DNA of 64,000 bases from Pseudomonadota bacterium (GTDB lineage Bacteria > Pseudomonadota > Gammaproteobacteria > Xanthomonadales > Xanthomonadaceae): assembly GCA_018242425.1 (NCBI GenBank), contig JAFEBX010000005.1:1-64000 (forward strand). Direction: 5' to 3'. Each line of letters starts with the position of its first letter. Position 1 is the stretch's first letter. The position numbers and the translations under genes are program-made. Shown here piece by piece: positions 1 to 64,000 of this stretch. Below the pieces are notes generated by a model. That model was not told the DNA's origin, did no database searches, and worked only from the letters and a program-made list of their open reading frames with translations.

Positions 1-46
1 CGCCGTGGAACGCGCTCAACCTGATCGGCTGAACCCGGAGCGACCC

Positions 47-544
47 ATGATCCGCATCTTCCAGATCAAGAACGCCGACAGCCTGGGCAAGCTGGTGCAA
101 GGCGGCGCGGCGGCCGATGCGCCCGCGCTGCAGCGGCTGCAGGCACTGAACCCGCATGTCGACCTGGCCAACCTGAAGGCCGGCAGCGTGCTGCTGGTGC
201 CCGATTCGGCCGAATTCAGCGCCGGCGACGGCGACCCGGTGGCGGGCGAGGCCTTCGACGGCTTCGCCGGCGACGCGACCGCGGGGTTGAAGCGGTCCGC
301 CGAAGCGGTGCGCGCCGGCATCGCGCAGCGCGACGACGCGCGCAAGCAGGTGCAGGCCGCGTTCAAGAGCGCCGCCGTCAAACGCGTGCTCGACGCCGAC
401 CCGGTGCTGCGCCAGCAGGCCGACGACGCCGACGCGCGCTTCAAGGCCGAGCAGAAGGAAGGGGCCGACGCCCTCGACGCGCTGGCAGCGATGAACGACA
501 CGCTGTCGGCCGAGTTGGCCAAGCTCGCCAAGCTGTTCAAGTAG
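47..544 (+). CDS. LysM-like small protein
   Basis: Predicted 165-residue protein. Residues about 1-55 resemble a LysM fold, with the pattern LQALNPHVDLANLKAGSVLLVPD that such domains use to bind glycan. The remainder is Ala-rich and probably helical or coiled coil. There is no signal peptide, so a cytoplasmic or phage-like structural or assembly role is as likely as a cell-wall role. I chose the ATG at 47 because a GGAG lies six bases upstream; an upstream in-frame ATG at 5 lacks such a site. The gene is cut off from its upstream context by the window edge. The domain assignment is inference and the function is unknown. Confidence 0.6.
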   Translation: MIRIFQIKNADSLGKLVQGGAAADAPALQRLQALNPHVDLANLKAGSVLLVPDSAEFSAGDGDPVAGEAFDGFAGDATAGLKRSAEAVRAGIAQRDDARKQVQAAFKSAAVKRVLDADPVLRQQADDADARFKAEQKEGADALDALAAMNDTLSAELAKLAKLFK

Positions 545-633
545 CCGGGGGCGCGGGCGCTCGGCACGCCCAGCCTGCGCGGCGCGCAGTGCCGCCGGCG
601 GGACGTCGCCCACATCCTCGCCGCTGAGCCGCG

Positions 634-843
634 TCAATCCTCGCCGGCTGTCACGTGCTTGTCGGTCTCCGCGGCCAGTCGGCGCAACGTGCACATCCGG
701 TTCTTGAACGTGCCCGCGCTGATCGCCTCCGCACGCCAGCGCTGCATCAGTTGCTCGACAGGCTGCGAGCGCCCACCGGTTGCACGCAGGTGCAGAAACC
801 AGTGGTCCAGGCCTTGATGCACCCTGGATGGCATCACCAACCG
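634..843 (-). pseudogene. Fragment of ICE-type tyrosine integrase (N-terminal SAM-like domain)
   Basis: On the minus strand this stretch encodes about 70 residues including VEQLMQRWRAEAISAGTFKN and RMCTLRRLAAETDKH. This is the pattern of the N-terminal core-binding domain of the integrase class that pairs Phage_int_SAM_2-like and Integrase_1-like domains. There is no start codon of its own, and the frame runs without a break into the overlapping ATP-grasp gene. The frame then ends at 634, so the catalytic domain is missing. It is related in type to the intact integrase at 15616-16713. I read it as the relic of an earlier insertion beside the chromate operon. Confidence 0.55.
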
Positions 844-1892
844 TGACGAGCCAAACGCGCCGCGATCGCGCCCACCAGCGGTGCGATCGCCGACGGCGGG
901 AACGGCGACACGCTGCTGACGTTGATCTCGCAGAGCACGAAGCGCTCGCTGCCATCGGTTGCCGGGTCGCCGGCCATGAAGTCGATGTCCCACAGCAGCG
1001 GCAGGCGTTCGCGTGCGACGCCGAGACGATCGCACAGCAGCTCGACCCACTCGGCTTCGAGACGCTGCTTCAGGCCCTGGAACTGCGCCAGCTGCGGCCC
1101 GTGGTACAGCCGCGGCCCGGGTGGCGGCGGCGGCTCGCCCAGTGCGCCGGGATGCAGCGCGTTGATGGCCTGCACGCCGAAGCCGGCGACACGGTCCTCG
1201 ACCAGATAGGCACGCACCATACCCTCGGCGATGCGCGGCTGCCAGGCCTGCTCAATCATGTGGCCGCCGTTGCCGGCGTCGAAATACGGCGCCAGCAGCT
1301 GCAGCAGGTCGCTCAGCGAGATGCGCTGCTCGGCGCTGCCGCGCTGCGCATGGCGCACGCGCAGCCACGGCGAGGATGGCTCGCGCTCGACGCGCCAGAT
1401 ACCGATGCCGCTGTGGCCGCGGTGCTGCTTCAACACGCGTGCGCCGCCGCGCAGACGCAGCGGCAGCTCGGCTTGCAGCTGCTGCAGGCTGTCGATGCGC
1501 TGCACGTCGCTGCCGAAAGGCAGGTCGCGGGTGTCGATGAGCACGTCCTTGGTGCCCAGCTTCAGGATCGTGTCCGGGTGCGCGCTGACGATCACGCCCG
1601 CATCCGCCACGCTGCGCAGCATGGCGTCCAGCCGGTCGCGGCGGCGCCCATCTTCGACCGGGTTGCACCACACCTGCACCAGGCCGACTTCGCGCAACTG
1701 CGCCTCGACCTCATCGGCGAAGTCGTCGTGGTACACCGCCGGGCGTGCCGCGATGCCGGCCGCCGCGAGCGCATCGAAGAGCGCTGCGAAGCGGCTCGCG
1801 GCCGGGTCCGCGCGCTGGCGCGCGGCGCGGTCGCCGAGGTAGAGCAGCGCCACCGAGGCGGCGCGCCCTGTGTTCAAGGACTCGGCAAACAT
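834..1892 (-). CDS. ATP-grasp-like protein, Cj0069 family
   Basis: A 352-residue soluble protein without a signal peptide. Its sequence matches my recollection of the Cj0069 family, an ATP-grasp-like group of unknown substrate. The C-terminal half has the acidic and basic clusters expected of a nucleotide-binding, metal-dependent ligase (around LLWDIDFMAGDP and ERFVLCEINVSSVSPFPPSA, where D, E and N would hold Mg-ATP). The start at 1892 has a good AAGGAG about seven bases upstream. It lies 25 bases downstream of the chrA stop in the same direction, so it is probably the third gene of the chrB-chrA operon. A link to chromate stress is inferred from position only. Confidence 0.65.
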   Translation of the reverse strand: MFAESLNTGRAASVALLYLGDRAARQRADPAASRFAALFDALAAAGIAARPAVYHDDFADEVEAQLREVGLVQVWCNPVEDGRRRDRLDAMLRSVADAGVIVSAHPDTILKLGTKDVLIDTRDLPFGSDVQRIDSLQQLQAELPLRLRGGARVLKQHRGHSGIGIWRVEREPSSPWLRVRHAQRGSAEQRISLSDLLQLLAPYFDAGNGGHMIEQAWQPRIAEGMVRAYLVEDRVAGFGVQAINALHPGALGEPPPPPGPRLYHGPQLAQFQGLKQRLEAEWVELLCDRLGVARERLPLLWDIDFMAGDPATDGSERFVLCEINVSSVSPFPPSAIAPLVGAIAARLARHGW

Positions 1893-1917
1893 GCGGCGCT
1901 CCTTGCATTTCCCGGGA

Positions 1918-3292
<1,375 letters not shown>

Positions 3293-3303
<11 letters not shown>

Positions 3304-4243
3304 CGGCAGCCTGCATCGCAGCGTAGAAGGCATCGAACAGCGGCAGCGCCGCCGCCAGCAAGGCGTCGTCCTTGGCATGGCGGGCCTGCAGGCCGCGCAC
3401 CAGCGCCTCGAAACCCGGCGCTTCGTCCACCGGGATGCCGCCGACATCGATGTAGTGCACCAGCGCCGCGACGCGGCGCAAGGCGGCGTCGCCGAGCAGG
3501 CCGAAGCTCTCGGCCATGACCTCGAAGCTGACCTTGTCGTCCACATGCGTGAAGGTGGCGCCGTCGAAGTCGTAGCCCAGCGCGCGCTTCGGGCACTGGC
3601 GAGCATCGTCCAGCCAGACGAAGCGCGGCGACGGGTCGATGAAGCGCTGCACCAGCCAGGCCGTCGCCAGGCGGTCGACCCACGGCCGCTTGCGCGTCGC
3701 CCAGGTGCGCCCGCGGTAGTCGGCGACGGCGCGCGCCTCGATGGCCGCGCGCGACGCCGCGGGCTCGTCGGGTGACAGCTGCAGCTCGACCTGGCGGCGC
3801 AGCGCCGCCAGCGCCTGGCCCGCCTTTTCACCAGGCTTGCCGGGAAAGAAGTCGCTCGCCTGGATGGCGCGCAGCCGCTGCTCGAGGCCGTGCAGCGTCT
3901 TTCGCAGTTGCGCCTGCGTCGCCTGGCGCAGACCGGCGCGCGCCTCCTTCACCGACTGCAGCAGCTCGGCGTAGGCCTCGGCGCGGTCGAAGAGCGCGCG
4001 AAAGGCCTGTTCCTGCGCCGCGTCGCGCGCGCTGACCAGGAGCAGGTGCGCATCCGCGCCGGCTTCGGCGATGGTGCGCTCCAGCGCCTGCAGCGCCGGC
4101 GCCGTGGCGGCGTGCTGCGGCAGCAGGTAGACCCCCTCGCGCAAGCTTCCGGCACCGGTGGCCTTGAGTGCCCGCCAGACGCGCACGCGCAGGCCGCTGG
4201 GCGAGGTGGGCAACGTGGCGGTGAGGATCAGCCAATCGATCAT
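3293..4243 (-). CDS. chrB: Chromate resistance regulator ChrB
   Basis: A 316-residue protein with both parts of ChrB: an N-terminal domain (residues about 1-150, starting with [20 protein letters not shown]) and a C-terminal ChrB_C domain (from about [20 protein letters not shown], with [16 protein letters not shown] and [20 protein letters not shown]). In characterised systems ChrB senses chromate and controls its own operon. It is the first gene of a leftward operon and its last 11 bases overlap chrA. The gene is intact although chrA is not. The divergent transporter starts about 80 bases away, so one short intergenic region carries both promoters. Confidence 0.93.
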
Positions 4244-4326
4244 GAAGCACTTATCTCACTGTGCGATGATTATTACAACGCGCTTGAGCACATCGGGATC
4301 GGCACCGCGTTGTGCTCCACTACGCC

Positions 4327-5382
4327 ATGTCCTTGGGTTCCGCCACCCCCGCCCTCGCCGCCGCGCTGCTGTTCGGTGCGAGCACGCCTTTGGCCAAGTT
4401 GCTGCTGGGCGGCACGCCGCCGCTGCTGCTTGCCGGCCTGCTCTACCTGGGCAGCGGCATCGGCCTGGGCGCGGTGCTGGCGCTGCGCCGCCTGCGCCCG
4501 GTGCGCGTGGCCGCGCCGATGCGCATCCCCCGTGCCGACCTGCCCTGGCTGCTCGGCGCCATCGTCTTCGGCGGCATGCTCGGCCCGGCGCTGCTGATGT
4601 GGGGGCTGACGCGCACCGACGCGGCGACCGCGTCGCTGCTGCTCAACGTCGAGGGCATGCTGACGGCGCTGCTCGCCTGGTGGGTGTTCAAGGAGAACGC
4701 CGACCGGCGCATCGTGCTCGGCATGCTCGCCATCGTCGCCGGCGGTGTGTTGTTGTCGTGGGAACCTGGAGCATCCTCGCTGTCGACCGGGGCGCTGCTG
4801 ATCGTCGCGGCATGCCTGTGCTGGGCCATCGACAACAACCTGACGCGCAAGGTATCGGCCAACGACGCGATGCTCGTCGCCTGTCTGAAGGGCCTGCTGG
4901 CCGGCGCCTGCAACACCGGCCTGGCGCTGGCGGCAGGTGCCGCGCTGCCGGCGTCGGGCGCCGCCGCCGCAGCGCTGGGGGTCGGCTTCCTGGGCTACGG
5001 CCTGAGCCTGACGCTGTTCGTCGTCGGGCTGCGCACGCTGGGCACGGCGCGCACCGGCGCCTACTTCTCGGTGGCGCCGCTGTTCGGCGTGCTCGTCTCG
5101 CTGCTGCTGTGGCCGCAGCGGCCGACGCTGCTGTTCTGGTCAGCCGCCGTGTTGATGGCCGTGGGCGTGTGGCTGCACCTGCGCGAGCGCCATGAACACG
5201 AACACACGCACGAGCCGCTCGAACATGCGCATGCCCATCGGCACGACGCGCACCACCGGCACGCGCACGACTTCGACTGGGACGGCGTGGAGCCGCACGT
5301 GCATGTGCATCGGCACCTGCCGTTGATGCACCGGCATCCGCACTATCCCGATATCCATCACCGGCACGGGCATGCACGTTGA
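4327..5382 (+). CDS. DMT-family (EamA) transporter with His-rich tail
   Basis: A drug/metabolite-type transporter with about ten hydrophobic helices in two EamA repeats (for example AAALLFGASTPLAKLLLGG near the start and ALGVGFLGYGLSLTLFVVGL in the second repeat). The last about 65 residues form a very His-rich cytoplasmic tail with repeated HEHEH, HAHAHRH and HVHVHRH runs, a likely metal-binding tail. It is divergent from chrB with a short shared intergenic region, so metal export or metal-controlled transport is plausible but not shown. I prefer the ATG at 4327; a GTG at 4312 is in frame and also possible. No strong ribosome binding site is visible for either start. Confidence 0.85.
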   Translation: MSLGSATPALAAALLFGASTPLAKLLLGGTPPLLLAGLLYLGSGIGLGAVLALRRLRPVRVAAPMRIPRADLPWLLGAIVFGGMLGPALLMWGLTRTDAATASLLLNVEGMLTALLAWWVFKENADRRIVLGMLAIVAGGVLLSWEPGASSLSTGALLIVAACLCWAIDNNLTRKVSANDAMLVACLKGLLAGACNTGLALAAGAALPASGAAAAALGVGFLGYGLSLTLFVVGLRTLGTARTGAYFSVAPLFGVLVSLLLWPQRPTLLFWSAAVLMAVGVWLHLRERHEHEHTHEPLEHAHAHRHDAHHRHAHDFDWDGVEPHVHVHRHLPLMHRHPHYPDIHHRHGHAR

Positions 5383-6708
5383 ATTCAGGCGGTGCGAGAT
5401 CGGCGCTGGGCGACTTCTCGCGCCACCCTGAACGCAAGCAAGTTCGCACCCGGCCTCGGGCTGGCAAGCCGGTCGGCCCGCGCCTGCGTCATGACGCGCC
5501 GCTTCGGCAAGGAGGTCGCATGGCTGCAGACGGCACCGAGCGCGCTGCGCTGCGGGTGCACCGACCGCAGCGCGAGGACGTCACGGCATAGAACCATTCC
5601 ATGCAGCATCGCCGAGGCTATGCGCTGGAATCTGTGGCCCGTCATCCGGTGTTTGCAGCCAAGCGCTCCAGCGCGTCGAGGATGGCGTTGTTCGAAGTCG
5701 GCCGCTCGTGAATGCACCCGCATGGGCAGGCAAGACCTCCAGGCGGCGGCCGCCGCTGCCTGCATCGCGGACGCCGACCCTGCCGACAGGCCAGCGCGCG
5801 TTCCAGCATTTCGTGTCGGCATAGGGCATCGTCGCGGCTCTTGCGGCCGCGAGGCATGCGTACCGCGCAAGTCCCCCAACGCTCCTCAGCGCGTTTGCGT
5901 TGTCGATCGGCGCCGTGAGACCCTCAGAATCGCGAAAGCCCCGGCCTACGGGGCTTTGCGGGACTGCTGTGGCCCGTCGTGCGGCCCATTGGCACGCCAT
6001 CTTGGCGGAGAGGGTGTCTTCCAGATCATGGGCTACAAGGCTTGTCGATACTGGGCTTCAAGGGCTGGCACTGCTGAAAAGTCCCCCAGAAAGTCCCCCG
6101 TCTTGCACACCCCAAGAAACTGGGTCGATTCCTCCCGAATGGGCAGCATTCTCCATCATCGAGAAATCGGAAGCCGTTGCATAAAGTAGACGTCGAATCT
6201 GCAATCTGCCGCGCCAGTTTGACGGCATCCAGCACCAGTACGACCTCCCCAAAAAATCTACACGCGGCTGCGATCAGCACCTCAGGTGCCATTGGCTAAA
6301 CGGGCCGGCCGTACACTAAGACGTCTTTGCCGGCAGCTTCTACCAAATCATCCGTCAGCCGAGTTGCGACGCGATTTGTCGGCGCCCTCACATTGGCTTC
6401 TGAACGCGCATCTTTGACAGTGGCTCGCATCCGCCGTGTACCGCGGAGAGATCGCCGCGTCGCCAGGCAGCTGACATTCGCTCTCGAATCGCCGGCACTA
6501 CGAACGGCAGGTAACTGCAACTACCGCGAAAGGGTGGTCCCGGCCATGAACAGACCGTCGCTGGGCACGTCTGAGTGGCCGTTCTAGACTGGCACGAGTC
6601 GTACGAATCTTCGATCTGCCTGCTCCATAGCAGTCGGTGAAGGTACAGGGATGCAGTCGGGCGCCGGGAACAAGCACCCTCGAATTGCACCATCTTCGGA
6701 CAAAGGCA
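5383..6708. other. Non-coding stretch
   Basis: I see no supportable gene in these 1.3 kb. Open frames here are Arg-, Cys- and Ala-rich, lack ribosome binding sites and resemble no family. The region holds one clear hairpin (listed separately) and sequences similar in style to the intergenic repeats at 11.98 kb and 27.7 kb. It separates the chromate locus from the IS1595 element. Confidence 0.6.
5935..5957. terminator. Terminator-like hairpin
   Basis: A perfect 9-bp inverted repeat, AAAGCCCCG and CGGGGCTTT, with a five-base loop. A-rich and T-rich ends on the two arms allow it to end transcription from either strand, although the T tract is only three bases long. No gene lies immediately before it, so it may be left over from a lost gene. 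Confidence 0.5.
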
Positions 6709-6716
6709 ATTGCCTT
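6709..6716. repeat. Target-site duplication, left copy
   Basis: ATTGCCTT directly before the left inverted repeat of the IS1595 element; the identical right copy is at 7759-7766. Confidence 0.9.
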
Positions 6717-7758
6717 CCTGATTAGGGAGAAGCTTCAGCAGGCTCATGCAGTGAGCCTGTGAGGCGGGAAGATGGGCGCATCGAACAGCGAGGTGCGCCA
6801 TGGCAACGAATCGAGTGCAGTTTCAACGCGGACTTTCGATGAGCGAGTTCTTTGAGCGCTACGGCACCGAGGACAAGTGCCGCCAGGCGCTTGAAGCCGC
6901 GCGCTGGCCGCGTGGTTTTGCGTGTCCAGCCTGCGGAGGTGCGGCGCGCAGCGTGTTCGAGCGCGGCGGGATGCGCTACTGGCAGTGCGCGGCCTGCCCG
7001 CACCAGACCAGCCTGACCAGCGGCACCATCTTCCAGGGCACCAAGCTGGCGCTGCGGGTGTGGTTCCAGGCCATGCAGTTGCTCACGCAGTCGAAGAACA
7101 ACGTCTCGGCGCTGGAGTTGCGCCGCCAGCTCGGCGTGAACTACCACAGCGCCTGGCTGCTCAAGCACAAGATCATGCAGGCAATGCGCCTGACCGAGGA
7201 CGGTCGCGAGCTCGACGGCCGGGTGGAGATCGACGATGCCTACCTCGGTGGCGAGCGTAGTGGCGGCAAGCGCGGGCGCGGCAGCGAGAACAAGGTGCCG
7301 TTCATCGCGGCAGTGCAGACCACCCCGAGCGGCAAGCCGATCGTGGCCTGCCTGCGCGCGCAGCCGCACACCATCGAGCAGGTGGGCGCATTCGCCGCCA
7401 CCCACATCGCCCCGACGGCCACGGTGATCTCCGATGGCCTGTCGTGCTTTCGCGCCACGGCACTGGTGGGCGCCGAGCATCAGCGCGTTGTCACCGGCGG
7501 AGGCAAGGCCAGCGTCGAGCGGCCCGAGTTCAAGGCCATCAATACGCTGCTGGGCAACTTGAAGACGGCCATCACGGGCACGTACCATGCCTTCGACTTC
7601 ACCAAGTACGCCCACCGCTACCTCGCCGAGTTCCAGTTCCGCTTCAACCGTCGCTTCAACATGCGCACCATCTTCCATCGCCTCCTGCGTTCCATGCTCC
7701 AAGCTCCCCCCACCCCAGAACCTGCTATCCGCACTGCTGAGGCTTGTACCTAATCAGG
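6717..7758 (+). mobile_element. IS1595-family insertion sequence, complete
   Basis: A 1042-bp element with one transposase gene. The ends are inverted repeats of about 25 bp with three mismatches, both beginning CCTGATTAGG. They are flanked by a perfect 8-bp direct repeat, ATTGCCTT, at 6709-6716 and 7759-7766, the duplication length typical of the IS1595 family. The intact ends, intact duplication and intact transposase suggest a recent insertion that may still be mobile. Confidence 0.93.
6800..7753 (+). CDS. IS1595-family transposase
   Basis: A 317-residue transposase of the ISXO2-like DDE type. The N-terminal zinc ribbon is visible as CPACGG and CAACPHQ (residues about 40-70). The catalytic domain begins at VEIDDAYLGGERSGGKRGRG, which supplies the first Asp, followed by the second Asp in VISDGLSCF. 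The region ALVGAEHQRVVTGGGKASVE leads into the C-terminal helix with HAFDFTKYAHRYLAEFQFRF. The stop codon lies within the right terminal repeat. The reading frame is complete. Confidence 0.95.
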   Translation: MATNRVQFQRGLSMSEFFERYGTEDKCRQALEAARWPRGFACPACGGAARSVFERGGMRYWQCAACPHQTSLTSGTIFQGTKLALRVWFQAMQLLTQSKNNVSALELRRQLGVNYHSAWLLKHKIMQAMRLTEDGRELDGRVEIDDAYLGGERSGGKRGRGSENKVPFIAAVQTTPSGKPIVACLRAQPHTIEQVGAFAATHIAPTATVISDGLSCFRATALVGAEHQRVVTGGGKASVERPEFKAINTLLGNLKTAITGTYHAFDFTKYAHRYLAEFQFRFNRRFNMRTIFHRLLRSMLQAPPTPEPAIRTAEACT

Positions 7759-7766
7759 ATTGCCTT
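7759..7766. repeat. Target-site duplication, right copy
   Basis: ATTGCCTT directly after the right inverted repeat of the IS1595 element, identical to the copy at 6709-6716. Confidence 0.9.
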
Positions 7767-7822
7767 TGACATGTGCGAGTGCAGTCCACGGACTGCGGTT
7801 GAACCCGCCGAAGCGCGCCTTG

Positions 7823-8815
7823 CTACTCAGACTTCAGGCGTTTCGAGCCTTCTATCAGCGGGTGCCAGCCGAAGACCAGCGTAATCTGGAAGCCGTCCAT
7901 GCGCAGGTCGGTGGGGGCGCTGTCGTTGATGGTTGACTTGTAGCCGAAGGTCATGTTGATGTTGTCGTTGATGCTGTAGCCCAGCGTCAGGCCGAGGCCG
8001 ATGTTGTTCAGCTTCGAGCCCTGCACGCCGTTGATGCTGGCCCGGCCACCGCTGTACCAGACGCCGTCGATGGCACCCCAGAAGCGATCGGTGAAATCGC
8101 GCGTGATGTGCGCGTCCAGCTGGAACAGCGGATCGGTCTTCAGCGTCTGCCCGCCGAGATAGTCTGTGTTGTCGCCGAAGAGCCACACCGCCGGCAGGAA
8201 CTCCAGCGTCGTGCGCTTACCCGGCACCCACGACCCGAGTTGCCAGACGATGGGCGCGCCGATGCGCCCGTACCAGCGGTTCTGTCCCAGGTTCAGCGCC
8301 TGGTTGCTGTCGTATTCACCGATCGGCAAAGCCAGGTCGGCGAGCAGGTCGAGCGAGAAGCCGGGCTCGAAGCGCAGCGCTTCGGCCAGGTTCTTCTGTG
8401 CCGGCGGGCCGATCAGGTTGATCGCGAACTCCAACGTCGGGTCGCCATAGCCGCTGGCCGACTGTTTGGACGTGAGGCTGCCCACCGTGACCTCGCCCGA
8501 GACGCGCCCCATCGGCAGCAGGATCGCGCCCATGGCCGCACGATCGAACAGCGCGTAGGTGTGCGCATAGCCCACCAGCGCCATCGTCGCGTCGAAGTTC
8601 GCGCCCTGCACCACGGTGTTGGCGGGATCGAAGGGGTTGGCGTTGCCGCTGAGCGAATTGAAGATCACCGGCACCGCGTTGCCGCCCGACAGGCTCTTCC
8701 AGTAGAAGCGCGCCGGCACCTGGGCGGAGGCCGGCGTGGGACACAGCGCCACGCTGAACAGCAGCGCCATGGCGACATGCGCTAGCGCGCGGATCGGGTG
8801 GGGGGTGTGTTTCAT
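7823..8815 (-). CDS. Outer-membrane transporter, Phenol_MetA_deg (PF13557-like) family
   Basis: Predicted 330-residue exported protein. A signal peptide (AHVAMALLFSVALCPTPASA) is followed by repeated amphipathic strands and a C-terminal strand (FQITLVFGWHPL), as in outer-membrane barrels of the MetA-pathway transporter family. These are often found with genes for breakdown of aromatic or hydrophobic compounds. I chose the ATG at 8815, directly before a normal signal peptide; an upstream ATG at 8860 would add a poor leader and overlap the sulfatase gene. It follows the sulfatase by 41 bases in the same direction, so the two are probably co-transcribed and could import and process a sulfated substrate. 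That is inference. Confidence 0.78.
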   Translation of the reverse strand: MKHTPHPIRALAHVAMALLFSVALCPTPASAQVPARFYWKSLSGGNAVPVIFNSLSGNANPFDPANTVVQGANFDATMALVGYAHTYALFDRAAMGAILLPMGRVSGEVTVGSLTSKQSASGYGDPTLEFAINLIGPPAQKNLAEALRFEPGFSLDLLADLALPIGEYDSNQALNLGQNRWYGRIGAPIVWQLGSWVPGKRTTLEFLPAVWLFGDNTDYLGGQTLKTDPLFQLDAHITRDFTDRFWGAIDGVWYSGGRASINGVQGSKLNNIGLGLTLGYSINDNINMTFGYKSTINDSAPTDLRMDGFQITLVFGWHPLIEGSKRLKSE

Positions 8816-8856
8816 GGATGCAATGTCCCGTGGAAAGCGTCGAAATGCGGCGATGC

Positions 8857-10696
8857 TCAAGGCTTGGGTTCGGCCAGCATGTCCTTGGGCGGCACGAACT
8901 GCCGCTTGGTGACCAGCGGCGGATAGCCGGGGTCGTCGGGCACGCGCGGCGGCAACTGGTCTTCCATCGTTTCGAACACCGAGCGGCTAGGCAGCACCAC
9001 GTTGTTGCTGCGTGCGTAGTCGTCCCACAGCGCGATCATCGCCTTCAGTTTGTCGGGCTGCGCTTTGGCGAGGTCCTTTCGCTCGCCGGAGTCGGCCTCC
9101 AGGTTGAACAACTGCCATTCGCCGTTACCCATCGGCTTGTACTCGCGGCGCACCTTCCATTCCCCTTGGCGCACGGCCTGGTTGCCGAACAGCTCCCAGG
9201 CCAGGACGTCCTGCGCAGTGCGAGGCGACTCGGCCTGACCCGCCAGCACCGCGCTCCAGGACTTGCCGATCAGCGGCGGCAACTCGCGGCCGGCCAGCGT
9301 CTTGGGATAGCGGGTGCCGGCCACTTCCAGCAGCGTCGGCATCAGGTCCGCCACATGCATCAGGCCGGCATTCAGGCTGCCCTTGGACCGCTTGACGGCA
9401 GGGCCGCTGACGATCAGCGCGTTGCGGATGCCGCCTTCGCCGAGCCAACCCTTGTACTGGCTGAAGGGCGTCATCGACACCTGCGCCCACATCGGGCCGT
9501 AGGCCACGTAGGAGCCCGGGTCGCCCCAGGCATTGGGGTGCGTCTGCGACCAAATTTGGCGCGGCGAACAGGTAGTCGCTGGTGCCCGGCGTGCCGGCGA
9601 TCATCTTGAACAGGTCGGTGCCCTCGGCGCCGTTGTCGCCGAAGACGATGAAGATCGTGTTGTCGTATTCGCCGATCTTCTTCAGGTGCTCGATCAGGCG
9701 GCCGACATGGTGGTCCATGTTCTCCACCATGCCGGCGTACATCTCCATCTTCTTGCCGAGCAGGGCGCGCGGCGCCGGCGCCAGCAGCGTCGGGTCGGGG
9801 ATGAACCACATGCGCTCGGCCAGCTGCGTGCCTGGTGGCATGATGCCCATCTCGATCTGCCGCTTCAGCCGCGCCTGCCTTATCGCATCCCAGCCGACGT
9901 CGTACTCGCCGACATGGCGGTTGCGCCAGTCCTTCGGCAGGTGGTACGGGTCGTGCGGCGCTTGGTGCGAGACGTAGGCGAAGAAGGGCTTGCCGCTGCC
10001 GCGGTTGGCGTCGATGTAGCCGATCAGCTTGTCGGTGTAGGTCTTCGTGGCGTAGTAGTCGTCGGGCAGCTTGGTCAGGTAGCGGCCGTCTTCGGTGAAC
10101 ACCGACTTCGGCGACGCCGAGGTGAAGTTGGTCATGTCCCAGTAGCTGCCGGCACCGTCGAGCAGCGTGAAGTCGCGCTCGAAGCCGCGCGCCCGCGGAA
10201 TCTGCTCGGGCGCCTTGCCCAGGTGCCACTTGCCGACCATGTAGGTGTGGTAGCCCGCGTCCTTGAGCAACTGCGGCAGCGTGGCGACACGGTCGTTGAG
10301 GTAGCCCTCGTAGCCGAGCAGGCCGCGCTGGTTGGGCGCCGTCCACTCGTCCATGTTGCCCAGACCGTTGAGGTGCGTGTCGACGCCGCTGAGCAGCATC
10401 GAGCGCGTCGGCGAGCAGCTGGCGTGGGTGTAGAAGTTGGTGAAGCGCACGCCCGACTGGGCCAACGAGTCGAGGTTCGGCGTGCGGATCTCGCTGCCGA
10501 ACGTGCCCATGTCGGCGAAGCCCATGTCGTCGGCGAGGATGACGACGATGTTCGGACGACGCGCTGGGTCGGCCGCGGCGGCAATGGCGGGCGCGAGCAA
10601 CGCGGCGATGGCGAGGCCAGCGACACCGATTCGCCGATTTGGTTGGCCCGCGCTCGTGTACATGGCGGAAAGCAGTCGCCGCAGAATGGTTTTCAT
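8857..10696 (-). pseudogene. Arylsulfatase, frameshifted
   Basis: A secreted sulfatase of about 610 residues when the frames are joined. The N-terminal part has a signal peptide (residues about 20-42), metal-binding DD at 56-57 (ILADDMGFAD) and the formylglycine site CSPTRS with Cys94, plus HLGK and FGDNGAEG further on. The frame breaks near 9550-9560: FAA is followed by nonsense, while QTHPNAWGDPGSYVAYGPM continues one frame away. The rest (GEGGIRNALIVSGP, ADLMPTLLEVAG, NGEWQLFNLEAD) is normal sulfatase sequence to the stop at 8857. One extra base explains the break. Real inactivation and a sequencing error are both possible. Activity would also need a formylglycine-generating enzyme, not seen here. 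Confidence 0.88.
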
Positions 10697-10894
10697 CGCT
10701 TGCTAATTTCCCATTCGCCTGTCGGAGCTTGATTGACGCTGCGCAAGCGCGACGACGACAGCGCGCGAACGACACTGCTCAAGCCTCGGCGACTATTGCC
10801 GCCTGGTGAGCCCGAGCCGCGGGCGCGCACGCCAGCCGAGAATTTTCCGGGCGCGGCCTCGAATCCGTCTATCGGATTTCCGCAGAATGTGGGC

Positions 10895-11875
10895 ATGGTG
10901 GAAGCCACTGCAGTTTCGATCGAGGAGATCACCGACCCCACGGTCGCCAGTGCGGGCATCGACTGGATTGACCTGGATGCTGTCAAGCTTCAGTCGAAGC
11001 CCTTTCGTGCGCGGCGGGTGACTGTGCGGCTCGTGAACGCGACGGTCGTGTTCCATACGGTCAACCTTCGCGTGCGGACACGCACGCGCGTGCATGAGGG
11101 ACAGGTCGCCTACGTCACCTTCGGCCCGAAGGCCCGCGGGACGGTGAACGGCATGTCGGTCCAACCCGGCATGATGCTGGCCGCCGCAGCGAATGCCGAG
11201 GCCCGGTTCGTTGTCGAAGCCGCCTGGGAAAGCCTGACCTTCCTGCTGCCAGCGCAGGACATAACCACCCATCTGCGGACGCGGCAACGCGAGAGCGAGT
11301 TTCGGCAACCGCGCGGCCTGGAGTTGTTGCAGGTCCAGCCACAGAAGGTTCACGCGCTCTTCCACTGGGGCAAGCGCCTGGTGCAAGCCGCCACGGCGCG
11401 GCCGGCGCTGTTCGACACGCGTGAGAGGGAGCGGGTCGCCGCCGAAGTCGAGTTGGTCGAGGCGCTTCTGGCAACGCTCGGTGCTGCCGATGATTTCCGA
11501 CCGACCCGCAGCGACCAGTCGCGGCAAGCACAGAGCCTTATCGTCAGGATTGCCGAGGACTACGCCTTGGAGCATGCGGGCGAGCCTCTCTACGTGACCG
11601 ACCTCTGCCGGGCCGCTGCGGCGAGCGAGCGCAAGCTGGAATATGCGTTCAAGGAGGTACTGGGTCTAACGCCCGTTGCATTCCTGATTCGGCTGAGACT
11701 GCACCGGGCGCGTCAGTCACTGCTTGCAGCCGCACCGCGATCGACAACGGTTGCGGCCGAGGCGCTCAACTGGGGCTTCTGGCACTTCGGTGAGTTTTCT
11801 CGCGCCTACAAGGACTGCTTTGGAGAACTGCCGTCCGAAACGCTACGACGTAAACGCGTTGAGTTGCATCGATAG
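10895..11875 (+). CDS. AraC-family transcriptional regulator
   Basis: A 326-residue regulator. The C-terminal about 110 residues form an AraC/XylS DNA-binding domain with two helix-turn-helix units: YVTDLCRAAAASERKLEYAF and VAAEALNWGFWHFGEFSRAY, the latter followed by FGELPSETLRR. The N-terminal part is a variable sensing domain. I prefer the ATG at 10895, because upstream residues are charged, low-complexity and unlike the family; an upstream in-frame start at 10733 exists. The gene is divergent from the sulfatase-transporter pair with about 200 bases between, so it is a likely regulator of those genes. That is inference from position. Confidence 0.88.
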   Translation: MVEATAVSIEEITDPTVASAGIDWIDLDAVKLQSKPFRARRVTVRLVNATVVFHTVNLRVRTRTRVHEGQVAYVTFGPKARGTVNGMSVQPGMMLAAAANAEARFVVEAAWESLTFLLPAQDITTHLRTRQRESEFRQPRGLELLQVQPQKVHALFHWGKRLVQAATARPALFDTRERERVAAEVELVEALLATLGAADDFRPTRSDQSRQAQSLIVRIAEDYALEHAGEPLYVTDLCRAAAASERKLEYAFKEVLGLTPVAFLIRLRLHRARQSLLAAAPRSTTVAAEALNWGFWHFGEFSRAYKDCFGELPSETLRRKRVELHR

Positions 11876-11980
11876 CTTGCAAGCGAATGCCTGGGCTGAA
11901 ACAAAGCCTCGTGGCTGTGATCGAAGTCGGATTCACTGTCCGGTCTGGACGGCACCAAAGTATCCAGTGCTGGCCTACGC

Positions 11981-12070
11981 GAACAACGGCTGACCAGCTC
12001 CGCGATTCATGAAGCTGGACCGCCAGAAAGCGGGCACTCGCCACCGGCTCCTTACGCTGCACTGCAGCCA
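11981..12070. repeat. Dispersed intergenic repeat, copy A
   Basis: About 90 bp that align without gaps to 27711-27800 at roughly 70 percent identity, by my own base-by-base count (63 of 90). Shared blocks include GGCTGACCA, CGATTC, AAAGCGGG and ACCGGCT. Both copies lie between genes. No coding sense is apparent. The region around it (11876-12251) holds no other feature I can support. Confidence 0.65.
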
Positions 12071-12251
12071 CTCCGGTCGTCGTGGCGAACAGTAGCAGAG
12101 GGTCGATCACGACCGGTCGAGAGCCAAGTCTGGCAGGCAGCTCAAGGGCCCTGACCTGCCGTTCGGGCATGCAGCCCGCGCTTGGCGGCAAGAGCGCTCG
12201 GCTAATCCGATGGACACTCATCGGGGCCGGGCGATCGCCTTCTACACACAG

Positions 12252-12791
12252 TCACCGGCCTACCTTCTCGCAGTCTCTCGCGAACGCACACCGCTGACAC
12301 ACCTGCACCGAATCTGCGTAGCGCGGCGCCATCCGCCCCGAGACAATCGCTTCGCGACGTGCCGCAAGCTCGTTCACTTCGGATATCGCCATCAATCGCA
12401 CTCGATGAAGGACTTGCGTCACGTTGCCGGGGCGCTGGACAGCAACGTAGGCGTGATGCGCAACGATCTCCCCGGTTTGCAGTTCGACCGCGGCACGCTG
12501 CGCCGACAATTCAACGACGTCGGAAGGGAAGACGCGATTTCGATCCCGGGTCTTGAGTTCCAGCAGGACAACCGTGCCCGACGCCACTCGATAGGCACGG
12601 TCGACCCTTGCAGTGATTGCCGTCTTGCCGGTTGACCGGAACAACTGCTCGGCGTAAACCAACCGCGCGCCGCGCAGCTCTCGAGGCAAGACCAGGCGTG
12701 CAGATGCGATCCCGGGACGTCGTGACCAGAGAACGCCGACGATGACGCACAGCGTCACCAACAATGCGGTGAGAAGCGCGCTACCGAACAT
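12252..12791 (-). CDS. Membrane-anchored Cas4/RecB-like nuclease core, C-terminal part of a split protein
   Basis: A 179-residue protein. An N-terminal membrane helix (residues about 3-22, LLTALLVTLCVIVGVLW) precedes a PD-(D/E)XK nuclease core: the Asp in VDRAYR, the E-x-K in VLLELKTRDRN and the Gln in ELSAQRAAVE. It ends with CQRCAFARDC, three cysteines spaced like the C-terminal iron-sulfur ligands of Cas4 and AddB. The fourth, N-terminal cysteine expected of that fold is absent here but present in the upstream gene (12781-13242). The start ATG at 12791 overlaps that gene's stop by 11 bases. Last gene of the ParM operon. Fold assignment is from motif spacing; function is unknown. Confidence 0.62.
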   Translation of the reverse strand: MFGSALLTALLVTLCVIVGVLWSRRPGIASARLVLPRELRGARLVYAEQLFRSTGKTAITARVDRAYRVASGTVVLLELKTRDRNRVFPSDVVELSAQRAAVELQTGEIVAHHAYVAVQRPGNVTQVLHRVRLMAISEVNELAARREAIVSGRMAPRYADSVQVCQRCAFARDCEKVGR

Positions 12792-13242
12792 GCCGGCGCT
12801 GCTCCCACTCGAGCCACCGCGCCGCGATGCCCACGACCCCGCGCAGCATGCAACGCACGACGGGTTGGAGGTTGGGCCAGCGCTCCAGCAAGCGGCACAC
12901 GGCAGGCGCCATCCGGTAGTACAGGACAATCAAGCGACGCCCCATCTGCCTCGGCCGCAAGACGCGATCCCTGAACCACCTCAACACCCGGGTCTCTCGG
13001 GCCTGGCCAAACACCAGCGTCGCAACGAAGCACCGGCCGGCCGATTGCCCGCCGCCGTGCCGATCCCGGTAGAACCGCTGATGGGCTCGGCGGCCGCGCT
13101 CCATGGTCAGCAACTGCTCGGCAGTCCTTCGCCTGCCGCAGTCGTGCTCGAACTTCACCAAGCGCTCGCATACTCCCATCTGCGCCAGTTCGGATGCGCT
13201 CACGCCGAGCGCGTAGCGGCGCCGGTGCTTCCTGGCGGCCAC
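12781..13242 (-). CDS. Cas4-like N-terminal half, partner of the downstream nuclease
   Basis: A 153-residue basic protein. Residues about 14-60 contain SASELAQMGVCERLVKFEH and then RGRRAHQRF. This is the layout seen at the start of Cas4/RecB-family nucleases, where a lone Cys supplies the first iron-sulfur ligand and an RG..H helix follows. The nuclease Asp, E-x-K and the other cysteines are missing and lie in the next gene. The C-terminal part has hydrophobic stretches (LIVLYYRMAPAVCRLLERW and CMLRGVVGIAARWLEW) that may contact the membrane. It begins nine bases after the 95-residue gene. I infer that the two proteins assemble into one nuclease. Alternatively it is an unrelated small ICE protein. 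Confidence 0.55.
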   Translation of the reverse strand: MAARKHRRRYALGVSASELAQMGVCERLVKFEHDCGRRRTAEQLLTMERGRRAHQRFYRDRHGGGQSAGRCFVATLVFGQARETRVLRWFRDRVLRPRQMGRRLIVLYYRMAPAVCRLLERWPNLQPVVRCMLRGVVGIAARWLEWEQRRHVR

Positions 13243-13251
13243 GGCCTCACC

Positions 13252-13539
13252 CTATTCGGCCAGCGGTCGCGCGAACGACTGGTTCGTCAAGGACGGTTCG
13301 CCCAGGTTCAGCTCGCCCGGCCCATCGCCAGCCGATTGGGCCACGGTCGGCGGCGCAGCAGCCGGGATCAGCATCCAGCTCTGCGCCAGCAACCCCTCGT
13401 GCGCCAGAAACCGTAGACGGTTGATGCGCTTCGTGCCCTTGTTGAAGCGCATCAAGTCGTCGTAGAGGCGCGGATTGTCGTCCCGCGATAGTTCGAACAG
13501 CATGCTCACCGGACCCGGATCCTTGCCAACCGCGTTCAT
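13252..13539 (-). CDS. Small protein in ParM operon, candidate ParR-like adaptor
   Basis: Predicted 95 residues. The N-terminal half is charged and helical (LFELSRDDNPRLYDDLMRFN and KGTKRINRLRFLAHEGLL), the C-terminal half is Pro- and Gly-rich and likely disordered. I recognise no family. Its ATG overlaps the ParM stop by four bases. Actin-like segregation proteins usually work with a small DNA-binding adaptor encoded next door, so a ParR-like role is a reasonable guess, but no ribbon-helix-helix pattern is clear. Confidence 0.6.
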   Translation of the reverse strand: MNAVGKDPGPVSMLFELSRDDNPRLYDDLMRFNKGTKRINRLRFLAHEGLLAQSWMLIPAAAPPTVAQSAGDGPGELNLGEPSLTNQSFARPLAE

Positions 13540-14582
13540 GCGCCCTCTCCTTCCTGCGGTGCGACCCGCCCGACGCCGCCGGGCGGCTGCGCGAGACTGC
13601 GCGCGTAGTTCATGCCCGCAATCTGGAAGCCGCGCACGTTGGCGTACATCGGCTCCTGCATTTCCGCGATCCGGTGTTTCGGAAACGCCTGCTTGACCGC
13701 GTTCTTGAACAGGAACGCGCCGCCGCCCACCAGGATGATGTTCTGGAAGCTGTAGTCGGCCGGGATGCTCTCCAGCATCGCCCCCACCGCGCGCTGCGCG
13801 ACCGAATGGGCGATGGGCATCAGCTTGGCCAGGTCGTAGGCCTTCTGGTAGACCCTCAGGCGCTGGCCGGTGCGCAGCGCCCGGTCGATGGCATCGAGAT
13901 CGGTGTATGGCGTGCCGATGTCGGTGCCGATGTCGCTGGCGATCGAGCGCAGCACATGCGACACACCGCGGGTTACCGAATCGCTGGCCTTCAGCACCAG
14001 CCGCATGCCCCGGGCGGCCAGCCAGTCGAAGGTACGCGCGCCGGGGTCGATGATCAGGCTTTGCTCATGCTCGATCGTCGCCATCTTCTGGTGCGTCGCC
14101 GCGTAGTACACCAGCGCACCCTGCGGCTGCGCCAGGGCCAGGGTCTTGTGCACGGTCACGGCCTTGCCACCGCCGATATCGTGCGTGCCGGTGGCCACCC
14201 TTTCCAGCGCGGCCTTCTTGGCCACGAAGTGCGACACCGGCAAGCCGACCACCAACACATCGATGACCGGCAGCTTCATCATCGCCAGCGCACCGCGCAG
14301 CAGCGCCAGGTATTCCGGTGTTTCGACGTAGCGGTCGTGCAGATGGGTGGCGCGCAGGTTGTCGGTGGCCAGAGCTGCGTCCGGCCCGACTTCGTAGAAC
14401 AGGCCGTTGATCGGAATCGCCAGGGTCTTGCGGCGTTCGGCCGCCGGCAAGCTTGCCGGGTCGCGTGTGCTCGGGTAGGCGAGCGAGGGAATGCAGCCGC
14501 AGCGCACCTCGCTGCCGGCCATCCCGGTGATGAACTTGGTGTTGCCGAAGCCGAGATCCACCGCTCTGACGATCGGTTCCAT
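13536..14582 (-). CDS. ParM/StbA-like actin-fold segregation protein
   Basis: A 348-residue actin-like ATPase. The phosphate-1 motif is VDLGFGNTKF near the N-terminus. The phosphate-2 region is SLIIDPGARTFDWLAARGMR and the adenosine motif is NIILVGGGAFLFKNAVKQAF. It resembles plasmid ParM/StbA and the protein called PRTRC_D, but no ThiF or ParB genes typical of the PRTRC cassette are beside it. The start at 14582 has a strong AAGGAGGG. It is the first gene of a four-gene leftward operon and is divergent from the integrase. It probably helps keep the excised ICE in dividing cells. Confidence 0.85.
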   Translation of the reverse strand: MEPIVRAVDLGFGNTKFITGMAGSEVRCGCIPSLAYPSTRDPASLPAAERRKTLAIPINGLFYEVGPDAALATDNLRATHLHDRYVETPEYLALLRGALAMMKLPVIDVLVVGLPVSHFVAKKAALERVATGTHDIGGGKAVTVHKTLALAQPQGALVYYAATHQKMATIEHEQSLIIDPGARTFDWLAARGMRLVLKASDSVTRGVSHVLRSIASDIGTDIGTPYTDLDAIDRALRTGQRLRVYQKAYDLAKLMPIAHSVAQRAVGAMLESIPADYSFQNIILVGGGAFLFKNAVKQAFPKHRIAEMQEPMYANVRGFQIAGMNYARSLAQPPGGVGRVAPQEGEGA

Positions 14583-15045
14583 CGAGTTGCCCTCCTTGCT
14601 GGGTTGCAGTCCGGCCAGCTTCGGCGCCGGCGGCCACACCGTCCACGCTGAAGCACTCGCGCAAACACCGGCTTTCGCGATCAGGTCCGAATGCATCGCC
14701 GCTGTAGCTCGTCGTCATCCATCTGCAGCGGGACTCAGGTGCTGGTCGTCAAAGTGGTCTGCGCGTCGCACCACATTCGCACCCGCGCGGGCTCTGTCAA
14801 GGACGCGGATCGCAGTCACCCCAACGGGGAGCCTCGGCGCTCGCGCGATCGGAGTCAGAGGTATGAGCAGAGCTTGTCAACCCTTGCGCTGCGGCCCGTT
14901 TTCGAACTCACGGCGTGCTTGTCGGCACTTTTTGAGCTTGAAGTCGGCGCCGCGCTAGCGCATGATTCGAACGCGTCAAGCCGGGAGCTACCAGCCCGCG
15001 CGCATCGAGCGCCAAAGGAAGCCCGCCTGAGACAGTCGAAGAGCC

Positions 15046-15061
15046 GGTGACCGAGGTCACC
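15046..15061. promoter_or_regulatory. Palindromic operator candidate
   Basis: GGTGACC and GGTCACC separated by two bases: 7-bp perfect arms. It is isolated in the non-coding region and is of the size expected for a dimeric repressor site. No regulator gene lies nearby to assign to it. Confidence 0.35.
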
Positions 15062-15535
15062 GCGAGCCCCGAGCTCGAGATCCACGACGGACCCCGATCC
15101 GTCCCCTTGCCACCATGCGCCCTCGAGGCCATGGCGCGCGCCGCGCCTTCTGGTGTGGCGCCAGTGTCCCCATAGCGATTTCGCGTCATGCGCTGCCATC
15201 ACTTCGGTGATGGCGACCCGCAGCGCGTCGGCTCGACCGACCGCCACGGGACCTGCATGAACGGGCCGCACACCGCGTTGGCTGCGGTGTAGCCAGTCGG
15301 CCCGGCGAAAGCGTTCGATTTCGGCACCCTGGAGGTGCCGCGTGCAGGTGACGCCCGCACACCTTGCCGCGCGCGCCATCCGGTTCATCCGGGTGGCGTT
15401 GCGGTTCGCCCCGAGCGAACAGCCACGCGTGTACGCACCGTGTGCAAGGCGATCACTTTTACGACGGCCAAGGCCACTGCCCTCATGGGCGACGGCCGAC
15501 GCATTGGCAAACGCGCGTGGGGACGCGCCAGACCT

Positions 15536-15560
15536 CGACAGCCCCGGCCCCGGGCTGTCG
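15536..15560. terminator. Strong hairpin before the integrase
   Basis: Perfect 9-bp arms CGACAGCCC and GGGCTGTCG around a seven-base loop, 55 bases before the integrase start. There is no T tract after it. It may lie in the integrase leader as an attenuator, or insulate the integrase from upstream transcription. Confidence 0.4.
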
Positions 15561-15615
15561 TTCCGGGGTTCAGGGGGCCAGTCGATTCACGACACGTTCA
15601 ACGACAGAGGCTCAC

Positions 15616-16713
15616 ATGTCCGATCCAGACCCCCTCACCGTCGATCTCGACACCCTGCCCTTGATGCCGCAGCGCTGGATGTACGTGCTGTCGCTGATCC
15701 TGCGCCGGCACAACTGGCAGCATGCTGCCAAGGCCAAGAGCGTCAGTCACCGCACCAACGAGGCGCGCGCGCGTCTGTGCATCTGGGTGTTTCGCTTCCT
15801 GCGCGACAACCCGGTCAAGACCTTCAAGCTCGATCCACGCTCCTTCAGCGGCCGCCATGTCGATCTGCTGATGGCGCATTGGCAATCGCAGGCCAAGGCG
15901 GGCCGGCTGGCACCGAGCACCATTCCCACCTACTACTCGCACCTCAAGACCTTCACCCGCTGGATCGGCAAGCCTGAGCTGCTCAAGCCGATCTCGGCGT
16001 ACTTCGACGATCCGGCGCTGTACACACGCAACTACTGCGCGAGCGAGGACAAGTCCTGGCGCGCGATGGGTGTGGACGTCTTCACGGTGATCCGCGACGT
16101 CGAGGCCCACGACGTGCACGCCGCGGCCTGTCTGTGGCTGATGGTCGCCTTCGGCCTGCGCTTCAAGGAAAGCCTGATGCTGCGCCCACATGCGGATGTG
16201 GCCACGCCCGACCAGGCGGCACAAGCCGGCACCTCGGCGGATCAGGCCAACGGCCCGGTGGTTGACTACCTGGACACCCACCGCGGCACCAAGGGCGGGC
16301 GGCGGCGCTACCTCCCGATCGACGACGAGTTGCGCCGTCATGCCGTCGACTATGCGCGCCATGTGTGCAAGGGACCCCATGCCAGCGTGAGCGACCAGAC
16401 GCTGACGCTCGTGCAGGCGATGCGCCGGCTGCGCTACGTGATGGAGCGCTTCGGCATCACCAAGCGCGATCTGCACGTCGTCCCTCATGGGTTGCGTCAC
16501 CAGTTCGCTGGCCGTGGCTACGCGCTGAACACCGGAGTACTGCCGCCGGTGGCGGGTGGGCCCGTCGTCGACGCGGCATTGGACGCACGCGCTCGCGACA
16601 CGATCTCGCAGCAGCTCGGGCATGGGCGCCGCCAAATCGTTAATGCGTATTTGGGTCGGCGGCAGATCGACAAGCCAGCCGGGGCGGCCGATCGCGATCA
16701 CCGACTGCTCTAA
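15616..16713 (+). CDS. int: ICE-type tyrosine integrase
   Basis: A 365-residue site-specific recombinase. The N-terminal core-binding domain (residues about 15-110, including FRFLRDNPVKTFKLDPRSF) is followed by a catalytic domain that has the first Arg in LWLMVAFGLRFKESLML, the Lys region GTKGGRRRYLPI, the HGLRHQFA box (His-x-x-Arg) and the terminal QLGHGRRQIVNAYLG, where Tyr is the nucleophile. This two-domain layout matches integrases of proteobacterial ICEs rather than classical phage. The ATG at 15616 follows GAGG. It catalyses insertion and excision at an attachment site, probably close to one end of the gene. The selenouridine synthase gene begins about 175 bases downstream. Confidence 0.88.
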   Translation: MSDPDPLTVDLDTLPLMPQRWMYVLSLILRRHNWQHAAKAKSVSHRTNEARARLCIWVFRFLRDNPVKTFKLDPRSFSGRHVDLLMAHWQSQAKAGRLAPSTIPTYYSHLKTFTRWIGKPELLKPISAYFDDPALYTRNYCASEDKSWRAMGVDVFTVIRDVEAHDVHAAACLWLMVAFGLRFKESLMLRPHADVATPDQAAQAGTSADQANGPVVDYLDTHRGTKGGRRRYLPIDDELRRHAVDYARHVCKGPHASVSDQTLTLVQAMRRLRYVMERFGITKRDLHVVPHGLRHQFAGRGYALNTGVLPPVAGGPVVDAALDARARDTISQQLGHGRRQIVNAYLGRRQIDKPAGAADRDHRLL

Positions 16714-16889
16714 GGCCCCGTCGCAAGAGCATTTGCAGAGCCGATGCCACGGCGATGGGGCTCGCCCTCCCCCGCTGGTTCAGCGTACGAGCCCGAGCGC
16801 GACCGGCTTGTGCTGCAAGAAAGCGGCGGACGGCTTCAGCGCGCGCAGTCCGGACATCACCGTGGCGGGCACTTTCGTATGATCTCGTG

Positions 16890-18008
16890 GTGAATACCGA
16901 AGCCCACCCCGGAGAGCCACGCCGCACTCTTGAAACACTTGGCGGGTCGGTCGTTCACCCCGATGCGCTGGGCATCAGCGAGTTCTCGGCCTACGCGCTG
17001 GTGATCGATGCGCGCACGGCCCACGAGTATCGGGAAGATCACGTTCCGGGCGCGATCAACCTGCCGGTCGTGGACGATGCGGAGTTTGCCGAGGTCGGCA
17101 TTGCCCATGCCCGCGATCCGCATGCGGCCTATTTGGTCGGTGCGGCCTACGTTGCAAAGAACCTGGCCACGCACATTCGCGACCACATTTCGAAGTGCCG
17201 GCCCGGGGATCGAATCCTCGTGTACTGTTTCCGCGGAGGCAAGCGCAGTCGGGCCTGGGTCGACACGCTGCGTGGCATCGGCTTCGAAACCGATGTCATC
17301 GAAGGCGGCTGGAAGCGCTACCGCAGCTGGGTGCGAGATGGCCTGAGCTCACTGGCGCCGCGCTTCGAGTACCGGGTGCTGTCGGGCCTGACGGGTTGCG
17401 GCAAGACGCGCTTGCTGCACGCCCTCGCCCACGCAGGCAACCAGGTGCTGGACCTGGAAGGTCTGGCGTCGCATCGCGGCTCGCTGCTGGGCGCGCTGCC
17501 CGGTGATCCGCAGCCGAGCCAGAAGATGTTCGATAGTCTGTTGCTGGACCGGCTTCGCCGTTTCGACGTAGCCCGCCCCGTATGGGTCGAGGCGGAGAGC
17601 CGCAAGATCGGCAACATCCAGCTGCCGCCCGAACTGCTTGATGCGATGCGCAAGACGTTGCACCTGCAGCTGAGCGTGCCGATGGACGAGCGGGTACGGC
17701 TTCTGCGCGAAGACTATGCCCACCTCGCCGACAACCCGATGGACATGGTCGAGAGGTTGTTGCCGCTGAAGCCGCTGGTGGGTGGCGAGGAGCTGGCCCT
17801 GTGGCAATCGCTGGCCGAGGACGGCCAGGTCGACGAGCTGTGCCGGCGCGTATTGCAGTATCACTACGATCCCAGTTACCGACGATCGAGGCAGCGCTCG
17901 CAAAGCGAGTCCGGAACGATCATCGAGCTGCCGGCGATGGATCCGGCGAGCCTGGCCAACGCCGCCGCGGAATTGACGATGCGCTTCGGTCACTGCACCA
18001 CGCGGTAA
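16890..18008 (+). CDS. selU: tRNA 2-selenouridine synthase
   Basis: A 372-residue enzyme (also called MnmH or YbbB) that replaces sulfur by selenium on 2-thiouridine at the wobble position of some tRNAs, using selenophosphate. The N-terminal rhodanese domain (residues about 30-150) carries the catalytic Cys in VYCFRGGKRSRAWVDTL. The C-terminal half has a P-loop, SGLTGCGKTRLLHAL, and LEGLASHRGSLLGALPG. No ATG suits the start; GTG at 16890 (or 16887) gives the expected N-terminus. It lies directly after the integrase, so it may be cargo or the chromosomal gene beside the insertion site. The selenophosphate synthase gene is not in the window. Confidence 0.88.
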   Translation: MNTEAHPGEPRRTLETLGGSVVHPDALGISEFSAYALVIDARTAHEYREDHVPGAINLPVVDDAEFAEVGIAHARDPHAAYLVGAAYVAKNLATHIRDHISKCRPGDRILVYCFRGGKRSRAWVDTLRGIGFETDVIEGGWKRYRSWVRDGLSSLAPRFEYRVLSGLTGCGKTRLLHALAHAGNQVLDLEGLASHRGSLLGALPGDPQPSQKMFDSLLLDRLRRFDVARPVWVEAESRKIGNIQLPPELLDAMRKTLHLQLSVPMDERVRLLREDYAHLADNPMDMVERLLPLKPLVGGEELALWQSLAEDGQVDELCRRVLQYHYDPSYRRSRQRSQSESGTIIELPAMDPASLANAAAELTMRFGHCTTR

Positions 18009-18207
18009 CAGTCCAAGTCCGTGGCGACCCGTACGCATGGTCACCAATCATTGGACAGGTATCGCCGTTGAGAAGCTCAAAGCAGCGTCAGTCGCGCCGG
18101 GCTCACAACGAGCGTTGAGCGTCCGCTTTGCCTTTGGCTGAACTCACCTTGTCGGCCATGAGCCGTCACTCGCCACGGGCAGGTTTGGAGCAAGTCAGTT
18201 GATGAAA

Positions 18208-18501
18208 TGAGCGCGGCTGCTCAAGCACGTCTTTGACATCGACATGCAGCACTGCCCGAACTGCCAGAGCCTGCCGTACGCACGTCTCGGCGGGCTGTTC
18301 AGTTACGGCCCCGACCTGGACGCGATGTGGCTGCGCGCGGTGGGGATGGCCGCCGAGGCGATGCGTGGCAAGCCGGTCGGCAAGATCCCCTTCGAACAGC
18401 CGACGCGCATCGGCCTGACGTTGAATCGGGAGACCGCGAGCATCATCGGTGTGACGCTTTCCCGCGAACTGCTGCTGCGCGCGGACGAGGTCATCGGCTG
18501 A
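18208..18501 (+). pseudogene. IS91-like transposase remnant fused to an ABC substrate-binding protein remnant
   Basis: After a stop codon at 18208-18210, the frame reads ARLLKHVFDIDMQHCPNC, a typical C-terminal piece of IS91-group transposases, where Trp normally stands at the position of the stop. At about 18270-18285 the frame switches without a break into GGLFSYGPDLDAMW and continues to the stop at 18501. That second part is about 85 percent identical in DNA to the end of the intact substrate-binding gene at 19254-20237. This is a chimera of two broken genes formed by transposition or recombination. Confidence 0.7.
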
Positions 18502-18509
18502 GGGTGCCG

Positions 18510-18740
18510 TTCCAGGGCGCGTCATCGCCCGCGCTGACCCAGCATCCACCGCGGCCACGTGTTCATCGGAGGTGAATCTGCAGTTCATCCGGCGTGCCGA
18601 CCCGCGGCACGCGGCCCTTCTGCTGGGTCGCCAGCCGATGGCCCACGGGCACCGCTTCGTCCGGTCGAGCGTGACGATGGCGATCGTCTTGCAGGTCTCG
18701 GCATGCAGTGCGAGGGGTTCGGTCTGCACCCGCTGTGGCT
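18510..18740 (-). pseudogene. Decayed ABC-transporter ATPase fragment
   Basis: On the minus strand this stretch is a degraded copy of the 20.5-20.7 kb ATPase fragment. Pieces such as VGTPDELQ and LQTEPLALHAETCKTIAIV can be read in shifting frames and match LQVGTPDELL and LQTEVLALQAETGRTIVFV there. About 200 bp corresponding to the middle of the other copy are missing. Together with the piece at 18285-18501 it shows that the whole convergent ABC cassette was duplicated. Confidence 0.6.
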
Positions 18741-18823
18741 ATGGCATGCCGAGCGAAGGCCGCCGGGCTTGTTGTCCCCGATATGTTTCGAGTCACCCGA
18801 GCCGCGCGGGGTACGATGCCTGC

Positions 18824-19140
18824 ATGGACCCGATCCCGCAGATCGATGCACGCACCGCTGTGCTCGACCGCCGCCCCGAGATCGATCTCGGGGTCGCCTT
18901 CGGCTCGCTGGCCCGTGGTCGCCGTCGCCCGGACAGCGACCTCGACCTCGCGGTAGTTCGGCCGGCGGTTTTCGGGGCGAGATTTTTTTGGTGCTGATCG
19001 CCGAGCAGGCGGCGACGACTGGACGGTCGGCCGACCTGGTCGACCTGCGGCCGGTCGGCGAGCCCTGGCCGGGCCAGGTGCTGCGGCACGGCCGCCGCCT
19101 GGGCGGCAGCGACGCGCCTCGGCATGGCCTTGCGCGGGTG
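18824..19140 (+). pseudogene. MNT-type nucleotidyltransferase (MntA-like), frameshifted
   Basis: From the ATG at 18824 the frame gives a small nucleotidyltransferase with VAFGSLARGRRRPDSDLDLA: the G-S-x-A-R-G motif and the D-x-D that binds metal and nucleotide. After about 18960-18985 the frame is lost, but the family sequence continues one frame away as LIAEQAATTGRSADLVDLRP and PGQVLRHGRRLGGSD. MNT proteins of this kind act as antitoxins to HEPN RNases by adding AMP to them. No HEPN gene is visible downstream, so this appears to be the broken half of a lost toxin-antitoxin pair. Confidence 0.7.
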
Positions 19141-19253
19141 CGTGCCGTCTGCCTGCTCGCAGGCAACCCGCGAAGCGCCTTCGAGGCCCTCGCCAAGCGG
19201 GCAGCCCTCACGCTCACCCGATCGAAGGGCATGCAGCCGCAAGGAGCCGATCG

Positions 19254-20237
19254 ATGAAACGAAGAGACCTGCTGTGCCATTTGCCGGCCTGGCTGGCCGC
19301 CGCGCCTGCGCTCGCGCAGGCACCGGCCGGCCAGAAGCTGCTGGTCATGCTGTCGCCGTTTCCGCTCACGCCGAATGCTGAGACCGTGATGCGGCAGGAG
19401 CTGGCGCGGCTGGGCTGGCGCGAAGGCGACAACCTGCGGCTGGAACTCCGCCACGCCGACAACCGGCCGGAGCGGCTCGACACGCTGGCACGCGAGTTGG
19501 TGGCGCTGAAGCCCGCTGCAGCGCTGGCGTTTACCTCAACGGCCGCGCGCGCGCTGATGCGGCAGTCGACCAACGTGCCGATGGTCGTCGCCTTCACCTT
19601 CGATCCGGTGGCCGAGGGACTGGCGGCGAGCCTGCGCCGGCCCGGCGGCCAGGTGACCGGCCTGTCGATACAGCACCAGGACATCCGCCCCAAGACCTAC
19701 GAACTGGCGCGCCAGGTGGCACCGGCGGCGCGGCGCCTGGCCGGGATGTTCGATCGCCGCCTGATCCCCGAGGCGCAGTTCGAGGCCGTGTTTGCCGTCG
19801 TGCGCCGCATCGCGCAGCAGGTCGGCCTGGAGTACGTGCCTTTTCCGGTGCGCGACGCCGGCGAGATCGAAGCTGCGCTGCGCTCGCTGACGCCCGCGCG
19901 CGATTTCGTGCTGGGGCTCAACGGCGACGAACTGATGTACGCGAATTTCGCGACCACGGCGGCGCTGGCGCGCACGCTGCGGCTGCCTTCCTTCAGCCAG
20001 CACCAGATGTATGCGCGTGTTTTTGGCGGCCTGTTCAGCTACGGCCCTGACATGGACGCGATGTGGCAACGCGCGGTGGGGATGGCCGCCGAGGTGCTGC
20101 GTGGCCAGCCGGTCGGCGAGATGCCCTTCGAACAGCCGACGCGCATCGGCCTGACGCTGAATCGGACGACTGCCGACGCCATCGGCCTGGTGCTGCCGCG
20201 CGATCTGCTGCTGCGCGCGGACGAGGTCATCGGTTGA
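19254..20237 (+). CDS. ABC transporter substrate-binding protein (PF04392-like)
   Basis: A 327-residue exported protein. A short signal peptide (LLCHLPAWLAAAPALA) is followed by a type-1 periplasmic binding fold of the ABC_sub_bind group, with LGWREGDNLRLELRHADN, RPGGQVTGLSIQHQDI and LFSYGPDMDAMWQRA as typical segments. The ligand is unknown; members have been linked to amino acids or small organic compounds. The ATG at 19254 follows AAGGAG. No permease gene is beside it. Instead its end faces an ATPase fragment on the other strand, so the complete transporter is not encoded here. Confidence 0.87.
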   Translation: MKRRDLLCHLPAWLAAAPALAQAPAGQKLLVMLSPFPLTPNAETVMRQELARLGWREGDNLRLELRHADNRPERLDTLARELVALKPAAALAFTSTAARALMRQSTNVPMVVAFTFDPVAEGLAASLRRPGGQVTGLSIQHQDIRPKTYELARQVAPAARRLAGMFDRRLIPEAQFEAVFAVVRRIAQQVGLEYVPFPVRDAGEIEAALRSLTPARDFVLGLNGDELMYANFATTAALARTLRLPSFSQHQMYARVFGGLFSYGPDMDAMWQRAVGMAAEVLRGQPVGEMPFEQPTRIGLTLNRTTADAIGLVLPRDLLLRADEVIG

Positions 20238-20244
20238 CGGTGGC

Positions 20245-20757
20245 CGTTCCGGGGCGCGCCACGGCCCGCGCTGATCCAGCATCCGCTGCAGCTTGTCCAC
20301 ATCGACGCAACCGGCGATGCGGCCGCCACGCCGGACCGCCAGCGCTTCGGCGCGGCCGGCCAGCCGCGGCAGCACCTGCTCGATCGTCAGCGTGTCGTCG
20401 ACCGCATCCTCCAACGGGGACAGCGCAAGATGCGGTGGCCAGGGCGCCAGCGCCGCGCCGATGGTCCAGGCGCGCGCGCGATTGACGCCGCGCACGAACG
20501 CAGCCACGTGGTCGTCGGCCGGCTGCATCAGCAGTTCATCCGGCGTGCCGACCTGCAGCACGCGGCCCTCGTGCAGAATCGCCAGCCGGTGGCCCAGGCG
20601 CAGCGCCTCGTCCAGGTCGTGCGTGACGAAGACGATCGTGCGGCCGGTCTCGGCCTGCAGCGCCAACACCTCGGTCTGCAGGCCGGCCCGGATCAGCGGG
20701 TCAAGCGCCGAGAAGGCCTCGTCCATCACGATGATGTCGGTGTCGGCATACAGCGCG
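20245..20757 (-). pseudogene. C-terminal fragment of glycine-betaine-type ABC ATPase (ProV/OpuAA-like)
   Basis: Minus-strand sequence from about 20757 reads RALYADTDIIVMDEAFSALD, the Walker B and D-loop region of a ProV-type ATPase. It continues with IVFVTHDLDEALRLGHR (H-loop) and a partial CBS region (LTIEQVLPRLAGRAEALAV). The P-loop and signature motif are missing, because homology stops abruptly at about 20757. The true end is unclear, since the frame stays open through the antisense strand of the neighbouring gene. ProV drives uptake of osmoprotectants; this fragment cannot hydrolyse ATP. A second, more decayed copy lies at 18510-18740. Confidence 0.75.
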
Positions 20758-21124
20758 CAGCGATAGGAGTTTTAACCGCCCTCAGCAAAGCCCAAGTGGG
20801 CCCTGAGGACCGTGCGCCGGCCGCCTGGAGTGCCAAGACCGGGCGCCGGCGATCTCGCGTTGCGCTGATCCGGCAGGCGATTGGGGCAGCAAGGAGCGCT
20901 TTCGCTGTCGACCTGGGGGTGACCCTGAGTCTTGCGGCATCGGGCCACCCAGTCGCGCAGCGCTACCCCGGTTGCTGCTTGGCAGCGCGGCCCGTGTTGA
21001 TGTGCATGCGACCAGGGCAACTCAGGCAGGAAAGTCTTGCTTATCCCGTGCATAGGCTGAGGCCCCTTGCGGCGGGCGTTTGAACTCCCTATGCTGCGAT
21101 GCCGTCATGTAGGAGGGACCAAAG
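20758..21124. other. Non-coding stretch beside the truncated ABC ATPase
   Basis: About 370 bases without a supportable gene. The left edge is the break-point where ProV homology stops, so this DNA was joined to the locus by deletion or insertion. The right end holds the ribosome binding site for the TPR gene. Confidence 0.5.
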
Positions 21125-22339
21125 GTGCCTTCGTATCAGGACAATCTCGATCTGTCGCTGTGCTGCACCTCTGAGGCGGCCGCCGAGGCGTATCGGCATG
21201 GCGTCGACGCCTACCTGCACGCCTGGCCTGGCGTGCGCGACGCCGCACAAGAGGCGGTGCAATACGACCCGGAGTTCGCGCTCGCGCATGCGTTGCGTGC
21301 CTTGGACGCGGCGGTGTACCTGCGCCGCGCCGACGTCGGTCCGGCTATCGAGCTTGCGCAACGTCACGCGCCGCAGGCCAGCGAACGCGAGCAGTCGCAT
21401 GTGGCGGCGATCGCGCTGCTCGTCGGCGGCAAGTCGGCGTTGGCCTTCGATGCAGCGCTCGCGCACATGGCGCGTTGGCCCACCGACGCGCTGCTGGCCT
21501 CGACGCTGCTCGGCGCCTTCGGACTGTTCGCGTTTTCGGGGCGCGACGACCATGACGCCGCGCGCCTGGCCTTCATGCGCCGCCTCGCCCCACACTTCCC
21601 GGCAGACCATGCGTGGATGCTTTCGCACCTGGGCTGGACCTGCATTGAAGCCGGCGAGCTCGACGAGGGTATGGCGCACGCCGAGCGCAGCCTCGGGCTG
21701 CGCCGCGCCAACGGCAACATCGCGCACATCGTGATGCACGGCCTGTTCGAGCGCGACGATGCGGCCGCGGGACTGGCTTTCATCGACGCCTGGCTGCCCG
21801 ACTACCCCGAAGATGCGCTGCTATGGGGCCATCTACAGTGGCACGCCGCGCTGACCGAGCTGGCGTTGGGTCGCATCGACGCGGCGCTCGCGCGCTTCAC
21901 CGCACAGGTGCTACGCCGGCTCGACGTAGCACCGCCGCTGGTGGGCATGAGCGATGCGGCGTCGATGCTGTGGCGGTTGCACCTGCTCGGCCGCCAGGGC
22001 CTGCCTTGGTCGGCTGCGGCGGCGTACTGCGAACGGTACTTCCCCAACGGCGGCAACGTGTTCGCCGAACTGCACCTGGCGATGCTGGCCGCCGGGCGTG
22101 GCGACCGTTCCGGGCTGAACGCGAGCACGGTGCGTCTGCGGGCGACGGCCGAAAAGGGCCATGCCGCGGCCCCCGTCGCACTGCATTGGAACGCGGCACT
22201 TGGCGCGCTGATGGTGGGCGACACGGCGGCGGCGAAGAACGAGTTGCGCGCCTGCCGCGCCGAATCGGTGCGTCTTGGAGGCAGCCACGCACAGCGCACG
22301 GTGGTCGACCTGACCCAGGCTTGGATCGAAGCCGCATGA
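21125..22339 (+). CDS. TPR-repeat protein, TTC38-like
   Basis: A 404-residue soluble protein made of helical repeats, resembling the tetratricopeptide-repeat 38 family. Repeated helices include VQYDPEFALAHALRALDAAV, HLGWTCIEAGELDEGMAHAE and LQWHAALTELALGRIDAAL. No catalytic motif is seen; such proteins usually hold other proteins or act near metabolic enzymes. The start is a GTG at 21125, supported by AGGAGGG seven bases upstream. It is a single gene between the broken ABC cassette and the S9 peptidase. Confidence 0.78.
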   Translation: MPSYQDNLDLSLCCTSEAAAEAYRHGVDAYLHAWPGVRDAAQEAVQYDPEFALAHALRALDAAVYLRRADVGPAIELAQRHAPQASEREQSHVAAIALLVGGKSALAFDAALAHMARWPTDALLASTLLGAFGLFAFSGRDDHDAARLAFMRRLAPHFPADHAWMLSHLGWTCIEAGELDEGMAHAERSLGLRRANGNIAHIVMHGLFERDDAAAGLAFIDAWLPDYPEDALLWGHLQWHAALTELALGRIDAALARFTAQVLRRLDVAPPLVGMSDAASMLWRLHLLGRQGLPWSAAAAYCERYFPNGGNVFAELHLAMLAAGRGDRSGLNASTVRLRATAEKGHAAAPVALHWNAALGALMVGDTAAAKNELRACRAESVRLGGSHAQRTVVDLTQAWIEAA

Positions 22340-22684
22340 AGCAGCGCTATCGGACGCCTGTGTGGCCTCTGGTTGGAGTTCCTGCAGCGGCTGGCGGCGT
22401 TGGTCCTTCGGCTACGACTGCGCACTTCAATGACCGCTTCGCGGCCGTCAATTTCAGCAATCGAATGCCGGGATTGGGTCGCAGCTTGATGACCGGATCG
22501 CCGAACTCGGGGCCTCAAACCTGTCGTTCAATTTCGTGATGCCAACCAGGGTTCATCCGCTGTGGCGGTCCCGGCCAGATGCAGGCGCTGGGGAGCGGCC
22601 GGTCCCGGGCGAATACAGCAGGGCTTCACTCAGATAGAGTCTTCCGCATTCGCCTGCAAGGCGCTCCAAAAAGATGGGTTCGCA
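22340..22684. other. Intergenic region before the S9 peptidase
   Basis: About 345 bases with no gene that I can support. It should contain the peptidase promoter. The style of the sequence (short G/C-rich blocks such as ATCGAATGCCGGGATTGGG) resembles other intergenic repeats in the window. Confidence 0.5.
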
Positions 22685-24643
22685 ATGAAGATCTCCCTCC
22701 TGACCTGCGCTTGCTTGCTGACTCTGCTCGCTCCCGCCATCGCCCTGGCTCAAAGTTCGGGCGCAGACGATCGCCCACTCACCTCGCCAAGATCGATCAC
22801 CTCGGCCTTGAATCAGAAGGCCCGCCCCATCCCAATCGATGATCTCTACTACACGCGCTCGGTGGAAGACGCGGCGTGGTCTCCGGATGGAAAGGAAATC
22901 GCCTTCTCGATGGACATGTCCGGCCGCTCGAACCTGTGGAAGGTCAGCGCCGCCGGCGGCTGGCCGATCCAGTTGGTGCAGTCCGACGAACGGCAGCGCG
23001 GCGCCGCTTGGTCACCCGATGGCAAGTGGATCGTGTACCAGCAGGATGCGGGCGGCAACGAGCTGTGGGACATCTTTGCCGTCCCCAGTGATGGCGGCGA
23101 CATCGTGAACTTGACGAACTCGGCCGACGTGGCCGAGGTGGCGCCGCGCTGGTCACCTGACGGTCGGACCATCGCGCTGAACGTCAAGACGAAGACAGGG
23201 ACCCAATCCGATCTCGGGCTGCTGGACTGGGCCAGCCGCAAGATCCGCCATCTGACCCACGAGAGCGCGCCCGACCGTTCGTGGCGTTCCGTCGCCTGGA
23301 GCGCAGACGGCAAGACCCTGTACGCGAATCGGACCGAAGTTGCCGCCTCTGACGGCGACGTGTTCGGAATCGATGTCGCGACTGGCAAGAGCACCAACCT
23401 CACGCCGCACCAGGGCAACGTGCTGCATGTCGCGTCCGCGTTGTCGCCGGGCGGCAAGTCCTTGCTGATCAGCTCGAATGCGAAGGGCGATTATCAGAAT
23501 GTGGCGTTGCTCGACATCGCCACCGGGCGGCTGACCCGGGTCACGGACACGCGGTGGGAAGCGAAAGCCGGGGACTTCTCGCCTTCTGGCCGATCGCTGA
23601 CCTACACGCTGAATGCGGACGGCCGCAGCGACGTGTACCAGGTCGACATCGCCACGCTGCGCACCGAGAAGCTGCCGCTGAAGGCCGGCATCAACACCCT
23701 GGCCGCGACCCAGGGCTCGTATGCACCCGACGGAAACTGGCTGCTGCTTTCGCACGAGAGTTCGGGCGAACCGGTGAACTACTGGGTTCACGACACGGTG
23801 TCCGGCCGTGACATGCAGATCACCCACACCGCGATCGCCAGCCTCGGCTCGACCGTCATGCCCGAGGCGCAGATCGTCCACTACCAGAGCTTCGACGGAC
23901 TGATCATCAGCGCTCTGCTGTGGATGCCGTTCAACCTGCCGCGGGACGGCACCCATCCCGCGCTGGTGCTGCCGCACGGCGGACCGACGTGGCAGATGAA
24001 GGACTACTGGGACCCGGACATCGCGGCGCTGGTGTCCCGCGGCTACATCTGCATCGCGCCCAACGTGCGCGGGTCGACCGGCTACGGCATGGCGTTCCAG
24101 CGCGCCAACTACCAGGATCTGGGCGGCGGCGATCTGCAGGATACGGTCTACGCCGCGAACTTCCTGAAGGCAACCGGCTACGTCGATCCAAAGAGGATCG
24201 GTATCACCGGCGGCTCATACGGCGGTTTCATGACGATGATGGCGATTGCCAAGACGCCCGACCTCTGGGCCGCCGGGGTCGAAGTGTTCGGCCCGTTCGA
24301 CTGGATGAGCATGCTCAAGCACGCGGATCCGCAGATCGCACAGTACATACGAAGTCTGTTGGGAGATCCGGTTAAGGACGCGGACATCTATCGCAAGACG
24401 TCCCCGATCACCTACATCGGCGAAGTCAAGGCGCCGCTGCTGGTTCTGCAGGGAGACAACGATCCGCGCATCCCCAAGGACGAAGCCCTGCAGGTCGTCG
24501 ATCGGCTCAAGAAGGACGGCAAGGTGGTGGACGCGCATTTCTACGCCAACGAGGGTCACGGCTTCAGCAAGCGTGAGAACCGGATCGATGCCACGCGTCG
24601 CACGGTGGAGTGGTTCGACAGGTACCTAAGGCTTAAACAGTAG
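22685..24643 (+). CDS. S9-family serine peptidase (acylaminoacyl/dipeptidyl type)
   Basis: A 652-residue exported peptidase. The signal peptide is LLTCACLLTLLAPAIALA. Residues about 50-370 form a beta-propeller of WD40-like PD40 repeats, each with a WSPDGK-like core. The alpha/beta-hydrolase domain follows, with the nucleophile Ser in GITGGSYGGFMTMM, the Asp in LQGDNDPRIP and the His in NEGHGFSKREN. The propeller restricts substrates to short peptides. The ATG at 22685 fits the signal peptide. It converges with an exported M1 aminopeptidase gene, so the pair may serve peptide use outside the cytoplasm. Confidence 0.92.
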   Translation: MKISLLTCACLLTLLAPAIALAQSSGADDRPLTSPRSITSALNQKARPIPIDDLYYTRSVEDAAWSPDGKEIAFSMDMSGRSNLWKVSAAGGWPIQLVQSDERQRGAAWSPDGKWIVYQQDAGGNELWDIFAVPSDGGDIVNLTNSADVAEVAPRWSPDGRTIALNVKTKTGTQSDLGLLDWASRKIRHLTHESAPDRSWRSVAWSADGKTLYANRTEVAASDGDVFGIDVATGKSTNLTPHQGNVLHVASALSPGGKSLLISSNAKGDYQNVALLDIATGRLTRVTDTRWEAKAGDFSPSGRSLTYTLNADGRSDVYQVDIATLRTEKLPLKAGINTLAATQGSYAPDGNWLLLSHESSGEPVNYWVHDTVSGRDMQITHTAIASLGSTVMPEAQIVHYQSFDGLIISALLWMPFNLPRDGTHPALVLPHGGPTWQMKDYWDPDIAALVSRGYICIAPNVRGSTGYGMAFQRANYQDLGGGDLQDTVYAANFLKATGYVDPKRIGITGGSYGGFMTMMAIAKTPDLWAAGVEVFGPFDWMSMLKHADPQIAQYIRSLLGDPVKDADIYRKTSPITYIGEVKAPLLVLQGDNDPRIPKDEALQVVDRLKKDGKVVDAHFYANEGHGFSKRENRIDATRRTVEWFDRYLRLKQ

Positions 24644-24913
24644 GGGTCGGGTCTCGAAGTGCTTCGACAGGCGCATGGCGCAACTGCTGAGAGGGCGGGC
24701 GAAGGACGGCTTTGTGTCATCGGATCAGCGACAAGGAGTATCCGTTCAGGGTCGACCTCGGATCCTCACCGATTCGATCACGGCGCCTCCAACCGGTCGC
24801 TTAAGTCGGGCCAATTTGGAGCCGGCAGCCCCCATTACCGCGAGCTGGACGGTTGCAGCTGATCCCGAAGGGATGGAAATTCGTGGCTCGCCTGTTCGGT
24901 CTCCAGGCACTGC

Positions 24914-27490
24914 TCAGTGCTCTTTGACTCGCGCTGCCCTCATCAGCAAGTCGGCGCTTTGCAGCACCTTGGCGCGCAGCCGAGGCGGGTAGTCGGGCGG
25001 AAGTTTGTCGAAGAACTGGGTGACCATCGCCGCGACCTGCGGCGTCGAGTAGCCGCGCAGGGTTTCGTCGACCCAGGCGGCATCGAAGAACAGCGCGCCG
25101 GTCTGGTGGACGTCCAGCAGCAAGTCCAGGGCCTTTGACACCAGCGGCGCGGACGCCTGTGTTCGCAGTGGGTCGTTCAGCAGCCTCAGGCCTTCCAGGA
25201 CCCAGACCTCGCGGCGACGGTTGGCGGGGTCGGCCAGCGCCTGGAACCAGCGCTCGCGCTCCTGTACGTCGGCCGCGGCGGCGCGGCGGACAAACTCGAA
25301 GCGCGCCTTGCGGTCCGGGTTGGTGATGCGGTCATGCTGCACGTCGAGCACGCCCTGCTCACCCGCTACCCCGCGAACGGCCAGCGCAAGAGCGAGCGCC
25401 GTTTCATCGGTCTCGACCAGCGGCAGGCCGGGTATTGCCGTCTCGCGCTGCCAGAGTGCCTGCAGCCAGGCCACAGTCTCGGGCGTGGTGGCGACCTTTC
25501 GCAGCGCACCGAACCAGGTCGACTTCAGGCCCGGCTCGGCGGCCGCGTCGAGACGGCTACGCAGCAGGGCTTCCAGATCCGCAGCACGCTCGGCCCGCTG
25601 AGCTGATGTCAGGAATCGCCACCAGACGATATGCACGTCGTACAGCCATTCGTCGATGAGTTGCGGATCCTGCTCTTCGCGCAGGTTAAGCATGGCCATG
25701 TCGTACCACCGGCTCGGCGCCATCCGCCCGGCGAGCATGGCGTCCCACAGCGCGGACCAGGCGACGCCCCGTGTCAGTGGGTCGCTGATATTGAGCAGGT
25801 GGGTGAGCAGGTAAGTCTGCGAGCGGGTATCGAGTTCGAACTCGCCATAGCCCCACCCCTCGCCACCGGCCAGCACGTAGTCGGGTACGCAGCCTTCAAG
25901 CGCGCGCGTGAGCTCGATGTCCCGGTCCGTCAGTTCGACCACGATCCGGCGCGGCTGCGGCCCACAGCCCACGGTGACGCGCAGTTGCTGGGGCCACATA
26001 CGCTTCTTTCCCTGTGGATCGTGCTGCTGTAGCGCCAGCCGTTGCACGCGGCCGTCGACGATTTCCAGATCGGTACGGATCAGCGGACGTCCGGGCTCGT
26101 CGACCCACATCCGGCTCCATTGCTTCAGGTCCAGCTTCGTGTGCCCGGCCAGCGCGGCAATCAGGTCGTCCCAGGTCGCGTTGCCGAAGGCATGGCCGCG
26201 CAGGTAGATGCGCACGCCGTCACGGAAGGCCGTCTCGCCCAGCAGGGCCTCGAGCTGGCGCATGACCACCGGCGACTTGTCGTAGACGATGGCACCGTAC
26301 AGGCTGCCGGCGTCGCCGAGGTTGTCCAGGGGCTGGCGGATCGGGTTAGCACCCGCCGAGCGATCGACGGCGTAAGCGCTCCAGTAGTGCGCAAGGAAGA
26401 ACTGCAGGTCGTGCCGCACCTGCGGGAACTGCGGGACGATGACCTTGTCCGCGATGAAGTTGGCGAAGACCTCCTTGGTCCAGACGTCGTCGAACCAGCG
26501 CATGGTGACCAGGTTGCCGAACCACATGTGGGCGGTCTCGTGCGCGATCACATAGGCGCGCGCCAGCTGATCTTGCTGCGTCGCCGATTCGTCGAGCAGC
26601 AGGGACTCGGCCTTGTAGGCGATGTTGCCGGCGTGCTCCATGGCGCCGGGCTGGAAGGCCGGGATCAGTACGAAATCGAACTTGCCGAACGGGTACGGGA
26701 TGCCGGTGTAGTGCTCCAGGGCTTCCAGGGACTGCGCGTGCAGGTCGAACAGAGCGTCGCGGTTGCGCGCCAGCTTGGCAGCGTCGTTCTCGCGGTGGAA
26801 CATGCGCATCGTGCGGCCGCCGCGCGTGGCGGTCTCGACCTTCATGACCCCCGCCGCGAATGCCACCACATAGGTGGGCAAGGGCTGCGTGGCATGGAAG
26901 CGAACCCGCACCCGGTCTCCCGTCTTCTGTCGATCACGCTCAGCGCCGTTGGCCACCGATTGCCACTGCGCGGGATGTTCCAGCGCAACGGTCCAGCGGC
27001 CCTTCAGGTCGGGCTGGTCGAAGCAGGGGATCGCGCGCCGGGCGTTCGCAGGTACGAACCACGTGTAGAGGAAATCGTCGCTGCGGTTGAGCGGTGCGTC
27101 CCCGGCGCGAAAGTCGATGCGTACCGTGTTCTCGCCCTGACGCAGATGCGCTGGCGGGATCACGAGATGGCCGTTGACCGCACGCGTCGGCACCGACATG
27201 CCATTGGCCGTGATGGTGGCTCCGGGCGCATCCTCGGCATCGAAATCGATGACCAGCGGCATCGTCGCATCCGCCAGCTGGAACCGCAGCACGTTTGCGC
27301 CCGTTACCGGCTGTGCCGGGGTAGAGGGAATCGACAGGGCCAGTTCGTAGCGCAGGTCGCTGATGTTGCGCGCCCGCGCCGTCGCCAACTCCAGCGACAC
27401 GCCTGCGCTCGGTTCGGTGGCCTGGGCTCTTGCGCCGGCCGATGCGAGCACGTTCATGACAGCCACCAGCGTCCAGCCCAAGCACACCAT
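24914..27490 (-). CDS. M1-family zinc aminopeptidase, exported
   Basis: An about 858-residue metallopeptidase. A signal peptide ends near ASAGARAQA. The exopeptidase motif is GAMEHAG, where most relatives have GAMEN; the His in place of Asn is a mild variant. The zinc site is HETAHMWFGN (HExxH) followed by the Glu in VWTKEVFANF. The long C-terminal part is helical, as in the ERAP-like half of the family. It trims amino acids from the N-terminus of peptides, here in the periplasm. A GTG at 27511 is an alternative start; I prefer the ATG at 27490. Confidence 0.9.
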   Translation of the reverse strand: MVCLGWTLVAVMNVLASAGARAQATEPSAGVSLELATARARNISDLRYELALSIPSTPAQPVTGANVLRFQLADATMPLVIDFDAEDAPGATITANGMSVPTRAVNGHLVIPPAHLRQGENTVRIDFRAGDAPLNRSDDFLYTWFVPANARRAIPCFDQPDLKGRWTVALEHPAQWQSVANGAERDRQKTGDRVRVRFHATQPLPTYVVAFAAGVMKVETATRGGRTMRMFHRENDAAKLARNRDALFDLHAQSLEALEHYTGIPYPFGKFDFVLIPAFQPGAMEHAGNIAYKAESLLLDESATQQDQLARAYVIAHETAHMWFGNLVTMRWFDDVWTKEVFANFIADKVIVPQFPQVRHDLQFFLAHYWSAYAVDRSAGANPIRQPLDNLGDAGSLYGAIVYDKSPVVMRQLEALLGETAFRDGVRIYLRGHAFGNATWDDLIAALAGHTKLDLKQWSRMWVDEPGRPLIRTDLEIVDGRVQRLALQQHDPQGKKRMWPQQLRVTVGCGPQPRRIVVELTDRDIELTRALEGCVPDYVLAGGEGWGYGEFELDTRSQTYLLTHLLNISDPLTRGVAWSALWDAMLAGRMAPSRWYDMAMLNLREEQDPQLIDEWLYDVHIVWWRFLTSAQRAERAADLEALLRSRLDAAAEPGLKSTWFGALRKVATTPETVAWLQALWQRETAIPGLPLVETDETALALALAVRGVAGEQGVLDVQHDRITNPDRKARFEFVRRAAAADVQERERWFQALADPANRRREVWVLEGLRLLNDPLRTQASAPLVSKALDLLLDVHQTGALFFDAAWVDETLRGYSTPQVAAMVTQFFDKLPPDYPPRLRAKVLQSADLLMRAARVKEH

Positions 27491-27511
27491 GTGTCGGTTC
27501 AATTCGCACAC

Positions 27512-28049
27512 CCCTCGGTTCCCACAAAGGCGTGCAGGCAGCGGGCCACGCCGACCGAATTATTATGAATGCGCGCCTATGTGCTGTCACGCCATGCGCA
27601 TGTCGCGACCGCGCCGCGGCGCGAAACCTGGGCAGGCCGCCGAGCGGATGCTTGGTGGCGCGAACTCGCGCAACTTGCGGAACCGCGTGTGATCGATTGG
27701 CGGCATACACGAACGGTGGCTGACCAACTCTACGATTCGCCGCACCGGGCTGCCACAAAGCGGGTGCGTGCAACCGGCTACTTCAACTGCACGGCTGCCA
27801 ATGATTTCAAGGCCAACGACAGCTGACAGGCGCCAAATTCCACGTGCATCGCAGCGCCGTCTCGCTGACCCGACGAATGGCGGCTATCGGGCAACCAATT
27901 CGGGTTGCCGGCTGTCAGCAGTGGGTCGCGGGACTAAACCGCTCGCGCGGTAGGCGCTCCGGCCAGGGTAGTAGTAGTTCGTTGCGCCGCGGGTTCTGCG
28001 ATGTTGGTGATTGAGGCAATCCGCCTCGCTCATCGACAGGAGCAGGACC
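27512..28049. other. Intergenic region between M1 peptidase and IS91-type element
   Basis: About 540 bases without a gene. It holds repeat copy B (27711-27800) and, near its right end, the left part of the IS91-type element. The element's exact left end could not be fixed. Confidence 0.5.
27711..27800. repeat. Dispersed intergenic repeat, copy B
   Basis: Aligns without gaps to 11981-12070 at about 70 percent identity. Shared blocks are GGCTGACCA, CGATTC, AAAGCGGG and ACCGGCT. It lies in non-coding DNA before the IS91-type element. Confidence 0.65.
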
Positions 28050-28937
28050 ATGAACATCTCGACTCCCAGCGTCTCGCCGTTGCGTCAACGCATGCTCGAC
28101 GACATGCGCATGCGCAAGATGGCCGAGCACACCCAGGACGGCTACATCCGCGCCGTTCGCAAGCTGGCAGCCTTCCTGGGTCGCTCACCTGACACTGCCA
28201 CCATCGAACAGCTGCGTAACTTCCAGCTTCACCTGGTGGACGCAGGCAGCGGGCCGGTGACGATCAACGCCACGATCACTGGGCTGAAGTTCTTCTTCGA
28301 CATCACCCTGGGCCGGCCCGAGCTATTGGCCAAGATGCAGCATGTGCGAGTGCCGCGCACATTGCCAGTGGTGTTGAGCCGCGAAGAAGCCGCGCGCTTG
28401 ATCGCTGCGGCGCCCAACCTCAAGCACCAAGCGGCGATGTCGGTGGCCTATGGCGCGGGCTTGCGCGTCAGCGAGATCATCTCGCTGAAGGTCAGCGACA
28501 TCGACAGCCAGCGCATGACGCTGCGCGTAGAGCAGGGCAAGGGCAGCAAGGATCGCTATGCCATGCTCAGCCCGGTGCTGCTGGAGCGGCTGCGCGCCTG
28601 GTGGCGACTGGGGCATGCCCAGGGCAAGATCCGCAATGGCGGCTGGCTCTTCCCGGGCCTGGACCCGACGGACCCGCTGACCGCGCGTCAGATCAACCGC
28701 GCTGTGCACCTGGCCGCCGATGCGGCCAAGATCGACAAGCGCGTGACCCCCCACATCCTGCGCCACAGCTTCGCCACACACCTGCTGGAGCAGAAGGTCG
28801 ACATCCGTGTGATCCAGGTGCTGCTGGGCCACAAGAAGCTGGAGACGACGTCCCTGTATGCACAGGTGGCCACCGATCTGCTGCGCAGCGTGATCAGCCC
28901 GCTGGACAAGCCGCCTCAGCCGCCGGGTACCGAGTAG
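28050..28937 (+). CDS. Tyrosine recombinase associated with IS91-type element
   Basis: A 295-residue XerD-like recombinase. The N-terminal SAM-like domain (residues about 10-95) includes MRMRKMAEHTQDGYIRAVRK. The catalytic domain has Arg in AYGAGLRVSEIISLK, the Lys of EQGKGSKDRYAML, HILRHSFATHLL (His-x-x-Arg), LLGHKKLETT (second His) and the nucleophile Tyr in SLYAQVA. It stands 17 bases before the transposase gene. In this branch of IS91 the recombinase is regularly found as the first gene; its role in transposition is not established. Confidence 0.88.
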   Translation: MNISTPSVSPLRQRMLDDMRMRKMAEHTQDGYIRAVRKLAAFLGRSPDTATIEQLRNFQLHLVDAGSGPVTINATITGLKFFFDITLGRPELLAKMQHVRVPRTLPVVLSREEAARLIAAAPNLKHQAAMSVAYGAGLRVSEIISLKVSDIDSQRMTLRVEQGKGSKDRYAMLSPVLLERLRAWWRLGHAQGKIRNGGWLFPGLDPTDPLTARQINRAVHLAADAAKIDKRVTPHILRHSFATHLLEQKVDIRVIQVLLGHKKLETTSLYAQVATDLLRSVISPLDKPPQPPGTE

Positions 28938-28954
28938 GTCGCCTGGAGTCGTAG

Positions 28955-30139
28955 GTGAAGGGGCGGCCCGCCCTGGAGGTCGCCGACATCTTCCGTGAGC
29001 ATGGCCCCGCCTGGCGCGAGGCCCAGCGCGGCCACTTGAGCTTGGCCCAGCTCAAGGTCATGTCGGCCATCGTCCAGTGCCGCAGCGCGGCGCTGGGTGG
29101 ACACGTCTTGCGCTGCAATGGCTGCGGCAGCGATCAGGTTGCCTACAACTCGTGCCGCAACCGGCACTGCCCGAAGTGCCAGAGCAGTGCAGCCCAGCGC
29201 TGGCTCGACGCTCGGCAGGCCGATCTGCTGCCGGTGGAGTACTACCACGTCGTCTTCACGCTGCCCGCACCGATTGCCGAGCTCGCGTATCAGAACAAGG
29301 CCACCCTCTACGGTCTGTTGTTCGACATGGCGGCCGAGACCTTGCTGACGATCGCGGCCGATCCGAAGCACCTGGGTGCGCGCATCGGCGCGACGCTGGT
29401 GCTGCACACCTGGGGCTCGGCGCTGACGCACCATCCGCACGTGCACGGCATCGTGCCCGGCGGCGGGCTCGCACCCGACGGCAAGACCTGGATCGCGTGC
29501 CGGCCGGGGTTCTTCCTGCCAGTGCGCGTGCTGTCGCGGCTGTTCCGGCGGCGCTTGCTCGAAGAGCTGCTGCGCTTGCACCAGGGCGGCAAGCTGCAGT
29601 TCTTCGGTGAGCACGTCGGCTTGGCCGATGCCGATGCCTTCAGGGCCTGGCTGGCGCCGCTACGCAGATGCGAGTGGGTGGTCTATGCCAAGCGGCCGTT
29701 CGCCGGGCCGCAGGCGGTGCTGGCGTACCTGTCGCGCTACACGCACCGGGTGGCGATCTCCAACAGCCGGCTGATCGCGCTGGACGAGCGCGGCGTGACG
29801 TTCCGCTGGAAGGACTACCGCGCCAAGCGGCGCACACGCTACAAAGCGATGACGCTCGAGCCCGGCGAGTTCATGCGCCGGTTCTTGCTGCATGTGTTGC
29901 CCGGCGGCTTGCACCGCATCCGCCACTACGGCCTGTTGGCCAACGGCAGCCGCAAGGCGAGCCTGGCGCTGGCGCGCGAGTTGTTGAACGCGGCGCCCAA
30001 GGCCAGCGGCGGCGAACCCATCGACGACGGCCCCAGTGCGCAAGCGCCGGTGTTCGTCTGCCGGCACTGCGGACAGGCGATGATCGTGCTGCAGACCTTC
30101 ACGCGCGGTCAGACCATCCGGGCACCACCTTCGTCATGA
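28955..30139 (+). CDS. IS91-family Y2 transposase
   Basis: A 394-residue rolling-circle transposase. The N-terminal zinc-binding domain has CNGCGS and CRNRHCPKCQ (residues about 49-76). The HUH metal site is THHPHVHGIVPGGG. The region with catalytic tyrosines follows, including YLSRYTHRVAISNSRL. The C-terminal end carries another metal-binding pair, VCRHCGQAM. The start is GTG at 28955. The transposase nicks and leads one strand in rolling-circle transposition, which can carry neighbouring genes along, here possibly the AlkB operon. Confidence 0.93.
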   Translation: MKGRPALEVADIFREHGPAWREAQRGHLSLAQLKVMSAIVQCRSAALGGHVLRCNGCGSDQVAYNSCRNRHCPKCQSSAAQRWLDARQADLLPVEYYHVVFTLPAPIAELAYQNKATLYGLLFDMAAETLLTIAADPKHLGARIGATLVLHTWGSALTHHPHVHGIVPGGGLAPDGKTWIACRPGFFLPVRVLSRLFRRRLLEELLRLHQGGKLQFFGEHVGLADADAFRAWLAPLRRCEWVVYAKRPFAGPQAVLAYLSRYTHRVAISNSRLIALDERGVTFRWKDYRAKRRTRYKAMTLEPGEFMRRFLLHVLPGGLHRIRHYGLLANGSRKASLALARELLNAAPKASGGEPIDDGPSAQAPVFVCRHCGQAMIVLQTFTRGQTIRAPPSS

Positions 30140-30379
30140 CGTGCACCGAACGTCATCGTCCGAGTACGCCTGCGATGCGCCGGCTGGGATCACCGGCTGC
30201 GCCAGCTTGCGCCTGGCTCGGCAAGCAGCGTTGCGGCCGGGCCAGGTCTGCCGTGCCCATGCATCGCACAGGCGCCGAGCGCGCCGCTGCCGTCGAAGCT
30301 GCACGCACGCAGTTCGTGCCCGCACCCACCGCCACCGACTCCCCAGCGCCCCAATCTCCATAACGCGCGTGCTGTGAAC

Positions 30380-30404
30380 AACCGCGGTGACGTTCGCCGC
30401 GGTT
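30380..30404. promoter_or_regulatory. Hairpin near the end of the IS91-type element
   Basis: AACCGCGG and CCGCGGTT, perfect 8-bp arms with a nine-base spacer, 240 bases after the transposase stop. A hairpin near the 3' end is expected at the origin end of IS91-type elements, so this may be part of it. It could also be a terminator. Confidence 0.45.
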
Positions 30405-30557
30405 TCCTCCCTCGAGGCTTGTGCGACACCTGCCCTCAGGCCGCGCCAGTTCCACGTCCGGTGACGCACGCGGGCAGGTGTCCCACAACCCTTAACACGA
30501 GGGGTCCTTCAGCCTGGTTCCCCAAAGCCGACACCCAGCAGTTTGCAAGGCACTACC

Positions 30558-31649
30558 CTACCCGCGGGTACTCGTCGCATAGTGGACCGGCAAGCAGACC
30601 AACCGCCAGCGGACGGGCTCGATATGCGCCTCGGGGTCGTGCTTCCAACTCTCCAGCGCCGGAGTCATCAGCCAACGCCAAAAAGGGGGAATGAAGGAGG
30701 CGACCAGCAACAGGACGTAGCCGGCTGGCAGTCGAGGCGACCTGGCATGCGGCGCCAATCGATAGTAGGGTATCGAGGACCGCTGATGGTGGGCGTGGTG
30801 CAGCGCCAGGTGCAACATCAACCAGACCTGGAACTGGCACCGGTCCTCCCAGGCGTAGCGACCCTCATCCGCTCCTTCTACGCTGTCGACCCCCAGCCCC
30901 CAGTGTTGCAGGTACGTGATCGCTTGGACGCCGAAGTGGACGCCGGCCGCAACACAGAGATAGAGCGCCAGCCCCGGCAAACCGGCGACCCAGGCAAAGG
31001 CGAGACTGACCACAGCGGTTGCCGCAAGGGCCTCCGGTAGGCCCCCATGGACTGCGCCGCGACCCCTTCTGGCTGCGAGGATCGCGTTGTGTTCGGCAGC
31101 CGAACGGATCACCCGAACAGTGCGACGTGCAGCAAAGCCCCACACCGATTCATCCCTACGCGGCCATTCCGCAAGGTCGACATTCCCGGACGTACTGTGA
31201 TGCGGCAAATGCTCATGCGCCAGCAATGGATAGCCGGCAGCACCGGCCAGAAGCCAGCCGATACGCCGCCGATGTCCGCCCTGGTGTATCAGCTCGTGGG
31301 CGACGACCACGGCAAAGAACATGCAGGTCCAAAGGCTGAGGCCAAGCCAGATCCAGGAAAGCATGCGCGATGGTGGGTGTGCACCGAGACTACTCAACAC
31401 CCAGCCGAGCAGCAACGGAAACGCCGCCGCATACACAACCGGCAGGCGATCAAGGAACGTGGCGGTCCGCTCATCCCACTCCACCAGCTCTTGGCTCACG
31501 TTTCCCAGCAAAGGGCGGCTCAAGGGGCCCACGCCGAAGATGATGGCCGCCGCCAGGTAGGGGGCGTCGATCGCCTGGCCGACGATGAGCAGCACGAAGG
31601 GCAAGAAGATGGCCAGGTAGCCGATGGCACCAAAGAGGTTGTGTGGCAT
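30558..31649 (-). CDS. AlkB-like membrane alkane/fatty-acid hydroxylase
   Basis: A 363-residue integral-membrane di-iron enzyme. The three His boxes are present in the AlkB/XylM arrangement: AHELIHQGGH, LAHEHLPHHSTSGNVD and LHLALHHAHHQRS. The extra motif ITYLQHWGLG corresponds to the NYxEHYG motif of AlkB. At least six hydrophobic helices are visible. Known relatives add oxygen to alkanes, fatty acids or methyl groups of aromatics, with electrons from a rubredoxin or a ferredoxin reductase; neither is next to it, although a small Cys-rich protein is in the operon. It is the last gene of a four-gene leftward operon, one base after the LuxR gene. Confidence 0.82.
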   Translation of the reverse strand: MPHNLFGAIGYLAIFLPFVLLIVGQAIDAPYLAAAIIFGVGPLSRPLLGNVSQELVEWDERTATFLDRLPVVYAAAFPLLLGWVLSSLGAHPPSRMLSWIWLGLSLWTCMFFAVVVAHELIHQGGHRRRIGWLLAGAAGYPLLAHEHLPHHSTSGNVDLAEWPRRDESVWGFAARRTVRVIRSAAEHNAILAARRGRGAVHGGLPEALAATAVVSLAFAWVAGLPGLALYLCVAAGVHFGVQAITYLQHWGLGVDSVEGADEGRYAWEDRCQFQVWLMLHLALHHAHHQRSSIPYYRLAPHARSPRLPAGYVLLLVASFIPPFWRWLMTPALESWKHDPEAHIEPVRWRLVCLPVHYATSTRG

Positions 31650-31650
31650 T

Positions 31651-32424
31651 TCAGATCAGTCCGAATTTGGCAGCGAGTCGCGCGCTCGCATGCCGGTGAG
31701 GCGAGCCGAGCTTTCGGTTCAGCCGCTGCCAGCGCGAATCAATGGAGGCGCTACTCGCACCCAACTCTCCGCATGCTTCCTTGGTGCCAGCACCGTGAAG
31801 CTGGAGGCGAAGCAAGGACAGATCCTCATCGCTGATCCGCAATGTGTTGATCAGCTCGTCGCGTTCGTAGCGGTTCCACCACAAATGCAACTCCATGGCC
31901 AGGCCGTGTGCAAGCAACTTGAACAGCCCGAATGCCGCGTCGTCTTCGAAGAATCCGCGTCGCGCAGATCCCAGGGCAAGCATGCCAATGCGGGCGTTCG
32001 TGCCGGCGGAAGACGCAGGGGCAATGCAGACCGACACCATTTCATACTTCTCAGCAAGGGCCCGGATCTCGCGCTGTTGAGCGGTCACCACCGGAATCAT
32101 CGACGCACTGATCGTCTCCAAATTCTGCGAGGCGTACACCAGCCATGGATCGGATCCGTACCAGGCACGCGCCTGGTACTCGAAACACCACTGAGGATCA
32201 GCGGCGAGCAGGAATCGATAGCTTTCGTGCGAGTCCTCGTCGCGGATGTAGCTTACGAAGACCGCTTGGTCTACGCCCATTTCTACCTTCGCGGCATGGA
32301 GCACTTCCAGCGCTTGCGGCGGTGAGCGTGCCGCGGCGACGCGCGAGACGATCTTCACCACGCGGCCGGCGTATGTTGGGTCGCGAACGATTTCGCCCAG
32401 CGCGGACTCCGGTTCGACGCTCAC
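31651..32424 (-). CDS. LuxR-family regulator with autoinducer-binding-like domain
   Basis: A 257-residue regulator. Residues about 20-180 resemble the autoinducer-binding domain of LuxR proteins (WCFEYQARAWYGSDPWLVYA carries the conserved Trp, Tyr and Asp-Pro-Trp). The C-terminal about 60 residues resemble the LuxR helix-turn-helix, but with changed sequence (GAGTKEACGELGASSASIDS), so DNA binding may be unusual. The start is GTG at 32424, overlapping the previous stop by four bases and preceded by GGAGG. No LuxI synthase is in the window, so it would be a solo LuxR, probably controlling its own operon including the AlkB-like gene. Confidence 0.8.
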   Translation of the reverse strand: MSVEPESALGEIVRDPTYAGRVVKIVSRVAAARSPPQALEVLHAAKVEMGVDQAVFVSYIRDEDSHESYRFLLAADPQWCFEYQARAWYGSDPWLVYASQNLETISASMIPVVTAQQREIRALAEKYEMVSVCIAPASSAGTNARIGMLALGSARRGFFEDDAAFGLFKLLAHGLAMELHLWWNRYERDELINTLRISDEDLSLLRLQLHGAGTKEACGELGASSASIDSRWQRLNRKLGSPHRHASARLAAKFGLI

Positions 32425-32699
32425 TGCCCGAAGACCTCCTCCATGACCTGACGAAGGCGCCAGTAGACGAGCGGGTAGATGAAGCGCAACTCGTCTGCCT
32501 CGTACGCGCGCAGGAATGATTCGAGGTCGTCAAACCGCATGATGTGCGAGAGCCTTCCTATCGCGGACAGATGTTGAATGCGCTCGAGATAGGCACCGCG
32601 TCCACCGCGCCGTAGGAGGAACGCAAGCGATCCATCGTCGCTTGTGATCGACGTCAGTCCGTCAACCGCGTCCGAGGCGATCGGAGAAAGTCGGTTCAT
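32421..32699 (-). CDS. Hypothetical protein in AlkB operon
   Basis: A 92-residue acidic protein without membrane segments or known motifs; a helical C-terminal half (FDDLESFLRAYEADELRFIY) is the clearest feature. Its start (ATG at 32699; an alternative is at 32711) overlaps the end of the zinc-ribbon gene, and its stop overlaps the LuxR start by four bases, so translation is probably coupled through the operon. I do not recognise a family. Confidence 0.62.
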   Translation of the reverse strand: MNRLSPIASDAVDGLTSITSDDGSLAFLLRRGGRGAYLERIQHLSAIGRLSHIMRFDDLESFLRAYEADELRFIYPLVYWRLRQVMEEVFGQ

Positions 32700-32940
32700 C
32701 GAGCAACTCAACGGGTAGACCGCAAGCGCGGCAGCGCAGCGCCTTCATCTCCGACGGCAGCGGGGCACCCTGCCACGCGAACGTGCTCTCTTCCTCGCAT
32801 GCCTTGCACTCTGCGATCAGGAAGTAGAAATGGCGAGCGCACCCGCTGCAATGCATCCAGTCGACGTGGCCGCGCGCCATCACTTCAAAGGGGTCGACAT
32901 TGCCGCACTTGCAGTGGGGGCAGTGCATCGCGAAAGCCAT
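32662..32940 (-). CDS. Small zinc-ribbon protein in AlkB operon
   Basis: A 92-residue protein with four Cys pairs: MHCPHCKCGN, MHCSGCARH, ECKACEEE and LRCRACGLP. This spacing fits two zinc ribbons. A rubredoxin would need two CxxC pairs set in a different context (CPxCG), so I do not call it an electron carrier, although an iron-binding role alongside the AlkB-like enzyme cannot be excluded. It is the first gene of the operon. A striking palindrome lies about 150 bases upstream (33093-33118). Confidence 0.7.
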   Translation of the reverse strand: MAFAMHCPHCKCGNVDPFEVMARGHVDWMHCSGCARHFYFLIAECKACEEESTFAWQGAPLPSEMKALRCRACGLPVELLDEPTFSDRLGRG

Positions 32941-33092
32941 GACCTTCTCCTACGCGTTGCGCGCCAGAGTTGCTCGATTGGTGGTGAGCGCGAAACGACC
33001 ACAGTATCCCTGCAGGCGCTTCTGTCCCTGGCACCGTCTTCTCGTTCCAGGCGGGATCGCATAAGCATGCACCCATTTGGGCCTTGCCGCGA

Positions 33093-33118
33093 TGCTGAAT
33101 TTTCGCGAAAAATCAGCA
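33093..33118. promoter_or_regulatory. 26-bp near-perfect palindrome, operator candidate
   Basis: The outer arms are TGCTGA and TCAGCA and the centre is TTTTCGCGAAAA; only one symmetric pair mismatches. It lies about 150 bases before the start of the zinc-ribbon/LuxR/AlkB operon, a possible position for a dimeric regulator site, and the LuxR protein is the obvious candidate. The sequence is not a standard lux box. Confidence 0.4.
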
Positions 33119-33877
33119 CGCAGGCTGACATCGAGGATGTCCGCGAAGCCCACGCCCGTCAACTGGTCTCGGACGCCCTACCGTGCGGCGACTGGTGCAG
33201 CCCAAGAACGACGTTGGCCGCCAGCGTCGCCAGCTACTGCGCGTGCACAGTCGCAGCCGCCGTGAGTACAAGCGCGGCCGCCAATACGAGCCACGTGGCG
33301 AAGCGGACCCGAACCGGCACTCGACGGCGGAAGAGGCGGCGGCGGCTTGGCCAGTACAGCCCACTGCGGTTCATCGCTCGGATGGTACGCGAGCCAGCCG
33401 ACGCCTCAGGCCGCACCCGGCCAGTGACCCTCCTTTGGGACCTCGGGTCATTCGGGCGTTGGGATTGCGCGGCAATGCGTCGTCTCAGTGTTGCGACAAC
33501 GTGCTCGACCGATCCGCCACCGCGAATCAACGGCAGGCGCCGCCGATTTCGGATGGCGATGCCGCCCAGTGCCGCCAGACCTGTTGATCGCGTCAGATGC
33601 CTGAGGCCATACTGTTCCCGCTACCTGTGGGCATCGCGCCTGCGCAGCCTTCATCGAGGGCTCCCGTCCTCGAAGAAGTCCAGCGAAGTCTGGCGTTGCG
33701 GTCGTTACCCGCCTTGAAGCGATCCGGGTTCGCCTGGATCAGGCCATGTGAATGGCCCAGAGTCTTGTTCGGCGCTTGCGCCGAGCATTGTGTGGTGCCG
33801 GACGGCGCTCGCGTCGCTCGACATCGAATGCCGTGGTCGTTGGTGCTCCCGGCGCCAGCGCCCCTGCGGCATCGAGA

Positions 33878-33918
33878 GAAGGCCCCCAGTTCGCAAGGAC
33901 CGAGGGCCTTCGCCTTTT
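33878..33918 (+). terminator. Terminator-like hairpin
   Basis: GAAGGCCC and GGGCCTTC, 8-bp perfect arms with an 18-base loop, followed after three bases by TTTT on the plus strand. It precedes the first ICE backbone gene and would shield it from upstream transcription. Confidence 0.45.
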
Positions 33919-33983
33919 CGGCGCACCGCCAGGTGACGCCACCGAGCCGCTCTGACCCACCGCGGCCAGAGCATCCCAAGACG

Positions 33984-34020
33984 GGGAACCCTGTTCCCTG
34001 CCTGGGGATGGGCGTTCCCC
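33984..34020 (+). promoter_or_regulatory. GGGAAC-N3-GTTCCC control element, copy 1
   Basis: An inverted repeat GGGAAC CCT GTTCCC (33984-33998), then TGCCT and a further GTTCCCC half-site (34014-34020), just before the gene at 34044. The same arrangement occurs before radC at 35406-35438. The paired occurrence suggests a shared regulator of ICE genes. Confidence 0.5.
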
Positions 34021-34043
34021 TTCACTTCGAGAAGGAGAACGTG

Positions 34044-34214
34044 ATGTTCACAAGACATGCAACGAGTCGAATGCGTCCGATCGGCGTGCTGCTGGGGGGC
34101 TCAGGGCGTGCCCTGATGCCTGCCGTGCACAAGCCGATGTTGGCGGCGCTGTTCAAACCCCACCCGATCGTGTTCGCACGCTGCGGTGCCGTGACCGAGC
34201 GACACGCCGCGTGA
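34044..34214 (+). CDS. Small hypothetical ICE protein
   Basis: A 56-residue basic protein (GVLLGGSGRALMPAVHKPML) without recognised domain. The start ATG at 34044 has AAGGAG seven bases upstream and lies just after control element copy 1. The same frame is open upstream to 33597, but that part crosses a terminator-like hairpin and looks non-coding. Function unknown. Confidence 0.5.
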   Translation: MFTRHATSRMRPIGVLLGGSGRALMPAVHKPMLAALFKPHPIVFARCGAVTERHAA

Positions 34215-34311
34215 GATCGATCTTTGCGTTCAGTCGCAGTGCAACCCCCGGGGGATGTCATCCGTCCCCCGCCGGGGGACAGGTGTTCCCTCATCTTTAC
34301 GGAGCAACACC

Positions 34312-34839
34312 ATGTCCCATGACCAGCCCCGACTACGGAGCAAACTCTCCGGCGTCGAGCGCGAAGAAGAGCGCGCATGGCTCGGCTTCTACCGTAGCGT
34401 GCGCAGCGACATGTTCGTCGCCGCCGAGGTGATCGCCGAGTTGGAAGCCCACCCGCAGATGAAGCAGCGCCACCTGGCGCTGTACCTGTGCTGCAAGCAG
34501 TCGTTGCGCGTCCACAAGGCGCGCCAGCAGCGCGGCAGGCGCATCGGCCAGTTCGTGCGCCAGCTCTGCCACGGCCTGTTCGTCGTGCCGATCCGTGCCC
34601 TCACCACTGGGACGCGGCTCGGCGGCCAGCTCGCCGTCGAATGCCTGCCCGAGTTGACTCGCGAGCCGGCCGTTCGCAAGATCGACAAGTTGACCGCCGA
34701 GAAGGAGTTTGCCGCAGCGCAGGCAGCCTTTGACCAGAAAGTGTCTGCGTCGGCGGCCTCCATGGCATCACAGACTTCGAGCCCAAGCGATTTGCCGAGG
34801 GTCGATGCCAGCGGTGCCCTGGCCAGGAAGCAGGCCTGA
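34312..34839 (+). CDS. Hypothetical ICE protein
   Basis: A 175-residue, mostly helical, basic protein (LGFYRSVRSDMFVAAEVIAE, HLALYLCCKQSLRVHKARQQ) with an Ala/Ser-rich C-terminus. There is no signal peptide or known motif. The ATG at 34312 is preceded by GGAG. The sequence before it contains long C and G runs (34243-34290) that can form hairpins. Its 3' end meets the small minus-strand gene across a terminator-like hairpin. I do not recognise the family. Confidence 0.65.
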   Translation: MSHDQPRLRSKLSGVEREEERAWLGFYRSVRSDMFVAAEVIAELEAHPQMKQRHLALYLCCKQSLRVHKARQQRGRRIGQFVRQLCHGLFVVPIRALTTGTRLGGQLAVECLPELTREPAVRKIDKLTAEKEFAAAQAAFDQKVSASAASMASQTSSPSDLPRVDASGALARKQA

Positions 34840-34851
34840 CCCCAGCTTCGG

Positions 34852-34872
34852 GGGCCCTCCAACGGGGGGCCC
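34852..34872. terminator. Bidirectional hairpin between convergent genes
   Basis: GGGCCCTCC and GGGGGGCCC with a three-base loop and one G-T pair. It is located exactly between the stops at 34839 (plus) and 34883 (minus). There is no T tract, but the stem is very G/C-rich. Confidence 0.45.
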
Positions 34873-34882
34873 TCAGATGGGC

Positions 34883-35119
34883 TCATGGCACCAGGCTGCA
34901 CCTGTCGACGGTGCCGCAACAGCGATCACGCTCGCGATCGATCAGCCAGTGCATGAAGCGGGTGTCTTTCGACACCCCCCAGTAGTGGGCCTTGCAGCGC
35001 GCGACGTAGGCGTCGAAGTCCTCGAACGTGCGGATGTGCTGCGGCACCAAGTCGGTGATCTTCACGAAACGCTCGACCTCGCGGCGGGTGAGTCGGATCT
35101 GCTGGTTCAAACGGATCAT
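34883..35119 (-). CDS. Small hypothetical ICE protein
   Basis: A 78-residue protein (LTRREVERFVKITDLVPQHI, TFEDFDAYVARCKAHYWGVS) with a compact helical look and no known family. The start ATG at 35119 follows a GGAG. It is the only backbone gene here on the minus strand between plus-strand genes. Confidence 0.6.
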   Translation of the reverse strand: MIRLNQQIRLTRREVERFVKITDLVPQHIRTFEDFDAYVARCKAHYWGVSKDTRFMHWLIDRERDRCCGTVDRCSLVP

Positions 35120-35400
35120 GGCGTTGCTCCAGGTGGGAGCCGAGCACGCATGTTGCCGCATCCGCAAGCGCTTGTCCGCAGCTTCTTGTCGATGGCCAGC
35201 GAATTGCAGCCCGGTCCCGATCGAACGCGACTGCAATCGCATTCGATTCTGCTGGGCAACGCGCGAGCCACGTCTGCGCGTTGACTTGGGCCACGCTTGC
35301 ATTCGATCGTCGGATCGACGCCTGCGCCATGAGGCGCCTCAGGCGTCGCCGTCGAACCTTGCCCCATTTTCAGTCGCGCACGCCCCACGCGTGCGCATTC

Positions 35401-35438
35401 CCCACGGGAACCTCGTTCCCATGGGGAGCGGCGTTCCC
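35401..35438 (+). promoter_or_regulatory. GGGAAC-N3-GTTCCC control element, copy 2
   Basis: GGGAAC CTC GTTCCC (35406-35420), extended by CCCA and TGGGG on its two sides, followed by a GTTCCC half-site at 35433-35438 and TGCCT. The layout matches copy 1 at 33984-34020. It lies about 25 bases before the radC start. Confidence 0.5.
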
Positions 35439-35461
35439 TGCCTGCAACCTTGGAGAACGTC

Positions 35462-36055
35462 ATGGAGAACCTGTGCGCGCTTTCGCGCGAAACGCTGATC
35501 GGCGAACTGCTATCGCCGTTGATTCCCGAAGAGTCCCGCCCGATGGTCGGAGATCCGACGCGTGCCTACCCGGTCACGTCCACTGCGACCACGCCATGCA
35601 GCGCCGAGGCGCTGGCGCGCAAGCTCGCGCTCGCCCGCGAACTGTTGCTGCGCGACCTGCGTGATCAGATGCAGTCGAGCCAGGTGATGGATTCACCGCA
35701 AGTGCTGCGCGAGTGGTTGCGGCTTTACTGCGCCGGCCTCGAGCACGAAGTGTTCATCGCGATCTTTCTGGATGCGCGCCACCGGCTCATCGACGCGGTG
35801 GAGCTCTTCCGGGGAACGCTGACGCAGACGGCCGTGTACCCACGCGAGGTCGTCAAGGCCGCGTTGGCACACAACGCCGCGGCGATCGCGCTGGCCCACA
35901 ACCACCCTTCCAAAGCAGCCGAATTGAGCCGCGCCGACGAGTTTTTGACGCAGACCTTGAAGACGGCCCTGGTCCTGGTCGACGTGCGCGTTCTCGACCA
36001 TTTCGTCGTCGCCGGCGACACGGTCGTGTCCTTCGCCGAGCGCGGATTGATCTGA
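35462..36055 (+). CDS. radC: RadC-family JAB/MPN protein
   Basis: A 197-residue protein. The C-terminal about 120 residues form the JAB/MPN domain with the metal motif [14 protein letters not shown]. The N-terminal part is shorter than in chromosomal RadC and lacks the helix-hairpin-helix. Such short RadC proteins are common on ICEs and plasmids. A DNA-repair role was once proposed, but the biochemical function remains unclear. I prefer the ATG at 35462, with TTGGAG before it. Control element copy 2 lies upstream. It converges with the SbcC-like gene across a strong hairpin. Confidence 0.85.
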
Positions 36056-36077
36056 GCGGCTACCGGTTCAGCCGCAC

Positions 36078-36123
36078 GTCCCGCACACCCCCAGGGCCAT
36101 TGCCCTCGGGGCGTGTTCGGGAC
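36078..36123. terminator. Long hairpin between convergent radC and sbcC-like genes
   Basis: An extended imperfect inverted repeat: GTCCCG at the left and CGGGAC at the right outside, with CCCCAGGGC and GCCCTCGGGG inside and a CATT loop. It can end transcription from both sides. Confidence 0.5.
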
Positions 36124-36176
36124 CTCCGACGGCGCGTCCGACCCCACCGCGACTGCCGATCCCGAAAACAAGGTTA

Positions 36177-38651
36177 TCAACCCGCGTCAGCGACGCTGCG
36201 CTGTCCGCCCGATACGACCCGCAATGCGTCCAGATCGATGACGGCGTCGGCCATCGCTGCCAGCTCCGGTGTCTGCGAGACGAAGAACTCGCGTTCGTAG
36301 CCGCCCAGCCGCAGCACCTCGCGTTTCATCGCCATGAACATGCGCTTGCGCTGCGGGTCGAGCGAGCCGTCCGCCTCGTCGGTGAACAGTGAGCTGTAGC
36401 GCCGCCCGGTGTGCCGGGCCAGGTACAGCGCGATCGCCCGTGTCAGGCAGGCCTCGACGAAAGTGCGCTCGCCGCCGCTCATCAGACCCACGCTCTTGCT
36501 CTGTCCGGTATCGCCGTCGTGCACGACGATGTCGAAGCCCTCCCTTTGCTCGCCGCTGGCGGTTTGCAGCAGCGTGTGGATCGACACCGTGAAGCGTGGG
36601 CCGTAACAGCTCAGCAGCAGGTCGTTGGCCAGCGCCGACAGTGCGGGGCCGGCGTCGTCGATCGCCAGCGCGATCAGTCCGTCGTTGCTCATGCAGCGCG
36701 CGAAGAGGTTCCAGTGGCCCAGTTCCGTCTCGACGCGGGCGCCGCGCGCGGCGCACTGACCCTGGCGCTGCACCAGCGCGGCCGATTGCCTGCACAGCTC
36801 CTCGCGGGCCTGGGCGTCGCGCACTGCCGTTATCAGCGTGCGATCGGCTGCGGCCAGCGCTGCGCGCGCCTCGGCCATCGACTGGGCTGCCGCCTTCAGC
36901 TGTCGCTCGTCATGGGCCGCGGGCAGCGCTGCCAGCGCGCCGTCCATTCGGGCGAGCGCCGCAGCCGTCTGTTGTACCAGCCGTTCCGATTGCTGCGCGA
37001 TTGCCTTGCGCGCGGCTGCGACCTGTTCACGCTCGGCGCGCTCTTCGGACGTCTCGGTGGTAACGCTGTCGGCATGCGTGCCCAGCGCCGCGAGTTCGCT
37101 GTCGATTTCGGCGAGCGTCGCCCTTGCCTGCGCGCAGGCCGGCGCCTTCGAAGCCAGCACGGCCAGCCGGTTGAAGCGTTCCCGAGCGACGGCTTCGCGG
37201 TGTTCGGCAAGGTTCAGCGCTTGCGGTGCCTCGACCAGCGCGTCGCGCTGCTGGTGGGCAGCGGCCAGATCACGCTGCGCCGCGGCCTTCTCACGCGCCA
37301 GCGTCGCCAACTGGGCTTGGGCGTTCGGGATCAAGGCCTGCGCCTCGTGCGCATCGTGCAGCAAATTGCACCGGCGCTGCAGGTCGGTGCCGGCACAGGG
37401 CACTGCGCCGGTGAGGCCGAACCGACGCGCGAGCTCGTCTGCCCGCAGCACTGCCTTTCCGGCATCGCGCTCGATGCCGGCCAATCTCTGTTCGACCAGG
37501 TGCACCGCAGCCTGGCACAGCGCCAACCGCTGAGTCCGCTCGCGCGCCGCCAGCGTGCGTGCCGCGCGCTGGCCCTGGATGCGTTTGGCCAAGGGCAGGC
37601 GCAGCGCGGCACGCCGAACCACCTTCGCCTCGCCCAGCGCGTCGAAGCACCTTTGCCGCGACTGCGCCAGAGACTGCCGCCGCGCCTGGTCCTGCTGAAG
37701 CCGGCGGGCGATGCGCCGATCGAGCCCGGCCAGCCGTTCGCGCTCCACCTGATCCTGCCGCTCCAACGCGTGCCGCGTCTGCACATCGGTATCGAATACG
37801 GCCTGTCGTTCGGCGGTCAACTGCACTCGGCGAGCCTCGGTGGCGCGCGACTGTTCGGATTCGAATACCAACCGTGCGTGGCGCGCCTGCGCCGCGTCGA
37901 GCGCTGTGTGCGCCGCTTGTTTGGCGCTCTCAGCCCAGGCGACGCCGCGCGCTGCGTCGAGCCGTTGTCGGGATGTCTCCAGGCGCTGCAATTCGTCATC
38001 GAGCCCCGCCTGTTCCTGGCGGACGACGGACAGGCCGGCTTTGAGCAGCCGCGCCGTCTCTGCCGCCTGCTGGCCCAGTGCACGGATCTGCTCCTGTCCG
38101 AGCAGGTCGGCGAGCAGCGCCTTGATCTCGGCATTGCGGTAGCTGCTCAGCTGGCGTTTGCCCTGGGCCGCGAACACCGATGTGAAGAAGGTTTCGGCGC
38201 TGCCACAGATGAACTCGACGCAGCGCGTGTAGGTCTCGACCCGGCCGTCGCACAGCGTGCCGTCGTCGAGCCGCACGGGCTGCCACGACCCGACGTCGTC
38301 GAGCACGTGCAGGAAGGCTTCGGTCCTGCGCCGGCCACTGAGCCGGATGACGATCTGCGAACGGTAGCGGCGGCCTTCGTGCGCCCAGCACAGGTCTTTG
38401 ATGTTCTCGGGCAGCAGCACGTGGTCGTAGTACGAGAAGCCGCCCTGCCCCAGGGTCCCGCAGCGGCTCGGCAGCGCCATGAACGGCGACAGGTTGTCCA
38501 TCACCGTGGTCTTGCCGCTGCCGTTGGCACCGGCGATGGCGATCAGCTCGGCCCCATCGGAGAGACGCTCGAGATCGAGCGTGATCTGGTCGAGTCCCAG
38601 GCCGTCGCGGATGCCGCGGAAGCCCTTCAAGGTGAGCGCTAGAGGTTGCAT
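36177..38651 (-). CDS. SbcC-like SMC-type ATPase
   Basis: An 824-residue ATPase of the SbcC/Rad50 type. The P-loop is IAGANGSGKTTVMDNL near residue 42. A long central coiled coil follows, and its tip carries GAVPCAGTDLQRRCNLL, a Cys pair that may form a zinc-hook-like contact, though not the usual CxxC. The signature LMSGGERTFVEACL and Walker B LFTDEADGSLDP are near the C-terminus. With the SbcD-like protein encoded just upstream it should form an ATP-driven nuclease for DNA ends or hairpins, possibly for ICE DNA processing. The start at 38651 begins the conserved N-terminus; longer starts add unrelated residues. Confidence 0.85.
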   Translation of the reverse strand: MQPLALTLKGFRGIRDGLGLDQITLDLERLSDGAELIAIAGANGSGKTTVMDNLSPFMALPSRCGTLGQGGFSYYDHVLLPENIKDLCWAHEGRRYRSQIVIRLSGRRRTEAFLHVLDDVGSWQPVRLDDGTLCDGRVETYTRCVEFICGSAETFFTSVFAAQGKRQLSSYRNAEIKALLADLLGQEQIRALGQQAAETARLLKAGLSVVRQEQAGLDDELQRLETSRQRLDAARGVAWAESAKQAAHTALDAAQARHARLVFESEQSRATEARRVQLTAERQAVFDTDVQTRHALERQDQVERERLAGLDRRIARRLQQDQARRQSLAQSRQRCFDALGEAKVVRRAALRLPLAKRIQGQRAARTLAARERTQRLALCQAAVHLVEQRLAGIERDAGKAVLRADELARRFGLTGAVPCAGTDLQRRCNLLHDAHEAQALIPNAQAQLATLAREKAAAQRDLAAAHQQRDALVEAPQALNLAEHREAVARERFNRLAVLASKAPACAQARATLAEIDSELAALGTHADSVTTETSEERAEREQVAAARKAIAQQSERLVQQTAAALARMDGALAALPAAHDERQLKAAAQSMAEARAALAAADRTLITAVRDAQAREELCRQSAALVQRQGQCAARGARVETELGHWNLFARCMSNDGLIALAIDDAGPALSALANDLLLSCYGPRFTVSIHTLLQTASGEQREGFDIVVHDGDTGQSKSVGLMSGGERTFVEACLTRAIALYLARHTGRRYSSLFTDEADGSLDPQRKRMFMAMKREVLRLGGYEREFFVSQTPELAAMADAVIDLDALRVVSGGQRSVADAG

Positions 38652-38704
38652 GACGTGCCTTTGTGGTTGCAGGCCGGACCAGTCTGCCGTGTGTGCACGG
38701 GCTT

Positions 38705-40018
38705 TCAAGTGCCGGTGTCAGTCTTCACGCAAACTGCGGCGCCCCAGCTTGAGTCGCCACCGTCGATCGGCGTCGCCGTTGCCGCGGCGAGGACGGTCGC
38801 AGCGATGTCTTCAGCCGTCGTGCTCGACAGCTGATCCAGGCAGGCGAGCAAGGGCTCGGGCCGGCAGGCGGTGAGCTCGGCCCATGCCCTGACCTTGTCG
38901 GCCAGGCTGTGCAGCTGTGCGATGCCTGAGGCACGGGTGCGTTGCACCGGCACGATGCGGCCTTCGAGCTTGACTTCGGCGGCGTCGGCCAGGACTTGCC
39001 CGATGGCAGCGCGGTCAACCTCGTGCCGATCTTCTTCGGCGACCGTCCAGCGCACGCGGACGAAGGCACCGACCAAGTTCTGCCGGGCAATCGTTTCGCG
39101 CAGGGTATCAAGGTCAGGCCTGCCCTCGAAGCAGATGTCGATCGTTCGGCGCGCCGGTGTCGTGTGCAGCGTGCAATATGCGCCGTCAGCGCCGACCTGC
39201 CAGAGCAAGAACCCCTTGTCACCCTCTTCCCCGTGGTGGAACCGCCCAATCGAACCCGGATAGGCGATGCACTGCCGCCCCGCCGGCCCGTCGCGCCGCC
39301 ATGCCTGATGACGGTGGATATGGCCCAGCAAGAAGGCCTGCGTCTCGGCCGCGAACAGCGCGCCGGTGGTGAACTCGTGGTCGAAGCCGGCCATCGGCAC
39401 GCCATGCTCGGACAGGCAGCCGAAGACGGTGCCATGCGACACGCCCAGGCTCGGTACTCCCGCCGCTCGCGCGGCACGATGCGCCGGCGCAAACCCCTGC
39501 AGCAGCTCGCTCAGCTGTTCCCCCACCGCCGGGGCGGCGGCCGCCGCGCCGACTGTCGAAGCGACGACCGCCTTGTTCACGGTCGGCACGCAGCTGAACA
39601 GTGCAAGCAGGTTTGGCGGCAGCGTATCGAAGCGCCACCGGTCGGACGCGTTCCAGCGACCATCAAAGGTCAAGCCCACTTGCTCGATCCGGTCTGCGAC
39701 ATGAACGCCATAGCGACCACCCAGCAATCTGAAGATCGCGAGCGTCCCCGGCGGTTCGTGCGAATACGTGCCCTGCAGCATCAATACCGGGCAATGGTCG
39801 GCCAGGCGCCGAATCTGCGCAGCCAGCCGTACGGCAGCCGGCGCGTGCAGGTCCATCGCGTGGTCGGTGGCATCGCCCGAGATCACGGCAGTCTGCGCCC
39901 GCAGGGCGATGGCCTGGTCGATGGCGTCGCCGAAACAGCGGTCGGCCTCGGCCAGGTTCTTCGACCCGTAGTGCAGGTCCGAGAAATGCGCGACGCGGAT
40001 CGAGCCATCGGGGTTCAT
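38705..40018 (-). CDS. SbcD-like metallophosphoesterase (Mre11 type)
   Basis: A 437-residue calcineurin-like phosphoesterase. Metal-binding motifs are in order: VAHFSDLHYGS (residues about 8-18), VISGDATDH, GTYSHE in place of the usual GNHD, GVSHGT and LLGHIHRHQ. The altered third motif (Tyr and Ser instead of Asn-His) is unusual but the His is kept. The ATG at 40018 overlaps the previous stop by four bases; the SbcC-like gene follows after about 50 bases. It is the nuclease partner of that ATPase. Confidence 0.85.
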   Translation of the reverse strand: MNPDGSIRVAHFSDLHYGSKNLAEADRCFGDAIDQAIALRAQTAVISGDATDHAMDLHAPAAVRLAAQIRRLADHCPVLMLQGTYSHEPPGTLAIFRLLGGRYGVHVADRIEQVGLTFDGRWNASDRWRFDTLPPNLLALFSCVPTVNKAVVASTVGAAAAAPAVGEQLSELLQGFAPAHRAARAAGVPSLGVSHGTVFGCLSEHGVPMAGFDHEFTTGALFAAETQAFLLGHIHRHQAWRRDGPAGRQCIAYPGSIGRFHHGEEGDKGFLLWQVGADGAYCTLHTTPARRTIDICFEGRPDLDTLRETIARQNLVGAFVRVRWTVAEEDRHEVDRAAIGQVLADAAEVKLEGRIVPVQRTRASGIAQLHSLADKVRAWAELTACRPEPLLACLDQLSSTTAEDIAATVLAAATATPIDGGDSSWGAAVCVKTDTGT

Positions 40019-41292
40019 GACACTGCCCTCATTTCGGTGTCGACCTTGTCGGCGTAACCCTGTGGGTCGTTGCGGTAGCGCTCCAGCTCGTCCCAGGCGC
40101 GACGCCGCCCGTGTCGGTTGAGCTTCCAGCCGCTGCCCCAACGCCGATCGGCATAGGCTTCGTAGCGCTCGGCCGCGACGCCCGAGGCAATCGCCCGCGC
40201 CAACACCTTGTCGGCGCTCGGTTCGCCGTCCTGCCCCGGGGTTGGCGGCTCTGTGTCGCCTGCCGCTGCCCGGTCCTCGACATCCTGCGCCGCGGGCTCA
40301 ATGCGTTCGAGTACTTGGCTCGCCACACCTGCCGTATCGGCCTGCACGATCGCCGCTTCGTCGTCCTCGTGTTCACGCAGCAGTGCCGCCACGTCGACCG
40401 GCGCCTGCAGTTCGATGATCCACTGCGGCACGCGCACCGCTTTGCCCTGCTCGTCGATATGACTGACCTCCATCAGCCGCTTGCTCAAGTAGAAGGGCGT
40501 GCGCTGCCGGTCGAGGAACCCGGAGATGCGCCCGCCGCGCAGGAAGCCAATCGTCTCGAAGGTCTGGATCGCCGCATTCATCGCGTAGAAGCTGTTGGTG
40601 TGCAGCTCGAAGGCGCTGACCGAACGGATGCCCGGCACGAAGAACAGGAAGCGCCCGCTCAGGTTGCACTGCTTCAGCTGGTACTCGCGGCAGGCCTCCG
40701 GCTCGCACACCCCGCCGTTGTCCTCGCGCAGCATCGTCTTTCGTCCGCCGAAGATCCGGATCGCGCGCTTGCCGTTGTCGACCAGCGGCACCGGCGAATG
40801 GCACAGGCAATGCCGTACGCGTCCATCGGGCGAATACGCCGACCAGTAGCGCTTCTCATGGGCGCCCCAGGTGGCCAGTTCATGCGGCATCACGGTCTGC
40901 CAGTGATCGGACGGAAACACCACCGGGAAGCGGTACAGCCGGCGGCCTTCGCCCCGATCCTCGCCGTGGGCATCGAGCAGTTGTTCGGCCAGCGCCGGAT
41001 TCGCGAAGTCCCGGCCGCGCACGGTGAACCAGGCCACGTTGCGCGGCACGAGCGGCGTCCTGATCTTCGGCAGCGCGGCGGCGATCGCCTCTTCGATCTG
41101 CTCGAAGGATTGGCCGGCGGCAACACCCTGGTCGTAGAGCTCGCGTGCGCGCGGCTCGTCGGCTGCGGCGCGCGAGAGCACCTTGATGCCGGCCCTTATC
41201 TTGCCTGCTGTGGGGATGCGCGAGCCTCCCCGGCCCAGCACGGTGGCGGCGACCGGGGGTCCGCCGTAGACGGTCATGATGGCATTGGCCAT
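40015..41292 (-). CDS. Recombination-directionality-factor-like / putative metal-binding ICE protein
   Basis: A 425-residue protein. The middle part contains Cys-rich segments (RHCLCHSPVP, GGVCEPEACREYQLKQC) and the segment SGRFLFFVPGIRSVSAFELH followed by TNSFYAMNAAIQTFETIGFL. This pattern resembles proteins annotated as gp3-like recombination directionality factors or as hydrolase or metal-binding protein on proteobacterial mobile elements. The C-terminal about 120 residues are charged and variable. It is the first gene of the operon with the SbcD- and SbcC-like genes. A role in steering excision or in DNA processing is inferred. The family name is from memory of the pattern, so I am moderately sure. 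Confidence 0.6.
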   Translation of the reverse strand: MANAIMTVYGGPPVAATVLGRGGSRIPTAGKIRAGIKVLSRAAADEPRARELYDQGVAAGQSFEQIEEAIAAALPKIRTPLVPRNVAWFTVRGRDFANPALAEQLLDAHGEDRGEGRRLYRFPVVFPSDHWQTVMPHELATWGAHEKRYWSAYSPDGRVRHCLCHSPVPLVDNGKRAIRIFGGRKTMLREDNGGVCEPEACREYQLKQCNLSGRFLFFVPGIRSVSAFELHTNSFYAMNAAIQTFETIGFLRGGRISGFLDRQRTPFYLSKRLMEVSHIDEQGKAVRVPQWIIELQAPVDVAALLREHEDDEAAIVQADTAGVASQVLERIEPAAQDVEDRAAAGDTEPPTPGQDGEPSADKVLARAIASGVAAERYEAYADRRWGSGWKLNRHGRRRAWDELERYRNDPQGYADKVDTEMRAVS

Positions 41293-41526
41293 GTTGGCAC
41301 TCCTTCATCGGTGTCGGCACATCCCGACAACCCATGCTCTCGCGCGATGGGCCCGGGTCAAGGGCGCGCGAATCGGTGCATCGGGCTTGTGCGTTTGCCA
41401 CACGGCCCCCACCTGTGCACGTGCGTACCTGCCCGATCGGGCGGATTCCAACTCGGTGATCGGCGGAGGCAATTTGCAGGGAAGAAGCACACGATCAGGT
41501 CTTCCACAACCCGCGTGCGTGCCCTC

Positions 41527-42060
41527 ATGAGCCAAGCACCCGAAGCTTCTTCTCTCGCCGATATAGTCGAGCGCCTGGCCGCCACGGTCGTCGGTTTCGC
41601 CACGCGCCGCAACAGGGGCTCGGGCGTGCTGTGGCGAGACGGTGTCGTCGTCGGCAGCGCATCGGCGCTGTGGCGACTGTCAAGCGTTTCGCTGGTGCTG
41701 CCCGATGGCGAGCAGGTGCAGGGCACGGTGCGCGGCGTTGACGCCGGCTCCGATCTCGCCGCGGTGAGCTTCACCAGCGGCACCCCGGCCCGTGGCCGGG
41801 CGCGCAGCGGGTGCCAGCCCACGCGTCGACGATGTCGACTGCGCAGTCGGACGCGATCCATCGGGGTTGACACGTGCAAGCTTCGGCCACATCGGCCTGG
41901 TGGCTGGCGAATGGCGCACCTGGCGTGGCGGGCGTGTCGACCGTCTGATCCGCCTCGGCGGTGGTCTCTATCCGGGGCTTTATCCGGGGCTTGACGGCGC
42001 GCCTGTGGCGGATGCGTCGGGACAGGTGCTCGGGGCAAAGCCGCACATGCTCCGGCATGC
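41527..42060 (+). pseudogene. Decayed HtrA-type (S1C) serine protease
   Basis: From the ATG at 41527 one frame gives SLADIVERLAATVVGFATRR and SGVLWRDGVVVGSASALWRL, the start of an S1C protease in which the catalytic-His segment (normally TAAH) has become GSAS. From about 41850 another frame gives VGRDPSGLTRASFGHIGLVA and WRTWRGGRVDRLIRLGGG, then GLYPGLYPGLDGAPVAD. Here a small duplication and substitutions have destroyed the catalytic-Ser loop, normally GxSGGP. A frameshift near 41790-41850 separates the parts. HtrA-type proteases degrade misfolded envelope proteins; this copy is dead. The 300 bases after it, up to the Argonaute gene, hold nothing I can identify. Confidence 0.65.
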
Positions 42061-42358
42061 TCCGGTCAGCGAGGTCGGTACTGTCCCCGTAGCGGAGCCC
42101 CGCGGTCAGCAGCCCTCATGCGATGTACAAGGCACTGCCGCGCCCGAGCGTCGCGCCCGCCGCCCCCAGGTCCGGGTCAGACCGCCCCGAGCAGCCGCTT
42201 TCCGGCAGAGTGCTGTCGTCAACCTCGTGGACGCCACGGCTGCAATGCAGCGGTGACTGTCTGACGTCCCGGCGGACCCGACTCACGCTGACTGTCCCAA
42301 AGCGGTCGCTGGCCCCGCCGACGCGGGATCACGAAGGTCTACCCGCCAGACGCGCGCT

Positions 42359-43780
42359 TTACATATAGAAACCGTACCGAATCTGCGGCGAGTCGGTGTG
42401 TTCCAGGTACTTCATGATTTCGCCGACCTTGCGCGCGCAACCGAGCGTGACGGGGTACTTGCCATCGAACTGGGTGTTGTTCCAGTTCATCTTGGTCAGC
42501 CCAAGGATTTCGCGAGCGATGAAGGAGGGTGACTCCTCCGAGCGAACGATCCGAAGCTCGATCGGCTGCGGGATGTAGAGCCCCGTGTAGGTCTGGTAGT
42601 ACCAGACCGAGCCGCGCGTGTAGACGATGTGGCGGTCCTCGTCCATCTCGATGCGCGTACCACGGTACGGCGGGTAGTTGCCTTCTCGGAACAGCCGCAG
42701 CTTCGAGTCCATTACGGTGACCAGGTCGACCGTGTCGATCCTCAGATCGCTCGCAGCGCGCGTCAGGCCGTCGATCTCGTCCGCCGAGAAGTTGGACGAC
42801 TTGTGAACGACGATCCGCGCCGGGTAGGCTCGCAGCGCCACACGGTACTCGTTGAGGGCAGCTGTCAGCAGGTCGTACGCCTGGTTGGCGCTCAGGTGCG
42901 GGGAACGATCGTCCCGCGACATGTCGACGGGTGTTCCGCGCAGGATCAGCCCGTTGCCGAGTTCGTCAAATATCTGCGCCAGGCTCGTGTTCAGCACCTG
43001 CCGGTCGCGGCTTCGGTAGAAGGCGATGCCAACCGCGCACGAGCTTGGTCGGCGATCGTCGGTTTGCAGCTTCCACGGTACACGCGGACCGGCTTTGTAG
43101 TAGAGCGCCGTGCAGAAGTTCCATGCCTTGGTGGCATCGTCCTGCTGGCCACGCTTGTTGCTCTCCAGGGATGCTGCGCGGATCAGCTGAAGCGGCTTGC
43201 CCAGATGCATGGCGCGCGCCTTGAGCGCACGGCGGAAGTTCAGCTCGGAGGCGACTTCGACGCTGGCTTCCAGCGTTTCCTCGGCCGGGCCACGTTCGTC
43301 AGTCGAGATGACCTTAAACAAGGCATCGGGCATCACGCAGACCACGACATCGACCGGGCGGTTCTGCGCGAGGAACTTGATGTGCTCGTAGTACAGCTCG
43401 ATCGCCTTGGTCACACGAGTCCGCCGATCGGCGATCGCCACGATCTCGTCGACTTCGCTCTTTTTTATCGTCCGTGCCAAGTCCTGGCTGAACTTGAGCG
43501 TGGCATCGAATCCGTGACCCAGGTTCATGCCAGGGAACCCGACCCGAAGGTTGGGTTGCTTGGCGTTCTCCATCCCAGGAATCTCGGACGCGCACCTCGT
43601 CACCCAGCGATCCAGCGCTTCGTTGCAGGTAGCGCTGCCAACGCTCCCCACAATGACATCGGTCCGCCTCGTCCCCATGGAACGGTCGAACGCGCCGTAC
43701 GCCGTGATGCCACGCCGAGGACAGATGTGCTCGCCGCTTTGGAAGCGAAGCCGGGGCTCTTCGATGTGCTCAAGTTTCAT
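42359..43780 (-). CDS. Short prokaryotic Argonaute (MID-PIWI)
   Basis: A 473-residue protein with the length and motifs of short prokaryotic Argonautes, which keep MID and PIWI domains and lack the N and PAZ domains. Visible marks are ICPRRGITAYGAFD near residue 20, GKPLQLIRAASLE in the MID, ALYYKAGPRVPWKL at 225-238, CAVGIAFYR at 248-256 where an active PIWI would have its first catalytic Asp, PARIVVHKSS at 320, and the terminal YGFYM. The missing Asp predicts no slicing. Short Argonautes bind a guide, sense target nucleic acid and activate a partner effector. The partner is encoded directly upstream with a four-base ATGA overlap. Confidence 0.9.
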   Translation of the reverse strand: MKLEHIEEPRLRFQSGEHICPRRGITAYGAFDRSMGTRRTDVIVGSVGSATCNEALDRWVTRCASEIPGMENAKQPNLRVGFPGMNLGHGFDATLKFSQDLARTIKKSEVDEIVAIADRRTRVTKAIELYYEHIKFLAQNRPVDVVVCVMPDALFKVISTDERGPAEETLEASVEVASELNFRRALKARAMHLGKPLQLIRAASLESNKRGQQDDATKAWNFCTALYYKAGPRVPWKLQTDDRRPSSCAVGIAFYRSRDRQVLNTSLAQIFDELGNGLILRGTPVDMSRDDRSPHLSANQAYDLLTAALNEYRVALRAYPARIVVHKSSNFSADEIDGLTRAASDLRIDTVDLVTVMDSKLRLFREGNYPPYRGTRIEMDEDRHIVYTRGSVWYYQTYTGLYIPQPIELRIVRSEESPSFIAREILGLTKMNWNNTQFDGKYPVTLGCARKVGEIMKYLEHTDSPQIRYGFYM

Positions 43781-45237
43781 AGCGTTTCGAACAAGCCAAC
43801 GGTTTGGCCCTCTTCGCCGTCGTCGAATTCATCTCGCAACGGGAGCCACGTGTCATCTGGTAGTGCCGGATGGTTCGAGAACGAGACCGTTTCGCCGAGG
43901 GACAAGGTCGCCGCAGGGGACTTGATGGACTCGAAGAGATCATCCTGATCCAAGGCCGACAACCAAGAAGTGAGGAACCGGAAGTGGCCGGCAACGGTGC
44001 TGTTGACCTCCTTGCGCTTGAGCCAGCTCAGGTTGGCATCGGCGTAGGCCGATCGCCGGAAGTCGTCGCCGAAGCTGAAGTACCAGTCCGGCGTGATTGC
44101 GACGTACCAACTGCCGGCGCTGAAGACGAAATCCGCCGCGAAGGCCAGGTGCTTGCACAGAAAAGTCTTGCTGGGGTCCTTCTTGTTCAGCTTGCGCTCA
44201 TAGACCGCACGCTTTGACGCTCGCTGGCCAACCCAGTTTTCTTCGCGGAGCAGGTCGCCATTGGCCCACGGGACGAAGATGAACAGGCCATCCTCGTGCT
44301 TCCATCGCACGCCGTGCTTGTATAGCTTCTGCTGCAGCGTGAACCGCAACAGCGACTTGAAGACGCGCTCGCGATCCTCGTTTGCGCCGTAGAACTCGCG
44401 CGCCTGCAGCGGCGTCACGGTGCCCAACTCGATCAACTGCGTGAACGGTCCGTGCGTGTCGTCGAGCGGGTGAAACGTGATCAGCTGTCGTCCCGACACC
44501 TCGTAGTCCGACGGTGCGCGCAGGTTCAGACTCCCGAGGGCCTCCCGGACCATCTTCCGCTCGTTGCGCACCCTTCTCGATTTGAAGGCTTCGAGGTCAT
44601 CGCGCAGGTCGGCGATGTACAGCGTAGAAGGGAAGTAGACCTCGACGAGGTTCAGGTTCACGCGCTCTGACGGCGAGGCAGGCGGGTTGAAGTCCTCTTC
44701 ACCGAGCCCCCTTGCCACTCCACCGCGCATGTAGGTCCGAACCACCTCCAGGGCCGCAACCAGCTGCTTTGGGTCCACGTCTGGGGCGACGCCGCACACG
44801 TCACGGTGGTCCAGGATGTCCGTGGAGGTGTCGAGCTTGAACTGCCCCTTCGCCGCGCGATCAATGGCGTCCTGCGAGTAGCTCGCCTGCTTGCGGCCCA
44901 GAACATAGACGACGACGCGCTTGTACTTCTTGTCGAGCCCGTGCGCCAGGAAGGTCTCGATCGTCGACTTGATCTTGTCGAGGGTGGGCGTCGCGGTGAC
45001 CTGGATGGCGACGCCGGCCACATCGTCGGCAAGGTCGATGCCGGGGAAGTTCGCGCGCTCGGTCGAGTTCAGATTTCGAAGGTGCCGCCACCCATACAGT
45101 TCCCGCAGGACGCCGAGAACGAGGTTCTCGGACACCTTGTGGATGTCGTACATCTGCATGGCGGACGCGGCCTCGATCTGCGTCGCCAGTTGCGACATCG
45201 CAACCCGAAACTCGTTGAGCAGATCCAGGTGTTTCAA
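43777..45237 (-). CDS. SMEK-like effector domain fused to APAZ-like domain, partner of short Argonaute
   Basis: A 486-residue protein from a TTG start at 45237 that has GGGAAGG seven bases upstream; an ATG at 45354 adds 39 unconvincing residues. Residues about 1-120 match the SMEK domain pattern: helical LNEFRVAMSQLATQIEA, then DIHKVSENLV and FPGIDLADD with Asp68 and AIQVTAT with Gln79, then Lys88. This Asp...Q-x-x...Lys order resembles a divergent PD-(D/E)XK nuclease core. Residues about 190-486 fit an APAZ domain, the module that replaces N-PAZ in short-Argonaute partners (for example WYVAITPDWYFSFGDDFR). Target sensing by the Argonaute is expected to switch on the SMEK part. Enzyme activity is inferred. 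Confidence 0.75.
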   Translation of the reverse strand: MKHLDLLNEFRVAMSQLATQIEAASAMQMYDIHKVSENLVLGVLRELYGWRHLRNLNSTERANFPGIDLADDVAGVAIQVTATPTLDKIKSTIETFLAHGLDKKYKRVVVYVLGRKQASYSQDAIDRAAKGQFKLDTSTDILDHRDVCGVAPDVDPKQLVAALEVVRTYMRGGVARGLGEEDFNPPASPSERVNLNLVEVYFPSTLYIADLRDDLEAFKSRRVRNERKMVREALGSLNLRAPSDYEVSGRQLITFHPLDDTHGPFTQLIELGTVTPLQAREFYGANEDRERVFKSLLRFTLQQKLYKHGVRWKHEDGLFIFVPWANGDLLREENWVGQRASKRAVYERKLNKKDPSKTFLCKHLAFAADFVFSAGSWYVAITPDWYFSFGDDFRRSAYADANLSWLKRKEVNSTVAGHFRFLTSWLSALDQDDLFESIKSPAATLSLGETVSFSNHPALPDDTWLPLRDEFDDGEEGQTVGLFETL

Positions 45238-45537
45238 TCGTGCCTTCCCTACAGCTCTTTTGTGGGCATTGTCGGTGACGTACCGACTGCGGGGCCTTGC
45301 CGGCCCGCGAAGTGCGCCGTCGACGATCTCGGGCGCATCGCACGTGGCGCACATTGATCTGCCGACATCGAATGGCGTACGACGGAACCCAGCCGACCGC
45401 AGTCGCCTTGGCCCGTCGAGCTTGCGGGCAATGACAGTCGTCTGCCAGGACGGGGCGGGGACTCGCCAGCGCCACTACGCCATGGAAGCGGCGGCTACAG
45501 TGGCACCGACGAATGAAAGGGCGGAAGGAACGAAAAC

Positions 45538-46896
45538 ATGGCACTGAGGCCGCTTCCTGTTGGTATTGAACAGGACCGGGATGTAGAAGCGGCGCTGCAC
45601 TGGCTTGCCAGTGTGAGCTGTGATGCTCCGGCGTTCTGGCGCCGCATCGAGGCTGCGCAGGCGCACTACCGGGCGTTCACTGAAGCGTCGCAGAACCTGG
45701 GGCAAGACCCGGATCTGGCAGATCTCGGCCCGGACTTGGTGGCGTCGTTTCTGGCGCAGGCCAAGTCGCTACTCGACGGCAGGCGGACGTATGACATCGC
45801 CCTCGCTTCGCGCTGCATCCCGTGGATCAAGCAGCTTGGCGTCGATGTCAACGAACTCGCGAGGGTCGACGGAGCAGCAGAGCGTGCACGGCGAATGCTG
45901 ACCGACACGAGCACAGCGCCTGACGGCCCAATGCTGGAACTGGTCATGGGCGGGAACTATGCTGCCGACGGGCTGGAGGTCACATTCGTCCCGGAGGCGC
46001 CAGGCCAAGCCAAGACCCCCGACCTGCACTTGTTCGTGCCGGGTGTGGCTGAGCCTGTGGCGATTGAGCTAAAGCGGCTACGACAAGGCCAGTACGAACT
46101 GGAGGAACGAGCGAGGCATCGCCTGATATTCAGGCGGGCCGCCGCCATCATCGACACGCGCGGTCTCTCCCTGCATATCGACGTGACATACACAAGAGAG
46201 CTTCAGGACGTGCCAGAGGGCTATCTCGCGGAGTGGCTATCGCACTTTCTTGCCAGCCCGTTGGTGTTGCCCGGCGCCTACCCATGGTGTGACGAGTTCG
46301 GTGCGGGAGAGATCCAGCAAGCCAACCTTCCGGCCGTGCGCGAGGACACGCGGAACAGCTCGCTGTACTTCGGCACAAAGATGGCGCGCCTGCTGAGCGA
46401 CGCCCAGGTCCGGGACAGTGGCTACCACCTTGCGGCTGGCGGCGAACCTGACGAGCGCGACCCGCGTTACATGGACAAAGTGCGGTACGCCTCGGTCGTA
46501 ACTTGGCAGTGCACAGCAGCGAAGTCTATCGAGAAGAAGGCCCGGCATCTCAAGAACAGGCTGGCCGAGGCCGAGAAGCAAGTTCGATCTGCCGGCATTG
46601 GCATCATCCATCTGGCGATGGATGCCGAAGCAAGCTGCGAGTCATCCGACCTGCGGCGCGAGCGCAACAAGCAGGTCATCCTGGAGTTCAAGTCGGAGTC
46701 GCTCGTCGCGGCACTCTATGTCCACTATCTGGTGCCGCGCATCTCGGAGGCGCACTCATGGCTCGTGGACGAGACAGTCGACAAGTTTGGAGCCGGGCGA
46801 GGCGAGGTCCCGTCGATGATGATCTTTAAGTGCTCCAAGCCGTTGGATAACGACCTGCCGGCGTGGAAGCAGGCCGTGCCGGTGCCGAAGTCCTGA
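45538..46896 (+). CDS. PD-(D/E)XK nuclease-like protein, divergent from the Argonaute operon
   Basis: A 452-residue soluble protein. A central segment has the restriction-nuclease layout: Glu in LELVMGGNYAADG, Pro-Asp in AKTPDLHLF and the E-x-K in PVAIELKRLRQG, with supporting basic residues after it. The N- and C-terminal parts are unknown; a helical region with KKARHLKNRLAEAEKQ lies near the C-terminus. GGAAGG stands nine bases before the ATG. It is transcribed away from the SMEK-APAZ gene across about 300 bases that should hold both promoters. It may be a separate defence gene or an accessory of the Argonaute system. Confidence 0.7.
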   Translation: MALRPLPVGIEQDRDVEAALHWLASVSCDAPAFWRRIEAAQAHYRAFTEASQNLGQDPDLADLGPDLVASFLAQAKSLLDGRRTYDIALASRCIPWIKQLGVDVNELARVDGAAERARRMLTDTSTAPDGPMLELVMGGNYAADGLEVTFVPEAPGQAKTPDLHLFVPGVAEPVAIELKRLRQGQYELEERARHRLIFRRAAAIIDTRGLSLHIDVTYTRELQDVPEGYLAEWLSHFLASPLVLPGAYPWCDEFGAGEIQQANLPAVREDTRNSSLYFGTKMARLLSDAQVRDSGYHLAAGGEPDERDPRYMDKVRYASVVTWQCTAAKSIEKKARHLKNRLAEAEKQVRSAGIGIIHLAMDAEASCESSDLRRERNKQVILEFKSESLVAALYVHYLVPRISEAHSWLVDETVDKFGAGRGEVPSMMIFKCSKPLDNDLPAWKQAVPVPKS

Positions 46897-47161
46897 GTTG
46901 GTCGAACGGCCGGTTCTGACGGCCGCCGACACTGGCCTTGGCAAAACGAACGACCGCCCCCAGTCTGTTCCGGCCATGAGACTGCCGGCCCAGAACTACG
47001 ATCGATGACCTCCAGCGAGCAGCGAGCTACCTGCTCTGCCGATCCCGAAATCCCCCCAACAAACGACCCATTCCGCGGCACCACGCCCGTCCTCCAGCCA
47101 TACCCTTCGCTCACGCGCTCGACAGAGCATCGCCCGCAGCCACCGACCCGAGGGAAGCGCC

Positions 47162-47659
47162 ATGTTCTCCGCACAGCCCACCGCCCGCCAGGAGCAAGCC
47201 CCACACGGCACCCCGGAGGCCGAGCACCCGGACACCATCGAGACCCGCCTGTGGCTGGAGGAACACGAGTGGCTCTACGGCCTGCTGCGCAGCAGCAACA
47301 ACGTCTCACCGACGTTCCGGTTCCCGGACCTGATCAGCGCCTGCGTGTCGCTGGTGTTCGCGCAGGGCGATGCCCCCGAGCGCATCTTCGACTTCCTCGG
47401 CAGCCAGCTGGTGCTGCGAGCGCCCGCCACGCCGAGGCGGCGCGAGTCGATGTGGCGTCAGCAGTACGACCTGCTGCTGGCCGTGCAGCGCTCGCCGGCC
47501 AACCGCCACCCGCACCCCAAATTCCAGCTCGACCAACTGACCACCGCCTGCGTGGCGCTGTGCCGTCAGCTGGAGCACGCCGACATCCTCGTGCTGCAGC
47601 AGGCACGCCTGAACATGGCCAATCGTTCGACGCGCTGGCGGTTGCCCTGCGCTGACTGA
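47162..47659 (+). CDS. Hypothetical protein before the conjugation operon
   Basis: A 165-residue soluble protein (TIETRLWLEEHEWLYGLLRS, FRFPDLISACVSLVFAQGD, KFQLDQLTTACVALCRQLEH) built of helices. I recognise no domain. GGGAAG lies seven bases before the ATG. It is the first gene of the rightward series that leads into the transfer genes and may be part of ICE transfer control. Confidence 0.65.
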   Translation: MFSAQPTARQEQAPHGTPEAEHPDTIETRLWLEEHEWLYGLLRSSNNVSPTFRFPDLISACVSLVFAQGDAPERIFDFLGSQLVLRAPATPRRRESMWRQQYDLLLAVQRSPANRHPHPKFQLDQLTTACVALCRQLEHADILVLQQARLNMANRSTRWRLPCAD

Positions 47660-47829
47660 CGGCGCTGCGGGCCTGCCCCCCGCCACCCAGCGTCACCCGT
47701 CCTCACCCTGCCGGCAAGCGTCCCGGCTCGACCCGAACCCGACCCAGGCCGTACCGCCGGCCCAGACCTCCCCGCGCCAGCCTCACGGTCGGCGGTTGTT
47801 CGTTCCTGGAGATCACGACGGGTTGAGCC

Positions 47830-48375
47830 ATGCGTTCGAGTTGTCTTGCCGGATCGGTCCTGCTGCTGTGCGCACCGCTGCACGCCGTGGCGTGCTGGGA
47901 GCAGGCGGCGCAGCGCTATGGCCTGGCCGCCGAGCTGCTCTACGCCGTCGCGCGCGTCGAGTCGGACCTGAACCCACACGCCGTCAACCGATCGCATCTG
48001 CAGCGCACGGGGTCCTACGACATCGGCCTGATGCAGATCAACAGCTCGCACCTGCGCACGCTGGCCCGACACGGCATCACCGAGATGCAGCTGTACGAGC
48101 CCTGCACCAACATCCAGATCGGGGCCTGGCTGCTGGCTGAACTGTTCGCGCGTAACGGCGTCACTTGGGATGCCGTGGGCGCCTACAACGCCGCGTGTTC
48201 CCAGCTCAGGGGCGAGGCATGCGCCGCGGCGCGAGCGGGCTATGCCTGGAAGGTTTACCGAAAGCTGCCCGCGCAGACATTGCGTGCGACCGCCGCACCT
48301 ACGTTCCATGTCAACGGATCGGCACACACGCGCGGCGCAATGCCGGTCTTGCTCGCCGCGAGGGTGTCGCCATGA
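47830..48375 (+). CDS. VirB1-like lytic transglycosylase
   Basis: A 181-residue exported muramidase. A signal peptide ([16 protein letters not shown]) precedes an SLT domain: the catalytic Glu is in [17 protein letters not shown], followed by [15 protein letters not shown] and the C-terminal [10 protein letters not shown]. It opens the cell wall locally so that the type IV secretion channel can cross. It is the first recognisable gene of the conjugation operon. Confidence 0.9.
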
Positions 48376-48488
48376 CCCCGACGCGCCTTCGCGCCACCCA
48401 TCCGCTTTCGAACCCGCTCGCACCTTGCCGCTCGCGGCCCGACCCGTCGCACACCCATCCCACGCACGAAACACCTCTGGAGGACTCC

Positions 48489-48845
48489 ATGAACACCGCC
48501 ACTCTCGCTTCGGCATCACAGTTTCGCAGTTCGCCCCGCCGGCCCTTGACGGTCATGGCCCTGTTCGGGCTGCTCGTCCTGGGGCTGGGCGTCGCCTTTC
48601 CGGGGCACGCGCTCGACCTGGTCGGCTTCGTCGGCATCGCCGGGCCGATGAGCTCGGCACTGGCGCAGATTGCCGCCCTCGGCCCGGGCATCAAGGCCCT
48701 GGTCGGCTTCGTCGGCTTCGTCGTCGCGCTGATCTCGCTGTCGGCACTGCGCAATTTCGGGCCGGTGCTGTTCTATGTCGGCCTGGCCATCTTTGCCGCC
48801 GTCGGCCTGGTCATCGCCGGCGCGATCATGGGCGCGGTGATCTGA
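48489..48845 (+). CDS. traA: F-type pilin TraA
   Basis: A 118-residue pilin precursor. The long basic leader (residues about 1-40, with RSSPRRPLTVMALFGLLVLG) is followed by a mature part with two hydrophobic helices, GIKALVGFVGFVVALISLSA and VLFYVGLAIFAAVGLVIAGA. It is the subunit of the conjugative pilus. GGAGGA stands before the ATG at 48489. TraL follows 31 bases after its stop. Confidence 0.85.
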   Translation: MNTATLASASQFRSSPRRPLTVMALFGLLVLGLGVAFPGHALDLVGFVGIAGPMSSALAQIAALGPGIKALVGFVGFVVALISLSALRNFGPVLFYVGLAIFAAVGLVIAGAIMGAVI

Positions 48846-48876
48846 GGCGGCCGCACGCAAGGTTCCGGGAGCTCGC

Positions 48877-49176
48877 ATGCAAGCCGACACCTACATCCCG
48901 CGCCGCCTGGACGACCAGTGGAAGATCGGCTTCTGGGACGTCGACGTCGCCGCGCCGATCCTGTTCGGGCTGTTCCTGGGCTACCTGTCCGGCTCGAAGC
49001 TGTCCTTCGCGCTGTGCATCGCCGCCGGGCTGCTGACCTCGCGCTGGATCGCGCGCATCAAGGCCGACAAGCATCCGGCCTTCGCGATGCACTGGCTGTA
49101 CTGGCACCTGCCCACCAGCCCGATCACCGCGATGCGCGCCACGCCGCCCTCGCACATCCGCCGCATGGTCGGCTGA
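48877..49176 (+). CDS. traL: Conjugation protein TraL
   Basis: A 99-residue inner-membrane protein of the VirB3/TraL group, with the typical start YIPRRLDDQWKIGFWDVDVA and one or two hydrophobic helices (APILFGLFLGYLSGS, SFALCIAAGLLTS). It helps to build the pilus together with the TraC ATPase. It lies between the pilin and traE, as in F. Confidence 0.92.
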   Translation: MQADTYIPRRLDDQWKIGFWDVDVAAPILFGLFLGYLSGSKLSFALCIAAGLLTSRWIARIKADKHPAFAMHWLYWHLPTSPITAMRATPPSHIRRMVG

Positions 49177-49194
49177 GCCTGGCTCGGAACCGTC

Positions 49195-49761
49195 ATGGAC
49201 TTCGAACGGCTCAACGGCGACATCAAGGAGATGCGCCGCCGCAACCGTGGCCTCGGCCTGACCGTCGGCCTGCTGGCCGGCGGCCACCTGCTGGCACTGG
49301 TGGTGATCCTCAACCTGCTGGGCACGGTGCGCACGGTGGTCGTGCCGCCGTCGATCAACAAGTCGTTCTGGGTCTCGCGCGACAAGGCCAGCAGCGAGTA
49401 CCTGGAGCAGATGGGCAGCTTCATCGCCTGGCTGGTGCTGGACGTGACCCCCGCGACCATCGACTGGAAGAAGGACATCCTGCTGGGCTACGTCGAGCCC
49501 GAGCAGCACGGCGAGCTGAAGACCCGGCAGGAACTGGAAGCCATGCGCCTGAAGCGCATCAACGCCAGCACCTTCTTCTCGCCGCAGCAACTGGTGCCAA
49601 GCGAGGACAACCAGTCGGTGGTGGTGCGCGGTCGACTGCGCACGCTGGTCAACGGCCTGGAGACGGCCAACGACCTGAAGGCCTATCAGGTCGAGTTCGG
49701 CTACAGCGGCGGGCGCATGCACCTGAAGACCTTCAAGGAGGCAGCCGATGCGCCCAGGTAA
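49195..49761 (+). CDS. traE: Conjugation protein TraE
   Basis: A 188-residue VirB5-position/VirB8-like protein anchored by one helix (LGLTVGLLAGGHLLALVVIL). The rest is periplasmic, with VVPPSINKSFWVSRDKASSE and a long central segment as in TraE of F-type systems. It belongs to the inner-membrane part of the channel. The last 14 bases overlap traK. Confidence 0.92.
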   Translation: MDFERLNGDIKEMRRRNRGLGLTVGLLAGGHLLALVVILNLLGTVRTVVVPPSINKSFWVSRDKASSEYLEQMGSFIAWLVLDVTPATIDWKKDILLGYVEPEQHGELKTRQELEAMRLKRINASTFFSPQQLVPSEDNQSVVVRGRLRTLVNGLETANDLKAYQVEFGYSGGRMHLKTFKEAADAPR

Positions 49762-50635
49762 CCCGCGCGCCGGTCTTCCAGGCGCCATCGACCCCTTCGG
49801 GCGCCGGCGCCTGGCCGTGACAGCGCTGCTCGCCCTCGCCGCCGCAGGGCAGCCGGCGCAGGCGCTGCAGGTGGTCGACGCGCGCGATGGCGTGGCCGTC
49901 GAAGCCATCGTGTCGATCAAGGAGCCCACCCGCATCCGCATCGACGGCGCGCCGATCACCGACGTGTTCGGCAACATCCACTCGAGCAACTGCGCGGCGG
50001 CCCCTGGCGCAGCGGCCGCCCCCGCAGCCGGCATCGTGGCTGCGGCAGTCAACCCGGGCGGCGAGATCCTGCTGGAGTGCGACCGCGACAAGGGCGAGAT
50101 CTACATCCGCCCCGTGGGCGACTCCCCCAAGCCGGTCAATCTCTTCATCTCGTCGGCGCTGGCCACCTACACCCTGGTGCTGCGCCGCGCGGACACGCCG
50201 GCCGACACGATCGTCATCCGTGACCGGACTCAACGGCAGCTGCCTGCTGGCGGCGCGGCGGCGCAGGGATCCGGGGTTCCCGGTCCTCTCGGACCGTCCG
50301 CCAACCACATCCGCGCCATGAAGGCGATGCTGGTGGCGATGGCCTCGGACCGGGTGCCCGCCGACATCCGGGTCGACGAGATCAACCAGCCGATGCAGCT
50401 CTGGGCCGAGGCCCGCTTTGCGCTGCTGCGCCGCTACGAGGGTCGCGGCCTGCTGGGCGAGAAATACCTGCTGCACAACATCAGCCAGGCCTTGATGGTT
50501 CTGGCCGAGCAGGAGTTCGACCGGCCGGACAGCAGGACCGGTGGCCAGGTGATCGGCGTGGCGGTGGAGAACCACCAGCTGCGCCCGGGCGAGAGCACGA
50601 ACGTGTTCGTGATCCGGCGCGGGGGCGAACGATGA
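49748..50635 (+). CDS. traK: Conjugation protein TraK (secretin-like core component)
   Basis: A 295-residue exported protein equivalent to VirB9. A signal region (RRRLAVTALLALAAAGQPAQ) is followed by beta-rich sequence with VVDARDGVAVEAIVSIKEPT and PTRIRIDGAPITDVFGN. The C-terminal half resembles TraK partners of TraB and TraV, which together make the outer-membrane core ring. The stop overlaps the traB start by four bases. Confidence 0.9.
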   Translation: MRPGNPRAGLPGAIDPFGRRRLAVTALLALAAAGQPAQALQVVDARDGVAVEAIVSIKEPTRIRIDGAPITDVFGNIHSSNCAAAPGAAAAPAAGIVAAAVNPGGEILLECDRDKGEIYIRPVGDSPKPVNLFISSALATYTLVLRRADTPADTIVIRDRTQRQLPAGGAAAQGSGVPGPLGPSANHIRAMKAMLVAMASDRVPADIRVDEINQPMQLWAEARFALLRRYEGRGLLGEKYLLHNISQALMVLAEQEFDRPDSRTGGQVIGVAVENHQLRPGESTNVFVIRRGGER

Positions 50636-52017
50636 ACGCACCGCTCGCAAGCCCGGCGGCTTCGGTCAGGAACCTGCTCGAACGCCTTTCGCCAAGGCAG
50701 CGCCAGTTCGTGATGCTCGGCGCGATCCTGCTCGGTGGTGTCGGCCTGCTGTGGCTGATCTTCGCCGCTTCCGAGGACGGCGCGAAGGGCCGGCACGCCA
50801 AGGCGCCCACGGGAGCGCCGGGCACCGTCACGAACATCGGCGTGATGCCGCCGGGGCAGCAGGTCAACCCGCTGGACCAGTGGGTCGGCACCGCCGGCAG
50901 CAAGCTGGCCCAGTACGAGAACGAGCGCGAGGAACAGGGCCGGCTGAACAGGGACCGCCAGGGTTTCGAGGCGCGCACGATGCAGCGCTTCGCGGAGCTG
51001 GAGCAGCGGCTGAGCGCAGCGGCACAGGCGGCGCAGGTTCAGGCGCCGCCACCCCTGTCCGCACCCCCCGCGGCACCTGCCCCGATGCCGCCGGCGGCCA
51101 GCCTACCCTTGCCCCCTCCCCCCTCGGCGGCAGGCCGCGCGACCGCGGCGGGTGCCATGCCGCCGGGACCACCCGGCATGCCGATGGCGATGTCGAACCC
51201 CGACCCGGCGCCGCCGGTGCTGAGCCGCGTGACCATGGTCGACCGCTCCGCTGCACCTGCCGCGCCCGGCACAGCGCCGGCCGTGGCCAACCCGTCGGCC
51301 GAGGCGCGCACCGTCTCGACCTTCCTGCCCGTCAGTTTCACCCGCGGCACCCTGCTCGGCGGGCTGGATGCGCCCACCGGCGGGCAGTCGCAGTCGAACC
51401 CGCACCCGGTGCTGATCCGCCTGTCCGACAACTCGGTGCTGCCCAACCGCTTCCGCGGCGAATACCTCGACTGTTTCGTGATCGCCGCCGGCTACGGCGA
51501 CATCAGCGCCGAGCGCGCCTACCTGCGCACCGAGAACCTGTCCTGTGTGCGCGCCGACGGCATGGCGCTGGAAGTAAAGATCCAGGGCAGCGTCTACGGC
51601 GAGGACGGCAAGGTGGGCATGCGCGGCCGGCTCGTCACCAAGCAGGGCCAGATGCTCGCCAATGCGCTGCTGGCCGGCGTGGTCAGTGGCATCGGCCAGG
51701 GCCTGGCCATGTCTTCGACGACCTACAGCACCTCGGCGTTGGGCACCGTCGCATCGGCCTCCGGCACGGATGCCTTCGTCGCCGGGATGGGCACGGGTGT
51801 CAGCAAGGCCCTGGACCGGCTCGCGCAGTACTACATCAAGCTGGCCGAGAACACCTTCCCAGTGATCGAGGTCGATGCCGGCCGCGAGATCGACGTCGTC
51901 ATCACCAAGGGCGTGCGCATCGACGTGCCGATGGCGGCCCAGGCCGGCCGCAGCGACCGGTCAGATATGGCACCTGCCCACCGCTACCCGGAGGCTTCCG
52001 ACGATGACACCTACTGA
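50632..52017 (+). CDS. traB: Conjugation protein TraB (VirB10-like)
   Basis: A 461-residue protein of the VirB10/TrbI family. One membrane helix ([20 protein letters not shown], residues about 25-45) precedes a coiled-coil and a Pro/Ala-rich spacer (residues about 130-200) that spans the periplasm. The beta-barrel domain has [17 protein letters not shown] and [17 protein letters not shown], typical of the family, and an antenna-like hydrophobic region ([17 protein letters not shown]). It links inner and outer membranes of the channel. Its end overlaps the DsbC-like gene. Confidence 0.93.
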
Positions 52018-52834
52018 ATGCGTGCTCCGCCGTCGGCAGCGCCGATGCTTCGTGGCCTTGCTCTGCACCGCCGTCGCCGTCGGCCTCGTCGCGGCCCAGG
52101 CAGGGGCCGCGACACCGGATGAGGCCCGGCTACTGGCGGTGCTGAAGAAGGCCCATCCCGGCACCCAGTTCAGCCAGGTTCTGCGTTCGCCGCTGGAGGG
52201 CGTGTACGAAGTCTGGATGAACGGCAACGTGGCCTACGTGTCGGCCCGCAACCCACGCTACTTCATCTTCGGGCGGGTGTTCGACACGCAGACGCTGCGC
52301 GACCTGACCGCACCGAAGCTCGCGCTCGCCGCGCAGGCGTCAGGCCAAGGGGCGGCCCGAGACGGCGGCGCGGGCCCGTCCGCTGACGCCGTGGCGCCGG
52401 TGGCCTTCGATGACCTTCCCTTCGCCGATGCCCTGAAGACGGTGCGTGGCAGCGGGCAGCGGCGAATGGCGGTTTTCAGCGACCCGGGATGCGCCTACTG
52501 CCGGCGCCTGGAGAGCGAACTGGCGGGCCTGGAGGACGTCACGATCTACACCTTCCTGCTGCCGTTCCAGGGGCAGGCCCGTCCCATGGCGATCTGGTGT
52601 GCCACCGACCGCGAGCAGGCCTGGCAGCGATTCATGCTGCATGGCGATGCGACGCTGCTGAACCCGGCATCGAGCTGCGATCACCCGCTGGAGCGCAACC
52701 TGGCGCTGGCCCAACGCATGGGCGTGCAGGGCACGCCAACGCTGCTGTGGGCCGACGGGTCGCGCACCGAGGGCTACGTCGAGCGCAGCGTGCTCGAGGC
52801 GCGCCTGAAGCACGTGGCGGGGACGCGGCCATGA
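52004..52834 (+). CDS. DsbC-like disulfide isomerase of the transfer operon
   Basis: A 276-residue exported protein. The signal region is [20 protein letters not shown]. An N-terminal dimerisation part resembles DsbC ([20 protein letters not shown]), and the thioredoxin domain has the active site [14 protein letters not shown] and the cis-Pro segment [13 protein letters not shown]. It sorts disulfide bonds in Cys-rich transfer proteins such as TraU and TraN. It lies at the place where F-type systems often carry trbB or dsbC, between traB and traV, with overlaps on both sides. Confidence 0.9.
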
Positions 52835-53514
52835 ACACAACGCCATCCCTGGCCCAACGCGCCTGCCTGGCCGGCAGCCTGATGGTCCTGGCCGGCTGCA
52901 CGAGCCTGTCGGGGCTCGACGGCAGCTCGAGTCTGTCCTGCAAGGCACCCGACGGCGTCACCTGCGACTCGGTGTCGGGCGTCTATGCCAACGCGGTGCG
53001 GAACAACCTGCCGAGCCAGCGCAGCGGCACCGCGACGCCCACGGACGGCAAGGCCAGCGCGGCCGCCAGCGCCCCACCGGCGGCGACCTTCGCATCGGCA
53101 CCCGCGCAGAGCGGCGTGCCCTCGCGCCCATCCGCGCCGCCGGCAGCCACCGCATCGGCCATGCCGCTGCGCTCGTCGGCGCGCATCCTGCGCCTGTGGT
53201 TCAAACCCTGGGAGGATGCCGATCGCGACCTCTATGACCAGGGCTACGTGTACGTGCAGATCGACGGCGGCCAGTGGCTGATCGAGCACGCCCAGCGCCA
53301 GATCCGCGAAGCCTATGCGCCGCTGCGCCCGCCGCCGCGCAGCGCCGCACCCGGATCCGCATCCGCATCCGGATCCGCGAACGAGCCGAAGGAGGCCTTC
53401 GGGGCTCGTCCCCCGGTGAAGGGCCCTGCCCGCCTGCCGTCCGGCGGGGATCTGCTGCCCGGCCTGGTGCCCCCCGCCAGCCGTCCTGACAGCCGTACTG
53501 ACAGCACCGACTGA
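52831..53514 (+). CDS. traV: Conjugation lipoprotein TraV
   Basis: A 227-residue lipoprotein. The lipobox is LMVLAGC (lipidated Cys about residue 24). Two further Cys in [20 protein letters not shown] are typical of TraV. The middle is Pro/Ala-rich and the tail carries a short SASASGS repeat from a GGATCC/GCATCC hexamer array. It anchors the outer-membrane core ring formed with TraK and TraB. The ATG overlaps the previous stop by four bases. Confidence 0.88.
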
Positions 53515-53524
53515 GGAGTCTGCG

Positions 53525-56119
53525 ATGCCCTGGTTCCACCCCGCCTCGGCGCTCGCGTCGCCACAAGCGGCTCGCCGCACGTGGCCCGCGCTGGGCCAGA
53601 CGATGGACTCGCCGGCCGAGCAGTTCGCCGCCTGGCTGCCCTACAGCGCCTACCTGGCCGACGAGAGGCTGTTCGTCAATCGCGACAGCCTGGGTTTCAT
53701 GTTGGAGGTGATGCCCCAGTCCGGCGCCGACGAGCGCATGGCCGAGGTGCTGATCTCGCTGTATTCGACCTGCCCACCCGGCACCGGCATTCAGTTCCAC
53801 CTGTTCGCATCGCCGCACGTGCGCGAGCAGCTGCGCCGCTACGCCAACCTGCGCGTCGAGGACACCGACCAGGCCGACAAGGCCAGGCATTGGGGTCGGC
53901 CGGCGCGCAACGACAACCTGTTCCACCGACTGGCGCGACAGCGCGTCGGCCATCTGCTCAAGGGTGCGCAGGAGTCGCTGACGGCAGGCTTCCACTACAC
54001 GATCCGCGACTTCAGGCTGATGATGAGCGTGGCGCTGCCCGGCGGCGTGGCCGAAGCCGGCGACCTGAACCGGCGCGACGAACTGATGGCCCTGCGCGAA
54101 TCGATGTCCTCGACGCTGCGCTCGGCCTCGCTGCCCAACCGGATCTGCGACGCCGCGGACCTGATCAACTGGTGTGCCCTCTTCACCAATCCCGACCGCA
54201 TCTCGCCGAACAGCGGGCCGGGCGACGCGCCCGAGCTGCAGCCCATCCACTACGACAGCGGCCGCGAGATCCGCGACCAGATCGTCGGTTTCGACACCAT
54301 CCAGGATCCGCATCCGGGCGGCCTGAGGCTGTGGAAGGACAGCGGCGAACACATGCTGGAGGCGCGCTTCTACTCGATCAAGTCCTTCCCGGAGCGCTTC
54401 GCGCTTTGGCAGATGGGCTCGCTGATCGGCGACCTGATGCAGCCGGCGCTGCAGTACAGCGCACCCTTCCTGCTGACGATGGGCGTGCACGTGCTCGACC
54501 CGAACGTCATGAAGTCGGTGGTCACCGCCAACCACGTGCGCGCGACGCAGAACGCGCGCAGCAAGATGGCCGAGGTGATGCCGGACGTGGGCAAGAAGCT
54601 GCAGGACTGGACGGCCGCGGCCAATGCCATCGACGTCGGCAGCAACCTGGTCAGCCTGTACCACCAGCTCGCCATCTTCTCGCCGGTGCACAAGGCCGTG
54701 GCCGCGCAGCAGACGGCCAACGCGATCTGGCGCGGCCGCGGCTTCCAGCTCAACGCCGACGTCTACATGCACCGCCAGGCCCTGCTGGCCAGCCTGCCGA
54801 TGACGCTGTCGCAAGCCTTTCACAAGGACCTGGCCAAGATGCGACGGGTCTCGCGCAAGACGATGGCCAATGCCATCCACCTGGCGCCGCTGATCGCCGA
54901 GTGGCGCGGCACGCGCACACCGGCGCTGGTGTTCGGCGGCCGGCGCGGCCAGCTGATGACGCTGGACATCTTCGACAACGACCTGGGCAACTACAACTTC
55001 GCCATCATCGGCGCGCCCGGCTCGGGCAAGTCGGTGCTGATGAACGAGATGGCCTGGTCCTACCGCGCCATCGACGCCAAGGTCTGGATGCTCGACCTGG
55101 GGCGCTCGTTCGAGAAGCTGTGCCGCAAGGCCAAGGGCACCTACATCGAGTTCAGGCCCGATGTGGACATCTGCCTGAACCCGTTCACGCACATCGTCGA
55201 CATCAACGAGGACATCGACATGCTGGTGCCGGCCATCTCGAAGATGGCCTCGATGTCGCGCCCGCTGGACGAGGTCCAGTACAAGGCCATCTCGGCGATG
55301 GTGCTCAAGCTGTTCAAGGTCCACGGCAACGACCTGACCATCACCGCGCTGCGCGACGCCTTCAAGGCCGGGACCATCGACGAGCTCGGCGCGGTCAACG
55401 ATGCGCGCATCAAGGACCTGGCCATCATGCTGAACCCCTATGCCCTGGGTGGCCAGTACGAGCGCTTTTTCGAGGGCCGCAACAACGTCGATTTCAGCAA
55501 CGACTTCGTCGTCATCGAGAACGAGGAGCTGAAGCGCCGGCCCGACCTGCACGCGGTGGTCAACATCCTGCTGCTGCACCAGATCACCGGCGAGATGTAC
55601 CTGACGCGCAACCGGCGCAAGGTGCTGTTCATCGACGAGCTCAAGCAGCAGCTCGGCGACATCGGCGCAGACGACCCGGTCAAGGCCGCGGTGGTCGAGG
55701 AGGCGGCGCGGCGCGCGCGCAAGTACGGCGGGTCCCTCGGCACGGCCACACAGAGTGCCGACGACTACTACGGCTCGGCGCAGATGGAGGCCGCCTTCAA
55801 CTGCTCGGACTGGGTCTTCCTGCTGCGCCAGAAGCCCGAGTCGATCGAGATGCTCGACCGTAAGGGACGGCTGTCGATGGACGAGCCGAAGAAGCGGCTG
55901 CTGAACTCGCTGCGCACCGAGCCGGGCGTGTTTTCCGAAGTCTACATCTCCTCGCCCGTGGGCGAAGGGGTGGCGCGCAACATCCTCGATCCGGCCACGC
56001 ACCTGCTGTTTTCCAACAAGTTGGAGGACAACGCGCCGATCGACGAACTGCGCGCGCAGGGCCTGGGCATCGACGAGGCCATCGCCGAACTGCTGCGGCG
56101 GCGGGGGCATGCGACATGA
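53525..56119 (+). CDS. traC: Conjugation ATPase TraC
   Basis: An 864-residue VirB4-type ATPase. The N-terminal half (TraC_F-like, with PYSAYLADERLFVNRDSLGF) binds the membrane complex. The C-terminal half has Walker A IIGAPGSGKSVLMNEM near residue 496 and Walker B KVLFIDELKQQLGDI near 702. It powers pilus assembly at the inner membrane. It is the longest gene of the operon and its stop overlaps trbI by four bases. Confidence 0.95.
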   Translation: MPWFHPASALASPQAARRTWPALGQTMDSPAEQFAAWLPYSAYLADERLFVNRDSLGFMLEVMPQSGADERMAEVLISLYSTCPPGTGIQFHLFASPHVREQLRRYANLRVEDTDQADKARHWGRPARNDNLFHRLARQRVGHLLKGAQESLTAGFHYTIRDFRLMMSVALPGGVAEAGDLNRRDELMALRESMSSTLRSASLPNRICDAADLINWCALFTNPDRISPNSGPGDAPELQPIHYDSGREIRDQIVGFDTIQDPHPGGLRLWKDSGEHMLEARFYSIKSFPERFALWQMGSLIGDLMQPALQYSAPFLLTMGVHVLDPNVMKSVVTANHVRATQNARSKMAEVMPDVGKKLQDWTAAANAIDVGSNLVSLYHQLAIFSPVHKAVAAQQTANAIWRGRGFQLNADVYMHRQALLASLPMTLSQAFHKDLAKMRRVSRKTMANAIHLAPLIAEWRGTRTPALVFGGRRGQLMTLDIFDNDLGNYNFAIIGAPGSGKSVLMNEMAWSYRAIDAKVWMLDLGRSFEKLCRKAKGTYIEFRPDVDICLNPFTHIVDINEDIDMLVPAISKMASMSRPLDEVQYKAISAMVLKLFKVHGNDLTITALRDAFKAGTIDELGAVNDARIKDLAIMLNPYALGGQYERFFEGRNNVDFSNDFVVIENEELKRRPDLHAVVNILLLHQITGEMYLTRNRRKVLFIDELKQQLGDIGADDPVKAAVVEEAARRARKYGGSLGTATQSADDYYGSAQMEAAFNCSDWVFLLRQKPESIEMLDRKGRLSMDEPKKRLLNSLRTEPGVFSEVYISSPVGEGVARNILDPATHLLFSNKLEDNAPIDELRAQGLGIDEAIAELLRRRGHAT

Positions 56120-56472
56120 AGGCGCTTCTCGCCCATGCCGCGCTCGCACTGGCGATCATGGGCGGGTCGCTGGCCGTCTATGACCGGATGGTGGTCCGGC
56201 CGGGCCAGTTGCTCGGCGTGGTCGATGTCGGCGAGGTCTACCGGCAGAAGGAGGCCCAGTTCACGCTGATCCTGACCCAGGCAGCGTCGGAAGGTGAACG
56301 CGAGAAGGCCTTTGCCCTGGCACGTGCGTTCTCCCAGCGTCTGCCGCTGGCCCTGGAAGAGCTGCCTCGCGATTGCGGCTGCCTGGTGGTGCTGAGGAGC
56401 GCCGTGGCCGGCATGACGCCGCGTACCGTGGACCTGACGGCCCTGCTGCGCCGCAAGGTGGAGGCGCCGTGA
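56116..56472 (+). CDS. trbI: Conjugation protein TrbI (F-type)
   Basis: A 118-residue protein with an N-terminal membrane helix (LLAHAALALAIMGGSLAVYD) and a periplasmic part resembling F-type TrbI (QLLGVVDVGEVYRQKEAQFT). In F, TrbI affects pilus outgrowth and retraction. Its place between traC and the peptidase gene matches F-type gene order. Confidence 0.8.
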   Translation: MKALLAHAALALAIMGGSLAVYDRMVVRPGQLLGVVDVGEVYRQKEAQFTLILTQAASEGEREKAFALARAFSQRLPLALEELPRDCGCLVVLRSAVAGMTPRTVDLTALLRRKVEAP

Positions 56473-56530
56473 GCGCGCCGAGCCGCTCCCAAGCGCTCAT
56501 CCCGGAGCGCACAGCGCGCAGGGTAGTCCA

Positions 56531-57082
56531 ATGAACACGACGCTCTCCCGCTTCGCGGCCCAGTTCGCCGACTTCCTGGGGCACATGCGCCTGCGCTGGG
56601 TTCTCTACGTGCCGGTGTTCGCCGTCTGGGGCTTTGCCTACACGCGCCTGTTCATCGATCCGACCCCGCGGGTGCCGGTGTTGTTCAACTGGACGCCGAG
56701 CCTGCCCTACGTCGTCGCCCTGGTGCAGTACGGATCGCACCCGCTGCAGCGCGGCGACTACATCGTCTTTGCATTCGCCGGCGAGGCGCGCGTCGCCTAT
56801 CCGGGCCTGGACGCTCAGCCGTTCTTCAAGATCGTGCGTGGCCTGCCCGGCGACACGGTGACGGTGTCGGGGCGCACGGTGGCCGTCAACGGCCAGGTCG
56901 TCGGCACCGCCAAGACCCATGCCTTCGACCGACGGCCGCTCGAACCCATTGCGCCCACGGTGATCCCGCCCGGCCACTACTACGTGCAGGGCATGAGCGC
57001 CGACTCCTTCGACTCGCGCTACCGCGCCAGCGGCCTGGTGCGCGCCGAGCAGGTGCTGGGCACGGTCCTGCCGCTGTTCTGA
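56531..57082 (+). CDS. TraF-type S26 signal peptidase of the transfer operon
   Basis: A 183-residue inner-membrane peptidase. One membrane helix (VLYVPVFAVWGFAYTRLF) is followed by the S26 boxes: Ser in LVQYGSHPLQRGDYIVFAF, Lys in PFFKIVRGLPGDTVTV, and GHYYVQGMSADSFDSRY. TraF-type peptidases process the conjugative pilin or other exported transfer proteins. About 58 bases separate it from trbI, the largest gap within this part of the operon. Confidence 0.9.
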   Translation: MNTTLSRFAAQFADFLGHMRLRWVLYVPVFAVWGFAYTRLFIDPTPRVPVLFNWTPSLPYVVALVQYGSHPLQRGDYIVFAFAGEARVAYPGLDAQPFFKIVRGLPGDTVTVSGRTVAVNGQVVGTAKTHAFDRRPLEPIAPTVIPPGHYYVQGMSADSFDSRYRASGLVRAEQVLGTVLPLF

Positions 57083-57091
57083 GGCAGCGTG

Positions 57092-57460
57092 ATGCAGACC
57101 CACAAGATGTGCAATGCAGCCTGGGCGCTAACCAGCGGCATGGTGATCGCAGTGGCGTCGGCCAGCGCGGCGCCTGCCAGCGCGCCGCCCATCGCGGCCG
57201 ACGACATGCCGATGGCCGACTACCTGGGATTGCTGGCCCGGATCGCGCCTGCCGCCGAGGAAGGCGCCAGGCATTACCTACTTGCCTTCCAGCACCGCTG
57301 CGGCCGACCGCTGGCCACGGCCGATCTGCGGCGGGCAATGTCCGACGGGGACGGCGATCCGGTGCTGATGGCGATGATCCGGGCGAGCCATCTGCGCGAC
57401 ACGGCCGCGCTGACCCGGCTTGGCCCAAGTGTGGCCTGTGAACGGCGGGCTGCGCGATGA
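57092..57460 (+). CDS. Small exported hypothetical protein in the transfer operon
   Basis: A 122-residue protein with a signal peptide (LTSGMVIAVASASAAPASA) and a helical mature part with two Cys (YLLAFQHRCGRPLATADLRR, GPSVACERR) that could be joined by a disulfide. I do not recognise a family. The start is ATG at 57092 (GTG at 57089 adjacent). Its stop overlaps the traW start by four bases. Confidence 0.7.
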   Translation: MQTHKMCNAAWALTSGMVIAVASASAAPASAPPIAADDMPMADYLGLLARIAPAAEEGARHYLLAFQHRCGRPLATADLRRAMSDGDGDPVLMAMIRASHLRDTAALTRLGPSVACERRAAR

Positions 57461-58086
57461 AGCAGATGATCGGCTGCTGCATCGCCCTGGGCCTGGCCTG
57501 GCCCACGATCGGCGTGCGCGCCGCAGACCTCGGCACGCTGGGCCCGACCTACGACATCACCGAACCCCACCTGCTGAGCTTCATCGAACAGCGGCTGCGC
57601 GACAAGGAACGCAGCGGCGAGCTGCAGCGCCTGGTGCAGCAGGCGCAGGCCCGCGGCGTCGAATCGGTCCAGCGTCCGGCACCGGTGGCCGGCCTGCGCA
57701 CCACCCGGACCGAGCGCACCTTCTACGTCGATCCGAGCTTCACGCTCGAGCGCAACATCGTCGACGGCCAGGGCCGACTGCTGTTCCCGGCCGGCACGCG
57801 CAAGAACCCGCTCGAGGTGGTGTCGCTGTCGAAGCGGCTGCTGTTCTTCGACGCGCGGGACCGCCGGCAGGTGGCGCAGGCCCGTGAACTGATCACCCGC
57901 TACGACGGCAAGGTCAAGCCCATCCTCACCGGCGGCTCGTACCTGGAGCTGATGAAGGCCTGGCGCGTGCCGGTGTACTACGACCAGCAGGGCACGCTGA
58001 CACGTCGTTTCGGGATCGAGCAGGTGCCGGCGCTGGTGTCGCAGGAAGGCCTGCGGCTGCGCATCGACGAGGTGGCGCTGCCATGA
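57457..58086 (+). CDS. traW: Conjugation protein TraW
   Basis: A 209-residue periplasmic protein with a signal peptide (MIGCCIALGLAWPTIGVRA). TraW marks are LGTLGPTYDITEPHLLSFIE, RTERTFYVDPSFTLERNI and LLFFDARDRRQVAQA, ending with RFGIEQVPALVSQEGLRLRI. TraW works with TraU and TrbC in F-pilus assembly and mating-pair stabilisation. It overlaps both neighbours by four bases. Confidence 0.93.
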   Translation: MKQMIGCCIALGLAWPTIGVRAADLGTLGPTYDITEPHLLSFIEQRLRDKERSGELQRLVQQAQARGVESVQRPAPVAGLRTTRTERTFYVDPSFTLERNIVDGQGRLLFPAGTRKNPLEVVSLSKRLLFFDARDRRQVAQARELITRYDGKVKPILTGGSYLELMKAWRVPVYYDQQGTLTRRFGIEQVPALVSQEGLRLRIDEVALP

Positions 58087-59105
58087 CGCTCGTGCCGCAC
58101 CTGCGTGCCGCCGTGCTGCTGCTGGGCCTGTGCCTCGCAGCGTCGGCGGCGCGCGCCGCCGACAGCTTGACCTGCACCGGACGCTTCCCCAACCCGATCA
58201 CCGAGATCTGCTGGAGCTGCATCCTGCCGATCAGCATCGGCAGCACGTCGATTGCCAACATCGGCGGCCAGGAGGACATCGCCAACCCCTCCAGCCCGGT
58301 GTGCAGTTGCGGCGTCAACCCGACGGTCGGGCTGTCCATCGGCTTCTGGGAGCCGGCACGCCATGTGGAGGCCGTGCGCAAGCCCTTCTGCCTGGCCTCG
58401 CTGGGCGGCATCGATCTCGACCCAGGCATCCCGGCGCCGGCGGGCGCACGCTTCACGCGCGCCGAAGGCGATGGTGACGGTGGCAGCTTCTACCAGGCGC
58501 ACTTCTACGTGAATCCGGTCCTGTACTGGCTGGAGGTGGTGACCGACTTCCCCTGCCTGGAGCGCGGCTCCTTCGACCTGGCCTATCTGACCGAAGTCGA
58601 CCCGCTGTGGAACGACGACGAACTGACGCTGATCCTCAACCCCGAGGCCGTGCTCTTCGCCAACCCGGTCGCAGTGGCCGCCTGCGCCGCCGACTGCGTG
58701 GCCGCGACCGCGGGTTTCGGCTTCGCCGAGATGTTCTGGTGCGCCGGCTGCCAGGGCGGCATCTATCCGCTCGACGGCCACGTGCCGTACCACATGGGCG
58801 GCGTGCGCACCGCCGCGCTGCTCGCCCAGCGCCTGACCGCCAAGATGCACCGCGAACTGCTGGCCTGGGGCTGGCATGGCAGGGCGGGCCTCTGCGGCCC
58901 GTACTTCCTGCCGGCCATGGACAAGACCGCCTACAAGACGCAGCTTACCTACCCTGTCGCCAACACCGTGAAGGATGCCGGGCGCTGCTGCCAGCCTTTC
59001 GGCCGCAGCACGATCGTCTGGGGCGCCGGCAAGGAGTACCCGGTGCGCGGCGAGGACTTCGCCTTCATGTTGTTCCGCAAGAGGAACTGCTGTGTGGGCT
59101 ACTGA
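58083..59105 (+). CDS. traU: Conjugation protein TraU
   Basis: A 340-residue exported Cys-rich protein. The signal peptide (AVLLLGLCLAASAARA) is followed by CTGRFPNPITEICWSCILPI and ISIGSTSIANIGGQEDI, hallmarks of TraU. At least a dozen Cys lie in the mature part, which explains the disulfide isomerase in the operon. TraU is needed for DNA transfer and mating-pair formation. Confidence 0.95.
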   Translation: MTLVPHLRAAVLLLGLCLAASAARAADSLTCTGRFPNPITEICWSCILPISIGSTSIANIGGQEDIANPSSPVCSCGVNPTVGLSIGFWEPARHVEAVRKPFCLASLGGIDLDPGIPAPAGARFTRAEGDGDGGSFYQAHFYVNPVLYWLEVVTDFPCLERGSFDLAYLTEVDPLWNDDELTLILNPEAVLFANPVAVAACAADCVAATAGFGFAEMFWCAGCQGGIYPLDGHVPYHMGGVRTAALLAQRLTAKMHRELLAWGWHGRAGLCGPYFLPAMDKTAYKTQLTYPVANTVKDAGRCCQPFGRSTIVWGAGKEYPVRGEDFAFMLFRKRNCCVGY

Positions 59106-59838
59106 TCCCTGGCGCCGACACCGGCGGCTGGCCGCGGCGGTGCTGGCAGCCGGCGGCGCAGGGCTGTTCGGCTGCAGCGCCCTCGCCCAGGTCGCCCCGG
59201 TCACCCCGGTCACGCCCCAGGTGAGCGACGCGGACATCGAGCGCGCGCGCCACCAGCACCGCATGCCCACCGACGCGGAACTGGCCCGCATCCCGGTGCC
59301 GGCCGCGCCACGCATCGACGCCCTGCCCCAGCCGGCGACGGTCAAACCCATCGACCTCGAGGCGCTTTCGAAGGGCTTCGAGGCCCAGGTTGGCCAGAGC
59401 GGCCTCGGCGGCAGCGCCGGACCAAAGCTGCTGGTCTTCGTCAGCTTTGCCATGCCCGAGGCCACGATGGCGCGGCTGCTGGACCAGGCGGCCCGCGCCC
59501 GGGCGACGCTGGTGCTGCGCGGCCTGGTCAACGGCTCGCTGCGCGACACGGTCGAACGTTTGCAGCGCCTGATCGGCGAGCGCCAGGTGTCGGTGCAGAT
59601 CGACCCGCAGGCCTTCGACCGCTTCTCCGTCGTGCGCACACCGTCGTTCGTGCTGGCGCGCAACGCTGCGGCCACGTTGCCCTGTGGCGCCGGCATGTGC
59701 GTGGCGAGCGATCAGTACGTGCGGGCGGCGGGTGACGTCAGCCTCGACTATGCCCTGCGATTCTTCCAGCGCTCGGCACCGCGCATGGCGCGCGACGCGG
59801 CGACCTTCCTGCAGCGGCTGCAGGAGACGCCACGATGA
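59092..59838 (+). CDS. trbC: Conjugation protein TrbC (F-type)
   Basis: A 248-residue exported protein. The start is GTG at 59092, inside the end of traU, with GAGG before it. A basic signal region (RLAAAVLAAGGAGLFGCSAL) is followed by a thioredoxin-like domain without active-site Cys pair (KLLVFVSFAMPEATMARLLD), the mark of F-type TrbC. TrbC supports pilus assembly together with TraW. The stop overlaps traN by four bases. Confidence 0.88.
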   Translation: MWATDPWRRHRRLAAAVLAAGGAGLFGCSALAQVAPVTPVTPQVSDADIERARHQHRMPTDAELARIPVPAAPRIDALPQPATVKPIDLEALSKGFEAQVGQSGLGGSAGPKLLVFVSFAMPEATMARLLDQAARARATLVLRGLVNGSLRDTVERLQRLIGERQVSVQIDPQAFDRFSVVRTPSFVLARNAAATLPCGAGMCVASDQYVRAAGDVSLDYALRFFQRSAPRMARDAATFLQRLQETPR

Positions 59839-62204
59839 TCCTGCGCAGGGCCATCACAGGGTTCACTCTGGTCTGTTTCTTGACGACGCAGACGGCGAGC
59901 CTGGCCGGACCGCACGACGAAGGCATCGCCGCCGGGCAGGCAGCGAATCCGGTCGCGCGTGGTTACGTCACGACGCCCGGCGCCAGTGCCGTGGTGCCCG
60001 GCTACACCACCACGCCGCCGCAGCGCGCGCTGTACCGGCAGCCCAATCTTGCTGCCCAGGGCAACGCCCGCCTGGCGCTGTGCGCGACGCTGCCGAACGA
60101 CCCGAACTGTCAGGCGCAGCGCGGCGCGCTGGATTCGGCGAACACCCCCCGGCCGGCCGTCTTTGCCGACGATCCCGCCGTGGCGGCCGCACGCGAGATC
60201 GGCCGCAGCCCCTCCAGCGTGCTCGGCGGCCTGGCGGCGTACTACAGCGGCTGCACCACGACCATCAGCCACCAGCCCGCCGGCATGCGGACACGGCACT
60301 GCCTGCGGCACGTGGGAGTCGGCAACCACAGCTGTTCCCGATCGCTGACGGTCAGCACCGAGCGCAGCAGCAGTTGCACTCCGGGCGAGTGGTTCGCGCA
60401 CGCCGGGGCGGGTCGCACCGGGATCGATGTGCAATGTCTGCCCGATCAGCCGGTCGCGGCGCAGCGCTTGCGCATCACGCAGGACGGCAGCCCGCTGGCC
60501 TTCTTCAGCGTGAACATGGGCACGCCGGCGGTTTTCCCGGAGCGGGTGGCGACGCTGAACTCCGGTGCCGGAGTGTGGGTGGCGGACCGGGGTTGTGCCG
60601 GCGATGCGTGCAGCCTGACGGCGATGATCGCAGCCGACTCCGTCGACGAGTGCACCGGCACCCATGACTCGGGCTTCACCTGCACGAGTGTGCCGCCCTT
60701 CCTCAGGACCTACGCGGCCTGTCGTGCCGGCACGCAAAGCGGCGACCGGATCCAGGACGCCGTGTGTCACATCGACACCGGCTGCATCACGACGACACTG
60801 GATGGCACGCGCTGCTATGCGCCGGCCAGCGCCAGGACGCCCTATACCGGCTTCGACATCACGCGAACGCTGGCGGGCTTCTACTGGCATCTCGACAGCG
60901 AACGGGCGGTGTCCGGCTGGGCGCCCAATCCGGCTTTCGGAGCGATCCCGACGATGCGGCTGGCCTACACGCGGCCGAGCACGACGGTCACCACCACCGA
61001 CCAGTGGTCGGATCAATGCCCTGCCCTGGCCGCGGGAGGACGCTGCGCCCCCGGCACGCCCGCCGTGTGCACCGACGGCCCCGCCACGAAGGAGATCGAC
61101 GGCGTTTCGGTGTCGCGCGACTGCTGGCAGTACACGAGCACGATGAGTTGCAGCGGCGGAAAGCCGGCAGATTCGTGTGCACCGCTCGTGGCAGCCGGCT
61201 GCACGCCGCAGAGTTCGGTGTGCCGCCAAGCCAATGCGGTGACCGGTGCCTGCGAGGTCTTCGCGGACGGCTACAGCTGCCCCGTGCCGGCCGAGACGGT
61301 CACGACGGCCGGCAACTGCCCGTCCAACGTGTTCTGCCTGGGCGGCAACTGCTTCGACATCAGCGCACCTAACGACCCCGACTTCGCGCGCAGCATGTCG
61401 ATGCTGGAGGCGGCGCGCGAGGCCGGGGTCTACCTCGACACCGACCGCATGCAGGTCTTCAAGGGCGAGGACAACCGCTGCCGCGACCGGCTGCTGAAGA
61501 ACTGCTGCTACGCCGATGGCGCAGGCACCGGCATGAGCAACCAGAGCCTGTTCGGCAGCGGCTCGAGGCTGGTCTACGACGTGCTGATGAACGCCTCGAA
61601 CCGCGAGTTCCTGGTGCAGGGCATGTCGGCCATGCTCAGCGGCGCCGGGTTCAGCGGGAGTTTCACGAGCTACGGAATCACGGTGGCGGTGAACGGCACC
61701 GCGCTGCCGGCCGGATCCGCCGTGCTCTACGCCGGCGACAGCCTCGTGCTGGCCTTCGACCCGTGGTCGCTGGCCATTGCAGTGGTCATCTACATCGCCG
61801 TGTCGATGCTGTCGTGCAACGAGGAGGAGGGCAAACTGGCGATGAAGGAAGGCGCGCGCTTGTGCCGCACGATCGGCAGCTGGTGTTCGTCGTGCATCCG
61901 CATCTTCGGTCGATGCGTGTCGTGCATCGAGCACACCACCTCGAAGTGCTGCTTCAACTCGGTGCTCGCGCGCATCGTCAACGAGCAGGGCCGCCTGCAG
62001 GTCGGCAAGGGCTGGGGCGGCGCCCAGAACCCGGACTGCTCCGGCTTCAGCGTCGCGCAGTTGCAGCGCCTGGATTTTGCGGCGATGGACCTGACGGAGT
62101 TCTATGTCTCGCTGGTTCCGATGCTGCCCGACCTCCGGTCCCTGCAGGCCCAGGGCACCAGCCGGATACCGACCTGCTACTACGGCCAGGGCAGATGCCG
62201 ATGA
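59835..62204 (+). CDS. traN: Conjugation mating-pair stabilisation protein TraN
   Basis: A 789-residue Cys-rich outer-membrane protein. The signal peptide (GFTLVCFLTTQTASLA) is followed by an N-terminal part with GLAAYYSGCTTTI, a long central region that varies between elements, and the conserved C-terminal part with KGEDNRCRDRLLKNCCYADG, GSWCSSCIRIFGRCVSC and TTSKCCFNSVLARIVNEQGR. TraN contacts the recipient cell surface, and its central region often sets receptor choice. The last bases overlap the next gene by four. Confidence 0.93.
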   Translation: MILRRAITGFTLVCFLTTQTASLAGPHDEGIAAGQAANPVARGYVTTPGASAVVPGYTTTPPQRALYRQPNLAAQGNARLALCATLPNDPNCQAQRGALDSANTPRPAVFADDPAVAAAREIGRSPSSVLGGLAAYYSGCTTTISHQPAGMRTRHCLRHVGVGNHSCSRSLTVSTERSSSCTPGEWFAHAGAGRTGIDVQCLPDQPVAAQRLRITQDGSPLAFFSVNMGTPAVFPERVATLNSGAGVWVADRGCAGDACSLTAMIAADSVDECTGTHDSGFTCTSVPPFLRTYAACRAGTQSGDRIQDAVCHIDTGCITTTLDGTRCYAPASARTPYTGFDITRTLAGFYWHLDSERAVSGWAPNPAFGAIPTMRLAYTRPSTTVTTTDQWSDQCPALAAGGRCAPGTPAVCTDGPATKEIDGVSVSRDCWQYTSTMSCSGGKPADSCAPLVAAGCTPQSSVCRQANAVTGACEVFADGYSCPVPAETVTTAGNCPSNVFCLGGNCFDISAPNDPDFARSMSMLEAAREAGVYLDTDRMQVFKGEDNRCRDRLLKNCCYADGAGTGMSNQSLFGSGSRLVYDVLMNASNREFLVQGMSAMLSGAGFSGSFTSYGITVAVNGTALPAGSAVLYAGDSLVLAFDPWSLAIAVVIYIAVSMLSCNEEEGKLAMKEGARLCRTIGSWCSSCIRIFGRCVSCIEHTTSKCCFNSVLARIVNEQGRLQVGKGWGGAQNPDCSGFSVAQLQRLDFAAMDLTEFYVSLVPMLPDLRSLQAQGTSRIPTCYYGQGRCR

Positions 62205-62575
62205 AGCCCTGGCCGGTGCTCATGACGACGATGGCCTTTTGCGCGATCACCATGGCGCACGCGCAGGAGCGCATCGCCGTGCACAACGCCCGGCCGCTGC
62301 TGATCGCCGCCATCGATTCGCCCAGCGGCCAGGCCCACGGCATCCTGGTAGGTGACATCGCCGAGGCGATCACGCAGCGCTTCAAGGGCACGACACCGAT
62401 CCACATCGACGTGAGCACCGAGCGGCGCTATGCGCAGCCAGGGTGCAGCCGCCTCAAGGTGCGCTTCTGGCAGGACGGTGTGCAGTTGCCGGGCGTGCCG
62501 GTACCGCGCCGCCAGACCATCGATTTCGGGGTCGACTACTGCCGCGACGGCCAGCCGCCCAGGTCGCTGTTGTGA
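62201..62575 (+). CDS. Small exported hypothetical protein between traN and traF
   Basis: A 124-residue protein with a signal peptide (VLMTTMAFCAITMAHAQ) and a compact mature domain with two Cys (QPGCSRLKVRFWQDG, FGVDYCRDG). I recognise no family. Its translation is coupled to traN by an ATGA overlap. Confidence 0.7.
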   Translation: MKPWPVLMTTMAFCAITMAHAQERIAVHNARPLLIAAIDSPSGQAHGILVGDIAEAITQRFKGTTPIHIDVSTERRYAQPGCSRLKVRFWQDGVQLPGVPVPRRQTIDFGVDYCRDGQPPRSLL

Positions 62576-62585
62576 GCGAGCAGCG

Positions 62586-63422
62586 ATGAAGACGATTCCC
62601 GTCTGCCTATCGCTGCTGCTGACCGCCGCGTCGGTGGCGGCGACCGAGGCACAGGACACGGCACCCCACTATTGGTCCGACACCTGGCGCGGCTGGCACT
62701 TTTACGAGGAACACGAGCCTCAGCCGACGGCCGAGCGCAACACTCGCCCATCGCCGCCACCCAGGCCGACACCGGTCCCATTCAGGCCTGCAGAGATCCT
62801 CGAGTTCGAGCGGCTGCAGAAGGCCGTGGAGGAGACCCGCCACATCGCCATCATGCGGCCGACCGAGGCCAACGTGCGGCGCTACATGGAGCTCGAAGCC
62901 AGCGTGGTGGCGCGTGCGTCGACATTCGCCGACATGGCCCAGCGCATCGCCTGGGCCACCCCAGAACTCGATCCGACGCTGCAGGGGCGCCCGGTCAACG
63001 CCAAGGCACTGGAGGTTTTCGAGCAGGTGCAGTTGGCGCAGCGCAGCGCATCGATCGGCGCACTCGGTCGCGACCACGTGCTGTTCTTCTTCTTCCGCGG
63101 CGACTGCCCCTATTGCCATGCCTTCGCGCCGACGCTGCAGGCCTTCCAGGCCCGGCACGGCATCCGCGTGGTGGCCATCAGCGTCGACGGCGGTGCCATG
63201 CCCGGCTTTGCGGACGCGCGCCGCGACAACGGCATTGCCAACACGCTGAAGGTGAACCAGGTGCCGGCCGTCTACCTGGCACAGCCCTTCACCGGAGTGA
63301 TCACGCCGATCGGCTTCGGCGTGCTGTCCGAGTCGCAGTTGGTGGAGCGCATCGCAATCGTCTCGGCCGGCCCGTCACCGGCCGCGTCACCGCTCGTCGC
63401 CCGGCACGCCGTGGCGCCTTGA
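62586..63422 (+). CDS. traF: Conjugation protein TraF (thioredoxin-like, CPYC)
   Basis: A 278-residue periplasmic protein. After a signal peptide (VCLSLLLTAASVAATEA) comes the TraF pattern HYWSDTWRGWHFYEEHEP. The C-terminal domain is thioredoxin-like with FFFFRGDCPYCHAFAPTLQA and the cis-Pro segment LKVNQVPAVYLAQP. TraF of the F plasmid lacks the CxxC pair, while here it is present, so this protein may be redox-active like DsbC or TrbB. It follows the small gene by 10 bases. Confidence 0.9.
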   Translation: MKTIPVCLSLLLTAASVAATEAQDTAPHYWSDTWRGWHFYEEHEPQPTAERNTRPSPPPRPTPVPFRPAEILEFERLQKAVEETRHIAIMRPTEANVRRYMELEASVVARASTFADMAQRIAWATPELDPTLQGRPVNAKALEVFEQVQLAQRSASIGALGRDHVLFFFFRGDCPYCHAFAPTLQAFQARHGIRVVAISVDGGAMPGFADARRDNGIANTLKVNQVPAVYLAQPFTGVITPIGFGVLSESQLVERIAIVSAGPSPAASPLVARHAVAP

Positions 63423-63441
63423 CTGGCAAGGGAGCCTGCCC

Positions 63442-64000
63442 ATGAATTCGAAGACTTTGCAACGTGCGGCCCGACGCACCGTGGCCACCCTGGCAGCCGC
63501 GGCCCTGGCGCTGTCGCCCATCCCCATGCAGGCCGGCGACCTGAATGCCGAAGTGAACAACATGTTCAACAGCCTCGGCGCGATCGGCAACTACACGCAG
63601 CCTGGGGCGTTCCGCGGCCAGGCCTTCAACACCTACGCGGGCGGCAACCTGTTCATGCGTGCGCCGAACAAGGTGTACCAGCTGGCCGCGGTGCAGTTTC
63701 CGAACGCCAAGGCGGGATGCGGTGGCATCGACGTGTTCGGCGGCTCGTTCTCGCACATCTCGGCGGCCGAGTTCAAGAACATGCTGCGCAACATCACGGC
63801 CGCGCTTCCCGGAATCGCCTTCCAGCTCGCTCTCGAATCGGTCTCGCCGCTGCTGGGCGGGCTGACCAAATGGGCCAAGGGCCTGGAGACCTGGATCAAC
63901 AACGCTCGCATCAACTCCTGCGAGACCGCCAAGGCCATCGTCAGCACGGGGGCGGAGGCGCTGGGCTACGGTTCGCAGGAAGCCTGCGCCGACCTGGCCG
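63442..64000 (+). CDS. traH: Conjugation protein TraH, partial
   Basis: The first 186 residues of TraH; the gene runs off the right edge. A signal peptide (TVATLAAAALALSPIPMQAG) is followed by LNAEVNNMFNSLGAIGNYTQ, GGNLFMRAPNKVYQLAAVQF and GCGGIDVFGGSFSHISAAEF, which are characteristic of TraH. It acts in pilus assembly and is normally followed by traG. Confidence 0.93.
   Translation, partial: MNSKTLQRAARRTVATLAAAALALSPIPMQAGDLNAEVNNMFNSLGAIGNYTQPGAFRGQAFNTYAGGNLFMRAPNKVYQLAAVQFPNAKAGCGGIDVFGGSFSHISAAEFKNMLRNITAALPGIAFQLALESVSPLLGGLTKWAKGLETWINNARINSCETAKAIVSTGAEALGYGSQEACADLA

Follow-up and report, generated by a model that had tools for sequence, protein, structure and literature searches.

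In iron-staple nucleases such as AddB, AdnA/AdnB, Dna2 and EXO5, a cluster is formed by one N-terminal and three C-terminal cysteines around a RecB-like core, and in Cas4 and AddB this cluster staples the two ends of the domain together. To our knowledge, none of these enzymes is both split between its His and its Asp and anchored in a membrane. In the Cas4 protein SSO0001 the cluster is held by C32, C188, C191 and C197 and the metal by H62, D99 and E113, and in Pcal_0546 the corresponding ligands are C64, C200, C203 and C209 for the cluster and H94, D123 and E136 for the metal (PMC4176176). Cas4 enzymes cut single-stranded DNA (PMC3466216, PMC4176176).

The locus considered here lies in a window of 64,000 nucleotides, by which the whole stretch of DNA analysed is meant, and comprises two genes, termed N-half and C-half in the following. 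A reading made from the sequence alone had proposed a Cas4-like nuclease that is split over these two genes and bears a membrane helix on the second, a proposal now supported by sequence, profile and comparative evidence. We consider it likely, with a probability of about 0.7, that the two genes encode subunits of one membrane iron-staple nuclease of the Cas4/AddB/EXO5 class, which serves conjugative elements. With Cas4 (DUF83; SSO0001, Pcal_0546 and the type I-C Cas4 of Cas4-Cas1-Cas2), the pair has in common the order and spacing of Cys, His, Asp, E-x-K and C-x2-C-x5-C as well as the RecB-like fold of the C-half. Unlike Cas4, it consists of two polypeptides, includes a membrane helix, carries a CFI box at the break and is not accompanied by cas genes. 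AddB, AdnA/AdnB, Dna2 and EXO5 were matched to the family of the pair by PDB profile and by fold, but these enzymes are single chains, several of them with helicase domains.

The two genes and their products

Four close genes run along the minus strand of the window and form an apparent operon. The first is a ParM-type actin-like gene (13536-14696), whose product scores as PRTRC system protein D (TIGR03739, 448 bits) and also matches ALP_N (93 bits); the actin-like gene previously read in the operon is thus borne out as a parM gene upstream of the pair. It overlaps by 4 bases with a small conserved gene of 95 aa (13252-13539), which occurs at the equivalent position in the metagenome-assembled loci L002, L003 and L004 and in Piscinibacter, and whose product matched no family. 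A gap of 9 bases leads to the N-half gene (13242-12781, GTG start, 153 aa), which in turn overlaps the C-half gene (12791-12252, ATG start, 179 aa) by 11 bases at 12781-12791, where the minus-strand sequence ATGTTCGGTAG holds the stop of the former and the start of the latter. Both this overlap and the coordinates had been given exactly in the sequence-only reading. A tyrosine recombinase gene on the plus strand (15364-16713; PF12835, 35.7 bits) diverges from parM, and a promoter scan found no sigma-70-like site. Elsewhere in the window, a sulfatase-like reading frame on the minus strand (8857-10696) is distributed over two frames (8857-9507 and 9125-10696) and has the look of a frameshift or a pseudogene.

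The C-half opens with a hydrophobic helix at residues 3-21 (mean Kyte-Doolittle 2.5), continues with a PD-(D/E)XK core comprising D64 and E78-L-K80, the latter motif being D-x-K in some relatives, and ends with the Cys tail C165-x2-C168-x5-C174. The membrane helix, the Asp, the E-x-K and the three C-terminal Cys assigned earlier to the downstream gene are therefore all present, but its Gln had been misassigned, since Q98 occupies the Tyr position of the QhXXY motif. This motif is degenerate in the window protein, where it reads E94-L-S-A-Q98, so that activity could be reduced; relatives have QLSVY (pRA1, pMRCP2) or QISIY. Family matches of the C-half to PDDEXK_1 and Cas4 are both weak, and its score with TIGR00372, the Cas4 equivalog of CRISPR adaptation, is 19.4 bits, below the curated cut-off of 65.

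The N-half carries a lone Cys (C25) and the G-x3-His motif G50-R-R-A-H54, in agreement with the lone N-terminal Cys and RG..H helix first noted in the upstream gene; the same description, correct as to the Cys and His, had overlooked a CFI-box-CTERM domain that ends the protein (aa 71-137; NCBIfam NF041770, 66.2 bits, E=1.6e-18, cut-off 40). The likeness to CFI-box-CTERM proteins lies in this C-terminal domain, which passes the curated cut-off. The usual CFI proteins seen here differ in being long and in having their own hydrophobic helix after the box, a helix that in the present case belongs to the next gene. Among CFI-box proteins outside the pair (L036-L063, long and unrelated), 24 of 28 have a hydrophobic segment directly after the box, which suggests that the CFI box is a juxtamembrane domain elsewhere. 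No mention of the CFI box was found in the literature searched, and the N-half/CFI profile had no match among PDB sequences. At the metagenome-assembled locus L004 (L004:5502-5914), N-half and CFI box lie in different frames, owing to either a frameshift or an assembly error.

Correspondence with Cas4 and joint conservation of the halves

For residue pairs located on one chain, the spacings in the window equal those of Cas4 within one residue. The Cys-to-His distance is 29 (C25-H54), compared with 30 in SSO0001 and Pcal_0546, the Asp-to-Glu distance is 14 (D64-E78), compared with 14 and 13, respectively, and the C-x2-C-x5-C spacing of the tail is identical in the C-half, SSO0001 (188/191/197) and Pcal_0546 (200/203/209). 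All four cluster Cys, the single N-terminal one and the C-terminal three, are supplied by the pair and by neither chain alone.

Comparison on the level of the family was based on 21 tabulated pairs, namely those of the window, the metagenome-assembled loci L002 and L003, the genome G346, plasmids of Piscinibacter, Methylophaga (two), Dyella, Rhodanobacter, Xanthomonas (two), Burkholderia, Acidovorax and Aeromonas, further plasmids of Pseudomonas silesiensis, Thioalkalivibrio, Marinobacter and Vibrio, and finally pMRCP2 (P. alcaligenes), pRA1 (IncA) and pVAS19. When aligned with a reference alignment of 12 Cas4 proteins from other genomes, a profile of the 21 N-halves matched columns 3-49 only, with a score of 27.0, compared with a mean of 10.2 (SD 2.0, maximum 22.1) for 300 column permutations. 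The C-half profile aligned with columns 69-187 (score 87.5), and the concatenation of both was collinear with columns 3-187 at a score of 105.0, the maximum of 100 nulls with permuted N-part being 89.3. In a single-sequence HMM test, the concatenated halves were no better than shuffles, and the score of P0001 against Cas4 stayed within about 2 SD of them; since this test was not significant, it is the family profile that carries the case for N-half homology. A PDB profile search with the C-halves returned AdnA/AdnB, SSO0001 and EXO5 at weak E-values.

For structure modelling with AlphaFold2, both halves were joined into one chain by reading through the overlap (code TAGC=S), and this fusion was folded in two runs with 7 and 8 alignment rows. 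The core of the C-half reached a pLDDT of about 75-93. In both fusion runs, with their alignments of 7-8 rows, pLDDT remained below 50 for the N-half and for the greater part of its CFI box, so that the AlphaFold2 models demonstrate no joint core and assembly of the pair is inferred from sequence. Foldseek matched the C-half model to MGME1 (E 1.8e-5) and SSO0001 (3.9e-5), and its fold matches comprised MGME1, Cas4, EXO5, AdnAB and AddB; VIA Z values lay at 9-11, reaching 11.4 among MGME1, Cas4, EXO5 and AdnAB. Some structural alignments to EXO5 and Dna2 start at model residue 53-56, in the His helix and thus in the region of pLDDT below 50, so that this is no more than a hint of a joint fold.

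Conservation of the two halves appears to be coupled. The Cys and the GxxxH motif are kept in 21 of 21 N-halves, and a tail of three ligands is present in 20 of the 21 partner C-halves, 18 of them with CxxCx5C and two with the IncA/C-type CxCx4H; the C-half of G346 has two tail Cys only. At 22 of the 24 nuclease loci examined, the N-half is found on the same element. In Comamonas (L076) no N-half was found on the sequence record of the nuclease, and in the genome G311 the nuclease is directly preceded by a remnant, ISATALADF, that lacks the Cys; in both cases the nuclease ends before the Cys tail. Such a loss would follow from a single site formed jointly by the first Cys and the tail; the two cases are suggestive of tail loss tracking the loss of the N-half but are too few for statistical proof. 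The expectation that homologues of the two halves do not occur without each other is consequently borne out at 22 loci and fails at the two without an intact N-half, which are also without the tail. Moreover, the distance matrices of the subunits correlate (r=0.71, p=0.0002, n=21), a correlation that co-inheritance would explain as well.

Several N-halves lack the CFI box. The one encoded on pMRCP2 measures 70 aa, and the nuclease that goes with it has no membrane helix. The N-halves of pRA1 (L009:526-813) and pVAS19 (L077:2161-2451), assigned by motif and profile, are proteins of 95 and 96 aa with the same Cys and GxxxH, followed by a C-terminal hydrophobic helix, and their genes lie directly after mobI, an essential transfer gene (PMC3915882). 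By position, between mobI (vcrx001) and repA (vcrx003), the pRA1 gene corresponds to vcrx002, which appears in the literature searched as a map label only (PMC3915882). It was spotted first by motif and then by profile: among 210 ORFs it came out on top (E=2.5e-5) with a profile from which IncA/C members had been left out, and a profile including pRA1 found N-halves on the Aeromonas plasmid NZ_CP124842 (E=3e-9) and on pVAS19 (E=9e-9), both outside the training set. Across 397 other proteobacterial genomes, the N-half profile reached at best an E-value of 1.35e-3. The IncA/C-type nuclease genes (L009:5884-6405 on pRA1, L007:5938-6468, and L077:6001-6522 on pVAS19) have the tail C-x-C-x4-H instead of C-x2-C-x5-C and thus possibly a different metal site. 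The products of vcrx002 (WP_000213810, pRA1) and of the hypothetical gene for WP_012766290 are proposed to be N-half and C-half of the same enzyme, although they differ from the window pair in the distance of about 5 kb between their genes, in the helix replacing the CFI box and in the CxCx4H tail. The IncA/C-type N-half was found in 1093 plasmid records and the IncA/C-type nuclease in 1159.

These data bear on the strongest alternative, in which the C-half needs no partner, being by itself a complete membrane-anchored PD-(D/E)XK nuclease, and the CFI-box protein is an unrelated operon neighbour. Pfam and NCBIfam see nuclease features in the C-half only, the confident AlphaFold2 fold is likewise confined to it, and two elements have the nuclease without an intact N-half. 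We nevertheless regard this alternative as unlikely, because the first Cys and the His are absent from the C-half in all members and present upstream throughout the family with Cas4-like spacing, because both nucleases without an N-half have lost the tail, and because pRA1, pVAS19 and pMRCP2 retain an N-half that has no CFI box and is encoded apart from the nuclease gene.

Membrane association, gene neighbourhood and host element

An N-terminal hydrophobic helix is present in 20 of 21 C-halves, with pMRCP2 as the exception. Where the CFI box is absent, the N-half has a helix of its own, as on pRA1 and pVAS19, or, as on pMRCP2, the two halves both look soluble. The CFI box may hence attach the N-half to the membrane, perhaps via the helix of its partner. 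Ordinary CFI proteins, on the other hand, seem to carry the box outside, before the membrane helix, a location that has no obvious fit with a cytoplasmic N-half, which lacks a signal peptide.

Across the family, the pair is accompanied by genes for MobI, ParM, S49 or M48 peptidases, DsbA and a fused MFS/spermidine synthase; the last of these is found immediately before the pair in Marinobacter, Vibrio and G346 (L070:2547-3962, L071:2545-3984 and L035:66-1499). ParM and N-half genes lie no more than a few genes apart in the window, in L002-L004, Piscinibacter, Dyella, Rhodanobacter and Xanthomonas and on pVAS19. This proximity, the position of the IncA/C N-half next to mobI and the degenerate QhXXY motif of the window protein would all suit a non-catalytic, DNA- or cluster-binding membrane tether of two subunits, connecting, for example, oriT or a ParM filament to the membrane. 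D64, the E/D-x-K motif and the His of the N-half, however, show little or no variation across the family, and a tether appears slightly less probable still than a self-sufficient C-half.

The contig that includes the window measures 70,338 bases and encodes the F-type T4SS proteins TraB, TraC, TraN and TraG at 50.6-67.7 kb, with the genes for TraB/TrbI, TraC and TraN (PF03743, PF11130, PF06986) on the plus strand at 50632-62204 and the TraG gene (PF07916) at contig positions 64929-67709, past the end of the window. A tyrosine integrase gene, P4-like by inspection (contig 68151-69371), and a tRNA-Ser(CGA) gene (contig 69547-69637) follow. The 3' end of the tRNA gene (contig 69547-69558) recurs as a 12-base direct repeat at window positions 6003-6014, where the G+C content falls from 0.70 to 0.62. 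The host element is therefore probably an integrative and conjugative element (ICE) of about 63.5 kb in tRNA-Ser, which contains the cassette and has the two repeat copies as its likely attachment sites, although the 12-base match is weak by itself.

No Cas1 (PF01867) was matched in the host genome, and the loci examined all have conjugation, partition or protease genes around them, with cas genes next to none. A role in CRISPR adaptation is therefore unlikely, and it is highly improbable that the pair is a captured CRISPR Cas4, whether one taking part in spacer acquisition or one interfering with it, even if Cas4 is the closest named family. In addition, we know of no precedent for membrane anchoring in CRISPR adaptation complexes.

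The pair genes overlap or abut at most loci, but one gene lies between the halves in Dyella, Rhodanobacter, Xanthomonas and Thioalkalivibrio, the halves are divergent on pMRCP2, and distances of about 5 kb on pRA1 and 3.5 kb on pVAS19 separate them. That a one-base shift would join the overlapping genes of the window could indicate that one membrane-anchored Cas4-like gene has been interrupted here by a frameshift or a sequencing error. This reading is ruled out by the same gene break in 17 other CFI-type loci, by this variable gene order and by the absence of a fused form from the loci examined. The search for fused homologues suggested in the sequence-only reading returned, in 369 genomes of the class, only ordinary Cas4 and long CFI-box proteins; viral contigs scanned for both halves contained no relatives, and PHROGs gave no match. 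The arrangement had been called unusual, as if an oddity of one element, and turns out to be a trait of the whole family across the 21 tabulated pairs. The putative two-gene Cas4-like nuclease is, as judged from sequence, widespread across proteobacterial conjugative elements and was previously unrecognised.

Proposed mechanism and implications

In the favoured reading of one membrane iron-staple nuclease made of two subunits, the N-half would give the first cluster Cys and the metal-binding His, and the C-half the active-site Asp, Glu and Lys together with the three other cluster ligands. These parts are seen in the sequence; the complete enzyme would exist as the assembled pair only, with the cluster stapling the two chains together. 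The N-terminal helix of the C-half would serve as its anchor in the inner membrane, leaving the nuclease on the cytoplasmic side, and the N-half would be kept at the membrane by the CFI box, which may bind the helix of the C-half, or by its own helix in IncA/C. By this means, the split would make activity hinge on both subunits meeting at the membrane. The enzyme is proposed to serve conjugative elements with F-type or related transfer systems. Since the DNA that conjugation sends through the membrane is single-stranded and such DNA is cut by Cas4 enzymes, the first candidate role is the processing of transferred DNA. Most likely, though with somewhat less than even odds, the metal-dependent nuclease would act at the membrane while an element is transferred or becomes established, and there trim or clear single-stranded DNA; a distinctly less favoured alternative is that it excludes or degrades competing DNA at the membrane.

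About 1,100 plasmid records of the IncA/C group, a multidrug-resistance group, carry both proposed halves, annotated as hypothetical proteins. More tentatively, elements from ICEs to clinical IncA/C plasmids might share an obligate two-protein, membrane-tethered and spatially gated nuclease, whose active site and cluster would be completed only by the meeting of the halves at the membrane, with the CFI box as a dedicated adaptor for the helix of the partner, and which would act on DNA that enters or leaves by the transfer channel. If this is true, the meeting of the halves only at the membrane would constitute a new way to confine DNA-cutting activity, and the CFI-box domain would gain its first functional handle.
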